From positions 1-40,265 of the forward strand of contig JALUZF010000052.1 in the NCBI GenBank assembly GCA_027012135.1: a DNA stretch of 40,265 nucleotides. Direction: 5' to 3'. A program made the translations under genes and the position numbers. Origin of the DNA: Gammaproteobacteria bacterium (GTDB lineage: Bacteria; Pseudomonadota; Gammaproteobacteria; GRL18). The notes beneath the pieces were generated by a model that worked only from the letters and a program-made list of their open reading frames with translations, ran no database searches and was not told the DNA's origin. This document shows, piece after piece, positions 1-40,265 of the stretch. Each line of letters starts with the position of its first letter. The first letter of the stretch is position 1.

Positions 1-145
1 GCTCATAAATAGGCATAATACCCTTTTTTAAGCCTTCAATTTTTTTTTCATCGACATCCACACACATAACCTGATGACCGACTTCCGCCAGACATGCACC
101 TGTTACCAGACCAACATAGCCTGTTCCAAAAATTGTTACTTTCAT
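1..145 (-). CDS. UDP-glucose 6-dehydrogenase family protein, N-terminal fragment (runs off the window)
   Basis: Only the first 48 codons are present; the gene continues beyond position 1. The start codon is ATG at 145, and the protein opens with an N-terminal Rossmann nucleotide-binding motif (GTGYVGL, residues 7-13) followed by an acidic residue at the end of the second strand (CVDVD). This is the standard start of UDP-glucose/GDP-mannose dehydrogenases, which oxidise UDP-glucose to UDP-glucuronate with NAD. Such an enzyme fits as a sugar-nucleotide supplier at the tail of the exopolysaccharide operon. A GDP-mannose or UDP-ManNAc dehydrogenase cannot be excluded from the fragment. It is separated from the preceding glycosyltransferase by 106 bases that hold a repeat element, so it may have its own promoter. 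Confidence 0.85.
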
Positions 146-177
146 GTTTTTTTCCGTTTTTTTAGTATTTAAATTTT

Positions 178-266
178 AGCGCTGAGCGCTGAGAAAAAGC
201 TGCAAATAAAATTGCACATGCTGGTTAATTCTATTTGCTCTTTCTAAACGCTCAGCGCTCAGCGCT
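178..266. repeat. Inverted pair of heptameric repeats (dispersed element, copy 1)
   Basis: AGCGCTGAGCGCTGAG at 178-193 is the perfect 16-base reverse complement of 251-266, with a 57-base loop. Each arm is itself a tandem of a 7-base unit (CGCTGAG/CTCAGCG); the right-hand array runs on to about 272. The right arm overlaps the 3' end of the upstream glycosyltransferase and encodes its last residues. The left arm and its flank share AGCGCTGAGCG-Y-TGAGAAAAAGC with the element at 39800. No poly-T tract follows, so this is not a typical terminator. Confidence 0.8.
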
Positions 267-1469
267 CAACGCTTCTTTATAAACCTCTTTATAATTAGCC
301 ACGCTGGTAGGCCAGTTTCGTTCCTGTTCTACGTATTGTTTTCCTGCTTTATGGTACTTGTACCATTGGGCTTTTTCATTAATCAGAGTGAGTACTGATT
401 GAGCCAGAGATTGTGCGTTGCCGGCCTGGAATAGTTTACCATTTATGCCGTCTTTGATCAGTTCCTTGTGTCCGCCTACATCCGATGCTACCACCAGTCT
501 GTTCTGGGCCATGGCTTCCAGTGGTTTTAGAGGGGTAACTAAATCGGTTAAGCGCATGGGGTACCTCGGGTAAACAAAAATATCCACCAGGTTGTAATAG
601 GATTGCACCTGTTCATGCGGAACTCTGCCTGTAAAGACCACCTGATCTCCAATATCAAGCTGCTTTATTATGGCTTTTATTTTTGCTTCATCCGGTCCAC
701 CGCCCACCAGAAGTAATTTAATATTTTTATTCTCTTTAAGGATAGCTGGCATCGCTTCAATAAGCAGAGGCAAACCTTCGTAGGCATAAAACGAACCGAT
801 AAAGCCCAGTACCAGATTATCTGAAAGATTAAGTGAATCGGCTAAGGTCTGATCTTTTTCAGTGTTGTGAGAAAATTTGTCCAGATCCACGGCATTGGGT
901 ATTACAGTTACCTTGTTTTCTTCAACACCGCGCTGAACAATGTCCTGTCTTAATCCTTCACAGATTGTAGTTACCGCCTGGGCTTTTTTTATAACATAGG
1001 TTTCCATTGCACGGGTTATTCGGTATCTGATTCCCCACTCTTTACTTGTACCATGATCCACTGCAGCGTCTTCCCAGAATGCCCGAATCTCATATACCAC
1101 CGGTATATTATATTTTCTTCCTGCTTTTACTGCTGCCAGACCATTTAATGCCGGAGAGTGGGCATGGATAATGTCTGGCTTTATTTCAGGAATAATCTCA
1201 TCCAGACGGTTCTGTATTGCTTTTACGACAGACCACTGATTAATTACCGGCAAAGTCCAGAGACCTGTTAAATTATCTGAACGATAAAACTTAAGACCAT
1301 CAATGACTTCTTCCCTGGTTTCAGGTTTTACTATCTGGTTGTGTTTGGGACCTGTCAGATGCAAGGTTTCCCATCCCAGCTTTTTCTGCTGCTCCAGAAT
1401 TGCGCGGGTACGGAAGGTATAGCCGCTGTGCAGTGGTATGGAATGATCCAGTATGTGTAGTATTTTCAT
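252..1469 (-). CDS. GT4-type glycosyltransferase of the exosortase A exopolysaccharide cluster
   Basis: A 405-residue GT-B glycosyltransferase, predicted cytoplasmic, adding a sugar to the lipid-linked repeat unit. The N-terminal half opens MKILHILDHSIPLHSGYTFR and carries HAHSPALNGL, as in group 1 (GT4) enzymes. The C-terminal half has the phosphate-binding turn GFIGSFYAYEGL, LLVGGGPDEAKI, and the donor-site segment PLKPLEAMAQ followed by VGGHKELI. It resembles the glycosyltransferase family that accompanies exosortase A clusters (TIGR04063-like, from memory). It lies 71 bases downstream of the amidotransferase gene. Its last codons (ALSAER) are supplied by the heptamer repeat, so the original C-terminus may have been altered by repeat insertion. 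Donor and acceptor sugars cannot be told from sequence. Confidence 0.88.
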   Translation of the reverse strand: MKILHILDHSIPLHSGYTFRTRAILEQQKKLGWETLHLTGPKHNQIVKPETREEVIDGLKFYRSDNLTGLWTLPVINQWSVVKAIQNRLDEIIPEIKPDIIHAHSPALNGLAAVKAGRKYNIPVVYEIRAFWEDAAVDHGTSKEWGIRYRITRAMETYVIKKAQAVTTICEGLRQDIVQRGVEENKVTVIPNAVDLDKFSHNTEKDQTLADSLNLSDNLVLGFIGSFYAYEGLPLLIEAMPAILKENKNIKLLLVGGGPDEAKIKAIIKQLDIGDQVVFTGRVPHEQVQSYYNLVDIFVYPRYPMRLTDLVTPLKPLEAMAQNRLVVASDVGGHKELIKDGINGKLFQAGNAQSLAQSVLTLINEKAQWYKYHKAGKQYVEQERNWPTSVANYKEVYKEALSAER

Positions 1470-1507
1470 TTTTAGTTTATAACTTTTGGTATTTTCAACC
1501 CTCTGAA

Positions 1508-1529
1508 TCCCCCTTCTAAAGAAGGGGGA
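1508..1529. repeat. Perfect intergenic hairpin between amidotransferase and glycosyltransferase genes
   Basis: TCCCCCTTCT at 1508-1517 and AGAAGGGGGA at 1520-1529 form a 10-base stem with a 2-base spacer. There is no U tract on either strand, so it is more likely a REP-like element or RNA-stability hairpin inside the operon than a terminator. Similar C-rich palindromes are common intergenic repeats in proteobacteria. Confidence 0.7.
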
Positions 1530-1540
1530 CGTAAGAGCGG

Positions 1541-3445
1541 TTAGTTATGGACCTGTCTTAAAAAGGCTTCGTACATTAATAATGACCAGATGGCTGCACT
1601 GTGATCTCTCATACCGGACTGGTGCTGATCAACTATGGTATGAATGGTTTGGGTATTAAACAAACCACAGTCTGACATAAGTTCACCTCCAAGAGAGTCT
1701 TTTACTCTTTGCTTTAAAGGTCCTCTAAACCACTTTTCCAGGGGAACGGCAAAGCCCATTTTTTTGCGGTATAAAATATCCTTACTTAAATGAGACCGCA
1801 AAGATTTTTTAAATATGTATTTTCCTTCCTGACCTTTTAATTTTATACTGGAAGGCAGGCCGGAACTCCACTCAATAAATTTATGATCCAGTATAGGTAC
1901 CCGAACTTCCAGAGAATGAGCCATACTGGCACGATCCACCTTGGTTAAAATATCGCCTACCAGGTAGGTTTTCATATCGATATACTGTACCAGAGACAGG
2001 GGATCATCCGTAGGTGATTTTTCAGCATGTTTTCTGAATACTTCGATGGCATTATAGCCCTGTAATTCACTTTGCATGTGTGAACTGTATATGCTTTGTC
2101 GCAATTGATCCGTTAGAATTGAAAAATTATGAAAATAGCCTTCAATCGGATCACGGGCTAAAGCCTGGAAGGTGGTTTTTGCTCTGAAAATTTTAGGCGC
2201 CCAGTCCGCCTTGGGATAAACTGAACCTAAAAAACCAAATAGCCCGTGACGTATTGAAGAAGGGAATAAACTACGCAGACGTTCTTCATTCATATGCCAG
2301 CGATAACGACGATAACCGGCAAAGGTTTCATCACCACCATCACCGGATAAGGCTACGATGACACGTTTACGGGCTAATTGACAGACTCGATAGGTAGGCA
2401 TGGCTGAACTGTCAGCATAGGGTTCATCATACAGATTAGCCAGCTTGTCTATTAAACTGAAGTCTTCCGCATCTACTGTATCAAGATGATGATTAGTATG
2501 GTACTGCTCTGCAACCTGCGCGGCATATTGGGATTCATTAAAGGCTTTGACATCAAAACCAATAGCACAGGTATTAACCGGTTCATCCTGTAATTCAGCC
2601 ATCAGGGCAACCACGGCACTGGAATCCACTCCGCCTGAAAGAAAGGCGCCTAAAGGGACTTCCGCGATCATACGAATATCAACGGCTTCTTTCAGACGCC
2701 GTATCAGTTCTTCTGATGCTTCCTGCTCACTCATGGCAGGTAAGGGTTTAAATGGAATATCCCAGTATTGCCTGAGCTGCTCAACCTGCCTACCCGGTTG
2801 TAAGCTTAAGGTATGACCAGGTGCAAGCTTATAGACATTTTTATAGATAGTTCTGGGTTCTGGTATATAACCCAGTGCAAAATATTCCTCAGTGGCATAG
2901 TAATCCAGTTCTTTTTTAAACTCAGGATGGGCCATTAATACTTTTAATTCTGAACCAAAAATAAACTGACCATTTTCCAGCCAGGCATAATATAATGGCT
3001 TTATACCTAACCTGTCCCGTGCAATAAACAGACTTTGCTTTTTAGTATCCCAGATTGCAAAGGCAAACATGCCTCTAAGCTGATCTACACAGGCTTCACC
3101 CCATTCCTGCCAGGCACAGACAATAACTTCTGTATCACTATGGGTCTGAAATTTGTGACCCTTTTGGATAAGGATATTCTTTATTTCCTGGAAATTATAA
3201 ATTTCGCCATTAAAAACAATAACAACCGATTTGTCCTTGCTATAGAGGGGCTGCTGTCCGGTTGAAATATCAATAATTGACAGGCGTCTGTGAGCCAGTC
3301 CAACACCCGGGGCAAAAAAATAACCACCATCATCCGGACCTCTGTGTACCTGCACCTGATTCATAGTTTCCAGAATTTTCGGATTGATATCTCTACCGGC
3401 CTGATTCGGGATTGAAAAATCCCAGATCCCTGCTATTCCACACAT
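1541..3445 (-). CDS. Exosortase A-associated amidotransferase (asparagine synthase-like)
   Basis: A class II glutamine amidotransferase/asparagine synthase-like protein of about 634 residues. I place the start at ATG 3445 because this gives MCGIAGIWDF, exposing the catalytic Cys2 that the family needs as N-terminal nucleophile; a longer open frame would bury it and overlap the upstream gene. The glutaminase domain shows RGPDDGG and LAHRRLSI. The synthetase domain shows the PPi loop LSGGVDSSAV, then ALSGDGGDE and the KVDRASMAHSLEVRVPILD segment. It probably amidates a carboxylate, perhaps a uronic acid or amino-acid substituent of the polysaccharide. One base separates its start from the upstream stop codon, implying translational coupling. 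Family assignment is firm; the acceptor is unknown. Confidence 0.92.
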   Translation of the reverse strand: MCGIAGIWDFSIPNQAGRDINPKILETMNQVQVHRGPDDGGYFFAPGVGLAHRRLSIIDISTGQQPLYSKDKSVVIVFNGEIYNFQEIKNILIQKGHKFQTHSDTEVIVCAWQEWGEACVDQLRGMFAFAIWDTKKQSLFIARDRLGIKPLYYAWLENGQFIFGSELKVLMAHPEFKKELDYYATEEYFALGYIPEPRTIYKNVYKLAPGHTLSLQPGRQVEQLRQYWDIPFKPLPAMSEQEASEELIRRLKEAVDIRMIAEVPLGAFLSGGVDSSAVVALMAELQDEPVNTCAIGFDVKAFNESQYAAQVAEQYHTNHHLDTVDAEDFSLIDKLANLYDEPYADSSAMPTYRVCQLARKRVIVALSGDGGDETFAGYRRYRWHMNEERLRSLFPSSIRHGLFGFLGSVYPKADWAPKIFRAKTTFQALARDPIEGYFHNFSILTDQLRQSIYSSHMQSELQGYNAIEVFRKHAEKSPTDDPLSLVQYIDMKTYLVGDILTKVDRASMAHSLEVRVPILDHKFIEWSSGLPSSIKLKGQEGKYIFKKSLRSHLSKDILYRKKMGFAVPLEKWFRGPLKQRVKDSLGGELMSDCGLFNTQTIHTIVDQHQSGMRDHSAAIWSLLMYEAFLRQVHN

Positions 3446-3446
3446 A

Positions 3447-4634
3447 TTATGAAACCATCTTTTGTTTAATGAGTGTTGTATAAACTCTGTTGTAATTATT
3501 AACCATAGTATCAATACTAAAATATTGTTCAATTGTTTTTCTGGCCTGCTGGCTATGTTTTTTTTGCAGTGCCGGTGATGTTATATACAGCAGGCATTTG
3601 TCCTTTATCGCCTCCGGATCAGAACGGGGTACTATCCATCCAGTCTGACCATTAATCACCAGCTCTGAATTACCACCGACTTCGGTTGCTATAACCGGCA
3701 GTGAGCAGGCCATGGCTTCAAGAATGGTGTTGGATATACCTTCTGCTAATGATGGCAAAACAAAGACTGATATGAGACTCATTAATTGCGGCACCTCATC
3801 CCTGGAGCCAGCCAGCCAGACTTTTTCCTGGATCTGTTCTGCCTTTATTTTCTGCAACAATTTATTTTTCTGTGAGCCGTCTCCCACCAGCAGTAATTTA
3901 ATGTCTTTATCTTTAACTTCCGGCTGCTTTAATAATAAAATAAAAGCATTCAGTAAATTCATTTGATCTTTAACCTGTTCCAGGCGCCCTACTGTTCCTA
4001 TAACCAGAGTGTCCTTGTTTAAGAAACCTTCTGGTACATCTAACAGCTGACTGCTGATATTTTTATGAGCATGGAACTTATTGGTATCTACGCCGTTACA
4101 GATAGTGGTTATTTTGTTGTCCTTTATACCGACTTTTTGAGTCAGATAGTTTTTTAAATCCTGAGACAGTGGAATATAGTGATCAACCATATAGGAAAAC
4201 AGCTTTCTTATTTGCTGATAACGTTTGTTATTACCGTCCAGATCATGCACATCTCTGCCGTGCTCACCATGTATGCGTATAGGCACACCGGCTAATAAAG
4301 CGGGTAATTGCGCTTCCAGTGCAGACAGGTTGCGGGTATGCACAATATCTGGTTTGATTTTTCTAAGCACCTTCCACAGCCGGTAATAAACCATCAGATC
4401 TTTACCGGGTTTTTTATGCATATCGTAAATTTCAACAGACTTATTCAGACGTTCCTTGAAATGATCATGGCCAGTCATGCAAATTACCACATGCCGGTAT
4501 TGCTTATCCGGCAGGCGATTAATGATATTAACCAGACCATTTTCGAGCCCACCCATACCAAAGTGATAGATTACATGGGCAATAACATATTGTCTGGATA
4601 GCGCTTGTTGATCTTTGTCCTGCATCGACTCCAT
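3447..4634 (-). CDS. GT4-type glycosyltransferase (exosortase A cluster, TIGR03088-like)
   Basis: A 395-residue GT-B glycosyltransferase. Visible features are the N-terminal glycine-rich acceptor loop HFGMGGLENGLVNII, HTRNLSALEAQ, the helix-strand segment IGTVGRLEQVKDQMNLLNAF, LLLVGDGSQKNKL, and the donor-binding EGISNTILEAMACSLPVIATEVGG. These are classic GT4 hallmarks. The family regularly accompanies exosortase A gene sets. It sits 2 bases after the exosortase gene and 1 base before the amidotransferase start, inside one tightly packed operon. It should act at the cytoplasmic face on the undecaprenyl-linked repeat unit; sugar specificity is not predictable. Confidence 0.9.
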   Translation of the reverse strand: MESMQDKDQQALSRQYVIAHVIYHFGMGGLENGLVNIINRLPDKQYRHVVICMTGHDHFKERLNKSVEIYDMHKKPGKDLMVYYRLWKVLRKIKPDIVHTRNLSALEAQLPALLAGVPIRIHGEHGRDVHDLDGNNKRYQQIRKLFSYMVDHYIPLSQDLKNYLTQKVGIKDNKITTICNGVDTNKFHAHKNISSQLLDVPEGFLNKDTLVIGTVGRLEQVKDQMNLLNAFILLLKQPEVKDKDIKLLLVGDGSQKNKLLQKIKAEQIQEKVWLAGSRDEVPQLMSLISVFVLPSLAEGISNTILEAMACSLPVIATEVGGNSELVINGQTGWIVPRSDPEAIKDKCLLYITSPALQKKHSQQARKTIEQYFSIDTMVNNYNRVYTTLIKQKMVS

Positions 4635-4636
4635 TA

Positions 4637-6187
4637 TTATTGTTTCTGTGTTACAGCTTGCCGAATGTTCGGCAGCATATTATCTATAAACTGTTGCAGG
4701 CGCTGACGTGCGGCATCGATATTAATTTTATCGAAATGAGTATAGATAACAATGGCATATTCGCCGCTGGTGTCTCCGGATAATTGTTTAACAGCTTCCA
4801 TCAACTTGGCTTTATAGCTGTTAATTACCACCTGATCATCAATAACATTCCAGTGCCAGATAAGCAGGTCTTCAGTATTTGAACTCAAATAGGTTTCTAA
4901 TACAGTTTGTTTGTTGTTTTCCAGGGTAATTGTTCTGGCATTTTCACTTTTTTGAGCCCAGACAGGATGTTTCTGGCGGATCATAATATTTTGAGAATTA
5001 ATGAGTTCTGAACCCTGTTTCTGTACGGCATAAAATGCGATATACAGGCCAACTGGATTTTTATTTTGCTGTTTGTCTAACTGGTATTCAGCCTGATATT
5101 GCAGCGTGGGGTTAATGTACTGGGGCGTCCACTGTATAGTACGCTCCTGCATTTTGTTCCAGTCTGGATTGTTCGCCAACTTTATTTCAGAAACATTGGT
5201 GAGATCCTGTATAGAACGCAGGCGGATCTGATAGTCCATAAAAGCAGCGGCTGCAATTATTAAATAGGCTGAAACAAGATAGACAAAAACTTTTGATGCT
5301 TTTTCTTTGTTAACTGAAATATTTTTCGGCTCTTTAATAATTGCTTCATCATCTCTCCAGTAAGAACCAAGCCAGAACAAAATAAACAGCACTATACCGA
5401 AAAACACCCAGCCGTATATGATATGGTCTACGCCGGTGGCCAGTTTCATGTCGCTGAAATGTCCTAGCATAACTATCATAAAAGCTCTTAACCAGTTTGC
5501 CACTATAGGAAAAATAATAGAGGCCAGTATAAAAATACTGCGCTTGATATAACTGGTATATGTCATATAAGCATATAGTGTACCCAGGGCAATAGATGCT
5601 ATCAGGTAACGTACACCGCTACAGCCTTCCACAACTGACCAGCTGCCACTGGGCAAGGTAAAAAAGGTCCCCTCTGAATAAATGGGAATACCGGTCAGCT
5701 CAATGGCACTAATTACAAATTTAGCAGTCATATGCATCATCGGGTCAATAAACTGTTCCCCGAAAGGTACCATAAAATAGAGGTATAACAGAGGAAATAA
5801 AAGCTGTTTAACAACAGTCCAGCCAAAAATTAATAATACAAACAGTATGAGCAGAGTAACAAAGGCCCATTGCTCAACCACCAGCACTCCAACCAGGCTT
5901 GCCATTAACCAGCCAAATGCAACCAGGGCAATTAATGGTAACGCCCAGAACTGTGAAGCCGGTGTGATTGAACTAAGAGCTTTTTTATTTAGCCATACCA
6001 GGTACAGACTAATAGGTAAGATTAAAAAACCATGAGTAAAAGTTTCTGAACGCAGCCAGATTTGTACCATGGAGTCTATGGTATTAAAAAACATCAGGGA
6101 AAGAAGCACTATCGACATCAAAAAGATGCCTAATTTCTGCCTCCATACCTGTTGTAACTCTACCTGTTTTGTTATGTTTTGTACCAT
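4637..6187 (-). CDS. xrtA: Exosortase A fused to an EpsI domain
   Basis: A 516-residue integral membrane cysteine protease/transpeptidase that recognises the C-terminal PEP-CTERM tail and is thought to cleave it at the inner membrane. Residues 20-275 hold about eight hydrophobic segments. The catalytic triad of the family is visible: Cys189 in VEGCSGVRYL, Arg234 in NWLRAF, and His255 in GVDHIIYGW. From about residue 300, after one more membrane segment (VFVYLVSAYLIIAAAAFMDY), comes a soluble EpsI-like domain (WNKMQERTIQWTPQYINP...). In some organisms EpsI is a separate gene. The matching substrate, a PEP-CTERM protein, is encoded at 20525..21337. Neighbours on both sides overlap or nearly abut. 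Confidence 0.95.
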   Translation of the reverse strand: MVQNITKQVELQQVWRQKLGIFLMSIVLLSLMFFNTIDSMVQIWLRSETFTHGFLILPISLYLVWLNKKALSSITPASQFWALPLIALVAFGWLMASLVGVLVVEQWAFVTLLILFVLLIFGWTVVKQLLFPLLYLYFMVPFGEQFIDPMMHMTAKFVISAIELTGIPIYSEGTFFTLPSGSWSVVEGCSGVRYLIASIALGTLYAYMTYTSYIKRSIFILASIIFPIVANWLRAFMIVMLGHFSDMKLATGVDHIIYGWVFFGIVLFILFWLGSYWRDDEAIIKEPKNISVNKEKASKVFVYLVSAYLIIAAAAFMDYQIRLRSIQDLTNVSEIKLANNPDWNKMQERTIQWTPQYINPTLQYQAEYQLDKQQNKNPVGLYIAFYAVQKQGSELINSQNIMIRQKHPVWAQKSENARTITLENNKQTVLETYLSSNTEDLLIWHWNVIDDQVVINSYKAKLMEAVKQLSGDTSGEYAIVIYTHFDKINIDAARQRLQQFIDNMLPNIRQAVTQKQ

Positions 6188-6189
6188 AG

Positions 6190-7428
6190 TTATTGCTTCT
6201 TCAGATAATTTGAAATACCGGCTAAATGACTATCCCAGGAGAAATGTTCTAGTACCAGTTCTCTACCTTTTGGTCCAAGTTGATTATAGTCACCTTCCGT
6301 TAAGATTTTCTGACAGATATCAATCATTTCTGTTTCGGAGTCAGATGTGTAGGCACTACTGCCATGGTCTATTTTTTCTATGCCGTCCATTGCTGCACGG
6401 GTGGCCACTACGGGTTTTGCCATGGCCATTGCTTCCAGTACTTTATTCTGTATACCGCGGGCAATTCTCAGGGGGGCCGTAACCAGACTGGCATAGGCTA
6501 TATAAGGGCGAATATCAGCTACCCTTCCGGTAACCTTGATACCATTTTGTTTACTTAACTGTTTTATTTTTTCTGAGGGGTTGGAACCTACAATATAAAA
6601 ATAAACATTGTCCAGCTGTTGTTTTATTCCGGGAAATATATGCTCTGCAAACCAGGTCACCGCTTCCTGGTTGGCCCAGTAGTCCATAGCTCCGGTAAAC
6701 ACCATAATCCTGGCCTGCTCACCATGCTGAAGATATGGATTATCCAGCTTAACATCCGGTGAAAAGTAAGTGGTATCAACCCCATTACTGTAGTGATAGA
6801 CCTTGTGGCTGAAGTCCGGAGCCAGTTTTTTAAACAATGCAGCTTCGTTTTTACTAACAAACAGGGAGCAGTCAAAGTCTGCAGCAATTTGTTTCTCAAA
6901 TTCCAGCAGTTTTTTACCCTCTCTTGCATAAATAAACTTCATCAGTCCTGAATGCTTGTCACTGTACTGCCGCCATTTTTCTGAATCCACATCCACAAAG
7001 TCTATAATTTTGATATGATCATTTTTTAGTTTCTTCAGGTACTGGGCCATTGGCGATGAATAAACCAGATGTTTTTTAATCGATTTACTGGCAATGATCT
7101 TATCAACCCAGTTCTGCATTCTGGTCAGCTTGTAATAAGGTATACTTAGAGGATGGTTGGTTAAAAAACCTTTAAGGCTATGCAGTTTTCTTTTACCCGG
7201 ATGGATTTCTACCAGGCAGGTTTCCCGGCAATAGGCTGAAACTTTGGCGATGTGTTTTTTGTCTTCCGGATCGTCTATAAAGGCTCCCAGGTAGACATCA
7301 TAATATTGACTTAAGTATTTTAATAAATGAAACGAGCGTATTTTATCCCCTTTATTTGGCGGATAAGGTATTCTGTGAACCAGCAATAGCAAAGGCTCTT
7401 TTTCAAGTGAACCACCCCGTATAGTCAT
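6190..7428 (-). CDS. Glycosyltransferase, exosortase A-associated (TIGR03087-like)
   Basis: A 412-residue GT-B enzyme. It opens with LLLVHRIPYPPNKGDKIRSF, a signature of the sugar transferases that co-occur with exosortase A, in which a GDK motif lies in the N-terminal acceptor loop. Later parts show MVFTGAMDYWANQEAVTWF, FYIVGSNPSEKIKQL and a donor-site region RGIQNKVLEAMAMAKPVVAT. Start ATG at 7428 overlaps the stop codon of the FemAB-like gene in a TAATG arrangement, so translation is coupled. The next gene, exosortase, begins 2 bases after its stop. The sugar transferred is unknown. Confidence 0.9.
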   Translation of the reverse strand: MTIRGGSLEKEPLLLLVHRIPYPPNKGDKIRSFHLLKYLSQYYDVYLGAFIDDPEDKKHIAKVSAYCRETCLVEIHPGKRKLHSLKGFLTNHPLSIPYYKLTRMQNWVDKIIASKSIKKHLVYSSPMAQYLKKLKNDHIKIIDFVDVDSEKWRQYSDKHSGLMKFIYAREGKKLLEFEKQIAADFDCSLFVSKNEAALFKKLAPDFSHKVYHYSNGVDTTYFSPDVKLDNPYLQHGEQARIMVFTGAMDYWANQEAVTWFAEHIFPGIKQQLDNVYFYIVGSNPSEKIKQLSKQNGIKVTGRVADIRPYIAYASLVTAPLRIARGIQNKVLEAMAMAKPVVATRAAMDGIEKIDHGSSAYTSDSETEMIDICQKILTEGDYNQLGPKGRELVLEHFSWDSHLAGISNYLKKQ

Positions 7429-8459
7429 TAGCCCAGGTTCCTGGCCAGAACAGGCCCCAGTATCTGGCTTACTTTTAACGGCAGCTTCTGCCAGAGTTTA
7501 ATAAACATCTGATATTTTGGGTTCAGAGGGTTAATTTCTGAAATTTCTTTGGCTTTAACCAGATAATATTCGTAATATAAAGGCTTTGGTTCAAAGCCCC
7601 AGTTTTTCTTAAAGCTATATGAGCCAGTGCCTTCTTTACTTCGACCGTAGTCAAAAGCTGTTATGCCTTTTTTAAGGCTATGCTGCATTAATGACCAGTA
7701 CATAAAGTCATTACCTTTTAAATTCCGCGCCAACCAGGTACCACCACCATAGTATGGCAGAACAGTTTCTTTATAATAAAAACTCAGGACACTGGCCACT
7801 AACTGCTGATCTTTGGTCACGGTTAAAATATCCACCCGGTCTTTAAATACTTCCAGCAACGATTTAAACAGTTTTTTAGGAAATACCGGTGTACCCAGAT
7901 TACGCACACTTTCGGAATAGGCTTCAAAGAAAGTATCAACATCCTTATTTACTTCATATTCCAGGCCGCCCTTAATGCCTTTGCGAACCATGGCACGTTG
8001 TTTTCTCGGAATAGCTTTAAGGTTATCATCATCGTTAGCAGCTAACTCTTTTTTGAAATAGACATAGAGTTCTTTATATGGCCAGTCGGGATTGTCACGC
8101 TTTATATTACGCAGTTCCAGATGATCCACTTTTAGTTTTTCTGCCAGTTCACAGGCCGCCTGACGCAAAGACTGTTTAACCTCATCATTATCTGCAAGAA
8201 TACCGCCATACACGGCAAAGGGAGTGGAAATGAGGGTATTGCCGAAGAGCAGGCTTTTTATATGACCAAGCGGCAGGATGCCGGTAATTTTGTTATTGTC
8301 TAGCGCATAAAGGTAATAGTTTTTATGGCGAAAGGATTGTTCCAGGGCTTTTTTCCAGCCAAACAGGTGGAAGAAGGTGGCATCAGGGTGTTGATTGACA
8401 TAGTTATCCCATGCCTGTTCATCGGTGTTTTGTGCCTGTTTTATGGTTAAATTGCTCAA
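7428..8459 (-). CDS. FemAB-like acyl/aminoacyl transferase, exosortase A-associated
   Basis: A 343-residue protein with a double GNAT-type fold as in FemAB peptidyltransferases. N-terminal HPDATFFHLFGWKKALEQSF and the C-terminal KGNDFMYWSLMQHSLKKGITAFDYGRSKEGTGSYSFKKNWGFEP match the exosortase-associated FemAB family (TIGR03019-like). Family members are expected to transfer an amino acid or acyl group, here perhaps onto the polysaccharide precursor; the substrate is not established. It follows the deacetylase gene after a 180-base gap that contains an inverted-repeat element, the largest gap inside the operon. Confidence 0.9.
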   Translation of the reverse strand: MSNLTIKQAQNTDEQAWDNYVNQHPDATFFHLFGWKKALEQSFRHKNYYLYALDNNKITGILPLGHIKSLLFGNTLISTPFAVYGGILADNDEVKQSLRQAACELAEKLKVDHLELRNIKRDNPDWPYKELYVYFKKELAANDDDNLKAIPRKQRAMVRKGIKGGLEYEVNKDVDTFFEAYSESVRNLGTPVFPKKLFKSLLEVFKDRVDILTVTKDQQLVASVLSFYYKETVLPYYGGGTWLARNLKGNDFMYWSLMQHSLKKGITAFDYGRSKEGTGSYSFKKNWGFEPKPLYYEYYLVKAKEISEINPLNPKYQMFIKLWQKLPLKVSQILGPVLARNLG

Positions 8460-8489
8460 GTTGGATCCCTGTTTTTCCTTGACTATTTT

Positions 8490-8588
8490 ACCCTCACCCA
8501 GGCCCTCTTCCAGAGGGAGAGGGAATATGTAAATCAGAGTTCTGAAGATAAATCACCTCTCCTTCTGGAAGAGGACCTGGGTGAGAGT
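8490..8588. repeat. Palindromic intergenic element inside the exopolysaccharide operon
   Basis: Left arm 8490-8523 (ACCCTCACCCAGGCCCTCTT..., ending GGGAGAGGG) and right arm 8555-8588 (starting CCTCTCCTTCTGG, ending CCTGGGTGAGAGT) are imperfect reverse complements of about 33 bases with a loop near 31 bases. Each arm also contains a smaller internal palindrome. The sequence type (CTCACCC...GAGAGGG) is a widespread small interspersed repeat in proteobacteria. No coding capacity is seen in 8460-8639. Confidence 0.8.
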
Positions 8589-8639
8589 TATTAAAGTTTA
8601 TTATAGCTTTTTAAGCACTTGAGGAGTGTAGGATATTTT

Positions 8640-9479
8640 TTATTTTAGGAAGATATTATCCATCCGATCCCATTTAAAATCATCCAGCAGTTTTTTGAGC
8701 CTGAACTCTGTTTTATCCAGGTTTAGATAATGACGGAAACGGGACTTAAAGCTGGCTGATCCCTGCCTGGGTTGTTGTGGATCGATTTCCCATGGGTGAA
8801 AATAGAAAATGGAGGGTTGTTTTTCCTGTTTATTACCACGCTGAATGATCCAGCGTGATAAGGGATAGGGATAAAGACGGAAAAAACCACCGCCGCCGGC
8901 AGGAAAATTTTTTCTGCCTATCCGGGTAGTAGTAATAGGTATTTCCAGTAGTCCGTTTGCACAGCGGTAGGCAAACCTGGGGGCATCCGGAATGCCGTAC
9001 AGGTCATGTTTAACCGGATAAACACTGGAACTGTATTGATGCCCGGTTTCTTTTAATTCATCGTGTACCCACAGGTTGGATTTGTTTATGGAATAACTGG
9101 GTGCTCTATAGCCTTTTATTTCTGTTCCGGAAATATCTTCCAGAATTTTTTTGGCTTTTATAACGTCTGTTTTAAATTCAGAGCGACTCTGCTCTGTGGC
9201 TTTTTTGTGGGCATAGCCATGGCTGGCCAGCTCATGGCCTTCATTAACAATTCGTTTTACAATTTCAGGATACCGTTCTGCTACCCAGCCAAGTACAAAG
9301 AAGGTCGCTTTTATATTTTTCTGAGCAAAGATATCCAGAATTTTACTGGTATTATCCTGTACCCTATGTGGCAGAGCGTCCCAGTTGTTTCTATCTATAA
9401 TTTTATCAAAGGCGGCAACCTGAAAGTAGTCTTCTACATCTACCGACATGGCATTGGTGATAATATCGGGAGAGCTCAT
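8640..9479 (-). CDS. Polysaccharide deacetylase (NodB domain + DUF3473), XrtA-associated
   Basis: A 279-residue carbohydrate esterase family 4 protein that should remove N-acetyl groups from the growing or finished polysaccharide. NodB motifs are visible: MSVDVEDYFQV near residue 12 (metal/catalytic Asp), HELASHGYAHKKA around residue 82 (metal-binding His pair), and KGYRAPSYSI around residue 122. The C-terminus carries the DUF3473 extension with YFHPWEIDP, typical of the exosortase-linked subfamily (TIGR03006-like). No signal peptide is seen, so it is probably cytoplasmic or exported by another route. Start ATG 9479 lies 2 bases after the wecB stop. Confidence 0.93.
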   Translation of the reverse strand: MSSPDIITNAMSVDVEDYFQVAAFDKIIDRNNWDALPHRVQDNTSKILDIFAQKNIKATFFVLGWVAERYPEIVKRIVNEGHELASHGYAHKKATEQSRSEFKTDVIKAKKILEDISGTEIKGYRAPSYSINKSNLWVHDELKETGHQYSSSVYPVKHDLYGIPDAPRFAYRCANGLLEIPITTTRIGRKNFPAGGGGFFRLYPYPLSRWIIQRGNKQEKQPSIFYFHPWEIDPQQPRQGSASFKSRFRHYLNLDKTEFRLKKLLDDFKWDRMDNIFLK

Positions 9480-9481
9480 TA

Positions 9482-10597
9482 TTACTTATCTAACCAGGCC
9501 ATGAGGTCTGTTACAATTCTGTCGGCTGCGTGACCATCCCATAATTCGGGTTGCTTGCCGGCTTTTCCGCCTGTTTTTATTACTTCTTCGAAGGTTGAAT
9601 AAATGAGATCCGGATCGGTGCCAACTATGGTATTGGTTCCCTGCTCTACAGTAATAGGACGTTCGGTATTTTCGCGTAGGGTTATACAGGGTACACCCAG
9701 TGCCGTAGTTTCTTCCTGAATGCCGCCCGAATCGGTCATAACTACTTTAGCATTTTTCATTAAACCAACTAACTGCATATAGCCTAACGGCGGCAGAGTA
9801 TGTATATTTTTATCCTGGATATAGTATCCAAGACCAAATTCTTCAATTTTATTTTGTGTTCTGGGGTGTACTGGAAACACGACGGGAATTGTCCGGCTGG
9901 TCTTCTGTATGGTTTTAAGCAGTGTTTCGAGTATACTTTTATTATCAACATTAGAAGGGCGATGCATAGTGACCAGGGAATATTGTTTAGCCTGCAGGTC
10001 TGCATTGATATGATATTCCTTTAAAGTTTCCAGAAAAGGCGTTGCTTTTTCTGCATTCTTTTTTAATGTATCAATCATAACATTGCCTGCAAAGCAGACC
10101 CGTTCACCAGGAACACCTTCTTTTGCCAGGTTCTGTTCGGCCAGCTTTTCAGTAGTGTATAAACGCTCCGATATCTGGTCAGTCAATACCCGGTTTATTT
10201 CTTCGGGCATTTTACGATCATAACTACGCAGACCGGCTTCAATATGTATGACTGGAATGTCTTTTTTAACAGCAACCAGGGCACAGGATATGGTTGAGTT
10301 AACATCTCCAACTACCACTATGGCATCTGGTTGTTCTTTGTCCAGTACCGGTTCAAAGCCCAGCATAATTTCAGCTGTTTGTTCCGCATGTGTTCCAGAC
10401 CCCACCCCTAGATCAATATCCGGCTCTGGTATACCCAACTGTTCAAAAAACCGTGTTTTCATATTGGTATCATAGTGCTGGCCAGTATGTAACAACAATA
10501 CATTTATATCCGAATTAAGTCGTTTAAAAGCGTCCATAACTGGTGCTATTTTCATAAAATTCGGGCGTGCGCCAACAACACAGATAATTTTTTTCAT
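9482..10597 (-). CDS. wecB: UDP-N-acetylglucosamine 2-epimerase (non-hydrolysing)
   Basis: A 371-residue enzyme interconverting UDP-GlcNAc and UDP-ManNAc. Visible family motifs are the N-terminal VVGARPNFMKIAPV, LLHTGQHYDTNM, VVGDVNSTISCALVA, HIEAGLRSYDRKMPEEINRVLTDQ, VFPVHPRTQNKI, and TDSGGIQEETTALGVPCITLRENTERP. Length matches the family. It supplies ManNAc-type donor for the polysaccharide built by the surrounding glycosyltransferases. It lies 9 bases after the outer-membrane protein gene and 2 bases before the deacetylase. The symbol reflects the enzyme family; this copy is dedicated to the exopolysaccharide rather than to enterobacterial common antigen. Confidence 0.95.
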   Translation of the reverse strand: MKKIICVVGARPNFMKIAPVMDAFKRLNSDINVLLLHTGQHYDTNMKTRFFEQLGIPEPDIDLGVGSGTHAEQTAEIMLGFEPVLDKEQPDAIVVVGDVNSTISCALVAVKKDIPVIHIEAGLRSYDRKMPEEINRVLTDQISERLYTTEKLAEQNLAKEGVPGERVCFAGNVMIDTLKKNAEKATPFLETLKEYHINADLQAKQYSLVTMHRPSNVDNKSILETLLKTIQKTSRTIPVVFPVHPRTQNKIEEFGLGYYIQDKNIHTLPPLGYMQLVGLMKNAKVVMTDSGGIQEETTALGVPCITLRENTERPITVEQGTNTIVGTDPDLIYSTFEEVIKTGGKAGKQPELWDGHAADRIVTDLMAWLDK

Positions 10598-10606
10598 AAA
10601 TTGTTT

Positions 10607-12037
10607 TTAAAAGCTCTTAGTGAGTGTAGCTGATATACGGTTTTCGGTATATTCGCTGGTGCGTAGATCGGCACTATTTGTACGATAGGTATAATTAATA
10701 CTTCCAGAAAGTTCAGGATTTAAACTTCTTGTAAATGAAAGTGAAAAGTCTTTTCTATTCTGTTTATTGTTAGTTTGATTTTGACGATCATCAAGTTGTG
10801 TCCATGACACTCTGCTTGTTAGACTCGATCTACCACTAACATTGATATTCCAGGATAAATTTAATCCTTGATTAAGATTATCTTTTTTATCTTCATCCTT
10901 ATAATATATTGCTTCTGCAAATCCCCCCAGTGTAATAGTTGATTTACTAAAACGATAGGAAGAACTGCCTGTCAACCTGCGTGTTAAACGTAAATTGGCA
11001 TCATAAGTGGATAAAGGCACGTTGACATTTGCCACATTACCTGGATTTAAATTAGCATTATTAATCGCCTGACTATCCTGGATAATTTGTCCTCTACTAT
11101 TGGTTATACTATCGCTGTAATTAACCTGCCAGGTCAACCTTTTACTTCGATGATTAAAATCCAGTGATGCCGTTCGACCAAATGCGCGTTCACCCCAACT
11201 GGCATCCAGTGATGTTCGCTGGCTTGGCCGCCAGTTACCACCTACCGTCCAGCCAAAACCGTCACTGACGGTCCGATCATAATCCTCATAACCTAAACGC
11301 ACTCTTAAATCAAGACGACGGGAATAATGGTAGCCTAAGGTTACATAGGATGCTTCAGATGTGGTATCTCTGGCATTTAATGAACTTCCACTGCTCTGAT
11401 ATGAAGTCTCACTATAACGAGAATTCAAATCCCAGAAATACTGATTAAACTTCGTCCCACTGGAAACCGTTAAATTTACATTCTGTCCTGTACTGTCAGA
11501 ATTTCCGCCCCCACTAAACTTCACCTCGTTATAGCCATAGCTCAATACAGAGCTGGCATAATTCCCCCATTTTTTCTTCCAGCTTGGGGTCAGGCCATAA
11601 GTATAGGTTTCTGTGGTATTATTAGAACCACTTACCAGATCGGATGATGCATTCTTATTTTGATCAAGCAGCACTTGCCGTACATTGGCAAAGCCATCCA
11701 GAAAGATAGATTGTTTTACAATTTCAGCATTAGCGCTGGATGATAAATTATGATAAATATCATCATTTCCACTATCTTTATTATATGTTAAACCACTCAT
11801 AGTATAGTTTACTTGTGTTCGGACTCGACTCCCTTTTGTACTTAACCCGATACTGGGTGATATTCTTCCCACCAGGTTGCTTTTCTCATTAGTGTAATCC
11901 AGATTTACATTATCAGTATAGTACATGCTACCGGATACACTGGCATTTAATTTAACATTATTAAATGCCTGAATATTTCCAGCCAGCAGAATTAGTAAAC
12001 CAGTAAATATAGATTTTTTATTAATAGTAATACCCAT
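10607..12037 (-). CDS. Exosortase-associated outer-membrane beta-barrel protein (TIGR03016-like)
   Basis: About 476 residues. I choose ATG 12037, preceded by AAGTGG at good ribosome-binding distance, over an upstream GTG that lies inside that signal. This gives a signal peptide (MGITINKKSIFTGLLILLAGNIQA). The mature part is a run of alternating hydrophobic/polar strands rich in Ser, Asn, Tyr and Arg and ends in Phe (ATLTKSF), as expected of an outer-membrane barrel. It matches the PEP-CTERM-system-associated outer-membrane protein found next to the tyrosine kinase in these clusters and may form the outer-membrane exit for polysaccharide. It overlaps the kinase gene by 17 bases. Confidence 0.87.
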   Translation of the reverse strand: MGITINKKSIFTGLLILLAGNIQAFNNVKLNASVSGSMYYTDNVNLDYTNEKSNLVGRISPSIGLSTKGSRVRTQVNYTMSGLTYNKDSGNDDIYHNLSSSANAEIVKQSIFLDGFANVRQVLLDQNKNASSDLVSGSNNTTETYTYGLTPSWKKKWGNYASSVLSYGYNEVKFSGGGNSDSTGQNVNLTVSSGTKFNQYFWDLNSRYSETSYQSSGSSLNARDTTSEASYVTLGYHYSRRLDLRVRLGYEDYDRTVSDGFGWTVGGNWRPSQRTSLDASWGERAFGRTASLDFNHRSKRLTWQVNYSDSITNSRGQIIQDSQAINNANLNPGNVANVNVPLSTYDANLRLTRRLTGSSSYRFSKSTITLGGFAEAIYYKDEDKKDNLNQGLNLSWNINVSGRSSLTSRVSWTQLDDRQNQTNNKQNRKDFSLSFTRSLNPELSGSINYTYRTNSADLRTSEYTENRISATLTKSF

Positions 12038-12878
12038 AATAACCACTTGAATTACTGGTACGAGTTTTATTCATAACAATACCTAAAACACTATTATCAT
12101 CAAACTGGGATAAGGCTTCTTTGACACTTGCCTGGGTTGTTTTATTTTGTTCAATGATAAAAATTATCTGACCTACTTTTCTGGACAGTATATTAGCTTC
12201 ATTAGTACTTAAAACAGGTGGTGAATCAATAATAATAATTCTATCGTTATATCTTTCTGATAATTCATCAAAAAGACTATCCATTAATGAACTGCTGAAT
12301 AATTCACTGGTTAGATGATGTTTTTTCCCTGCAGGTAATAAGGTTAACTTAGGAATATTGGTGGTCAGTAACACATCTGATAAGGAGTCCACATCACCCG
12401 ACAAATATTCCGACAGCCCCGCTTTTTCTTCAATATCAAAAACTTTATTGACCGATGAACGCAATAAATCAGCATCCACCAGCAATACGGTATAATCAAA
12501 TTCCTGTGATATGGCCATAGCCAGATTGATAGCTGTAAACGTTTTACCTTCACCCGGCAGTGAACTGGTCACCTGTAATAAATTGGCCTTTGGAATAGGA
12601 TGTGCGGATTTACCCTTAATATTATTAATAATGGGTTGTTTAATACGCCTGAATTCTTCATTTAAAATGCTTCGTTCTTCACCAGGAATAATAACGCCCT
12701 GATCAGCAAGATGTTCCAGATCAATTGTAATTTTCTGGGACGTTTTATTTTTAGCATGACTGATTAGATCATTATCTGATTCCTGTGATAAATATTCACG
12801 ATTTATTTTTGCCTGCTGACCATTTGTTATGGTTCCAGGCGGAACATTTTTATTTAGTGCTTTTTCAATAATACTCAT
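12021..12878 (-). CDS. XrtA-associated tyrosine autokinase (BY-kinase)
   Basis: A 285-residue cytoplasmic bacterial tyrosine kinase that partners the chain-length determinant to control polymer length and export. The Walker A motif SSLPGEGKTF lies near residue 108, Walker A' VLLVDADLLRSS near 136, and Walker B IIIIDSPPV near 217. The C-terminus ends in a tyrosine cluster (SGYYGYYY), the usual autophosphorylation site. As in many Gram-negative exosortase clusters, the kinase is separate from its membrane activator, encoded immediately upstream with a 31-base gap. Its last codons overlap the outer-membrane protein gene. Confidence 0.94.
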   Translation of the reverse strand: MSIIEKALNKNVPPGTITNGQQAKINREYLSQESDNDLISHAKNKTSQKITIDLEHLADQGVIIPGEERSILNEEFRRIKQPIINNIKGKSAHPIPKANLLQVTSSLPGEGKTFTAINLAMAISQEFDYTVLLVDADLLRSSVNKVFDIEEKAGLSEYLSGDVDSLSDVLLTTNIPKLTLLPAGKKHHLTSELFSSSLMDSLFDELSERYNDRIIIIDSPPVLSTNEANILSRKVGQIIFIIEQNKTTQASVKEALSQFDDNSVLGIVMNKTRTSNSSGYYGYYY

Positions 12879-12909
12879 TATAATGCCATAATATATCGCT
12901 TAAAAAATG

Positions 12910-14475
12910 TTATCTCATGTTATACCAGGTAATTAAAGCACCGTATATAGCTAAAAGTACCAGCAATAAAATGAAAAAAGTGAGCACCATCATCAATCTT
13001 CGATGTCTTTGTGCTGGAGAACTGATAGCAGAAACCACCCCTAAAACAGGATAACTTGTTACGGAAGCAATACTATTAACCGAGTTAAACACGGGCTTTA
13101 TCTGGGACAGTAGAAATGCAAAACCTACTCCCGCACCAAGCCCAACAAGCAGTACAACTGAAGACAAAAAAATACGATTTGGGCCGACAGGTTCATCAAT
13201 AACCCTCGGCTGTTCAATAACACGAAACTGTACACTATCCGTAGTTTGTTCAACACTACGTGAAACCCGCACGGATTCTCTTCTTTGTAATAACTTGTTA
13301 TATTGACTTTTAGTTACATTATAATCCCGATTTAATGCTACCAGTTTTGCATCTATCTCAGGGACAGTATTGACCAGTTTCTTCATTTTTTCGTAACGTT
13401 TTTTATACTCTTCTACTCTTACTTCAAGTTTTTTAACCTGGGCGTTAGCCTGTCCCAGGTTAATTTTTAACTGTTGGTAAACGGGATTTCTGCTGACCTC
13501 TTCATCTACCGTATCTTCTCCCTGATTTTTTTGGGCCTTTTTTGCCTTGTATTCCGCTATTTCCTGATCGCGCTTAGCTTCCAGACGTTTTAAAAGTCGA
13601 CGAGTAGAAATAACATCAGGGTGTTTTTCTGTATAATTGATCAGATAGCTATCGATATCTAATTTTAGTTTCTCAATTCTGCCATCATAGCTGCTGGTTA
13701 CCCCCTTCTTACCGACTGAAGGCATTAAATTGTACGATTCCAGATCATCTTCCAGATCTTCAAGCTCTTCCTCTAATGCGGTTCGGTTTTCAATGGCTTC
13801 TCTTAACTGTAATTCGGTCTGTTTTAATTTTTCCAGGTCAGACTTCATCTTTGAATAATAGCCTTTGCCGGAAGACAACATCTCGTAATTTTGCTGCTTA
13901 AACACTTTTAAGCGCTGTTCTGCCTGTACCAGTCGTTTTTCATATTCCCTTATCTGCTGCTCAATAAATTTTCTGGCCGAAGTGGAGTCATCACGACCTT
14001 CGCCCAGGGTGTTTTCTACAAACACGGTCAGGGTTGCCTGAACAATACGCTGAGCGACTTCCGGATCAGGATCGTTAACAGAAATAGAATAAAGATTGTC
14101 TCTCCCTGTTTTTTTTATCTTGATTTTTCCTTTTAGGGATTTAATGAGATTCTCCATATCCTCATCCGTTTTAGTATAGTGATCCAGGTCGGCAATATTA
14201 ATGATCTTGATAATATTGGGACGAGTTAACAGCGTTTTGACCATCAATCGTATCTGTTGTCCTACATTAGTCTGAATGGCTATACCACGCAACAGCGGTT
14301 TCAATAATGACTGGGTATCTATATATAGTTTGCCGCTTGACTGGTATTGATCTGGCATCTTGTAGATGTAAGCCCAACCAGCCAGACAGATTATCCAGGC
14401 AATAGCCATCGCATACCAGCGCTTATTCCAAATCCCTTTTAGATAGCCCAGTAGCTGCTCTATGATTTCCTGCAC
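12910..14475 (-). CDS. Polysaccharide chain-length determinant (Wzz type), XrtA-associated
   Basis: A 521-residue inner-membrane protein with two membrane segments, at residues 20-36 (WYAMAIAWIICLAGWAYIY) and near 492-510 (LMMVLTFFILLLVLLAIY). Between them is a large periplasmic region that starts with PDQYQSSGKLYIDTQSLL and has a long charged coiled coil (about residues 165-410). A Pro-rich stretch EQPRVIDEPVGPNR precedes a further hydrophobic segment (LSSVVLLVGLGAGVGFAFLL), typical of PCP-2a/Wzz proteins without a fused kinase. It works with the tyrosine kinase (12021..12878) and export lipoprotein (14499..15137) as the inner-membrane half of the export channel. Confidence 0.93.
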   Translation of the reverse strand: MQEIIEQLLGYLKGIWNKRWYAMAIAWIICLAGWAYIYKMPDQYQSSGKLYIDTQSLLKPLLRGIAIQTNVGQQIRLMVKTLLTRPNIIKIINIADLDHYTKTDEDMENLIKSLKGKIKIKKTGRDNLYSISVNDPDPEVAQRIVQATLTVFVENTLGEGRDDSTSARKFIEQQIREYEKRLVQAEQRLKVFKQQNYEMLSSGKGYYSKMKSDLEKLKQTELQLREAIENRTALEEELEDLEDDLESYNLMPSVGKKGVTSSYDGRIEKLKLDIDSYLINYTEKHPDVISTRRLLKRLEAKRDQEIAEYKAKKAQKNQGEDTVDEEVSRNPVYQQLKINLGQANAQVKKLEVRVEEYKKRYEKMKKLVNTVPEIDAKLVALNRDYNVTKSQYNKLLQRRESVRVSRSVEQTTDSVQFRVIEQPRVIDEPVGPNRIFLSSVVLLVGLGAGVGFAFLLSQIKPVFNSVNSIASVTSYPVLGVVSAISSPAQRHRRLMMVLTFFILLLVLLAIYGALITWYNMR

Positions 14476-14498
14476 TTATTTTATTCCTTACTCAACAA

Positions 14499-15137
14499 TT
14501 AGAACCAGGCTTCTGGAATAATCAGAATGTCACCGGGAAGAATATTAACATTGGCTGATAAATCACCATCTTGAATAAGCGACTCAATTCTAACCGTATA
14601 TTGCTCAGTATGATCTTCTATCACACGGGAAAGTATCGCTTTATCGCCATCTGCATAATCAGTTATACCACCAACAGCTATCATAAGGTCTAATAGTGTC
14701 ATATGCTCTTTGTAGGGTAAGGCCTGGGGCTTAGAAGCTTCGCCAATGACTCTAACCTGCTCTCTATAAGGTCCAACAAACCCACCTACAGTTACACTGA
14801 CTATAGGATCTTTTATGTATTCACTTAATACTTTTTCATAGTGACGCGCTATCTGGGTTGGTGTTTTCTCACTCACCTTTAAATCTTCAACCAGGGGAGC
14901 TGTTACATAGCCATCCGGTCTGACAGTTACACTGGTAGAGACCTCCGGATTTCTCCAGACAAAGATATTCAGGCTGTCTCCAGGACCAACAATATATTTA
15001 TACTGCTCATAATCGGTGGTAAAAGGAGCGACAGGCTGGCTCGGTGGTAAAGGAGGATAAACTGGGTTACTACAGCCATTAAGAATAAATACCATAGCAA
15101 CAAGAGCTATAGTGACCAGTTTACTGTTGATTTGCAT
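14499..15137 (-). CDS. Polysaccharide export lipoprotein (Wza/OPX family), XrtA-associated
   Basis: About 212 residues. ATG 15137 is chosen because GGGGAG lies just upstream as a ribosome-binding site; a longer TTG-started frame would overlap it. The signal peptide ends in a lipobox (ILNGC), giving an outer-membrane lipoprotein. The poly_export domain is visible in YKYIVGPGDSLNIFVWRNPEVS and VTVRPDGYVTAPLVEDLKVS, followed by a SLBB-type region (VRVIGEASKPQALPYKEHMTLLDLMIAVGG). It is short compared with E. coli Wza and would need a partner barrel, possibly the protein at 10607..12037. It heads the exopolysaccharide operon. Confidence 0.93.
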   Translation of the reverse strand: MQINSKLVTIALVAMVFILNGCSNPVYPPLPPSQPVAPFTTDYEQYKYIVGPGDSLNIFVWRNPEVSTSVTVRPDGYVTAPLVEDLKVSEKTPTQIARHYEKVLSEYIKDPIVSVTVGGFVGPYREQVRVIGEASKPQALPYKEHMTLLDLMIAVGGITDYADGDKAILSRVIEDHTEQYTVRIESLIQDGDLSANVNILPGDILIIPEAWF

Positions 15138-15186
15138 TTTCCATCTCCCCAAACAAGACGTCAGTAGTGTTTATTAAATTAATTGA

Positions 15187-15192
15187 ATTATA
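15187..15192 (-). promoter_or_regulatory. Likely -10 box of the exopolysaccharide operon promoter
   Basis: On the minus strand 15192-15187 reads TATAAT, 50 bases upstream of the export lipoprotein start. No convincing -35 hexamer is seen at the right distance, so an activator may be needed. No sigma-54 pattern (GG-N10-GC) was found in this gap. Confidence 0.45.
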
Positions 15193-15239
15193 TCGGTAAC
15201 AGCAGAGCTTACATAGTCGTAAAATCCTACATTCCGAAA

Positions 15240-17198
15240 TTAATATCGACCTCGCCAGCCGAAGGTTATCATTGAATTTTCTCTGTAGAATCCGCCCATG
15301 GAACGGTCACTACCATCAAAATAATGTACTGCAGTATATATTTCAAAGGGTTCCCAGCCTAAAAAAGCGATTTCTGGTGATACATAAATGTCTTTCATAT
15401 CCAGTCCCAGACTGAACTTGGTATTAAAACGCCATCTATTATTATAAAACAATGATTCGCTTTCACCCGCCAGTGTCAGACTATTATCACGATCCACTAT
15501 TTTTTCTTTCTCGTCAATATGGGTACCTGATAATTGCAAAATAACTCTGGTATCGGCATCACCAGGGTAAAATTCCACACCGGATGCCCAACGGAATCCG
15601 TCATATTTTTTATATTCCAGATTTTTGGTGGTAGCAGGCATATCTGAAAACCAGGCTCCTTCAAACCGAAGGGTATAATCCTTCCATTGAAATGCCATAT
15701 CACCACCGACTATCCAGTTTCTTGGATGTTCTTCAGAATAGGTATATCCATATGAATACTGATTCGCGATAGCTGCCTGCGGGTTTATAAACAAATCCTG
15801 ACGAAATTTTTCGTTTATCTTATAGGAAGGTGCAGATAAGCGCACCCTCTGCACTGTCAAGGCATAGTCTATGGCATTAATATTGGAACTAAAGCGCAGC
15901 CCCATGCCACCTTCACCATCCACCTTATCATCTACCCTGGCGTTTTGCAGTATAGTTTTTGATATAGGAGTAATTTTGCCACCCAGAATTTCACCTTTAC
16001 GGAAGTTTATGGGATACCAGACATTTTCCTTATCATCCGGCAGTTCTGCTTCTCTGAATTTTGGCAAATAGACAAAGTCCAGCTTGTTTTTGCCTGAAAA
16101 AAGTTCAGCTCTCATAGCCAGTGATGCACGATAAAGATCATCCCAATTCGGTAAAACGCCTCTGGATAAATCCATAGTAACCATATTGTCTGTGGGTGCA
16201 ATAATGTCAACCCGGCCCCAGCGTATAGTTTGTGTGCCGAGAGTAAGCCTTACATTCTCATCACGATATCGAAGATAGTTATCCTCATAATCAAGGTTCA
16301 GGTCATTGATATCAGTACCCCATTTCCCATGTTGCTTATAGGCATCGACACGCGCTGCCAGCTGGACATCCCAGTTATCAGAAATACGCCAGTTTACATG
16401 AGAGGAGACATGAGCATATTCTGCATTTGTCGCATCCGAAGATGAGCGCGAAAATAATTCTTCTTCAAGAATCATTTTATCAATAGCCCAGTCCACATTA
16501 CTGTTTTCCAGGCTATCACCTATTTCTATGTCAAAAGTCACATCTGTAGCATCAGACATCACAATAATCATATCATTATTAGAGATTTCTTCTTCACTGA
16601 TAATTAAAATATCATCTTCTGATTTTGATTTTATGACGGTTTGCGGTACTTGTTCTGCTGGTAGTTGCCGGGTGTTTGAAGATTTAGCAGCTGTTTTTGG
16701 CAACGGCTGAGGAATTTTTGTAATACTGTCGGACTGGGTGGGAACTGGCAGCTGATGCACGGTAACAATATAGCGAGTTAACTTAATGGTATCAGCTTTA
16801 ACCCTGATATTTTTCAGGCCTGAACCACGTAATTTATTGAATATTTCTCCCGCTTTTTTCTTACTTAATAACTGGGCGATAATAATTGAATACCTCTTTT
16901 CAGGACTACCTTTAACTACCTGAATATTTTTGTATCCCATCTGCTCCAGTGCCTGTGCCTGCTTAAAGGCAGCAGACCATTGAGCATAACCTTTAAGATA
17001 TACCACGTAACGCTGATGAGTTTGTATCTGAGTAGTTATATTGGTTCTGTTACCGGAATTTTTTTCCTGTTCTGCAAAATTCAGAGCTTTCGCCTTATTT
17101 GAGAACACACTATAGGGTACGGGTTTATTATTTTCAGCTATTACTCCGATTGGGATTAGAACCAGCAGCCAGATACTCTTTATAAACAGGCGCAACAT
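15240..17198 (-). CDS. Outer-membrane barrel protein with N-terminal SPOR-like region
   Basis: A 652-residue secreted protein with signal peptide (residues 1-21, ending GVIA). Residues about 62-150 look like a SPOR domain: RYVVYLKGYAQWSAAFKQAQALEQMGYKN, then RYSIIIAQLLSKKKAGEIF and YIVTVHQL. A Pro/Ser-rich linker follows (150-195), then an acidic stretch. From about 260 to the end is a beta-barrel resembling DUF1302-type outer-membrane proteins (LTLGTQTIRWGRVDIIAPTD, LDFVYLPKF, and C-terminal MITFGWRGRY with terminal aromatic). It lies 6 bases after the LolA-like gene and so belongs to the MMPL-LolA-barrel operon. I infer an envelope-spanning lipid transport role; the SPOR-like assignment rests on pattern only. 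Confidence 0.75.
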   Translation of the reverse strand: MLRLFIKSIWLLVLIPIGVIAENNKPVPYSVFSNKAKALNFAEQEKNSGNRTNITTQIQTHQRYVVYLKGYAQWSAAFKQAQALEQMGYKNIQVVKGSPEKRYSIIIAQLLSKKKAGEIFNKLRGSGLKNIRVKADTIKLTRYIVTVHQLPVPTQSDSITKIPQPLPKTAAKSSNTRQLPAEQVPQTVIKSKSEDDILIISEEEISNNDMIIVMSDATDVTFDIEIGDSLENSNVDWAIDKMILEEELFSRSSSDATNAEYAHVSSHVNWRISDNWDVQLAARVDAYKQHGKWGTDINDLNLDYEDNYLRYRDENVRLTLGTQTIRWGRVDIIAPTDNMVTMDLSRGVLPNWDDLYRASLAMRAELFSGKNKLDFVYLPKFREAELPDDKENVWYPINFRKGEILGGKITPISKTILQNARVDDKVDGEGGMGLRFSSNINAIDYALTVQRVRLSAPSYKINEKFRQDLFINPQAAIANQYSYGYTYSEEHPRNWIVGGDMAFQWKDYTLRFEGAWFSDMPATTKNLEYKKYDGFRWASGVEFYPGDADTRVILQLSGTHIDEKEKIVDRDNSLTLAGESESLFYNNRWRFNTKFSLGLDMKDIYVSPEIAFLGWEPFEIYTAVHYFDGSDRSMGGFYRENSMITFGWRGRY

Positions 17199-17204
17199 TA
17201 TTAT

Positions 17205-18029
17205 TTACTTCCCTGATAACTGTTTGATAATTACTTTTTCACGTTGAGGATCTTCCAGGTACTTTAATGAAAACATATCTTCAGGGACATTCTGGTCATA
17301 TTTAATTTTATTTATCTGTAAATGAGTTTCATGATGTGTTTTTAAATCACGTACAATACTTTTCATTACGGTCCAATAACCCTGTTTTTTTTCTATCTGT
17401 CTGGCTAATACCCGTTTTACCGGTTCTTTACTACCATTCTGATAACTGTCTACTCTTAGAGCCAGCAAAGTTTCTGGGTGTATCCATAATATTTTCTTAT
17501 CATACACTGAATTTTCCGGATCAACGGGAATACTTTCCAGAACAATGGTTTCCATATTATTGAGTTTTTCTTTTCTTAAAATTCGATGCTTGTCCATATC
17601 CACAGGACGATCTCTAAGGTCCTCATATAAAATATCTGAACCTACAAACCGCCCGCCTCTGCGTTTAGTCGAGATTCTTCGAGACTTATTAATAGCCGGC
17701 AGATATACCCATTGATCGGTTTCTTTGTCGCCTTCATAATCCAGCGTAAGCAAACCTGTATTACTGATATCAGCCGGCTTTTTAAAGCGGATCATCATGT
17801 ATTTATTACCATTACCCAAGTCAAGATTAAAAGTGTACATTTGCCGAATTCTGGGCTTATGGCCTTTTTCCACCAGAACCATTGTGCCAATGGAAATCGA
17901 ATTGTCACCATCGGGCCGGTTATAAACGGCTGTGGCAAGTGCTTCACCGTCCTTAAACTCCTGAGCATAAAGGCTGCCAAAAACCAGTAACAAACATCCG
18001 AGAAGTACTGTTTTATTAAAATAATTCAT
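17205..18029 (-). CDS. Outer-membrane lipoprotein-sorting (LolA-like) protein
   Basis: A 274-residue periplasmic protein with a signal peptide (MNYFNKTVLLGCLLLVFGSLYA). The sequence YMMIRFKKPADISNTGLLTLDYEGDKETDQWVYLPAINKSRRIS, followed by GRFVGSDILYEDL, is characteristic of the LolA-like family annotated as outer membrane lipoprotein-sorting protein, which has a half-barrel fold that binds lipids. The genes for an MMPL transporter and an outer-membrane barrel flank it, a combination seen in many proteobacteria and thought to move a hydrophobic substrate through the periplasm. The Cys at residue 12 is within the hydrophobic core of the signal peptide and is not a good lipobox. Cargo is unknown. 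Confidence 0.85.
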   Translation of the reverse strand: MNYFNKTVLLGCLLLVFGSLYAQEFKDGEALATAVYNRPDGDNSISIGTMVLVEKGHKPRIRQMYTFNLDLGNGNKYMMIRFKKPADISNTGLLTLDYEGDKETDQWVYLPAINKSRRISTKRRGGRFVGSDILYEDLRDRPVDMDKHRILRKEKLNNMETIVLESIPVDPENSVYDKKILWIHPETLLALRVDSYQNGSKEPVKRVLARQIEKKQGYWTVMKSIVRDLKTHHETHLQINKIKYDQNVPEDMFSLKYLEDPQREKVIIKQLSGK

Positions 18030-18128
18030 TATTTACACTCATTAAAATAATCGGTTAATCACTCTATTTAAAGTAAAGTATAGATTTTGCAGCAAAAGAA
18101 CTCAAGCATACCTTAAAAAGCCAAATAT

Positions 18129-20408
18129 TTACGCTTTTTTTGCTTGTTTAATACCCAGTGCTAAAATAGCGGGTAATAGCAAGATATCAAAAACCAGCGC
18201 GGCTAACAAACCAATCCCTGTCATTAAACCAAATTGATGTGTGGGAATAAATGATGAAAAAGCCAAAAAGAAAAACTGTCCACAAAGAATAATAGAGGTA
18301 GCAAAAACTGCTCTTCCAGCCGTACGATAAGCTCTCATTAAGGCAATAACCGGTTGTACCCCTATTTTAACTCGTCTTAAATATGCATCATACAGATGTA
18401 TCGTATCATCAACAGCAATTCCTATAGCCACACTCAGGACAATAGCTGTACCTATATCCAGTGTTATTCCCAGCAAACCCATCGTAACAAAAATAAATAT
18501 TATGGGAGAAATATTAGGTAACATTGCTATAAAAGCCGGTTTAAAGGAGCGCCAGAAAAAAGCCAGGCAGAGAAAAATCAGAATAAAGGCACCCGCCCCG
18601 CTTTTTAACTGACCATCAATTAATAATTTTTCCTGATCAGAAAACATTCGCGCCCCGCCAGCAAACTGCCATTTAAGCTGAACCGGCTGACTTTTGAGAT
18701 GTTCTTCAATTTTTTCCATGACCGCACGAATTTCTCGTGCTCCGTGGACATTCAGACTCATTTGCAGACGCGTACGCTGAAATTCACTATCGACCAAATC
18801 AAACAAATCTTTACCGTCATAAATAAACAGATACTGGCTAATAATGCTGCGGCTATCTGGTACATCTCTATATTTGGGATTTTCACTATGAAATGCCCAG
18901 TGCATTTCCTCCACAACATTGACCATGGATATCGTGGTATCTACTTCAGGAAGTGCCTGTACCCATTGCTGGATGCTTTTAATTTCCTTTAAAACATCGG
19001 GTTCTTTTAAACTGTCTCGTCCGACCCCATCAAATATTATTTCCAATGGGGTTGTCCCGGCAATTTTTTGACTTATCAGGTGATCGGATACAATTAAAGG
19101 GTGCTGTTGTGGAAAATACAGCAATAAATCAGTTTCCGCTTTGACTTTCAGTAATTGAGTCCCCCCTAAAAGCAATAAAATAACAACCCCGGTCACCACA
19201 AAACCAGCATAACGAATGCTCAACCGAGCAGAATTTATAATAATTCTGTTTAAACTGACCATGCCTGATGATTTTGTTTGCCAATCACCCTTATCCCAAC
19301 GATTTAACAGAGGTGGTAAAACCCATATCACCAGAAAATAAAGAACTAACAAGCCAAAGGCTGCAGCATAACCAAAGGTTTGTATTGGCGGTAACGGACT
19401 TAATCCTAAAGAAATCAGCCCGGCCATTGTGGTCAGAACCGTAAACCGAACGGGTCGCTCCACCTCAGCCAGAACCCGTTTAATTCTCGTAATGCCCTGA
19501 TAACCTAAAGTGGTCGCCTGTAAAAACGCATTAAAAAAATGGATAAAAAAAGCAATACACAATGAAGTCAGTAATGGGGTAATCATGGACACTGGCATGG
19601 AAAAAGGCTGCCCCAGTATAACCACAAAAAACAGGGCACTGTTGACAGCCACTAAACTAAACAGCAATACCAGCACAATGGGCAGAATTTTGCGAAACAA
19701 CCACCATAATAAAATAATACCTAATATAATTGTGGCCGGAATAAAGCGCATATTATCATCCAGCATGGTTTCAAACATCGCTACTTCAATTTCAATATTT
19801 CCCGCTATGGCCACCACGTCTGACATCAGCCCATGCTCAGTAATAACTTTACGAGTAAATGTTTCAATAGCAGCATTATCCAGGCTGCTTTTTAGTGATA
19901 CCGGGCGAATAATCAGAGCCTGATAGGCTCCATCAATGGAAACCACCCGTCCGGGTGCAAAGCGATCCTGTATAACCCGTTCCAGCCTCTGTTGTTCACT
20001 TAAATGCTGAACTTCATCCTTTTTCAGAACTGACTCTACTTTAAAACCATCATCAGAACCAAGAATATGATCCATTGTCGTCATTGATATGACACGCTCA
20101 ATTAATGGGTTTCTTTCCAGTTCTGAGACAATGGACTCAAATACCTCTAAATAGTCATCCGAATAAGCCTGTTTACTGGAAAAAAGGACAATTAGCACAT
20201 CATCTTCAGGAAACTGCTGACGCAACTCCTTTTCCAGGACTCTAACCGGCGCATCTTCGGGAAAAAAAACTTCGGCTCGATTATTGGGCTGAAGGTGTGC
20301 GAGGAAAAATACAGGTGTTATGATTACAACAAGTAGAAGAAACAGCGCAAATCTGAATGATAATAGTTTGATTTCTTTCACACAACTTCTTCCCTTTGTA
20401 TAAGACAT
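18129..20408 (-). CDS. MMPL/RND-superfamily lipid exporter
   Basis: A 759-residue inner-membrane transporter. One N-terminal membrane helix (RFALFLLLVVIITPVFFLAHL) is followed by a periplasmic loop, a five-helix bundle (about residues 220-370), a second single helix near 400, a second periplasmic loop, and a final five-helix bundle (about 620-755). This duplicated layout is that of RND/MMPL proteins. GIAVDDTIHLYDAYLRR in the second bundle matches the conserved RND helix with acidic residues for proton coupling. No membrane-fusion protein gene is adjacent; instead a LolA-like carrier and a barrel follow. Start ATG 20408 is preceded by AAAGGAA. Substrate is inferred to be a lipid or lipid-linked molecule, perhaps the product of the 21.5-28 kb block. 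Confidence 0.88.
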   Translation of the reverse strand: MSYTKGRSCVKEIKLLSFRFALFLLLVVIITPVFFLAHLQPNNRAEVFFPEDAPVRVLEKELRQQFPEDDVLIVLFSSKQAYSDDYLEVFESIVSELERNPLIERVISMTTMDHILGSDDGFKVESVLKKDEVQHLSEQQRLERVIQDRFAPGRVVSIDGAYQALIIRPVSLKSSLDNAAIETFTRKVITEHGLMSDVVAIAGNIEIEVAMFETMLDDNMRFIPATIILGIILLWWLFRKILPIVLVLLFSLVAVNSALFFVVILGQPFSMPVSMITPLLTSLCIAFFIHFFNAFLQATTLGYQGITRIKRVLAEVERPVRFTVLTTMAGLISLGLSPLPPIQTFGYAAAFGLLVLYFLVIWVLPPLLNRWDKGDWQTKSSGMVSLNRIIINSARLSIRYAGFVVTGVVILLLLGGTQLLKVKAETDLLLYFPQQHPLIVSDHLISQKIAGTTPLEIIFDGVGRDSLKEPDVLKEIKSIQQWVQALPEVDTTISMVNVVEEMHWAFHSENPKYRDVPDSRSIISQYLFIYDGKDLFDLVDSEFQRTRLQMSLNVHGAREIRAVMEKIEEHLKSQPVQLKWQFAGGARMFSDQEKLLIDGQLKSGAGAFILIFLCLAFFWRSFKPAFIAMLPNISPIIFIFVTMGLLGITLDIGTAIVLSVAIGIAVDDTIHLYDAYLRRVKIGVQPVIALMRAYRTAGRAVFATSIILCGQFFFLAFSSFIPTHQFGLMTGIGLLAALVFDILLLPAILALGIKQAKKA

Positions 20409-20456
20409 ATTTCCTTTAAATAATAGCCTATTTTTGAAAAAATCACATTTTTAAAG

Positions 20457-20498
20457 CACAAAAAAAGCGGCATATTCTTAAAGAATATGCCGCTTTTG
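20457..20498 (-). terminator. Rho-independent terminator of the PEP-CTERM gene
   Basis: 20464-20480 (AAAAGCGGCATATTCTT) pairs with 20482-20498, giving a near-perfect stem of at least 16 pairs. The minus-strand transcript then runs into a U tract (A run 20461-20467). It lies 27 bases after the PEP-CTERM stop codon and just ahead of the MMPL gene, so it should isolate or attenuate the downstream operon. Confidence 0.88.
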
Positions 20499-20524
20499 AA
20501 ACTAAATTATTGATTAAATATAAT

Positions 20525-21337
20525 TTAAGCTTTATTTCTTCTGCGACGCACTGCACCCGCACCAATTAAACCAAGTCCCAGCAGAGCTAAAGAAGATGGT
20601 TCTGGAACTGTAGTGATACTAGAAAGTCTTAAATCAATATTGGTTGTTGCTGAGCCTGAGTTCAAAAGCACGGTTAAAGCACCAAGATTAGATAAATCGG
20701 CAACCTGGTTTCCAGCCGCACAGGTGATTGAGTTAACACCCGGTGAAGGATTAACAGCACCACATAAAGACGCTGTTTCAAAGCCTGCAAAACTCACAGT
20801 AGATATGTGTGGTGTACCATCATCGACGACTGCTGACGCTGAGAAGCTGATAGTTGTCCAATGAGTTGAGTCTGTATAGGCAGTTACATCAAAATTATAA
20901 CCGAGATCTGACTCAATTGTTATCAATTCAAAGGCATTCAGTGTACCGCCTTCAGTGATGTCGATACCGCCCAGACCTGTTTCGTTAAGTCCAGCACCAT
21001 TAATACTATCATCACCATCCCATTCAACGTAACCTGTACCAGTAACACCGGCATCGTTACTAAAGCGTAGCTGACTACCGAAAACAACCAGGCTTGTTTC
21101 AGCTAAACCCGGTGTTGCTCCAGTTAAAGCATTCGCTGTTAATTCACGAAAACCACCTAAAATGCTAGTATCTGCCGCAGAGCCAGCAGTTGTCGTTACG
21201 CCTGAACCACCATTGGTACCATCAACAGCACCTGTTTGATTAGTAGTAAACAGATCAATAGTACCTGCACTTACATTTGCACTGATTGCCAGCATGGCAG
21301 CACTACCAATCATTGATAATTTTTGTGTCAATTTCAT
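20525..21337 (-). CDS. PEP-CTERM sorting-domain protein (exosortase A substrate)
   Basis: A 270-residue secreted protein. It has an N-terminal signal peptide (MKLTQKLSMIGSAAMLAISA..., cleaved near NVSA-GT) and a canonical PEP-CTERM tail from residue 244: VPEP, a hydrophobic segment SSLALLGLGLIGAGAV, then RRRR. The exosortase at 4637..6187 is expected to cut near the PEP motif. The body is Gly-, Thr- and Asn-rich with predicted beta strands and two Cys residues (in SLCG and ITCA); I recognise no catalytic domain. It is likely a matrix protein interacting with the exopolysaccharide. A ribosome-binding site TGGAGAA precedes ATG 21337. It is monocistronic: a sigma-54-type promoter lies upstream and a strong terminator downstream. 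Confidence 0.94.
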   Translation of the reverse strand: MKLTQKLSMIGSAAMLAISANVSAGTIDLFTTNQTGAVDGTNGGSGVTTTAGSAADTSILGGFRELTANALTGATPGLAETSLVVFGSQLRFSNDAGVTGTGYVEWDGDDSINGAGLNETGLGGIDITEGGTLNAFELITIESDLGYNFDVTAYTDSTHWTTISFSASAVVDDGTPHISTVSFAGFETASLCGAVNPSPGVNSITCAAGNQVADLSNLGALTVLLNSGSATTNIDLRLSSITTVPEPSSLALLGLGLIGAGAVRRRRNKA

Positions 21338-21423
21338 TTTAAATTCTCCATTTCATTGATATTTTGAATACTACTTTACTTTATCCAACAAATTAAACAA
21401 GTTGAGTATACTTATAGATTACC

Positions 21424-21441
21424 ATGCTATAACTATGCCAA
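21424..21441 (-). promoter_or_regulatory. Predicted sigma-54 promoter of the PEP-CTERM gene
   Basis: The minus strand reads TTGGCATAGTTATAGCAT: GG (21439-21438), ten bases, GC (21427-21426). This matches the -24/-12 consensus TGGCAC-N5-TTGC with two mismatches and correct spacing. Transcription would start near 21414, leaving a leader of about 77 bases before the ATG. The adjacent PrsR gene encodes a sigma-54 activator with an intact GAFTGA loop. Confidence 0.72.
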
Positions 21442-21489
21442 AAAAACCATAAACTTATTTATCAATAACTTAAGAACAAAAAGCAATCG

Positions 21490-21512
21490 TTTTTTGTATC
21501 AAGAACAAAAAA
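21490..21512. promoter_or_regulatory. Candidate PrsR upstream activating site
   Basis: TTTTTTGT at 21490-21497 and ACAAAAAA at 21505-21512 form an inverted repeat with a 7-base spacer, centred about 87 bases upstream of the predicted sigma-54 start site, where enhancer-binding proteins usually sit. AAGAACAAAAA is also directly repeated at 21472-21482 and 21501-21511. The low complexity lowers certainty. Confidence 0.4.
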
Positions 21513-21533
21513 GTGTAAAAAATATTGACACTT
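21505..21533 (-). terminator. Possible weak terminator after the hexapeptide acyltransferase gene
   Basis: On the minus strand AAGTGT (21533-21528) pairs with ACACTT (21516-21511) around an 11-base loop and runs straight into six T residues. It begins 6 bases after the acyltransferase stop codon. The stem is short, and its T tract overlaps the proposed PrsR site. Confidence 0.4.
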
Positions 21534-21538
21534 CTTGC

Positions 21539-22204
21539 TTACACTAGCAGATCTTTTATCTTTCTGGCCGGCACCCCCCCCCATAGTTCTTTTTCCGGTA
21601 TTATGGTATCTGGTTTTACTACTGAGCCAGCAGTAACCACAGAATCCGACCCAATTTCTACGCCGGACATTAAAACTGCATTAACCCCCACAGTTGCCCT
21701 GGCTCCAATTTTAACAGGCTGTAATATTATGGCTCCACTGACGATTGTATGGGCTGTTATCACCGAGTCCTGTCCAATAATGGCTTCTTCCCCTATACTA
21801 ATCAGTTGAGGATCGACCAGTTTTCCCCCAAGAGCAATGTCCTTACCGATTTTTGCACCAAACATCACGGCCACAACTGGCCGAGCGAAAACCGTAGTAA
21901 ATGGTAATAAAGCCCCCCTGCCGAACTCATACAATACGGTAAAAAGCTTCCAGTATGTAAACAGGCTGTCATCCATCTCATAGCGACCTGGATAAAATGG
22001 TTTATATTTCAACATTAGTTGTACAATTGCTGAAGAAAACAATCCATACACCAGTAAAAACAATAAGAGATCCGCAATCACATGATATTGATTCATAAGT
22101 TTTTGTGTAAAATAACTGACATAATTCATACTAATCAGACTGATAACTATGATAAAACTAATAATCAGGAAAGATAAAACATAATCACTTAAATTGGTTT
22201 TCAT
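21539..22204 (-). CDS. Hexapeptide-repeat (left-handed beta-helix) acyltransferase
   Basis: About 221 residues. ATG 22204 is preferred because AAGGAA lies 7 bases upstream; a longer frame would begin at TTG 22225. The N-terminal part has two or three hydrophobic segments (YVLSFLIISFIIVISLISM; VIADLLLFLLVYGLFSSAIV), so it is membrane-anchored. The C-terminal half has hexapeptide repeats (ISIGEEAIIGQDSVITAHTIVSGAIILQPVKIGARATVGVN in part) ending in WGGVPARKIK, the standard close of this superfamily. It would transfer an acetyl or other acyl group to a sugar or lipid. A run of nine G residues codes for the WGGV turn near the 3' end, a possible slippage site. It is divergent from the UGT-like gene, with a palindrome between them. 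Confidence 0.85.
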   Translation of the reverse strand: MKTNLSDYVLSFLIISFIIVISLISMNYVSYFTQKLMNQYHVIADLLLFLLVYGLFSSAIVQLMLKYKPFYPGRYEMDDSLFTYWKLFTVLYEFGRGALLPFTTVFARPVVAVMFGAKIGKDIALGGKLVDPQLISIGEEAIIGQDSVITAHTIVSGAIILQPVKIGARATVGVNAVLMSGVEIGSDSVVTAGSVVKPDTIIPEKELWGGVPARKIKDLLV

Positions 22205-22228
22205 TATTTTTTCCTTGCTAAACAAAAT

Positions 22229-22249
22229 ATTACCTGTAAAACAGGTAAT
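22229..22249. promoter_or_regulatory. Perfect palindrome between divergent genes (candidate operator)
   Basis: ATTACCTGT-AAA-ACAGGTAAT is a perfect 9-base dyad with a 3-base spacer, lying in the short gap between the acyltransferase start (22204, minus) and the glycosyltransferase start (22279, plus). It has the size and symmetry of a dimeric repressor or activator site that could control both genes. No regulator gene is directly adjacent. Confidence 0.55.
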
Positions 22250-22278
22250 TATTACAACAGACCAGTATACTTGCTGTT

Positions 22279-23481
22279 ATGAATTCACAACCTAAACGCA
22301 TTCTTTTTTTTGCTGAAGCCGTTACACTTGCTCACATTGCCCGATGTTTGACTCTTGCCAGAGGACTACATGAAACAGGCAATTATACTATCGCTCTGGC
22401 GGCTGACAGCCGTTATGATTCTGTTCTTGGTAATATACCATTTCAACGATTACCTTTATTTACTGTATCCAGCGACTATTTTTTTTCTCAGCTAACTAAA
22501 GGCGTACCTCTTTATGATGTTAAGACATTAACAGCTTATGTCAAAGAGGACATAAAAAGAATTGAACAGTTCAGACCTGATTTTATTTTTGGAGATTTTC
22601 GTTTATCACTTGCAATTAGCAGCCGATTAAAAAAAATACCTTATGCAACCATCACTAATGCCTACTGGAGCCCATACCTGGATATTAAGTTCCCTATTCC
22701 TGAGCTTATGTTAACTAAACTGGTGGGCGTACGTTTAGCACAGGCTCTTTTTAACTGGTTTAAGCCTTTTGTGTTTGTGATACACTCCCTTCCCCTGAAC
22801 AGAACCTGTAAAAAATTTGGACAACCGACCCCAGGTTACGATATGCGAAAATGTTATACCTTCGCAGATATTACTCTTTATGCGGATATCGAATCACTGT
22901 TTACTATGCAACCATATCCAGAGAATCATTACTTTATTGGTCCAATATTATGGTCAGCCGATGTTTCTTTACCTTCATGGTGGAAGAATATACCAGAAGA
23001 CAAGCCCCGTATTTTTATAACACTTGGTAGTTCCGGTGATACTTCTGTCTTACCTGTTATATTGGAAACCCTGGCCAGGCTTGATGTTACTGTCATTGCA
23101 ATTACCGCAAACAAACAGGAAATACGCCATTCTTTTAAAAATATTTTTATTACCAGTTTTCTACCGGTAAAAAACGCTGTAAAAAATTCTGATATTATCA
23201 TTTGTAATGGAGGCAGTCCTATGGTTTATCAAAGCTTACTTGAAAACAAAGTGATTATTGGAATTCCTGGTAATTTGGACCAATATTTAATGATGAGCTT
23301 ATTAATCAAACAACCCGGGACATTGATGTTGCGAGCCGGTAAAGTCACTCAAAAGTCAGTTTTACAAACAGTGAATAAAGCTCTTGCGCTGCTGAAATCC
23401 AAACCAAGACATTCTGTCGTCAACACCTACGATACTATTGCCATAGTAGACGCAATAGTGAAAAAAACTTTACAGATTTAG
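22279..23481 (+). CDS. UGT/MGT-like GT1 glycosyltransferase
   Basis: A 400-residue GT-B enzyme and the only plus-strand gene in the window. The N-terminal half (RILFFAEAVTLAHIARCLTLARGL) carries the His in the acceptor site typical of macrolide/UDP-glucuronosyl-type transferases. The C-terminal half shows IFITLGSSGDTSVLPVILETLA and the donor-binding IICNGGSPMVYQSLLENKVIIGIPGNLDQYLM, a variant of the HCGxxS...P...DQ signature with Asn-Gly-Gly in place of His-Cys-Gly. Such enzymes glycosylate small hydrophobic acceptors or lipids. It converges on the ThiF/nitroreductase gene with only 7 bases between stops, and it is divergent from the acyltransferase. A role in decorating a lipid made by the neighbouring acyl-amino acid genes is my inference. 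Confidence 0.82.
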   Translation: MNSQPKRILFFAEAVTLAHIARCLTLARGLHETGNYTIALAADSRYDSVLGNIPFQRLPLFTVSSDYFFSQLTKGVPLYDVKTLTAYVKEDIKRIEQFRPDFIFGDFRLSLAISSRLKKIPYATITNAYWSPYLDIKFPIPELMLTKLVGVRLAQALFNWFKPFVFVIHSLPLNRTCKKFGQPTPGYDMRKCYTFADITLYADIESLFTMQPYPENHYFIGPILWSADVSLPSWWKNIPEDKPRIFITLGSSGDTSVLPVILETLARLDVTVIAITANKQEIRHSFKNIFITSFLPVKNAVKNSDIIICNGGSPMVYQSLLENKVIIGIPGNLDQYLMMSLLIKQPGTLMLRAGKVTQKSVLQTVNKALALLKSKPRHSVVNTYDTIAIVDAIVKKTLQI

Positions 23482-23488
23482 TTTATAA

Positions 23489-25453
23489 TTATTCTTGTAA
23501 TTCTTTTACCAGCAATCGCATTGAACGCGCCAGAGGCGGCACACCTGAACCAATTCTTCCCATAAAAACGGCATGTTCCGGAATATTTTTAGCTGTCAGA
23601 TTTTCTAAGTCAGCCGATAATTTTTCTGCCAGAGAATATGCCTGCTGATTATGTGTAAAAATTTCTGACTCTTTAATATATCTGGAAAAGATAATCGGGG
23701 TCATTTCTGGTTGAAACTGTAATCCTAGATGAGCACTGGTGAGCCAGAATCGCTGTACTGCCCGGCCTCCTGACCAGAAATCATCAATACTTTTCAGTTT
23801 ATGCTCAGAAACAATTACAAAGTGTGCAGCGCATTGAATTGCCGGTAACAAATCCAGTTCCAGGCGGGGTAACCAGGTACCCGCAAAATATTTATTAAGG
23901 ATTTGAACACGTTCCCAGCTTTGCATAGCCCACTGCATCAGCTTTAAGGTCAGAGGATCCAGGCCAACCGCCTGATCCGGTATTTTGTCTTTACTAAATT
24001 GTTTGTTCCAGTCAATAATTTGTCTGTGTACTTCGTAGGCTTCTTTAATGGTCAGCCTTATTCCGGCATTTTTAAAAAGCAATCGCGCCATTTGCCATTT
24101 ATTCTGCATCCCTTCCAGCCAGATAACACTAAATCCTTCTCCAACAGAGGCTTCCAGTTGCTGTTTCTGAGATGCCGTCAGCGGTCTACTGGAAAAAGCA
24201 CGACGCTGGGTGCTGCGAATTTTAATAAAGGGCAATAAGGGATCTGTTATTCGTTCAGGCGCATCCTGCAGCTCAACCTCAATAACAGAAGGCTCTGAAT
24301 CAGAATATTGTTTATAATTAAAAACAGCCCTTAATTTTTCTCCGGAAGCAGCAACCTGAATGGTTTCCAGAAGTGTACCTACAGCCGTCTGACTGGCTCG
24401 GCCATCCAGATCATAGACACACCAGTCTGCGGTATCAAATGTATGTATAAGGAAGTGTCGCTCATCCAGTATTTCAAAACGCCATGGCTGGGTATTATCG
24501 CCGCTGGGTGCCCAGCGGGCCAGATCCAGAATACGTTCGACAGGAGTATCCAGAACAGCCTCCTCCTGAATCTCTTTTCCCGAATGTGTTAATTTTTCTG
24601 ACAGTTTCTTGCGGGCAATTTTAATACCCAGTTTTTGAATCCAGTTATTATTGCCCCAGGGACGCCAGGTCTTTGCCAGTTTATTTTTAAAAGCATCAAA
24701 ATGCAGTCCCCTGGGGGCGGCAATAACATTACCACGCTTCAATAATATTTTAAGCGCATTAGTGGCTGCCAGCCCCGCGCATAGTTCACAGGCCATTGGG
24801 GTTGACGGACCTTTATGCTGCTCCAGATCGACCCGGCTGTCATCCACCAGGTAGGACATTTGCAGCATGGCGGGTGAAAGCCCTAATAGAAAACGCAGTA
24901 ATTGCTCATCTTCTGTCTGGCCGTTAAGTCGAAAGAATTCTTCAAAAGACATTTTGCCTGGTAAAAAACACAAAAAGGCGACACCCATTCCAAGCGGTGC
25001 CGCTGTGACAGCCGGTATACCCTTTTCTGCACAGGCAGCAAAAACCGCTTTACGGGCTTCCAGCGCAAAAAAGTCCAGACCATCCACGTAAAGATCAACA
25101 TCTTTTAAAAACTCGTCCAGATTTTGTTTATTTACCCCGTCCGGAAAACTATTGAGTTCTAATTCGGCATTAATGTCTCTGGCCAGTTCCGCCATAACTT
25201 CTGCTTTAGGTCGGCCAATATGACTTATGGCAGCGCCTGCCTGGCGGTTAAAATTAGCCAGCTCAAAAATATCGAGATCCGATATGTTAAATTTTCCGAC
25301 ACCCAGGCGGGTTAAGGTAATTAAATGGCTTCCGCCCACTCCGCCCAGCCCTGCAATAGCAATGCGCTTATTACGCAGAATTTCCTGCTCTGTTTCTGTT
25401 ACCCAGCCGATATTGCGTGAAAATGCGGTGTTATAGTGAAACAATTTATCCAT
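23489..25453 (-). CDS. E1-like adenylyltransferase (ThiF) fused to a nitroreductase-family domain
   Basis: A 654-residue two-domain cytoplasmic protein. Residues 1 to about 270 are a ThiF/MoeB/E1-like domain: nucleotide loop AIAGLGGVGGSHLITLTRLGVGK, DLDIFELANFNRQ (the Asn-Arg-Gln of the family), GRPKAEV, and VDGLDFFALEARKAVF. One CxxC (MACELC, about residue 220) is present, but I do not see the second pair that binds zinc in MoeB/ThiF. From about 300 on lies an FMN-dependent nitroreductase-like domain: ILDLARWAPSGDNTQPWRF, then a helix with RASQTAVGTLLETIQ and, later, SAHLGLQFQPEMTPIIF. The E1 part should adenylate a carboxylate and the flavin part oxidise or reduce. No ubiquitin-like GG-tailed partner is seen. 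It follows the N-acyl amino acid synthase by 18 bases. Confidence 0.87.
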   Translation of the reverse strand: MDKLFHYNTAFSRNIGWVTETEQEILRNKRIAIAGLGGVGGSHLITLTRLGVGKFNISDLDIFELANFNRQAGAAISHIGRPKAEVMAELARDINAELELNSFPDGVNKQNLDEFLKDVDLYVDGLDFFALEARKAVFAACAEKGIPAVTAAPLGMGVAFLCFLPGKMSFEEFFRLNGQTEDEQLLRFLLGLSPAMLQMSYLVDDSRVDLEQHKGPSTPMACELCAGLAATNALKILLKRGNVIAAPRGLHFDAFKNKLAKTWRPWGNNNWIQKLGIKIARKKLSEKLTHSGKEIQEEAVLDTPVERILDLARWAPSGDNTQPWRFEILDERHFLIHTFDTADWCVYDLDGRASQTAVGTLLETIQVAASGEKLRAVFNYKQYSDSEPSVIEVELQDAPERITDPLLPFIKIRSTQRRAFSSRPLTASQKQQLEASVGEGFSVIWLEGMQNKWQMARLLFKNAGIRLTIKEAYEVHRQIIDWNKQFSKDKIPDQAVGLDPLTLKLMQWAMQSWERVQILNKYFAGTWLPRLELDLLPAIQCAAHFVIVSEHKLKSIDDFWSGGRAVQRFWLTSAHLGLQFQPEMTPIIFSRYIKESEIFTHNQQAYSLAEKLSADLENLTAKNIPEHAVFMGRIGSGVPPLARSMRLLVKELQE

Positions 25454-25471
25454 TAAAGATTTATCCTGAAT

Positions 25472-26230
25472 TTATTCCGTTTGATAGGTTGATGCAATCT
25501 GCTCATAAACCCAGTGATATAGCTCGAGCAATTCAGGTCGCATATTGTCTATAGCGGATTGTGTAGTGCCAAAATAAGGGGCTCTGATCCCATGATAGTC
25601 AATATCCTTACCAACACGTTCAAATATAATGCCAGAACGCTTTAACAACCTGGGCAGAAAGGGTTCCATCATAGCAAAAACATTAGTTTTGCCTGACAGT
25701 ATAGTCATGGCCGTTGCCGCCAGAAAAGCAGCAACTGCTATCAGTAAGAATGTTCGCTGTTCTTCTTTTGAAAAATCCAGATTAATATCACCAAAGCGGG
25801 TCAGGCTTTCACCGTTACGCTTTCGAAACAAACCGTCTACAGCCAGGCGGGATATTTCACATTCTGTCTGTCGTTCCAGGTTAAAACTTTCGATAAGTGA
25901 CCTGTCCAGGCTTTCTGCACAATATTTTTCAAAGGGTAGCTGAATATCATGTCCATCCCCAATGGCCGGTACCAGTCTGACGCAAGCTGCAGGAATATTA
26001 GTGTTTTTATGAATAATCAGGCCGTGCAAAGCCAGTTCATCATATTCATCCTGCTCCATTTTGTTTGGACAGTTTTCCAGAGACTCAAATTTAAACTCTT
26101 CACAATAAACATTGTATCGAATCCGATAAGCCAGCTCTTTTAGCTCACGGGTATTGGCAAAAACAACTGAGAAATAGTTTTTAAACAGCTCTACCATAGT
26201 CTGACTTTTATCTGCTGTCTGATTATTCAT
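25472..26230 (-). CDS. Exosortase-linked N-acyl amino acid synthase (LuxI-like, TIGR03694-like)
   Basis: A 252-residue acyltransferase related to acyl-homoserine lactone synthases. LAYRIRYNVYCEEFKFE near residue 38 corresponds to the conserved LuxI R...Y...E region, AACVRLVP to the RL strand, and ECEISRLAVD to the E-x-SR segment. The family is known as the PEP-CTERM/exosortase-associated acyltransferase; characterised members make long-chain N-acyl amino acids from acyl carrier protein and an amino acid. ATG 26230 lies 1 base after the stop of the cyclic-nucleotide-binding gene, and the ThiF/nitroreductase gene follows 18 bases later, so the three form one operon. The amino acid used cannot be told from sequence. 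Confidence 0.88.
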   Translation of the reverse strand: MNNQTADKSQTMVELFKNYFSVVFANTRELKELAYRIRYNVYCEEFKFESLENCPNKMEQDEYDELALHGLIIHKNTNIPAACVRLVPAIGDGHDIQLPFEKYCAESLDRSLIESFNLERQTECEISRLAVDGLFRKRNGESLTRFGDINLDFSKEEQRTFLLIAVAAFLAATAMTILSGKTNVFAMMEPFLPRLLKRSGIIFERVGKDIDYHGIRAPYFGTTQSAIDNMRPELLELYHWVYEQIASTYQTE

Positions 26231-26231
26231 A

Positions 26232-26705
26232 TTATAAGTGTTGTTTTATACCATGAGCCTTTAATCCCCAGGCAAATAAATCATTAACCCGATGATTAGC
26301 TCTATTAAGACGACTGATTAAAATCTCAAACAGATCTTTATAAAACAAATAACCCTGAGATGGATGAGCATCAAGATAAACTCCCAGTCTTTCACCATTA
26401 ATTTCTACCAGGCAGCCATCCGATGTAGCCCGGACCGAGGCCGTGCGAAGTTGTGATTCATACAGAGCAATTTCACCAAAAATATCACCTGCTTTAAGTT
26501 CCCAGATCCCTGGTTGTATGCGTTTATCCTGCTCAAGTTCAATATTACCCGCAACCCTTAAACTGCCTTGTTCAATATAAAACAGCGAACCACCTTCCTG
26601 ACCTTCTTCTACAATGATATCATTATTATGAAATTCTCTTCGCTTCCATGCCGAACGCTCCGGAAAATGCGGATCATTCAATATATCTTTAAGAATATTA
26701 TTCAT
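26232..26705 (-). CDS. Stand-alone cyclic-nucleotide-binding domain protein
   Basis: A 157-residue protein made of one Crp-type nucleotide-binding domain. GGSLFYIEQGSLRVAG, the phosphate-binding cassette AGDIFGEIALYESQLRTASVRA and the following helix are visible. There is no DNA-binding domain: after the C helix it ends in ...NDLFAWGLKAHGIKQHL. It is co-translated with the N-acyl amino acid synthase (1-base gap), which suggests that it senses a nucleotide and modulates the enzyme, as cNMP-regulated acyltransferases do. The ligand (cAMP, cGMP or none) is unresolved, although the FGE...RTAS cassette is intact. Confidence 0.85.
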   Translation of the reverse strand: MNNILKDILNDPHFPERSAWKRREFHNNDIIVEEGQEGGSLFYIEQGSLRVAGNIELEQDKRIQPGIWELKAGDIFGEIALYESQLRTASVRATSDGCLVEINGERLGVYLDAHPSQGYLFYKDLFEILISRLNRANHRVNDLFAWGLKAHGIKQHL

Positions 26706-26867
26706 GAACTCATCTCTTATAACAGCCTCTTTTAATCAAAGAAGCCCCTTAAAGCTGAGTATAGTCATAAATACAGGAAGATTCTACAGCTTTGAATTAT
26801 TTTAGGAGGCTGATTTAAAAGGAATAATTGAGCAGAAAGGTAGTGCTATTATAGCAATTGCAAGTTC

Positions 26868-28121
26868 CTAGTCTAGTTTATTATCTATAATGGTTGAATT
26901 ATCTATAACGGGTGCGTTATAAAACCTGATTAAATGTGAAGTGTAATCAAGACTGCCTTTTTCTTTTTCTTTTTCCAGAATAACGGTGACTTCTTCTATA
27001 CTAACATGAGCAGAACGGGCAATTTGCTTAGTCCCTACCTTTGCAATACGGACTTTGGGTTCTTTCTGGTCTGGTAATGCCGAGCACCATAATTTCTGCA
27101 ATTCAAACTGTATACGTGCATTTTGAGGTGCAAAAACATGGATCATAGCCTGATCATGCATATTTCGCAGGCGAGTTGCAAAGTAACTCAGCAACTGTCC
27201 CATTTTTTCTGGATTCTCCTTGATCATTTCCAGTAAATGCTTTCTTGGAATCACATTAACTTCAACATTAGTTAATGCTGTCGCCGTAGCAGAGCGAGGT
27301 TTATGATCAAAAATGGCCATTTCACCAAATAATTCCCCTTTAGAGAGGTTTGAAAGAACCATTTCATTACCATCATTATCTATTTTTGATATACCTATCC
27401 AGCCTTCCTCAATAACATAGGCATTTTCCGCTATTTCTTCCTGAAAAAACAAAACTTCACCCGCGGAAAGGATAATACGTTCAAAATATTTATTACTCCC
27501 CTGAAGCCAGATGGAATCAGAGCTCTTATAAAGGTCTCCAAATGACCATTTAAAGGCTTTATCAAAAGGAGCAATCATAGGAATTAGCTTATCCCCTATA
27601 GATTCACACCAGCTTGCTTCTCCTATAACTTCAAAGCCAATTCGGCCATAAAGTGAAAGGGTTTCTTCACTAATTGAAGCCAGAATATGTGTAGTGCCAA
27701 AACCATGCATAACATTGCCTGCAGTTTTAAACATCGCATGTATGATATTTCTGCGGTTTCTGGAATCCGATTTAATTGCCAACATTCCCCCGCTTACAAA
27801 AACCGGGGTTATATTGTTCTTTTTACATTCAGCCGTGTATTTTTGACGGGCTTCTGAAAAATCAAAATGGACTTCGGAGGGTAAGCCTATTTCAGAGTCT
27901 TTATTAACCCGCATACAGGCGACTGGCTTTTTATTGTCATAGGCAATTATATTAGCAACACCTGGAATGGTATCAAAACGATCAACGATACGGGATTTGT
28001 TTTCACTTGAACTTGAATCTAAAGAAAATCTTCCTTTTTCAATAACATAGACTTCATAACGCAATTTAAATACGTCATCCAGTTCCCTGGCAGTGTGTGC
28101 AATTTTTAACTTTATTGACAT
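26868..28121 (-). CDS. LuxI-like acyltransferase / cNMP-binding / Crp-HTH fusion protein
   Basis: A 417-residue three-domain protein. Residues 5-190 resemble a LuxI/N-acyl amino acid synthase or GNAT acyltransferase: ARELDDVFKLRYEVYVIEKGRF at 11-32, VACMRVN at 67-73, and HAMFKTAGNVMHGFGTTHILASI around 128-150 followed by LYGRIGFEVIGE. Residues about 210-325 are a cyclic-nucleotide-binding domain with an intact cassette GELFGEMAIFDHKPRSATA (262-280). Residues about 358-400 look like a Crp-type winged helix (TKQIARSAHVSIEEVTVILEKEKEKGSLDY). The domain order suggests either a nucleotide-gated enzyme or an enzyme that is also a transcription factor. It precedes the cNMP-domain gene by 162 bases. 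Catalytic activity is inferred. Confidence 0.82.
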   Translation of the reverse strand: MSIKLKIAHTARELDDVFKLRYEVYVIEKGRFSLDSSSSENKSRIVDRFDTIPGVANIIAYDNKKPVACMRVNKDSEIGLPSEVHFDFSEARQKYTAECKKNNITPVFVSGGMLAIKSDSRNRRNIIHAMFKTAGNVMHGFGTTHILASISEETLSLYGRIGFEVIGEASWCESIGDKLIPMIAPFDKAFKWSFGDLYKSSDSIWLQGSNKYFERIILSAGEVLFFQEEIAENAYVIEEGWIGISKIDNDGNEMVLSNLSKGELFGEMAIFDHKPRSATATALTNVEVNVIPRKHLLEMIKENPEKMGQLLSYFATRLRNMHDQAMIHVFAPQNARIQFELQKLWCSALPDQKEPKVRIAKVGTKQIARSAHVSIEEVTVILEKEKEKGSLDYTSHLIRFYNAPVIDNSTIIDNKLD

Positions 28122-28130
28122 TTAACTGGC

Positions 28131-28159
28131 ACCATATTCATGTGTTTAGATTCTGTCAA
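28131..28159 (-). promoter_or_regulatory. Sigma-70-type promoter just upstream of the fusion gene
   Basis: On the minus strand TTGACA (28159-28154), a 17-base spacer and TATGGT (28136-28131). The -35 is perfect and the -10 matches four of six. Transcription would start near 28124, only about 3 bases before ATG 28121, implying an almost leaderless mRNA. A run of eight C residues (28182-28189) lies upstream. Confidence 0.5.
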
Positions 28160-28244
28160 ATTAGTTTTGCACTCATATATTCCCCCCCCTTTCTTCTATC
28201 TTTAATAGATAGATACCTGTTTTTTATTGTAACGGATAAATTTT

Positions 28245-31016
28245 TTATTGTAACCTCTTAAAAAGAATTTTGGCATTTTCTTTTTCAGAAAAGTTAACTA
28301 CATCTCCTGAAATCTCAGTAAGTATTTCTTTAGCTTTATTATGATTGCCTGTTAAATAATAAGCCTTCGCTAAATGATACTGAATATCATATGATTTTGG
28401 TGCAAGCTCTGCCGCCCTTTGAAGTATTTTGACAGATTGTTCTGCCTGGTTTTCTTTAAGCAGTATATACCCATAAGTATCAAGTATGGCTGGAGAATCC
28501 GGTTTTAACTGATAGGCTTTTTTTGCATAACCCAGAGCATCTTTATGACCCTGTTCTGCCAATATCCAGGCCAGATTATTTAATGCCAGCACATTGTCAG
28601 GGTTATTTTTTATTATTATCTGATATTGTTTGGCTGCAGAATTATAATTTTTCTGTTGTTGTAACAATAAGGCTAATCGATATCGAGCTACCTGATTTGA
28701 TGTATTGTTAATCAGTGCATTTTTTAAAATTTTAATAGCATGATCTGGATGATTTTGTTGTAAAAATATATCTACAATTATTAATAGCACCTGATTTGAA
28801 GGTTTTTTGCCAAATATTTTCTGATATTTGACCAGTGCATCATCATATTTCTTCTCTGATAATAGGATATCCGCTTCCAGTTTATACCCTTCAATATCTT
28901 CAGGGAAAGTAGTTTGAAGATGTTTGCTAACCTCAAGAGCTTCTTTAAACTGTTCATTTTGTACTAATAATTTAGCTTTTAATATTAAGGCCTTTTTATC
29001 ATCAGGCTGGGATTCAAGTACATTATCCAGCAACTCCAAAGCTCGGGAGTAATCCTTATTTTCAACCAGCAAGGTAATTAATAATAATTGATACCTTCGA
29101 TTACCCGGCTCGTTAAACAGCAGTTTTTCCAGTACAGCTTCTGCTTTTCTGCGTTTTCCATTCAAGAACAATGCTTTGACCTGAAAATATTGCGCTCCTT
29201 CCTGCCCAGGGTAACGCTTGACAAATTCATCACTCAGCTCCAGAACCTTTTCTTTCTGATCCTGTTTAACATACCATTTAGCCAGCTGCTCAAGAGCAAT
29301 GCGTTCTGATTTGAAATCACCTTCTGATTTTTTTAAACCTTCCTTAATAAAATATTCGACTTTATCAGTATTACCCGTAATTTCGGCAATAGAAGCACGG
29401 CCTAACCAGGCTTTTATGTATTTATTATTAATTTTTAAAATTTTCTTAAAAAGCTCATCGGCCTGTTTATATTGTTTTTCAGCCATATATATCCTGACTA
29501 TACCCAAATAAGCAGGAATATAATTTTTATTAATTTCAATTGCTTTCTGATATGTAGACAGTGCCAGACTTTTATTTTTGTTAATCAAATATAAAGCGGC
29601 CTGGAGGTTATATAAGTTAGAATCATCAGGAGACTGTATTTTTAATGTTTCTATTGTTTTTCTGGCTTTTTCATATTCTTTATTTTGAATATAAGTAATA
29701 ATTAACAGATATTGCGCCTGCTTGTTATTCTTATCTGAAGCAATATTTTCCAGGCTGGCAATTGCATTTTTTAAGTCATTCGCCTTAAAGTAACCCGTTA
29801 CAAGCCTTTCCTTAATCAGTTTATTGTCAGGTTCCAGTTTTTTTGCATTGTGTAAAGCCTCCACTGCTTTTTGATAATCTCCTGTGAGCAAATAGGCTGT
29901 TCCCAGGCTTAAAGACAAATTAGCACTTTGAGCAACCTTGTCCTTGTCAATAGATTCGAGTAATAATAATGCCTGCTCACCTTCCTTTTTTGCAATATAT
30001 AAATTTGCCAGCATCCTTTTTACTTCTACATTATCTGGAAACTGGAACAACACCTGATTTAAATATTTCTCTGCCTGATTTAAATTGCCCAGTGCCAATT
30101 CTGACACCCCGACAACAAACATTGATAGATAATGCTCAGGTAATACATTTAGAACATTTTGAGCATATTCTATAGCTTCTTTGTATTGCTTCTGGTTTAA
30201 TTTACTTAATGACATTAAAGAATTAGCCTGAGGTAAGTTCTTATTTTTCTTTAAAACATCAGCAAGTTCATGTTCAACATCTTCAAAATCTTTTAACTTG
30301 TATTTTATTCCAGCTATTTCCAGCCTATAACGCAAATTATTAGGGTATTGCTCATGCAATTTATATAAAATTTCAAGAGATTCTTTATATTTTTGTTTAC
30401 TACTAAGGCTGATAGCTTTCAACAATAACGCCTTAGGATTGTTACTATCTCGTTGTAGAACCGATTCTATTATTTCTTCCGCAGTAGAATTATTTTTTTC
30501 TAGCATAGCCAACTGGACAAAGGTCAGCTGTACCTCTATCGTATTATCGGATAGCTTGGCCATTTCCAATAATTCTTTGGCATCTGCAAGTTTATTCTCA
30601 CTTAAAGCAATATCCGCAAGAATAACCATCCTTTGACTTTCTTGTGATTTATCCTCATAGCTTTTTTTTAAAATTTCTTTTACTTTCTGGTTTTCATTTT
30701 TGAACCTGAGCAGTGATGCATAAGCTAACTGTATTTGAACATCATTTTTATTTATTTTGTAAGCTTTTTCAAATTCTTTAAATGCACCAGAAATATTACC
30801 ACTTTTATTATAGCTTTGGCCTAATAAATAACGAACATGTGCATCATCAGGATTTTCTTTTAAGTAATTTTTTAATTGAATGATTGCTGCTTCATATTCA
30901 CCCTTATCAAAGTATTGTTGTGCATCGTCAATGTAGTCAGAAGCATAACTAGTTGTTGAAAACACAACGCTTATGGTAATCAGAGTTAATATCACTATTT
31001 GTTTAAAATTTTTCAT
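28245..31016 (-). CDS. prsT: PEP-CTERM system TPR-repeat protein PrsT
   Basis: A 923-residue exported protein composed almost wholly of tetratricopeptide repeats (for example AQQYFDKGEYEAAIIQLKNYLKENPDDAHVRYLLGQ at the start and LAWILAEQGHKDALGYAKKAYQLKPDSPAILDTYGYIL near the end), about two dozen in all. It sits in the standard prsK-prsR-prsT order of exosortase A systems. The family model is described as a lipoprotein, but here the signal peptide (MKNFKQIVILTLITISVVFSTTSYAS) has no lipobox Cys, so it should be a soluble periplasmic protein. TPR arrays suggest a scaffold for export or assembly of PEP-CTERM proteins or polysaccharide. AGGA precedes ATG 31016 at a usual distance. A 48-base gap separates it from prsR. 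Confidence 0.92.
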   Translation of the reverse strand: MKNFKQIVILTLITISVVFSTTSYASDYIDDAQQYFDKGEYEAAIIQLKNYLKENPDDAHVRYLLGQSYNKSGNISGAFKEFEKAYKINKNDVQIQLAYASLLRFKNENQKVKEILKKSYEDKSQESQRMVILADIALSENKLADAKELLEMAKLSDNTIEVQLTFVQLAMLEKNNSTAEEIIESVLQRDSNNPKALLLKAISLSSKQKYKESLEILYKLHEQYPNNLRYRLEIAGIKYKLKDFEDVEHELADVLKKNKNLPQANSLMSLSKLNQKQYKEAIEYAQNVLNVLPEHYLSMFVVGVSELALGNLNQAEKYLNQVLFQFPDNVEVKRMLANLYIAKKEGEQALLLLESIDKDKVAQSANLSLSLGTAYLLTGDYQKAVEALHNAKKLEPDNKLIKERLVTGYFKANDLKNAIASLENIASDKNNKQAQYLLIITYIQNKEYEKARKTIETLKIQSPDDSNLYNLQAALYLINKNKSLALSTYQKAIEINKNYIPAYLGIVRIYMAEKQYKQADELFKKILKINNKYIKAWLGRASIAEITGNTDKVEYFIKEGLKKSEGDFKSERIALEQLAKWYVKQDQKEKVLELSDEFVKRYPGQEGAQYFQVKALFLNGKRRKAEAVLEKLLFNEPGNRRYQLLLITLLVENKDYSRALELLDNVLESQPDDKKALILKAKLLVQNEQFKEALEVSKHLQTTFPEDIEGYKLEADILLSEKKYDDALVKYQKIFGKKPSNQVLLIIVDIFLQQNHPDHAIKILKNALINNTSNQVARYRLALLLQQQKNYNSAAKQYQIIIKNNPDNVLALNNLAWILAEQGHKDALGYAKKAYQLKPDSPAILDTYGYILLKENQAEQSVKILQRAAELAPKSYDIQYHLAKAYYLTGNHNKAKEILTEISGDVVNFSEKENAKILFKRLQ

Positions 31017-31064
31017 AAAACTGTCCTAAGTTTTGATGCATTTAACTTAATATAATTAAATTTA

Positions 31065-32435
31065 TTAACTTTCAATATTTGCAATTTGAATACTGTATTT
31101 ATTTAAAAGAGTATAAAGTGTCGGTCTTGTCACACCCAGCAATTTGGCTGCATTAGAAATATTATAATCAGCATAACTTAATGCTCGTTTAATTGCTGTA
31201 GTTTCTGCAATTTCTCTAACTTCTTTTAAGTTCAGTGGCAAAGATTTATCTTCTTTTTGTAGATTTAACTCAAGGTCTCCAACCGTTATATGATTACCAT
31301 CAGCCATGATCACTGCTCGTTTTACCTTGTTTTCAAGCTCACGAATATTACCTGGCCAGTGATAACTTTCGATTAAATTAGCTGCATCAGCACTAAAACC
31401 TTTTATTTTTTTATGCTGCTGTTCGCTAAAACGTCTGACAAATGCCGTTGCAATCACCAATGCATCACCTTCCCGCTCTCTTAAAGGTGGTATTTTAATG
31501 GTCATTTCACTCAGACGATAATACAAATCCTCCCTGAATCGTCCTTCTACAATTAACTGTTCCAGATTTTGATGGGTGGCACAAACGATACGAATATCAA
31601 CAGGAATTTCTGTTCTGCCTCCAATGCGTTCTATGGTACGTTCCTGTAAAAAACGCAGTAACTTTGCCTGTAATGACATGGGCAAATCGCCAATTTCATC
31701 CAGGAAAAAAGTCCCCTGATCAGCATATTCTATTTTGCCTTTGGTCTGTTTAGCGGCCCCTGTAAAAGCCCCTTTTTCATATCCAAATAATTCACTTTCA
31801 AGTAAGTTTTCTGGAATCGCTGCCGAATTAACTGCAACAAAAGGCTTCTTTTTCCTGTGGCTAAGATTATGCAAGGCTCTGGCAATAAGTTCTTTCCCAG
31901 TACCACTATCTCCTAATAATAAAGTAGTAACATCGCTAGGGGCTATCTTCTCTACAGTACGAGCCAGTTTCAGCATGGGTTCACTGACAGCTATCATACC
32001 ATCTAATGGTTCATCTGTTTTATGGGAAAGCCGCTGATTTTCTTTTTCCAGTTCACTCAGGTGAAAAGCTCTCTGAATGAGTAAATTAAGAGTTTCTATA
32101 TCAATGGGTTTCTGGTAGAAATCATAGGCTCCCATAGCCACGGCCTGAACAGCTACTTCTCTGTCGTCATTGCCCGTTACTACAATTATCTTGGTTTCCG
32201 GCGCCAGTTTCAGGATTTCTTTTAATGCGGCCATGCCTTCACTGGCATTGGCCGGATCAGGTGGCAACCCCAGATCCAGAGTAACAACCTCTGGTTGATA
32301 GCGACGGATGGCAGCAATAGCCTCTTCACGATCACCTGCAATCACGACTTTATAATTTTCAAAACTCCATTTGAGCTGTTTTTGCAGACCTGGATCGTCT
32401 TCTACAATTAATAGTACTTTATCATTACTGCTCAA
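31065..32435 (-). CDS. prsR: PEP-CTERM-box response regulator, sigma-54 activator PrsR
   Basis: A 456-residue NtrC-type regulator. The receiver domain has the acidic pair VEDD (11-14) and phosphoacceptor Asp54 (VVTLDLGLPP). The AAA+ domain shows Walker A GDSGTGKELIA, the sigma-54 contact loop GAFTGA in ELFGYEKGAFTGAAKQ, Walker B GTFFLDEIGDLP, and the arginine-finger region RFREDLYYRL. A Fis-type HTH (NISNAAKLLGVTRPTLYTLLNKY) ends the protein. It is activated by the histidine kinase encoded directly upstream, which it overlaps by 4 bases. In exosortase systems PrsR is the known activator of PEP-CTERM genes from sigma-54 promoters, and a matching promoter is present at 21424-21441. Confidence 0.96.
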   Translation of the reverse strand: MSSNDKVLLIVEDDPGLQKQLKWSFENYKVVIAGDREEAIAAIRRYQPEVVTLDLGLPPDPANASEGMAALKEILKLAPETKIIVVTGNDDREVAVQAVAMGAYDFYQKPIDIETLNLLIQRAFHLSELEKENQRLSHKTDEPLDGMIAVSEPMLKLARTVEKIAPSDVTTLLLGDSGTGKELIARALHNLSHRKKKPFVAVNSAAIPENLLESELFGYEKGAFTGAAKQTKGKIEYADQGTFFLDEIGDLPMSLQAKLLRFLQERTIERIGGRTEIPVDIRIVCATHQNLEQLIVEGRFREDLYYRLSEMTIKIPPLREREGDALVIATAFVRRFSEQQHKKIKGFSADAANLIESYHWPGNIRELENKVKRAVIMADGNHITVGDLELNLQKEDKSLPLNLKEVREIAETTAIKRALSYADYNISNAAKLLGVTRPTLYTLLNKYSIQIANIES

Positions 32436-34537
32436 TTTTTGTTCCTTTCGCTTATAGGTAAAGGTTCAGTTGTAGATAAGGGTAATGTTATGGTAAAGGT
32501 TGTACCTTTTCCCAGTTCACTGTCCACATGGATGTAACCTGAATGTTTCAGGATATAACTTCTTGCCTCATAGACACCAATCCCCATACCGGCATTCCCC
32601 TTGGTGGTATCAAATGGTTTAAATAAACGTTCTGCAATAAATTTTTCATTCATTCCAATTCCGGTATCCGTAATTTTAATAATAGCACTACTGCCTGTTT
32701 CTTCCAGACTGATAATAATAGAACCATCATCATCCGTTGCATCCTGTGCATTCTGGATCAAATGTCCCAGTATGGCTGAAATTTTTTCCTGTTCACCATT
32801 GATACAGCATTCTGTTAGTTCAGTTCTGAAATCTGGAGTGGGTTTATGGGCTGACTGCTGTTTAACAATATCCTGGATTACCTTTACCATATCAAATATG
32901 GAACGTGAATCCTGGACATTTCTCTGACGCAGCTGATTAACCAGGTTCTGCATTTTATTGACCACGTTTTCCAGCGTATCTATTGCATCGTCAATAAACT
33001 CTGGATTATGTTTGTGTTTTTCAGCATTTTTTACAATCAGAGAGACCTGGGCCACCAGGTTTTTTAAATCATGTATGACAAAGGCTGATAAGCGGCTGTA
33101 GGCTTCAAACTGCCTGGCGGTTGAAAGTTCTTCACTGGCCTGATTTAGTACAAAAGCGTTGGCTAGCTGCAGGCCAACAGTTCTAAGCAGATCATGATCT
33201 TCCCAGTTTAACTGTCGAGGGGCCCTGGGTTTGGTTAATACCACAAAGGCTTTTAGCTGATTCTGTTGTAAAATAGGGATCATTAACCAGGTATTTTTTG
33301 CCTTCTCCAGCCAGTCACTGAAATCTGCCTGCTGGTATATTTCAGGATTATCCTGATATTCATAAAAATCAATAACCCATTGCTTATTCTGTAAAAACCG
33401 CACAGCCGGATTCTCTGCCTGAATTAAATCCCAGTCAGCATCCAGGTTGAGATTGTAATTTTCAGCCAGGTAATAATCTCCATTATCATTTTTAACCCAT
33501 AAGCCACCACAGGAGCTGTCCACCAGATCGGCCAGGGTTTTAATCATAAAACGAGATAACTCATTAAAAGATTTTAGTTCCGCCAGGGTTTTACTGAGTT
33601 TGATCCATTCCTCCCGGTAGTCATAACGGTAATTGACAAAATGTTTATTAAAATAGACCTTTAAGCGGGCTCTTAAAGCACCGGAAAACATCAGGATAAG
33701 AAGTACCAGGATGGCCAGGAAAATAAACAGGATCTGGGCAATATCTCCCCAACTGCCACCGTATTTTTTGATATAAAAACCTGCCAGCGACATGACAATC
33801 AGATACATTCCAGTACCGACCAGTGCTGATGTATGAAAAATCACCTTACGGGAAATAGTATAGTTTCTGGTTTCACCCTGAAGCCGTACCACAGAGATAG
33901 CCAGTAATGGCACGACTAAAGCATTAACTATGCCCCGGGCATTCCATAATAAATAATCGATGCCGCTAAAAAGCAGGGATTTACTGTAAATAATAAAATC
34001 AAAAATAAAGATACCGCCCAGCCCCAGGCAGATAAACTTTATGGCCCAGCGTTGCTCTGAAATAGCATTGCGATAAAGTTGTTCAATTAAAATCAGACCG
34101 ATAATGGCAAATGATACATGCGCCATTAATCTGAAATCTATTCCCAGTAACTGATTAACTTTAAATTGCAGTCCCGGATTGATTTCAATTAGAAAAATAA
34201 TCAGGCTGCCAGTAATCAGGACGGCACTATAGCCCGACTTAAAAAGCGAAAGGAAAATATGCCTGTTATCATTAACAGACATGCCATTTAATAAGGCCAG
34301 CAGGTAAATATACCAGGCCAGATTGCGCAGGGTTTCCAGGGGCAGGATACTGGTGGTATACAGGTCATCATTATAGAGATTATAACTGGTATAAAATGCC
34401 CATGCACTGGAGAACAGCACGGCAATAAAAAACAGTATCCCTGAAGTGTGTTTTTTAATGCCCCATAAACTGAGTATCAGTAAAATAGAATAGGCAATAC
34501 CAGCACTGAGATAGCTGATAATATTATAGTGTTCCAT
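32432..34537 (-). CDS. prsK: PEP-CTERM system sensor histidine kinase PrsK
   Basis: A 701-residue membrane sensor kinase. The N-terminal 285 residues contain about eight hydrophobic helices grouped in pairs, with no obvious periplasmic domain. A GAF-like region (about 315-465) precedes the dimerisation/phosphoacceptor helix with His489 in SAFVIHDLKNLVAQ. The ATPase domain has N box LIQNAQDAT, G1 ITDTGIGM, and G2 GNAGMGIGVYEAR. The layout is that of PrsK of exosortase A systems. It follows the epsB-type gene by 17 bases and overlaps prsR. The stimulus is unknown; the multi-helix sensor suggests a membrane or lipid signal. Confidence 0.95.
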   Translation of the reverse strand: MEHYNIISYLSAGIAYSILLILSLWGIKKHTSGILFFIAVLFSSAWAFYTSYNLYNDDLYTTSILPLETLRNLAWYIYLLALLNGMSVNDNRHIFLSLFKSGYSAVLITGSLIIFLIEINPGLQFKVNQLLGIDFRLMAHVSFAIIGLILIEQLYRNAISEQRWAIKFICLGLGGIFIFDFIIYSKSLLFSGIDYLLWNARGIVNALVVPLLAISVVRLQGETRNYTISRKVIFHTSALVGTGMYLIVMSLAGFYIKKYGGSWGDIAQILFIFLAILVLLILMFSGALRARLKVYFNKHFVNYRYDYREEWIKLSKTLAELKSFNELSRFMIKTLADLVDSSCGGLWVKNDNGDYYLAENYNLNLDADWDLIQAENPAVRFLQNKQWVIDFYEYQDNPEIYQQADFSDWLEKAKNTWLMIPILQQNQLKAFVVLTKPRAPRQLNWEDHDLLRTVGLQLANAFVLNQASEELSTARQFEAYSRLSAFVIHDLKNLVAQVSLIVKNAEKHKHNPEFIDDAIDTLENVVNKMQNLVNQLRQRNVQDSRSIFDMVKVIQDIVKQQSAHKPTPDFRTELTECCINGEQEKISAILGHLIQNAQDATDDDGSIIISLEETGSSAIIKITDTGIGMNEKFIAERLFKPFDTTKGNAGMGIGVYEARSYILKHSGYIHVDSELGKGTTFTITLPLSTTEPLPISERNKN

Positions 34538-34554
34538 CTTTACCGGCTATCCAT

Positions 34555-35928
34555 TTAGCGCGCACCCTGCCTCCAGACAACCACCTGTATTGTCTGTATC
34601 AGGATCATGATATCCAGGAAAGTACTGTAATTTTTCATATAGTAAAGGTCATACTCCAGTTTATTACGACTGTCCTGTTCTGTTGCACCATAGGGATAAC
34701 AAATTTGAGCCCAGCCGGTAATTCCCGGTTTTACAAAATGGCGGATCTCATAGTACTTTATCTTTTTAGACAGCTCACCGACAAATTCCGGCCGCTCTGG
34801 TCTGGGACCGACAAAACTCATATCACCGTTTAATACATTAAACAGTTGCGGCAGTTCGTCAATTCGGTATTTACGGATAATGTCACCCACTTTGGTGACT
34901 CTAGGATCCACTTTCTGCGCCCATTGTGCCCCGTTTTTTTCCGCATCCATGGACATACTACGAAATTTTATAACATCAAAGTTTTTATTGTATAAACCGA
35001 CACGAGTCTGCCGGTAAAAAATGGTTCCTTTGAATTTGGACTCAATCATTATCGCCAGAGCAGTAATCAACATAATGGGCCAGGTAACCAAAAGCAGGAT
35101 TAATGAGGCAAAAATATCAAAAATACGTTTGGTATATTGATTAAATGTACTTTGAATAAAGCCGTCAGAAAATATCAGATTACTGGGGTGCAAAGCGGTA
35201 AGCTTAATACGCCCGGTCTGGCGTTCAAAAAAAGTGGATACATCCAGAATATTAACACCTCTTAATTTACATTCCAGAATATCATCCACTGGAAAATTTT
35301 TACGCCGATCATCAATAGCCACAATAATTTCGTCCACGTCATTATCAATGACGTATTGCAGCATATTACCCCTTAAATCCAGCAGTTTCTCATTTTCTAT
35401 CAGCGTTTGTTCACCCTCTATCGGAACAAAACCCAACAGCAAAAAGTTTCTTCTGTCCGACTTTCTACGCAACTCATTCATATGTGAGGCTTTTTTTCCC
35501 GCCCCGAAAACGATTGCACGTTTTTTAAAAAACTCTTTGTCTACTGTTAAATATAAAAGACTCCGGGTTATCATCAGGGTGCCGGCAAGGATCATTAAAG
35601 CATAAACAAAGGTTGTTCTGGCAGTGAACAGGGCCGGCTGCAGATAAAACAGGAAGCTCATTAAGAAAAAGACAATAAAGGTAACCAGGATAATTCTGAA
35701 CAGGATCCCCTTAAAATTATCCCGCACCTGACGACTGTATAGACCAGAGGCCGCCATAGTCAATACCACAACCAGGGTAAAAACCAGCTCGGTATAATAG
35801 GTAATAGAACCGCCATCATAAGGATTGATATAACGACCAATCGGTAAAGCCAGAAAGAAGATTATCGGTTCCAGGATCCCCAGAAAAACCAGGCTGAACG
35901 GTACATAGTGTTTAAAAATTCTTACCAC
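34555..35928 (-). CDS. Undecaprenyl-phosphate sugar phosphotransferase (EpsB-like initiating transferase)
   Basis: A 457-residue polyprenyl-phosphate hexose-1-phosphate transferase that starts repeat-unit synthesis at the inner membrane. Four to five N-terminal helices (residues 10-130) are followed by a Rossmann-like central region (RAIVFGAGKKASHMNEL). The catalytic C-terminal domain is visible: KRIFDIFASLILLLVTWPIM, GTIFYRQTRVGLYNKNFDVIKFRSM, YRIDELPQLFNVLNGDMSFVGPRPERPEF, and KPGITGWAQICYP. The gene starts with GTG (35928) and no strong ribosome-binding site. It resembles the exosortase A-associated EpsB subfamily (TIGR03013). It heads the epsB-prsK-prsR(-prsT) operon. Confidence 0.94.
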   Translation of the reverse strand: MVRIFKHYVPFSLVFLGILEPIIFFLALPIGRYINPYDGGSITYYTELVFTLVVVLTMAASGLYSRQVRDNFKGILFRIILVTFIVFFLMSFLFYLQPALFTARTTFVYALMILAGTLMITRSLLYLTVDKEFFKKRAIVFGAGKKASHMNELRRKSDRRNFLLLGFVPIEGEQTLIENEKLLDLRGNMLQYVIDNDVDEIIVAIDDRRKNFPVDDILECKLRGVNILDVSTFFERQTGRIKLTALHPSNLIFSDGFIQSTFNQYTKRIFDIFASLILLLVTWPIMLITALAIMIESKFKGTIFYRQTRVGLYNKNFDVIKFRSMSMDAEKNGAQWAQKVDPRVTKVGDIIRKYRIDELPQLFNVLNGDMSFVGPRPERPEFVGELSKKIKYYEIRHFVKPGITGWAQICYPYGATEQDSRNKLEYDLYYMKNYSTFLDIMILIQTIQVVVWRQGAR

Positions 35929-36061
35929 GTGTGACTTGTTCCATTAATTAAAGTAGAAAAAACACAGCTACTTACAGATTTATAACTTTTAAATGGATAG
36001 TAACACAGAGAATTCTGCTTAAGTGCAAGGAAAGTATTACAAACGTCAGTTTTTTTTACAC

Positions 36062-36090
36062 ATTATATAAATTTATGTAAAAAGCTTTAA
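36062..36090 (-). promoter_or_regulatory. Possible promoter of the epsB-prsK-prsR operon
   Basis: On the minus strand TATAAT (36067-36062) lies 17 bases after TTAAAG (36090-36085): a perfect -10 with a weak -35. The start would be near 36055, giving an untranslated leader of about 127 bases. TTTTTACA (36053-36060) and TGTAAAAA (36076-36083) form an inverted repeat that flanks the -10. No sigma-54 pattern was found in 35929-36173. Confidence 0.45.
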
Positions 36091-36173
36091 CAGTCAGAGT
36101 ATCTGCTTAATTTATATTGCGGACAAAGATGCTCGCATTCCCTGATTTGACAGGCTTGCAACACATTAGCAGT

Positions 36174-36725
36174 TTATTCACCAAAAAGATAATTCAGGTC
36201 AAATTCAATTTCTGTAAAGGGTTCCAGTCTGACTTTTGCTTTATTTTGTACGGATACCAGGACTTTATAAGTATCTTCTGAGTACTGGTATGCAGAGAGT
36301 ATTTTTTCTTCCGGATTGATTATCCAGTAGAAGGGTATTTTGTACTCTTTTAGAAGGTTAAAGATGGTCACAGTATCTTTTGCCACATGACCAGGGGATA
36401 CAATTTCACAAACCCAGTCAGGTGTCATTTTCATAACGCCTTTAGGTCTTTGAGGAACCCGCTCTTTACGCCATCCTGCAATATCATGGACAGGACATTG
36501 GTGTTCGTTGTAGCGGACACTGATTTCAGTCACTATCCACCAACCGCCAGGACCTGACATCCTTTTATAGTGAGCTAATTCAACAGGAACATCACTTTGA
36601 ATAGAAGAATGATCAAAGCTCGCCATTGGGCGTTTAATAATCTCACCATTAATTAATTCAAAACGCTCATCTGATTTTTGTGCTTCCATTAAATCATCAA
36701 TGGTTTTTAATTTGTGCGCTTCCAC
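36174..36725 (-). CDS. Uma2-family (DUF820) PD-(D/E)XK nuclease-like protein
   Basis: A 183-residue protein of the Uma2 family, which has a restriction-endonuclease-like fold. The opening LKTIDDLMEAQKSDERFELINGEII, the central HDIAGWRKERVP (family PDvagw, with His-Asp) and DWVCEIVSPGHVAKD, followed by IFNLLKEYKIPFYWIINPEEKILSAYQY, are diagnostic; the active-site Asp and Glu appear intact. The cellular role of the family is unclear; it is often multicopy and associated with mobile or accessory DNA. It lies between the tRNA-Thr gene and the exopolysaccharide locus, at the point where conserved synteny ends. Confidence 0.88.
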   Translation of the reverse strand: MEAHKLKTIDDLMEAQKSDERFELINGEIIKRPMASFDHSSIQSDVPVELAHYKRMSGPGGWWIVTEISVRYNEHQCPVHDIAGWRKERVPQRPKGVMKMTPDWVCEIVSPGHVAKDTVTIFNLLKEYKIPFYWIINPEEKILSAYQYSEDTYKVLVSVQNKAKVRLEPFTEIEFDLNYLFGE

Positions 36726-36931
36726 AGTAACACTCTCAATAAATGACTCGATGTTATTATCTGATATTCTTCAGGGAGTTATACATGAATAATTGCACAG
36801 ATATACTGATTTGGCAAATTCATTAGATCCTGTTATGAATGAATCTAGTGTGGATTTCGTTAACAATAAGAACTTGAAAGGACTGTTTTCAACTATAAGA
36901 TATTAATTTTACATTAGAATAAAATTAGAAA

Positions 36932-37007
<76 letters not shown>

Positions 37008-37031
37008 ACTAATCAATGAAGATTGGCGCGT

Positions 37032-37060
37032 ATTATACTGAGGTTTATTTGGCCAGGCAA
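37032..37060 (-). promoter_or_regulatory. Stable-RNA promoter of tRNA-Thr
   Basis: On the minus strand TTGCCT (37060-37055), a 17-base spacer and TATAAT (37037-37032), followed by ACGCGCC, a GC-rich discriminator of the kind subject to stringent control. The start would be near 37025, about 18 bases before the mature tRNA. Confidence 0.8.
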
Positions 37061-37063
37061 CCT

Positions 37064-38032
37064 TTATTTCTGACACTGAGTTAATTTAAGCTGCTTTTTT
37101 TCAATCAGGCTGTTTAGTGAATCTAGTGGCTCATTACTCTGTAACTCCAGCTGTAAATTATAAAGGCTGTTTTTATCATCACTGATGGCTTCAATCGTTG
37201 TTGAGAAACCCAGTTTATTGGCACGTGCAGCCACCTTTTCAGCAGCCGTACGTTTTTTAAAGACTCCCAGAGCAATGGCATTTTTTCGACCATCAATGGA
37301 CATAACATAATGATCGGTCATACCGTTCTGATCCAGGCGTGACAGTGCCTGTTTGCGTAATTCTTTGCTTTTTAATGGTGGTATATAAATTCTGTAGTAA
37401 GTTATCTTAGAGGTAGTTTCGATGCCAAATGATATTCGATTGGTATACAATTGTTCCAGCTCCAGCTTGATAATGTCCAGATCCTGCTTTTTAAATGGAC
37501 CCAACATAAGGCAGTTGGTAATAGTTTGCTGATTATTTTCTTTGGTTTGATTCTGAATTTGTGCTGTATTAACGGCTATTGCCTGCATATCTTTCTGATC
37601 TTTGCTGGGTATAGCTAATATTTCAGAGCCTTGCTGTGGTTTTGAGCCCTGGTTTTCAGACTCCTGTTCCTGCAGGTCTGTTGATACTGGTTTATTTAAA
37701 ATTTCAATACTGGTTATGTAAGCAGTATCCTGTTGTGCCGGTAAAACTGATTTTTGTTCAGTTTCTGCTGTTTCATCCAGATCCTGGTCAATGGCCGTAT
37801 TATTATTTTGAGAAACTTCTGTGGATTCTATACCTTTATTCTGTTCGGACTGTATGGCCTGATCAAAATTACTGTCGTTATTATTTAGCTCTTCCAGCAG
37901 CACTATGCTTTTGTCAGAAGACTGGGTTAAACTGCTTTCTGGAATGATCAGAGTATCTTTATAAGACAGGTTATAAGCAAAATAGGCAATATTAAGTATT
38001 ACCGCAATATAGAATAACCACTTCATAGACAT
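37064..38032 (-). CDS. SPOR-domain protein with membrane anchor
   Basis: A 322-residue protein with one N-terminal membrane segment (WLFYIAVILNIAYFAYNLSY), a long Gln/Asn/Glu/Ser-rich and probably disordered linker (about 30-175), and a C-terminal SPOR-like region (about 176-320): CLMLGPFKKQDLDIIKLEL, then ISFGIETTSKITYYRIYIPPLKSKELRKQALSRLDQNGMTDHYVM and AIALGVFKKRTAAEKVAARANKLGFSTTIE. Such proteins bind denuded septal peptidoglycan. It overlaps the end of coaX by 10 bases and is its usual downstream partner in several gammaproteobacteria. Confidence 0.8.
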   Translation of the reverse strand: MSMKWLFYIAVILNIAYFAYNLSYKDTLIIPESSLTQSSDKSIVLLEELNNNDSNFDQAIQSEQNKGIESTEVSQNNNTAIDQDLDETAETEQKSVLPAQQDTAYITSIEILNKPVSTDLQEQESENQGSKPQQGSEILAIPSKDQKDMQAIAVNTAQIQNQTKENNQQTITNCLMLGPFKKQDLDIIKLELEQLYTNRISFGIETTSKITYYRIYIPPLKSKELRKQALSRLDQNGMTDHYVMSIDGRKNAIALGVFKKRTAAEKVAARANKLGFSTTIEAISDDKNSLYNLQLELQSNEPLDSLNSLIEKKQLKLTQCQK

Positions 38033-38799
38033 TCCTTGTTAAGCTTTTGTTGGGCCACAATTCTTAAACCTTCCAGAACCAGCATTTCACGAAAATGAAA
38101 CTGATGCATGGATAATTGTTGTATCTGTTCGGCGTCACCACCGGTAATAATGCATTGAGTATTGTCACCAAATTCCTGCCGGATATCTGCGACAATGCGC
38201 TCAATATAGGCACTTATTTGATACAGGGTCCCGCCTAAAATAGCATCATGGGTATTATTGGCAAGCAGAGAGGAATTATTATTATAGTTTTTAGCATTAT
38301 TTTCAATAAAAGGCAGGTTACTGGTCTGCATACCCAATGAATCCCGGGCAGTTTTCAGTCCTGGTGTAATCAGCCCACCGAGATGCATGCCATCGTCGGT
38401 AACCACATCGACCGTAACGGCAGTACCACAATCGACCACACAGATATTGTCTGGGAATTCATCATGCGCCGCAATCATGGCCAGCCAGCGATCGGAACCT
38501 AATAACCGTGGATTCTGGTAACGGGTTGAAAGTCCGTAACTGTTTTGTTCTACCACAATCTGCAGTGGCTCTATTCGCCAGAGTTCCTGTGCAATATCGG
38601 CAATGGTATGAAAAACCAGCGGATTGCTGACACTGGAAACAAACACCTGAGTAACAACCAGATTTTCCAATTCAGTTCGCAGCTCCTGGCTGAGATTGGA
38701 ATAATCCAGTATTAAACTATCTGTTACCGGTTCACTGATTGATTCAAGCACTGAATATTTGAGACAGGAATTACCTGCATCAATTAAAATAATACTCAC
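38023..38799 (-). CDS. coaX: Type III pantothenate kinase
   Basis: A 258-residue ASKHA-fold kinase that phosphorylates pantothenate, the first step of coenzyme A synthesis. Visible motifs are the N-terminal phosphate loop IDAGNSCLKYSV, GSDRWLAMIAAHDEF, VDCGTAVTVDVVTDDGMHLGGLITPGL (catalytic and monovalent-cation region), and CIITGGDAEQI near the C-terminus. Length matches the family. It replaces the unrelated coaA that occupies the equivalent position next to birA in E. coli. It begins 8 bases after the birA stop. Confidence 0.95.
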   Translation of the reverse strand: MSIILIDAGNSCLKYSVLESISEPVTDSLILDYSNLSQELRTELENLVVTQVFVSSVSNPLVFHTIADIAQELWRIEPLQIVVEQNSYGLSTRYQNPRLLGSDRWLAMIAAHDEFPDNICVVDCGTAVTVDVVTDDGMHLGGLITPGLKTARDSLGMQTSNLPFIENNAKNYNNNSSLLANNTHDAILGGTLYQISAYIERIVADIRQEFGDNTQCIITGGDAEQIQQLSMHQFHFREMLVLEGLRIVAQQKLNKECL

Positions 38800-38807
38800 T
38801 GTTTTCC

Positions 38808-39779
38808 TTAATTTTTTGCCGATGTCTCAGCTTTTACGGAGACATCGGCAGCATATACTGATTTTGTTAACAACTGATTATCCCTGATAAATTCAATCAG
38901 CAGAGCACCATCATGAGCCAGCCCCTTAACCCGTGCCTCAAAATTAGCTTCATCCTCTGCAACCTGGATAGTTTTCTGATTAAGAAAATCATAGGTCATC
39001 CAGTCCTTAATAAAGACTTCAAAGTTGAATTTGTTTAATTTATTAAAGGTAGCAATCAGCTCATTAATAAGATGCGCTATAATAGCATTTCTATCAAAAA
39101 AAATACCGCTCTGTTTACTCAGACTGGTCCATTTCTGGTCAATTTCCGGGTTAATCTGCATATTAATATTTAAGCCAATACCGCAGATGATAATGGTCTG
39201 TTCAGTTCGATTAACCGCTTCAATAAGTATTCCACCCAGTTTTCTGCCATCCAGATAAATATCATTGGGCCATTTAATTTGCACTCCCCTGATACCAAAC
39301 CAATTTAAAGCCTTACAGATAGCAATACCTGCCAGCAGGGGTAAAAAATTTAAATTATCCGTTGAAGACAAACTGAATGTCAGAGACATATAGATATTCT
39401 GAGCCAGCGGCGATTGCCAGATCCGCTCCCGACGTCCCTGTCCCTGAGTCTGATACTCTGTTAGCAATAATGAATATCCAGATTGTGGAAGGTAGTCTCT
39501 AACCAGAGTATTAGTCGACTGAGTTTCAAATACAATATTAACAGCCTCCAGCTGTTGTTCTATATCTTCCTGCAACTGTCCCCTTATAGACGAAGCAGCG
39601 AGAGCTATGACAGGAAATTTCAGATAATAATGCCCTGTTTTTTCAACTATGGGGAGCCCTTTTTCAATAAGCCCGCAGACCAGTGCATGAGAAACCTGCG
39701 AGACTGCTATTTTCTTGTGATCTGTTAGGAAATAGAACAGATCGTGCTCGGTTTTAGGGTTGAGTGATTTTGAGGTCAT
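38808..39779 (-). CDS. birA: Biotin--[acetyl-CoA-carboxylase] ligase
   Basis: A 323-residue biotin protein ligase that makes biotinyl-AMP and attaches biotin to carrier proteins. The catalytic core is intact: FETQSTNTLVRDY, the biotinyl-AMP loop GQGRRERIWQSPLAQNIYMSL, and VQIKWPNDIYLDGRKLGGILIEA, with a C-terminal SH3-like domain (ARVKGLAHDGALLIEF). The N-terminal 60 residues correspond to the BirA repressor domain but are atypical: I do not see a clear helix-turn-helix with the SRxAVWKxI recognition helix, only the wing-like KTGHYYLKF. Repression of biotin genes may therefore be weak or lost. Confidence 0.93.
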   Translation of the reverse strand: MTSKSLNPKTEHDLFYFLTDHKKIAVSQVSHALVCGLIEKGLPIVEKTGHYYLKFPVIALAASSIRGQLQEDIEQQLEAVNIVFETQSTNTLVRDYLPQSGYSLLLTEYQTQGQGRRERIWQSPLAQNIYMSLTFSLSSTDNLNFLPLLAGIAICKALNWFGIRGVQIKWPNDIYLDGRKLGGILIEAVNRTEQTIIICGIGLNINMQINPEIDQKWTSLSKQSGIFFDRNAIIAHLINELIATFNKLNKFNFEVFIKDWMTYDFLNQKTIQVAEDEANFEARVKGLAHDGALLIEFIRDNQLLTKSVYAADVSVKAETSAKN

Positions 39780-39799
39780 GGTGGTATTATAGAGGAAAA

Positions 39800-39853
39800 A
39801 GCGCTGAGCGTTGAGAAAAAGCAGTTAGCGTTCAGCGTTCAACGCTCAGCGCT
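39800..39853. repeat. Inverted pair of heptameric repeats (dispersed element, copy 2)
   Basis: AGCGCTGAGCGTTGA (39800-39814) is the perfect reverse complement of 39839-39853, with a 24-base loop that itself contains further diverged units (AGTTAGCGTTCAGCG). The left arm with its flank GAAAAAGC matches the element at 178. A run of eight T follows on the plus strand (39855-39862). It separates the birA start from the rRNA terminator. Confidence 0.8.
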
Positions 39854-39865
39854 GTTTTTTTTGGC

Positions 39866-39895
39866 AAAAAAAAACCCCAGACAACGTCTGAGGCT
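39866..39895 (-). terminator. Rho-independent terminator of the rRNA operon
   Basis: On the minus strand, CCTCAGACGTTGTCTGGGG followed by nine T residues (39874-39866). The stem CCTCAGAC/GTCTGGGG has a short loop. It lies about 15 bases after the 3' end of 5S rRNA and is the expected end of the rrn transcript. Confidence 0.92.
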
Positions 39896-39909
39896 TTTTA
39901 GTGTATAAC

Positions 39910-40023
39910 CCTGGCAGTGACCTACTTTCACATGGGAACTCCCACACTATCATCGGCGATGACACGTTTCACTTCCGAGTTCGGGATGGGGTCGGGTGGT
40001 TCCATGTCTCTATGGCCGCCAGG
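39910..40023 (-). rRNA. rrf: 5S ribosomal RNA
   Basis: About 114 bases from CCTGGCGGCCATAGAGACAT at the 5' end (40023) to GTAGGTCACTGCCAGG at the 3' end (39910). The internal ACCCGACCCCATCCCGAACTC and GTGGGAGTTCCCATGTGAAAG are diagnostic. The terminal stem CCTGGC/GCCAGG is intact. The ends are placed by that stem and may differ by a few bases. Confidence 0.96.
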
Positions 40024-40265
40024 AAATTCTGTGTGAAACGTATCTTTCTCAATACGCTTCGAATTCCTTGTTCTATCCCGACGTTTAAACTTAAGGACTT
40101 TATAGCCTTGCTGCGCAAGGCTTAAATTCCTAAATATGGCCGCCAGGAAAGACGGTTTGATAAGAGCAGGGTTAAGTGTTAAGCGTTAAGTGCTAAGACT
40201 TTTAACCCTGCTTTATCGAATTCAGTTAGTAAACCAACAGTATCACTGTTTTGTATTTGTATGCG
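40024..40265 (-). other. 23S-5S rRNA internal transcribed spacer
   Basis: 242 bases upstream of 5S with no gene; I do not recognise the 23S 3' end, so it must begin beyond the window. It contains a second copy of the 16-base 5S 5' boundary (TATGGCCGCCAGGAAA at 40135-40150, also at 40011-40026). It also has a large stem-loop with GCAGGGTTAA (40166-40175) against TTAACCCTGC (40202-40211), whose loop is a heptamer array, and a small hairpin AACAGT/ACTGTT at 40236-40250. Confidence 0.75.
40166..40211. repeat. Heptamer array within a stem-loop of the rRNA spacer (copy 3)
   Basis: Between the arms GCAGGGTTAA and TTAACCCTGC lies a 7-base-period array: GTTAAGT, GTTAAGC, GTTAAGT, GCTAAGA (40171-40198). 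With one bulge, the stem extends outwards to about 16 pairs. The unit differs in bases from the other two elements but has the same period and the same link to inverted repeats. Confidence 0.65.

Follow-up and report, generated by a model that had tools for sequence, protein, structure and literature searches.

Gene organization at the exosortase locus

We analyzed a window of 40,265 nt from a Gammaproteobacteria bacterium (GRL18; GCA_027012135.1, contig JALUZF010000052.1, positions 1-40,265, forward strand). Four adjacent genes, here called A, B, C and D, are all located on the minus strand (Table 1). The initial annotation had assigned to them two N-acyl amino acid synthase-like acyltransferases, two cyclic-nucleotide-binding (cNMP) modules and one E1-like/nitroreductase fusion, and both the gene positions and this domain tally were borne out by Pfam and NCBIfam. 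The module was also correctly attached to an exosortase locus: XrtA and PrsK/PrsR/PrsT are accompanied by many further XrtA-system genes, one of which encodes a polysaccharide deacetylase. The order PrsK-PrsR-PrsT-A-B-C-ThiF was found again in relatives; together with the class-wide survey described below, this recurring gene order places the module in the exosortase locus far beyond chance.

Table 1. Coordinates of the module and of neighboring features in the window
Feature	Position	Strand	Match or property
XrtA (exosortase)	4637-6187		
652-aa protein, no family match	15240-17198	-	travels with LolA-like protein and transporter
LolA-like periplasmic carrier, candidate exporter part	17205-18029	-	PF17131, 183.4 bits
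MMPL/HAE3-type transporter, candidate exporter	18129-20408	-	PF03176, 85.8 bits
Left-handed beta-helix acyltransferase, possible tailoring enzyme	21539-22225	-	hexapeptide repeats
GT-B glycosyltransferase (CalG1-like), probable tailoring enzyme	22279-23481	+	CalG1 match
D, ThiF/E1-like + Acg-type nitroreductase fusion	23489-25453	-	654 residues
D, Acg-type nitroreductase/flavin-dependent oxidase domain (residues 291-654)	23489-24583	-	PF00881, 27.4 bits
D, ThiF/E1-like cyclase domain (residues 1-290)	24584-25453	-	PF00899, 142.7 bits; PRK08223
C, exosortase-associated N-acyl amino acid synthase	25472-26230	-	TIGR03694
B, stand-alone cyclic-nucleotide-binding domain protein	26232-26705	-	PF00027, 54 bits
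A, FeeM-fold acyltransferase + cNMP-binding domain + CRP-like winged helix	26868-28121	-	PF21926, PF00027
PrsK/PrsR/PrsT	28245-34537		

The four genes had been described as a single unit. This agrees with the tight packing of B, C and D, where the gaps amount to 1 nt (B-C) and 18 nt (C-D), but not with the position of A. A is separated from B by 162 nt, and in two relatives a gene on the opposite strand (313 aa) is interposed between them, so that A probably represents its own transcription unit. For sigma-54 sites, considered as a means of control by PrsR, 20 matches compared to 21.25 expected gave no overall signal, and the idea was dropped. Predictions of sigma-70 promoters and terminators were at chance level.

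Cyclic-nucleotide-binding domain proteins A and B

A scored 67.8 bits against the FeeM family PF21926 (Pfam cut-off 27) and 91.7 bits against cNMP_binding (PF00027). Its best fold match, obtained with a structure model of modest confidence, is FeeM (2g0b), which together with the score above the Pfam cut-off gives A a predicted FeeM fold. The catalytic E..R motif of LuxI/FeeM proteins is absent from A; matching by eye to the motif of C and FeeM-type proteins showed S110..M113 in its place, invariant in 8 of 8 A homologues. With this replacement A is a putative acyltransferase. The phosphate-binding motif FGE...RSA is intact, with E267, R276 and S277 invariant in 8 homologues. The position of B between A and C is conserved in three relatives (L033, L036, L037). 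With the ligand motif of A intact and two class III cyclases encoded in the genome, a regulatory role of the nucleotide-binding modules in A and B appears plausible.

The acyltransferase C

C scored 217.6 bits against TIGR03694 (cut-off 111.95) and weakly passed PF00765 with 30.9 bits (cut-off 24). R38, E59/D61/D64, R85, E125 and R128 are conserved in 96-100% of 54 homologues, indicating that the whole LuxI-type catalytic set is present. Judged by score and residues, C is a member of the PEP-CTERM/exosortase-associated family TIGR03694, and a LuxI/FeeM-fold N-acyltransferase thus lies 18 nt upstream of D. AHL synthesis by C is formally possible; a role in AHL quorum sensing is disfavored by the family membership and by the use of N-acyl amino acids in homologous pathways.

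The ThiF/nitroreductase fusion D

D scored 424.9 bits against PRK08223 (cut-off 266). In an alignment of 81 homologues the ATP-site residues G35-G41, D61, N67, R70, Q71, K83, D124 and D127 are nearly invariant. D124 and D127 are kept in all 81 sequences and GxGGxG, D61, R70 and K83 are present as well, a residue set that marks a ThiF-type cyclase domain whose ATP site and catalytic Asp are intact; R466 of the oxidase part is likewise invariant. In about 24 of the 81, ThiF and nitroreductase are encoded by two neighboring genes, and several ThiF genes lack a fused oxidase. Fold comparison gave Z scores of 26-27 to AclA/ThiF/MoeB for the E1 part, while the oxidase part matched Acg (2ymv; Z 25.5, 292 residues, rmsd 3.2), and among the matches listed only E1-type and Acg chains occurred. 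Acg 2ymv is also the closest structure named for TrzS (PMC12856293).

When D is aligned with L126, a TrzS-family protein, D127 corresponds to D205 and R466 to R530, 10-12 positions below the tested residues D217 and R540 of TrzS. Using this constant offset to obtain equivalences with TrzS from M. smegmatis, R466 and Q581 of D match R540 and Q651, so that D appears to retain residues shown to matter in TrzS. With its Acg-like fold and the desaturase arginine R466, the second domain of D is a predicted flavin-dependent oxidase domain. D reached 184 bits against the TrzS/Rv1355c equivalog NF005901, below the cut-off of 476, and is therefore a relative and not an ortholog of TrzS. This cut-off is passed by one of 274 genomes of the class, which is not the genome carrying D.

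Association with exosortase and acyltransferase genes

The initial annotation had proposed a survey for co-occurrence of the ThiF/nitroreductase pair with the exosortase-linked acyltransferase, and the association was found both in genomes and in loci. Among 274 gammaproteobacterial genomes XrtA was present in 24 of 26 with the ThiF type of D compared to 27 of 248 without it (p=3e-18), and TIGR03694 in 20 of 26 compared to 14 of 248 (p=2e-16), in a survey that is independent of D but whose ThiF model may be centered on its clade. A TIGR03694 or FeeM-type acyltransferase occurs at 59 of 80 D loci and lies directly upstream at 40 of them (-10 to 255 nt), with the set picked by likeness to D and hence biased towards an exosortase/acyltransferase context. 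In six Janthinobacterium loci and a few more of this set, ThiF and nitroreductase have no acyltransferase within about 10 kb. Massilia, Zoogloea and Colwellia-type loci are represented among the relatives of D.

Nitratidesulfovibrio encodes FeeM, ThiF and nitroreductase domains within an XrtA locus like that of the module, but combines all of them in one 989-aa polypeptide (WP_011787321.1, PRK14852). The protein is annotated merely as ThiF family adenylyltransferase or hypothetical protein. Nitratidesulfovibrio belongs to another phylum than the host of D.

Neighboring genes

The CalG1-like glycosyltransferase is present in 27 of 80 D loci, and in 8 of the 80 a glycosyltransferase gene comes immediately after D in the same orientation, at a distance of -3 to +26 nt. 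The left-handed beta-helix acyltransferase was found in 10 of 80 loci and the LolA-like protein in 12 of the 52 with full flanks. The MMPL/HAE3-type transporter stays beside the module in five relatives (L033, L036, L037, L038, L042), and a homologue of the 652-aa protein scores as DUF1302. Recurrence of the glycosyltransferase, the LolA-like protein and an MMPL or MacB-type exporter as neighbors suggests a modified, exported lipid.

Comparison with known systems

ATP-dependent cyclization by ThiF, O2-dependent desaturation by a nitroreductase-type oxidase and N-acylation by a LuxI/FeeM-fold partner have been described for OxzAB, TyzACB and TrzAS, in which ThiF-flavin oxidase pairs or fusions turn N-acyl amino acids into acyl-oxazolones (PMC10404671, PMC12856293). 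The pathway, regarded as undescribed in the initial annotation, was thus already published between 2021 and 2025 for other genomes. OxzAB is the oxazolone synthetase of Pseudoalteromonas rubra, for which PMC10404671 and PMC12856293 cite de Rond et al. 2021. As described in these citing papers, it resembles the module in that an N-acyltransferase is followed by a fusion of ThiF and flavin oxidase in Gammaproteobacteria, whereas an exosortase context is not mentioned in their accounts. TrzAS, the tryptazolone pathway of Mycobacterium/Rhodococcus (PMC12856293), shares with D the order of the ThiF-oxidase fusion, the adjacent acyltransferase, the positions of the catalytic Asp and Arg and the Acg-type oxidase fold; it differs in about 70 additional N-terminal residues of TrzS and in a context of c-di-GMP genes instead of exosortase genes. 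TyzACB, the tyrazolone pathway of M. tuberculosis, comprises the three activities proposed for the module and an adjoining MMPL gene (mmpL9), but ThiF and oxidase are encoded separately, and the paper contains no statement on TIGR03694 membership or nearby exosortase genes (PMC10404671).

The link between long-chain N-acyl amino acid synthases and exosortase goes back to 2011 work, as cited in PMC11072679, on the family to which C is also assigned (TIGR03694). In Methylomonas LW13 a polysaccharide band was lost on disruption of the exosortase acyltransferase (PMC11072679). The strong tie of acyl-oxazolone-type chemistry to exosortase regions seems to be unreported: in the literature searched, where absence is not proof, we found no report of it and no paper combining PEP-CTERM, ThiF and nitroreductase, and the sole paper with both oxazolone and exosortase has the words in unrelated passages.

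Proposed pathway and alternative readings

With this gene content, these domains and catalytic residues, and linked as it is to exosortase and acyltransferase, the module is quite probably an exosortase-linked version of the acyl-oxazolone pathway of the OxzAB/TyzACB/TrzAS type, with reactions that we infer from the homologues. C, and possibly A too, would acylate an amino acid, probably one with an aromatic side chain, with a fatty acyl group. In D, the ThiF domain would use ATP to activate the carboxylate and form the oxazolone ring from the N-acyl amino acid, and the FMN domain would desaturate the alpha-beta bond with O2. Action of the E1-like domain on the free carboxylate of an acyl-amino acid, together with a fused flavin domain, as first suggested, is supported by homology and by the matching residues of D; the reductive option for the flavin step was dropped, since characterized relatives of this oxidase type carry out an O2-dependent oxidation. 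The product, an acyl-oxazolone or, once the ring opens, an N-acyl dehydro-amino acid, may be glycosylated by the enzyme at 22279-23481 and exported through the MMPL/LolA-like set. Cyclic nucleotides might control synthesis via A and B, in step with the production of exopolysaccharide and PEP-CTERM surface proteins.

The oxazolone could also be merely transient, acidifying the alpha-H for flavin desaturation before being hydrolyzed, a reading that may well apply even if we lean slightly against it. Producers of N-acyl dehydrotyrosine share the gene trio and carry ThiF and nitroreductase, both of which a saturated producer lacks, and oxazolones were not seen in them (PMC12479983), so that the stable end product is possibly something other than the ring. 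The stieleriacine cluster is located beside EPS genes and a gene for a PEP-CTERM protein (PMC7293339), and the Massilia, Zoogloea and Colwellia-type relatives of D point the same way. These systems resemble the module in their N-acyl amino acid synthase, ThiF and nitroreductase and, in Stieleria, in the PEP-CTERM and EPS genes nearby, but their ThiF and nitroreductase are separate, methyltransferases occur in Stieleria and no cNMP-fused acyltransferase has been described. OxzB and TrzS, the fused ThiF-oxidases of known activity, do release oxazolones, and no gene for a thioesterase or hydrolase was found beside D.

For the acyl-oxazolone pathway proposed here the chemistry is known and the setting apparently new. 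In Gammaproteobacteria the ThiF type of D is nearly confined to XrtA-bearing genomes; the survey thereby ties this lipid chemistry to exosortase and suggests what such lipids are for. Both come together in one testable question, with predicted masses to seek in culturable, non-pathogenic exosortase strains (such as Methylomonas, Zoogloea or Thiobacillus). Across exosortase loci of Proteobacteria and Thermodesulfobacteriota, the exosortase/EPS surface system might even include a dedicated lipid as a working component: an acyl-oxazolone or dehydro-lipoamino acid that is glycosylated, exported and synthesized under the control of cyclic nucleotides, acting for example as a reactive lipid that acylates amines on polysaccharide or sorted proteins or as the lipid partner of the exosortase; we consider this broad role unlikely.

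Oxazolones are electrophiles, and D could be conceived as an acyl-activating ligase passing an adenylate or oxazolone to an amine, e.g. on deacetylated exopolysaccharide or on a surface protein. The XrtA-system polysaccharide deacetylase would expose such amines and the module is tied to XrtA in the class survey. We nevertheless hold this to be improbable, as we know of no D homologue that transfers an activated lipid to an amine, and we identified no transferase that could carry out this step. Moreover, the oxazolones of homologues build up as free lipids (PMC12856293).

Modification of a ribosomal peptide by D, with the adjacent acyltransferase being incidental, would fit the closeness of its E1-like fold to the peptide-modifying AclA, PaaA and MccB, yet the parallel with the E1-like/flavin pairs of azole peptides drawn at the outset holds chemically and no further: neither the YcaO partner expected for an azole (TOMM) peptide synthetase nor another RiPP enzyme was found among the scanned window ORFs of at least 120 aa, most loci have an acyltransferase partner, and the three-domain fusion in Nitratidesulfovibrio brings this very improbable reading close to refutation.

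Organization of the module

Coordinates are collected in the table below. All four genes, A to D, which the initial annotation had described as a group attached to the exosortase locus, were confirmed in content and position on the minus strand. They are surrounded by a complete XrtA exosortase/EPS locus in the window. Genes B, C and D are separated by gaps of 1 and 18 nt, and A is set off by 162 nt. In the related loci L033 and L036 A and B are parted by an opposite-strand gene that is missing from the window and whose product gave no Pfam or NCBIfam match. The window's own genome contains one TIGR03694 gene above cut-off. The G+C content of D is 45% (GC3 0.40) versus 33–38% for the adjoining PrsT and A, and this composition may reflect a separate acquisition. 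A sigma-54-like site (TGGCATAGTTATAGCA) is located ~90 nt before a PEP-CTERM gene, such sites being present at chance number in the window, and a putative endonuclease gene marks the border of the exosortase locus.

Features in the window and in related loci
Feature	Location	Strand	Product	Description
D	23489-25453	-	654 aa	ThiF/E1-like and Acg-type nitroreductase
C	25472-26230	-	252 aa	PEP-CTERM/exosortase acyltransferase TIGR03694
B	26232-26705	-	157 aa	single cyclic-nucleotide-binding domain
A	26868-28121	-	417 aa	FeeM-type acyltransferase, cyclic-nucleotide domain, CRP-like tail
Glycosyltransferase	22279-23481			small-molecule type; best solved relatives include CalG1
652-aa protein	15240-17198		652 aa	no family match; one homologue scores as DUF1302
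Sigma-54-like site	21425-21440	-
PEP-CTERM gene	20525-21337
Endonuclease	36174-36725			Uma2 family, putative
Inserted gene, L033	6740-7681	-	313 aa	between A and B
Inserted gene, L036	11736-12677	+	313 aa	between A and B
Triple fusion, L124 (NC_008741.1)	8068-11037		989 aa	FeeM, ThiF, Nitroreductase
NRPS-like protein, L120	12077-16015	+	1312 aa	condensation, adenylation, carrier, thioesterase
ThiF region, L125 (AP029178.1)	4789-8852			Bdellovibrio plasmid

The FeeM fold of A retains R21, D47, D50 and R71, but where the group has its catalytic E..R pair all eight A homologues have S110..M113. Its cyclic-nucleotide motif (E267, R276, S277) is intact and the host genome encodes two class III cyclases. 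A could be an acyltransferase that is gated by cyclic nucleotides and works by an altered mechanism, an option favored by its being the sole N-acyl amino acid synthase-like gene near ThiF in three related loci (L059, L069, L074) and in the survey genome G258. It could also be an acyl-sensing regulator, a reading to which its winged-helix tail points.

Association of ThiF with exosortase loci

We sampled 274 genomes evenly across the class and found the PRK08223-type ThiF protein in 26. XrtA scored above cut-off in 24 of these versus 27 of the 248 others (Fisher p=3e-18) and TIGR03694 in 20/26 versus 14/248 (p=2e-16). The test assumes independence between genomes, an assumption that related genomes violate. 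Even so, the association is very large and is seen across many families, supporting the proposed link between the ThiF type and the exosortase acyltransferase. Both genes shared a contig in 20 of 20 genomes, with a gap of ≤411 bp in ten. Five of the six ThiF genomes lacking TIGR03694 carry a FeeM-type gene, A-like in length, and in three it shares a contig with ThiF and lies close to it.

Scanning 84,980 species genomes with D yielded >500 relatives, of which the best 80 were read with their flanks; being ranked by likeness to D, this set is biased towards D's own context and more so than the class-wide sample. A TIGR03694 or FeeM-type acyltransferase was present in 59 of these 80 loci, directly upstream on the same strand (-10 to 255 nt) in 40, and an A-type gene was the only acyltransferase-like gene in five further loci. 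The remaining 16 include six from Janthinobacterium and several ended by contig ends. The order PrsK-PrsR-PrsT-A-B-C-ThiF is repeated in relatives. The flavin part is fused to ThiF in L033; in L036 and L037 a more distant oxidase gene lies nearby instead. Occurrence within the genus is patchy: among five other, fragmented genomes two encode a stand-alone ThiF of D type and three none.

Other settings were seen as well. In Janthinobacterium (L079, L084, L085, L089, L092, L107) a ThiF and nitroreductase pair lies behind a methyl-accepting chemotaxis protein, with no acyltransferase within about 10 kb. A Thiomargarita ThiF/nitroreductase fusion is directly followed by an NRPS-like protein, with no acyltransferase nearby. 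The Bdellovibrio plasmid encodes a stand-alone ThiF (45% identity to that of D) behind genes for an ABC transporter whose permease is of the MacB/FtsX type.

Predicted chemistry of C and D

In the TyzACB pathway N-acyl-Tyr/Phe formed by the acyltransferase is cyclised by the ThiF protein at the expense of ATP, and a nitroreductase-type oxidase desaturates the product with O2 (PMC10404671). The fused TrzS catalyzes cyclisation and then desaturation; D217A abolished the former and R540A impaired the latter (PMC12856293). OxzAB of P. rubra, cited in both papers, was the first such pathway. Producers of N-acyl dehydrotyrosine have the synthase, ThiF and nitroreductase in common; ThiF and nitroreductase are missing from a producer whose products are all saturated (PMC12479983).

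D has an intact E1 ATP site that hardly varies among 81 homologues. D127 and R466 align with D205 and R530 of L126, a gammaproteobacterial TrzS-family protein used in place of the M. smegmatis TrzS itself; since its numbers are 10–12 short of D217/R540, as expected for the same residues, we regard D127 and R466 as their counterparts. The structure model of D (mean pLDDT 87.4) matched AclA, ThiF and MoeB at Z 26–27 and Acg (2ymv), also named the closest structure of TrzS, at Z 25.5. TcdA, which likewise closes an N-substituted amino acid into a ring, is among the nearest solved E1 relatives by sequence. LuxI-type residues of C are kept in 96–100% of 54 homologues. Based on homologue chemistry and these kept residues, C would join an acyl group to an amino acid, presumably aromatic as in the homologues, and D would turn the N-acyl amino acid into an oxazolone and then desaturate it. 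The initial annotation, which had proposed an undescribed pathway of E1-like adenylation followed by flavin-dependent reduction or oxidation of an acyl-amino acid, was right in outline; the chemistry is already described for homologues, with an oxidation as the flavin step.

Acyltransferase, ThiF and flavin-oxidase domains also occur in one protein on plasmid pDVUL01 of Nitratidesulfovibrio vulgaris DP4 (FeeM 150 bits, ThiF 168 bits, Nitroreductase 35 bits), flanked by XrtA-system EPS genes and PEP-CTERM genes. This protein, of NCBI family PRK14852, a family named only 'hypothetical protein' and given no function, joins synthase, E1-like domain and flavin oxidase in one pathway, in another phylum and again at an exosortase locus. 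In the literature searched, where absence is no proof of absence, we did not find the exosortase linkage of the oxazolone-type enzyme, the three-domain fusion or the tailoring and export neighbors, which are apparently the unreported part.

Neighboring genes and role

The glycosyltransferase gene is present in 27 of the best 80 loci; in eight it comes directly after D in the same orientation, with a spacing of -3 to +26 nt. A LolA-like protein and the 652-aa protein, perhaps an outer-membrane partner, travel with a transporter, which is either of the MMPL type or an ABC/MacB pair. All recur in a minority of loci and are therefore probably accessories, their context suggesting tailoring and export. 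TyzACB likewise adjoins an mmpL gene (PMC10404671), as the window module neighbors an MMPL transporter.

In Methylomonas LW13 the polysaccharide band is no longer formed when the exosortase acyltransferase is disrupted, and complementation brings it back (PMC11072679). Stieleriacines, which are encoded in the vicinity of PEP-CTERM and EPS genes, change biofilm formation (PMC7293339). These observations suggest that the module likely acts in surface or biofilm behavior together with EPS and PEP-CTERM proteins.
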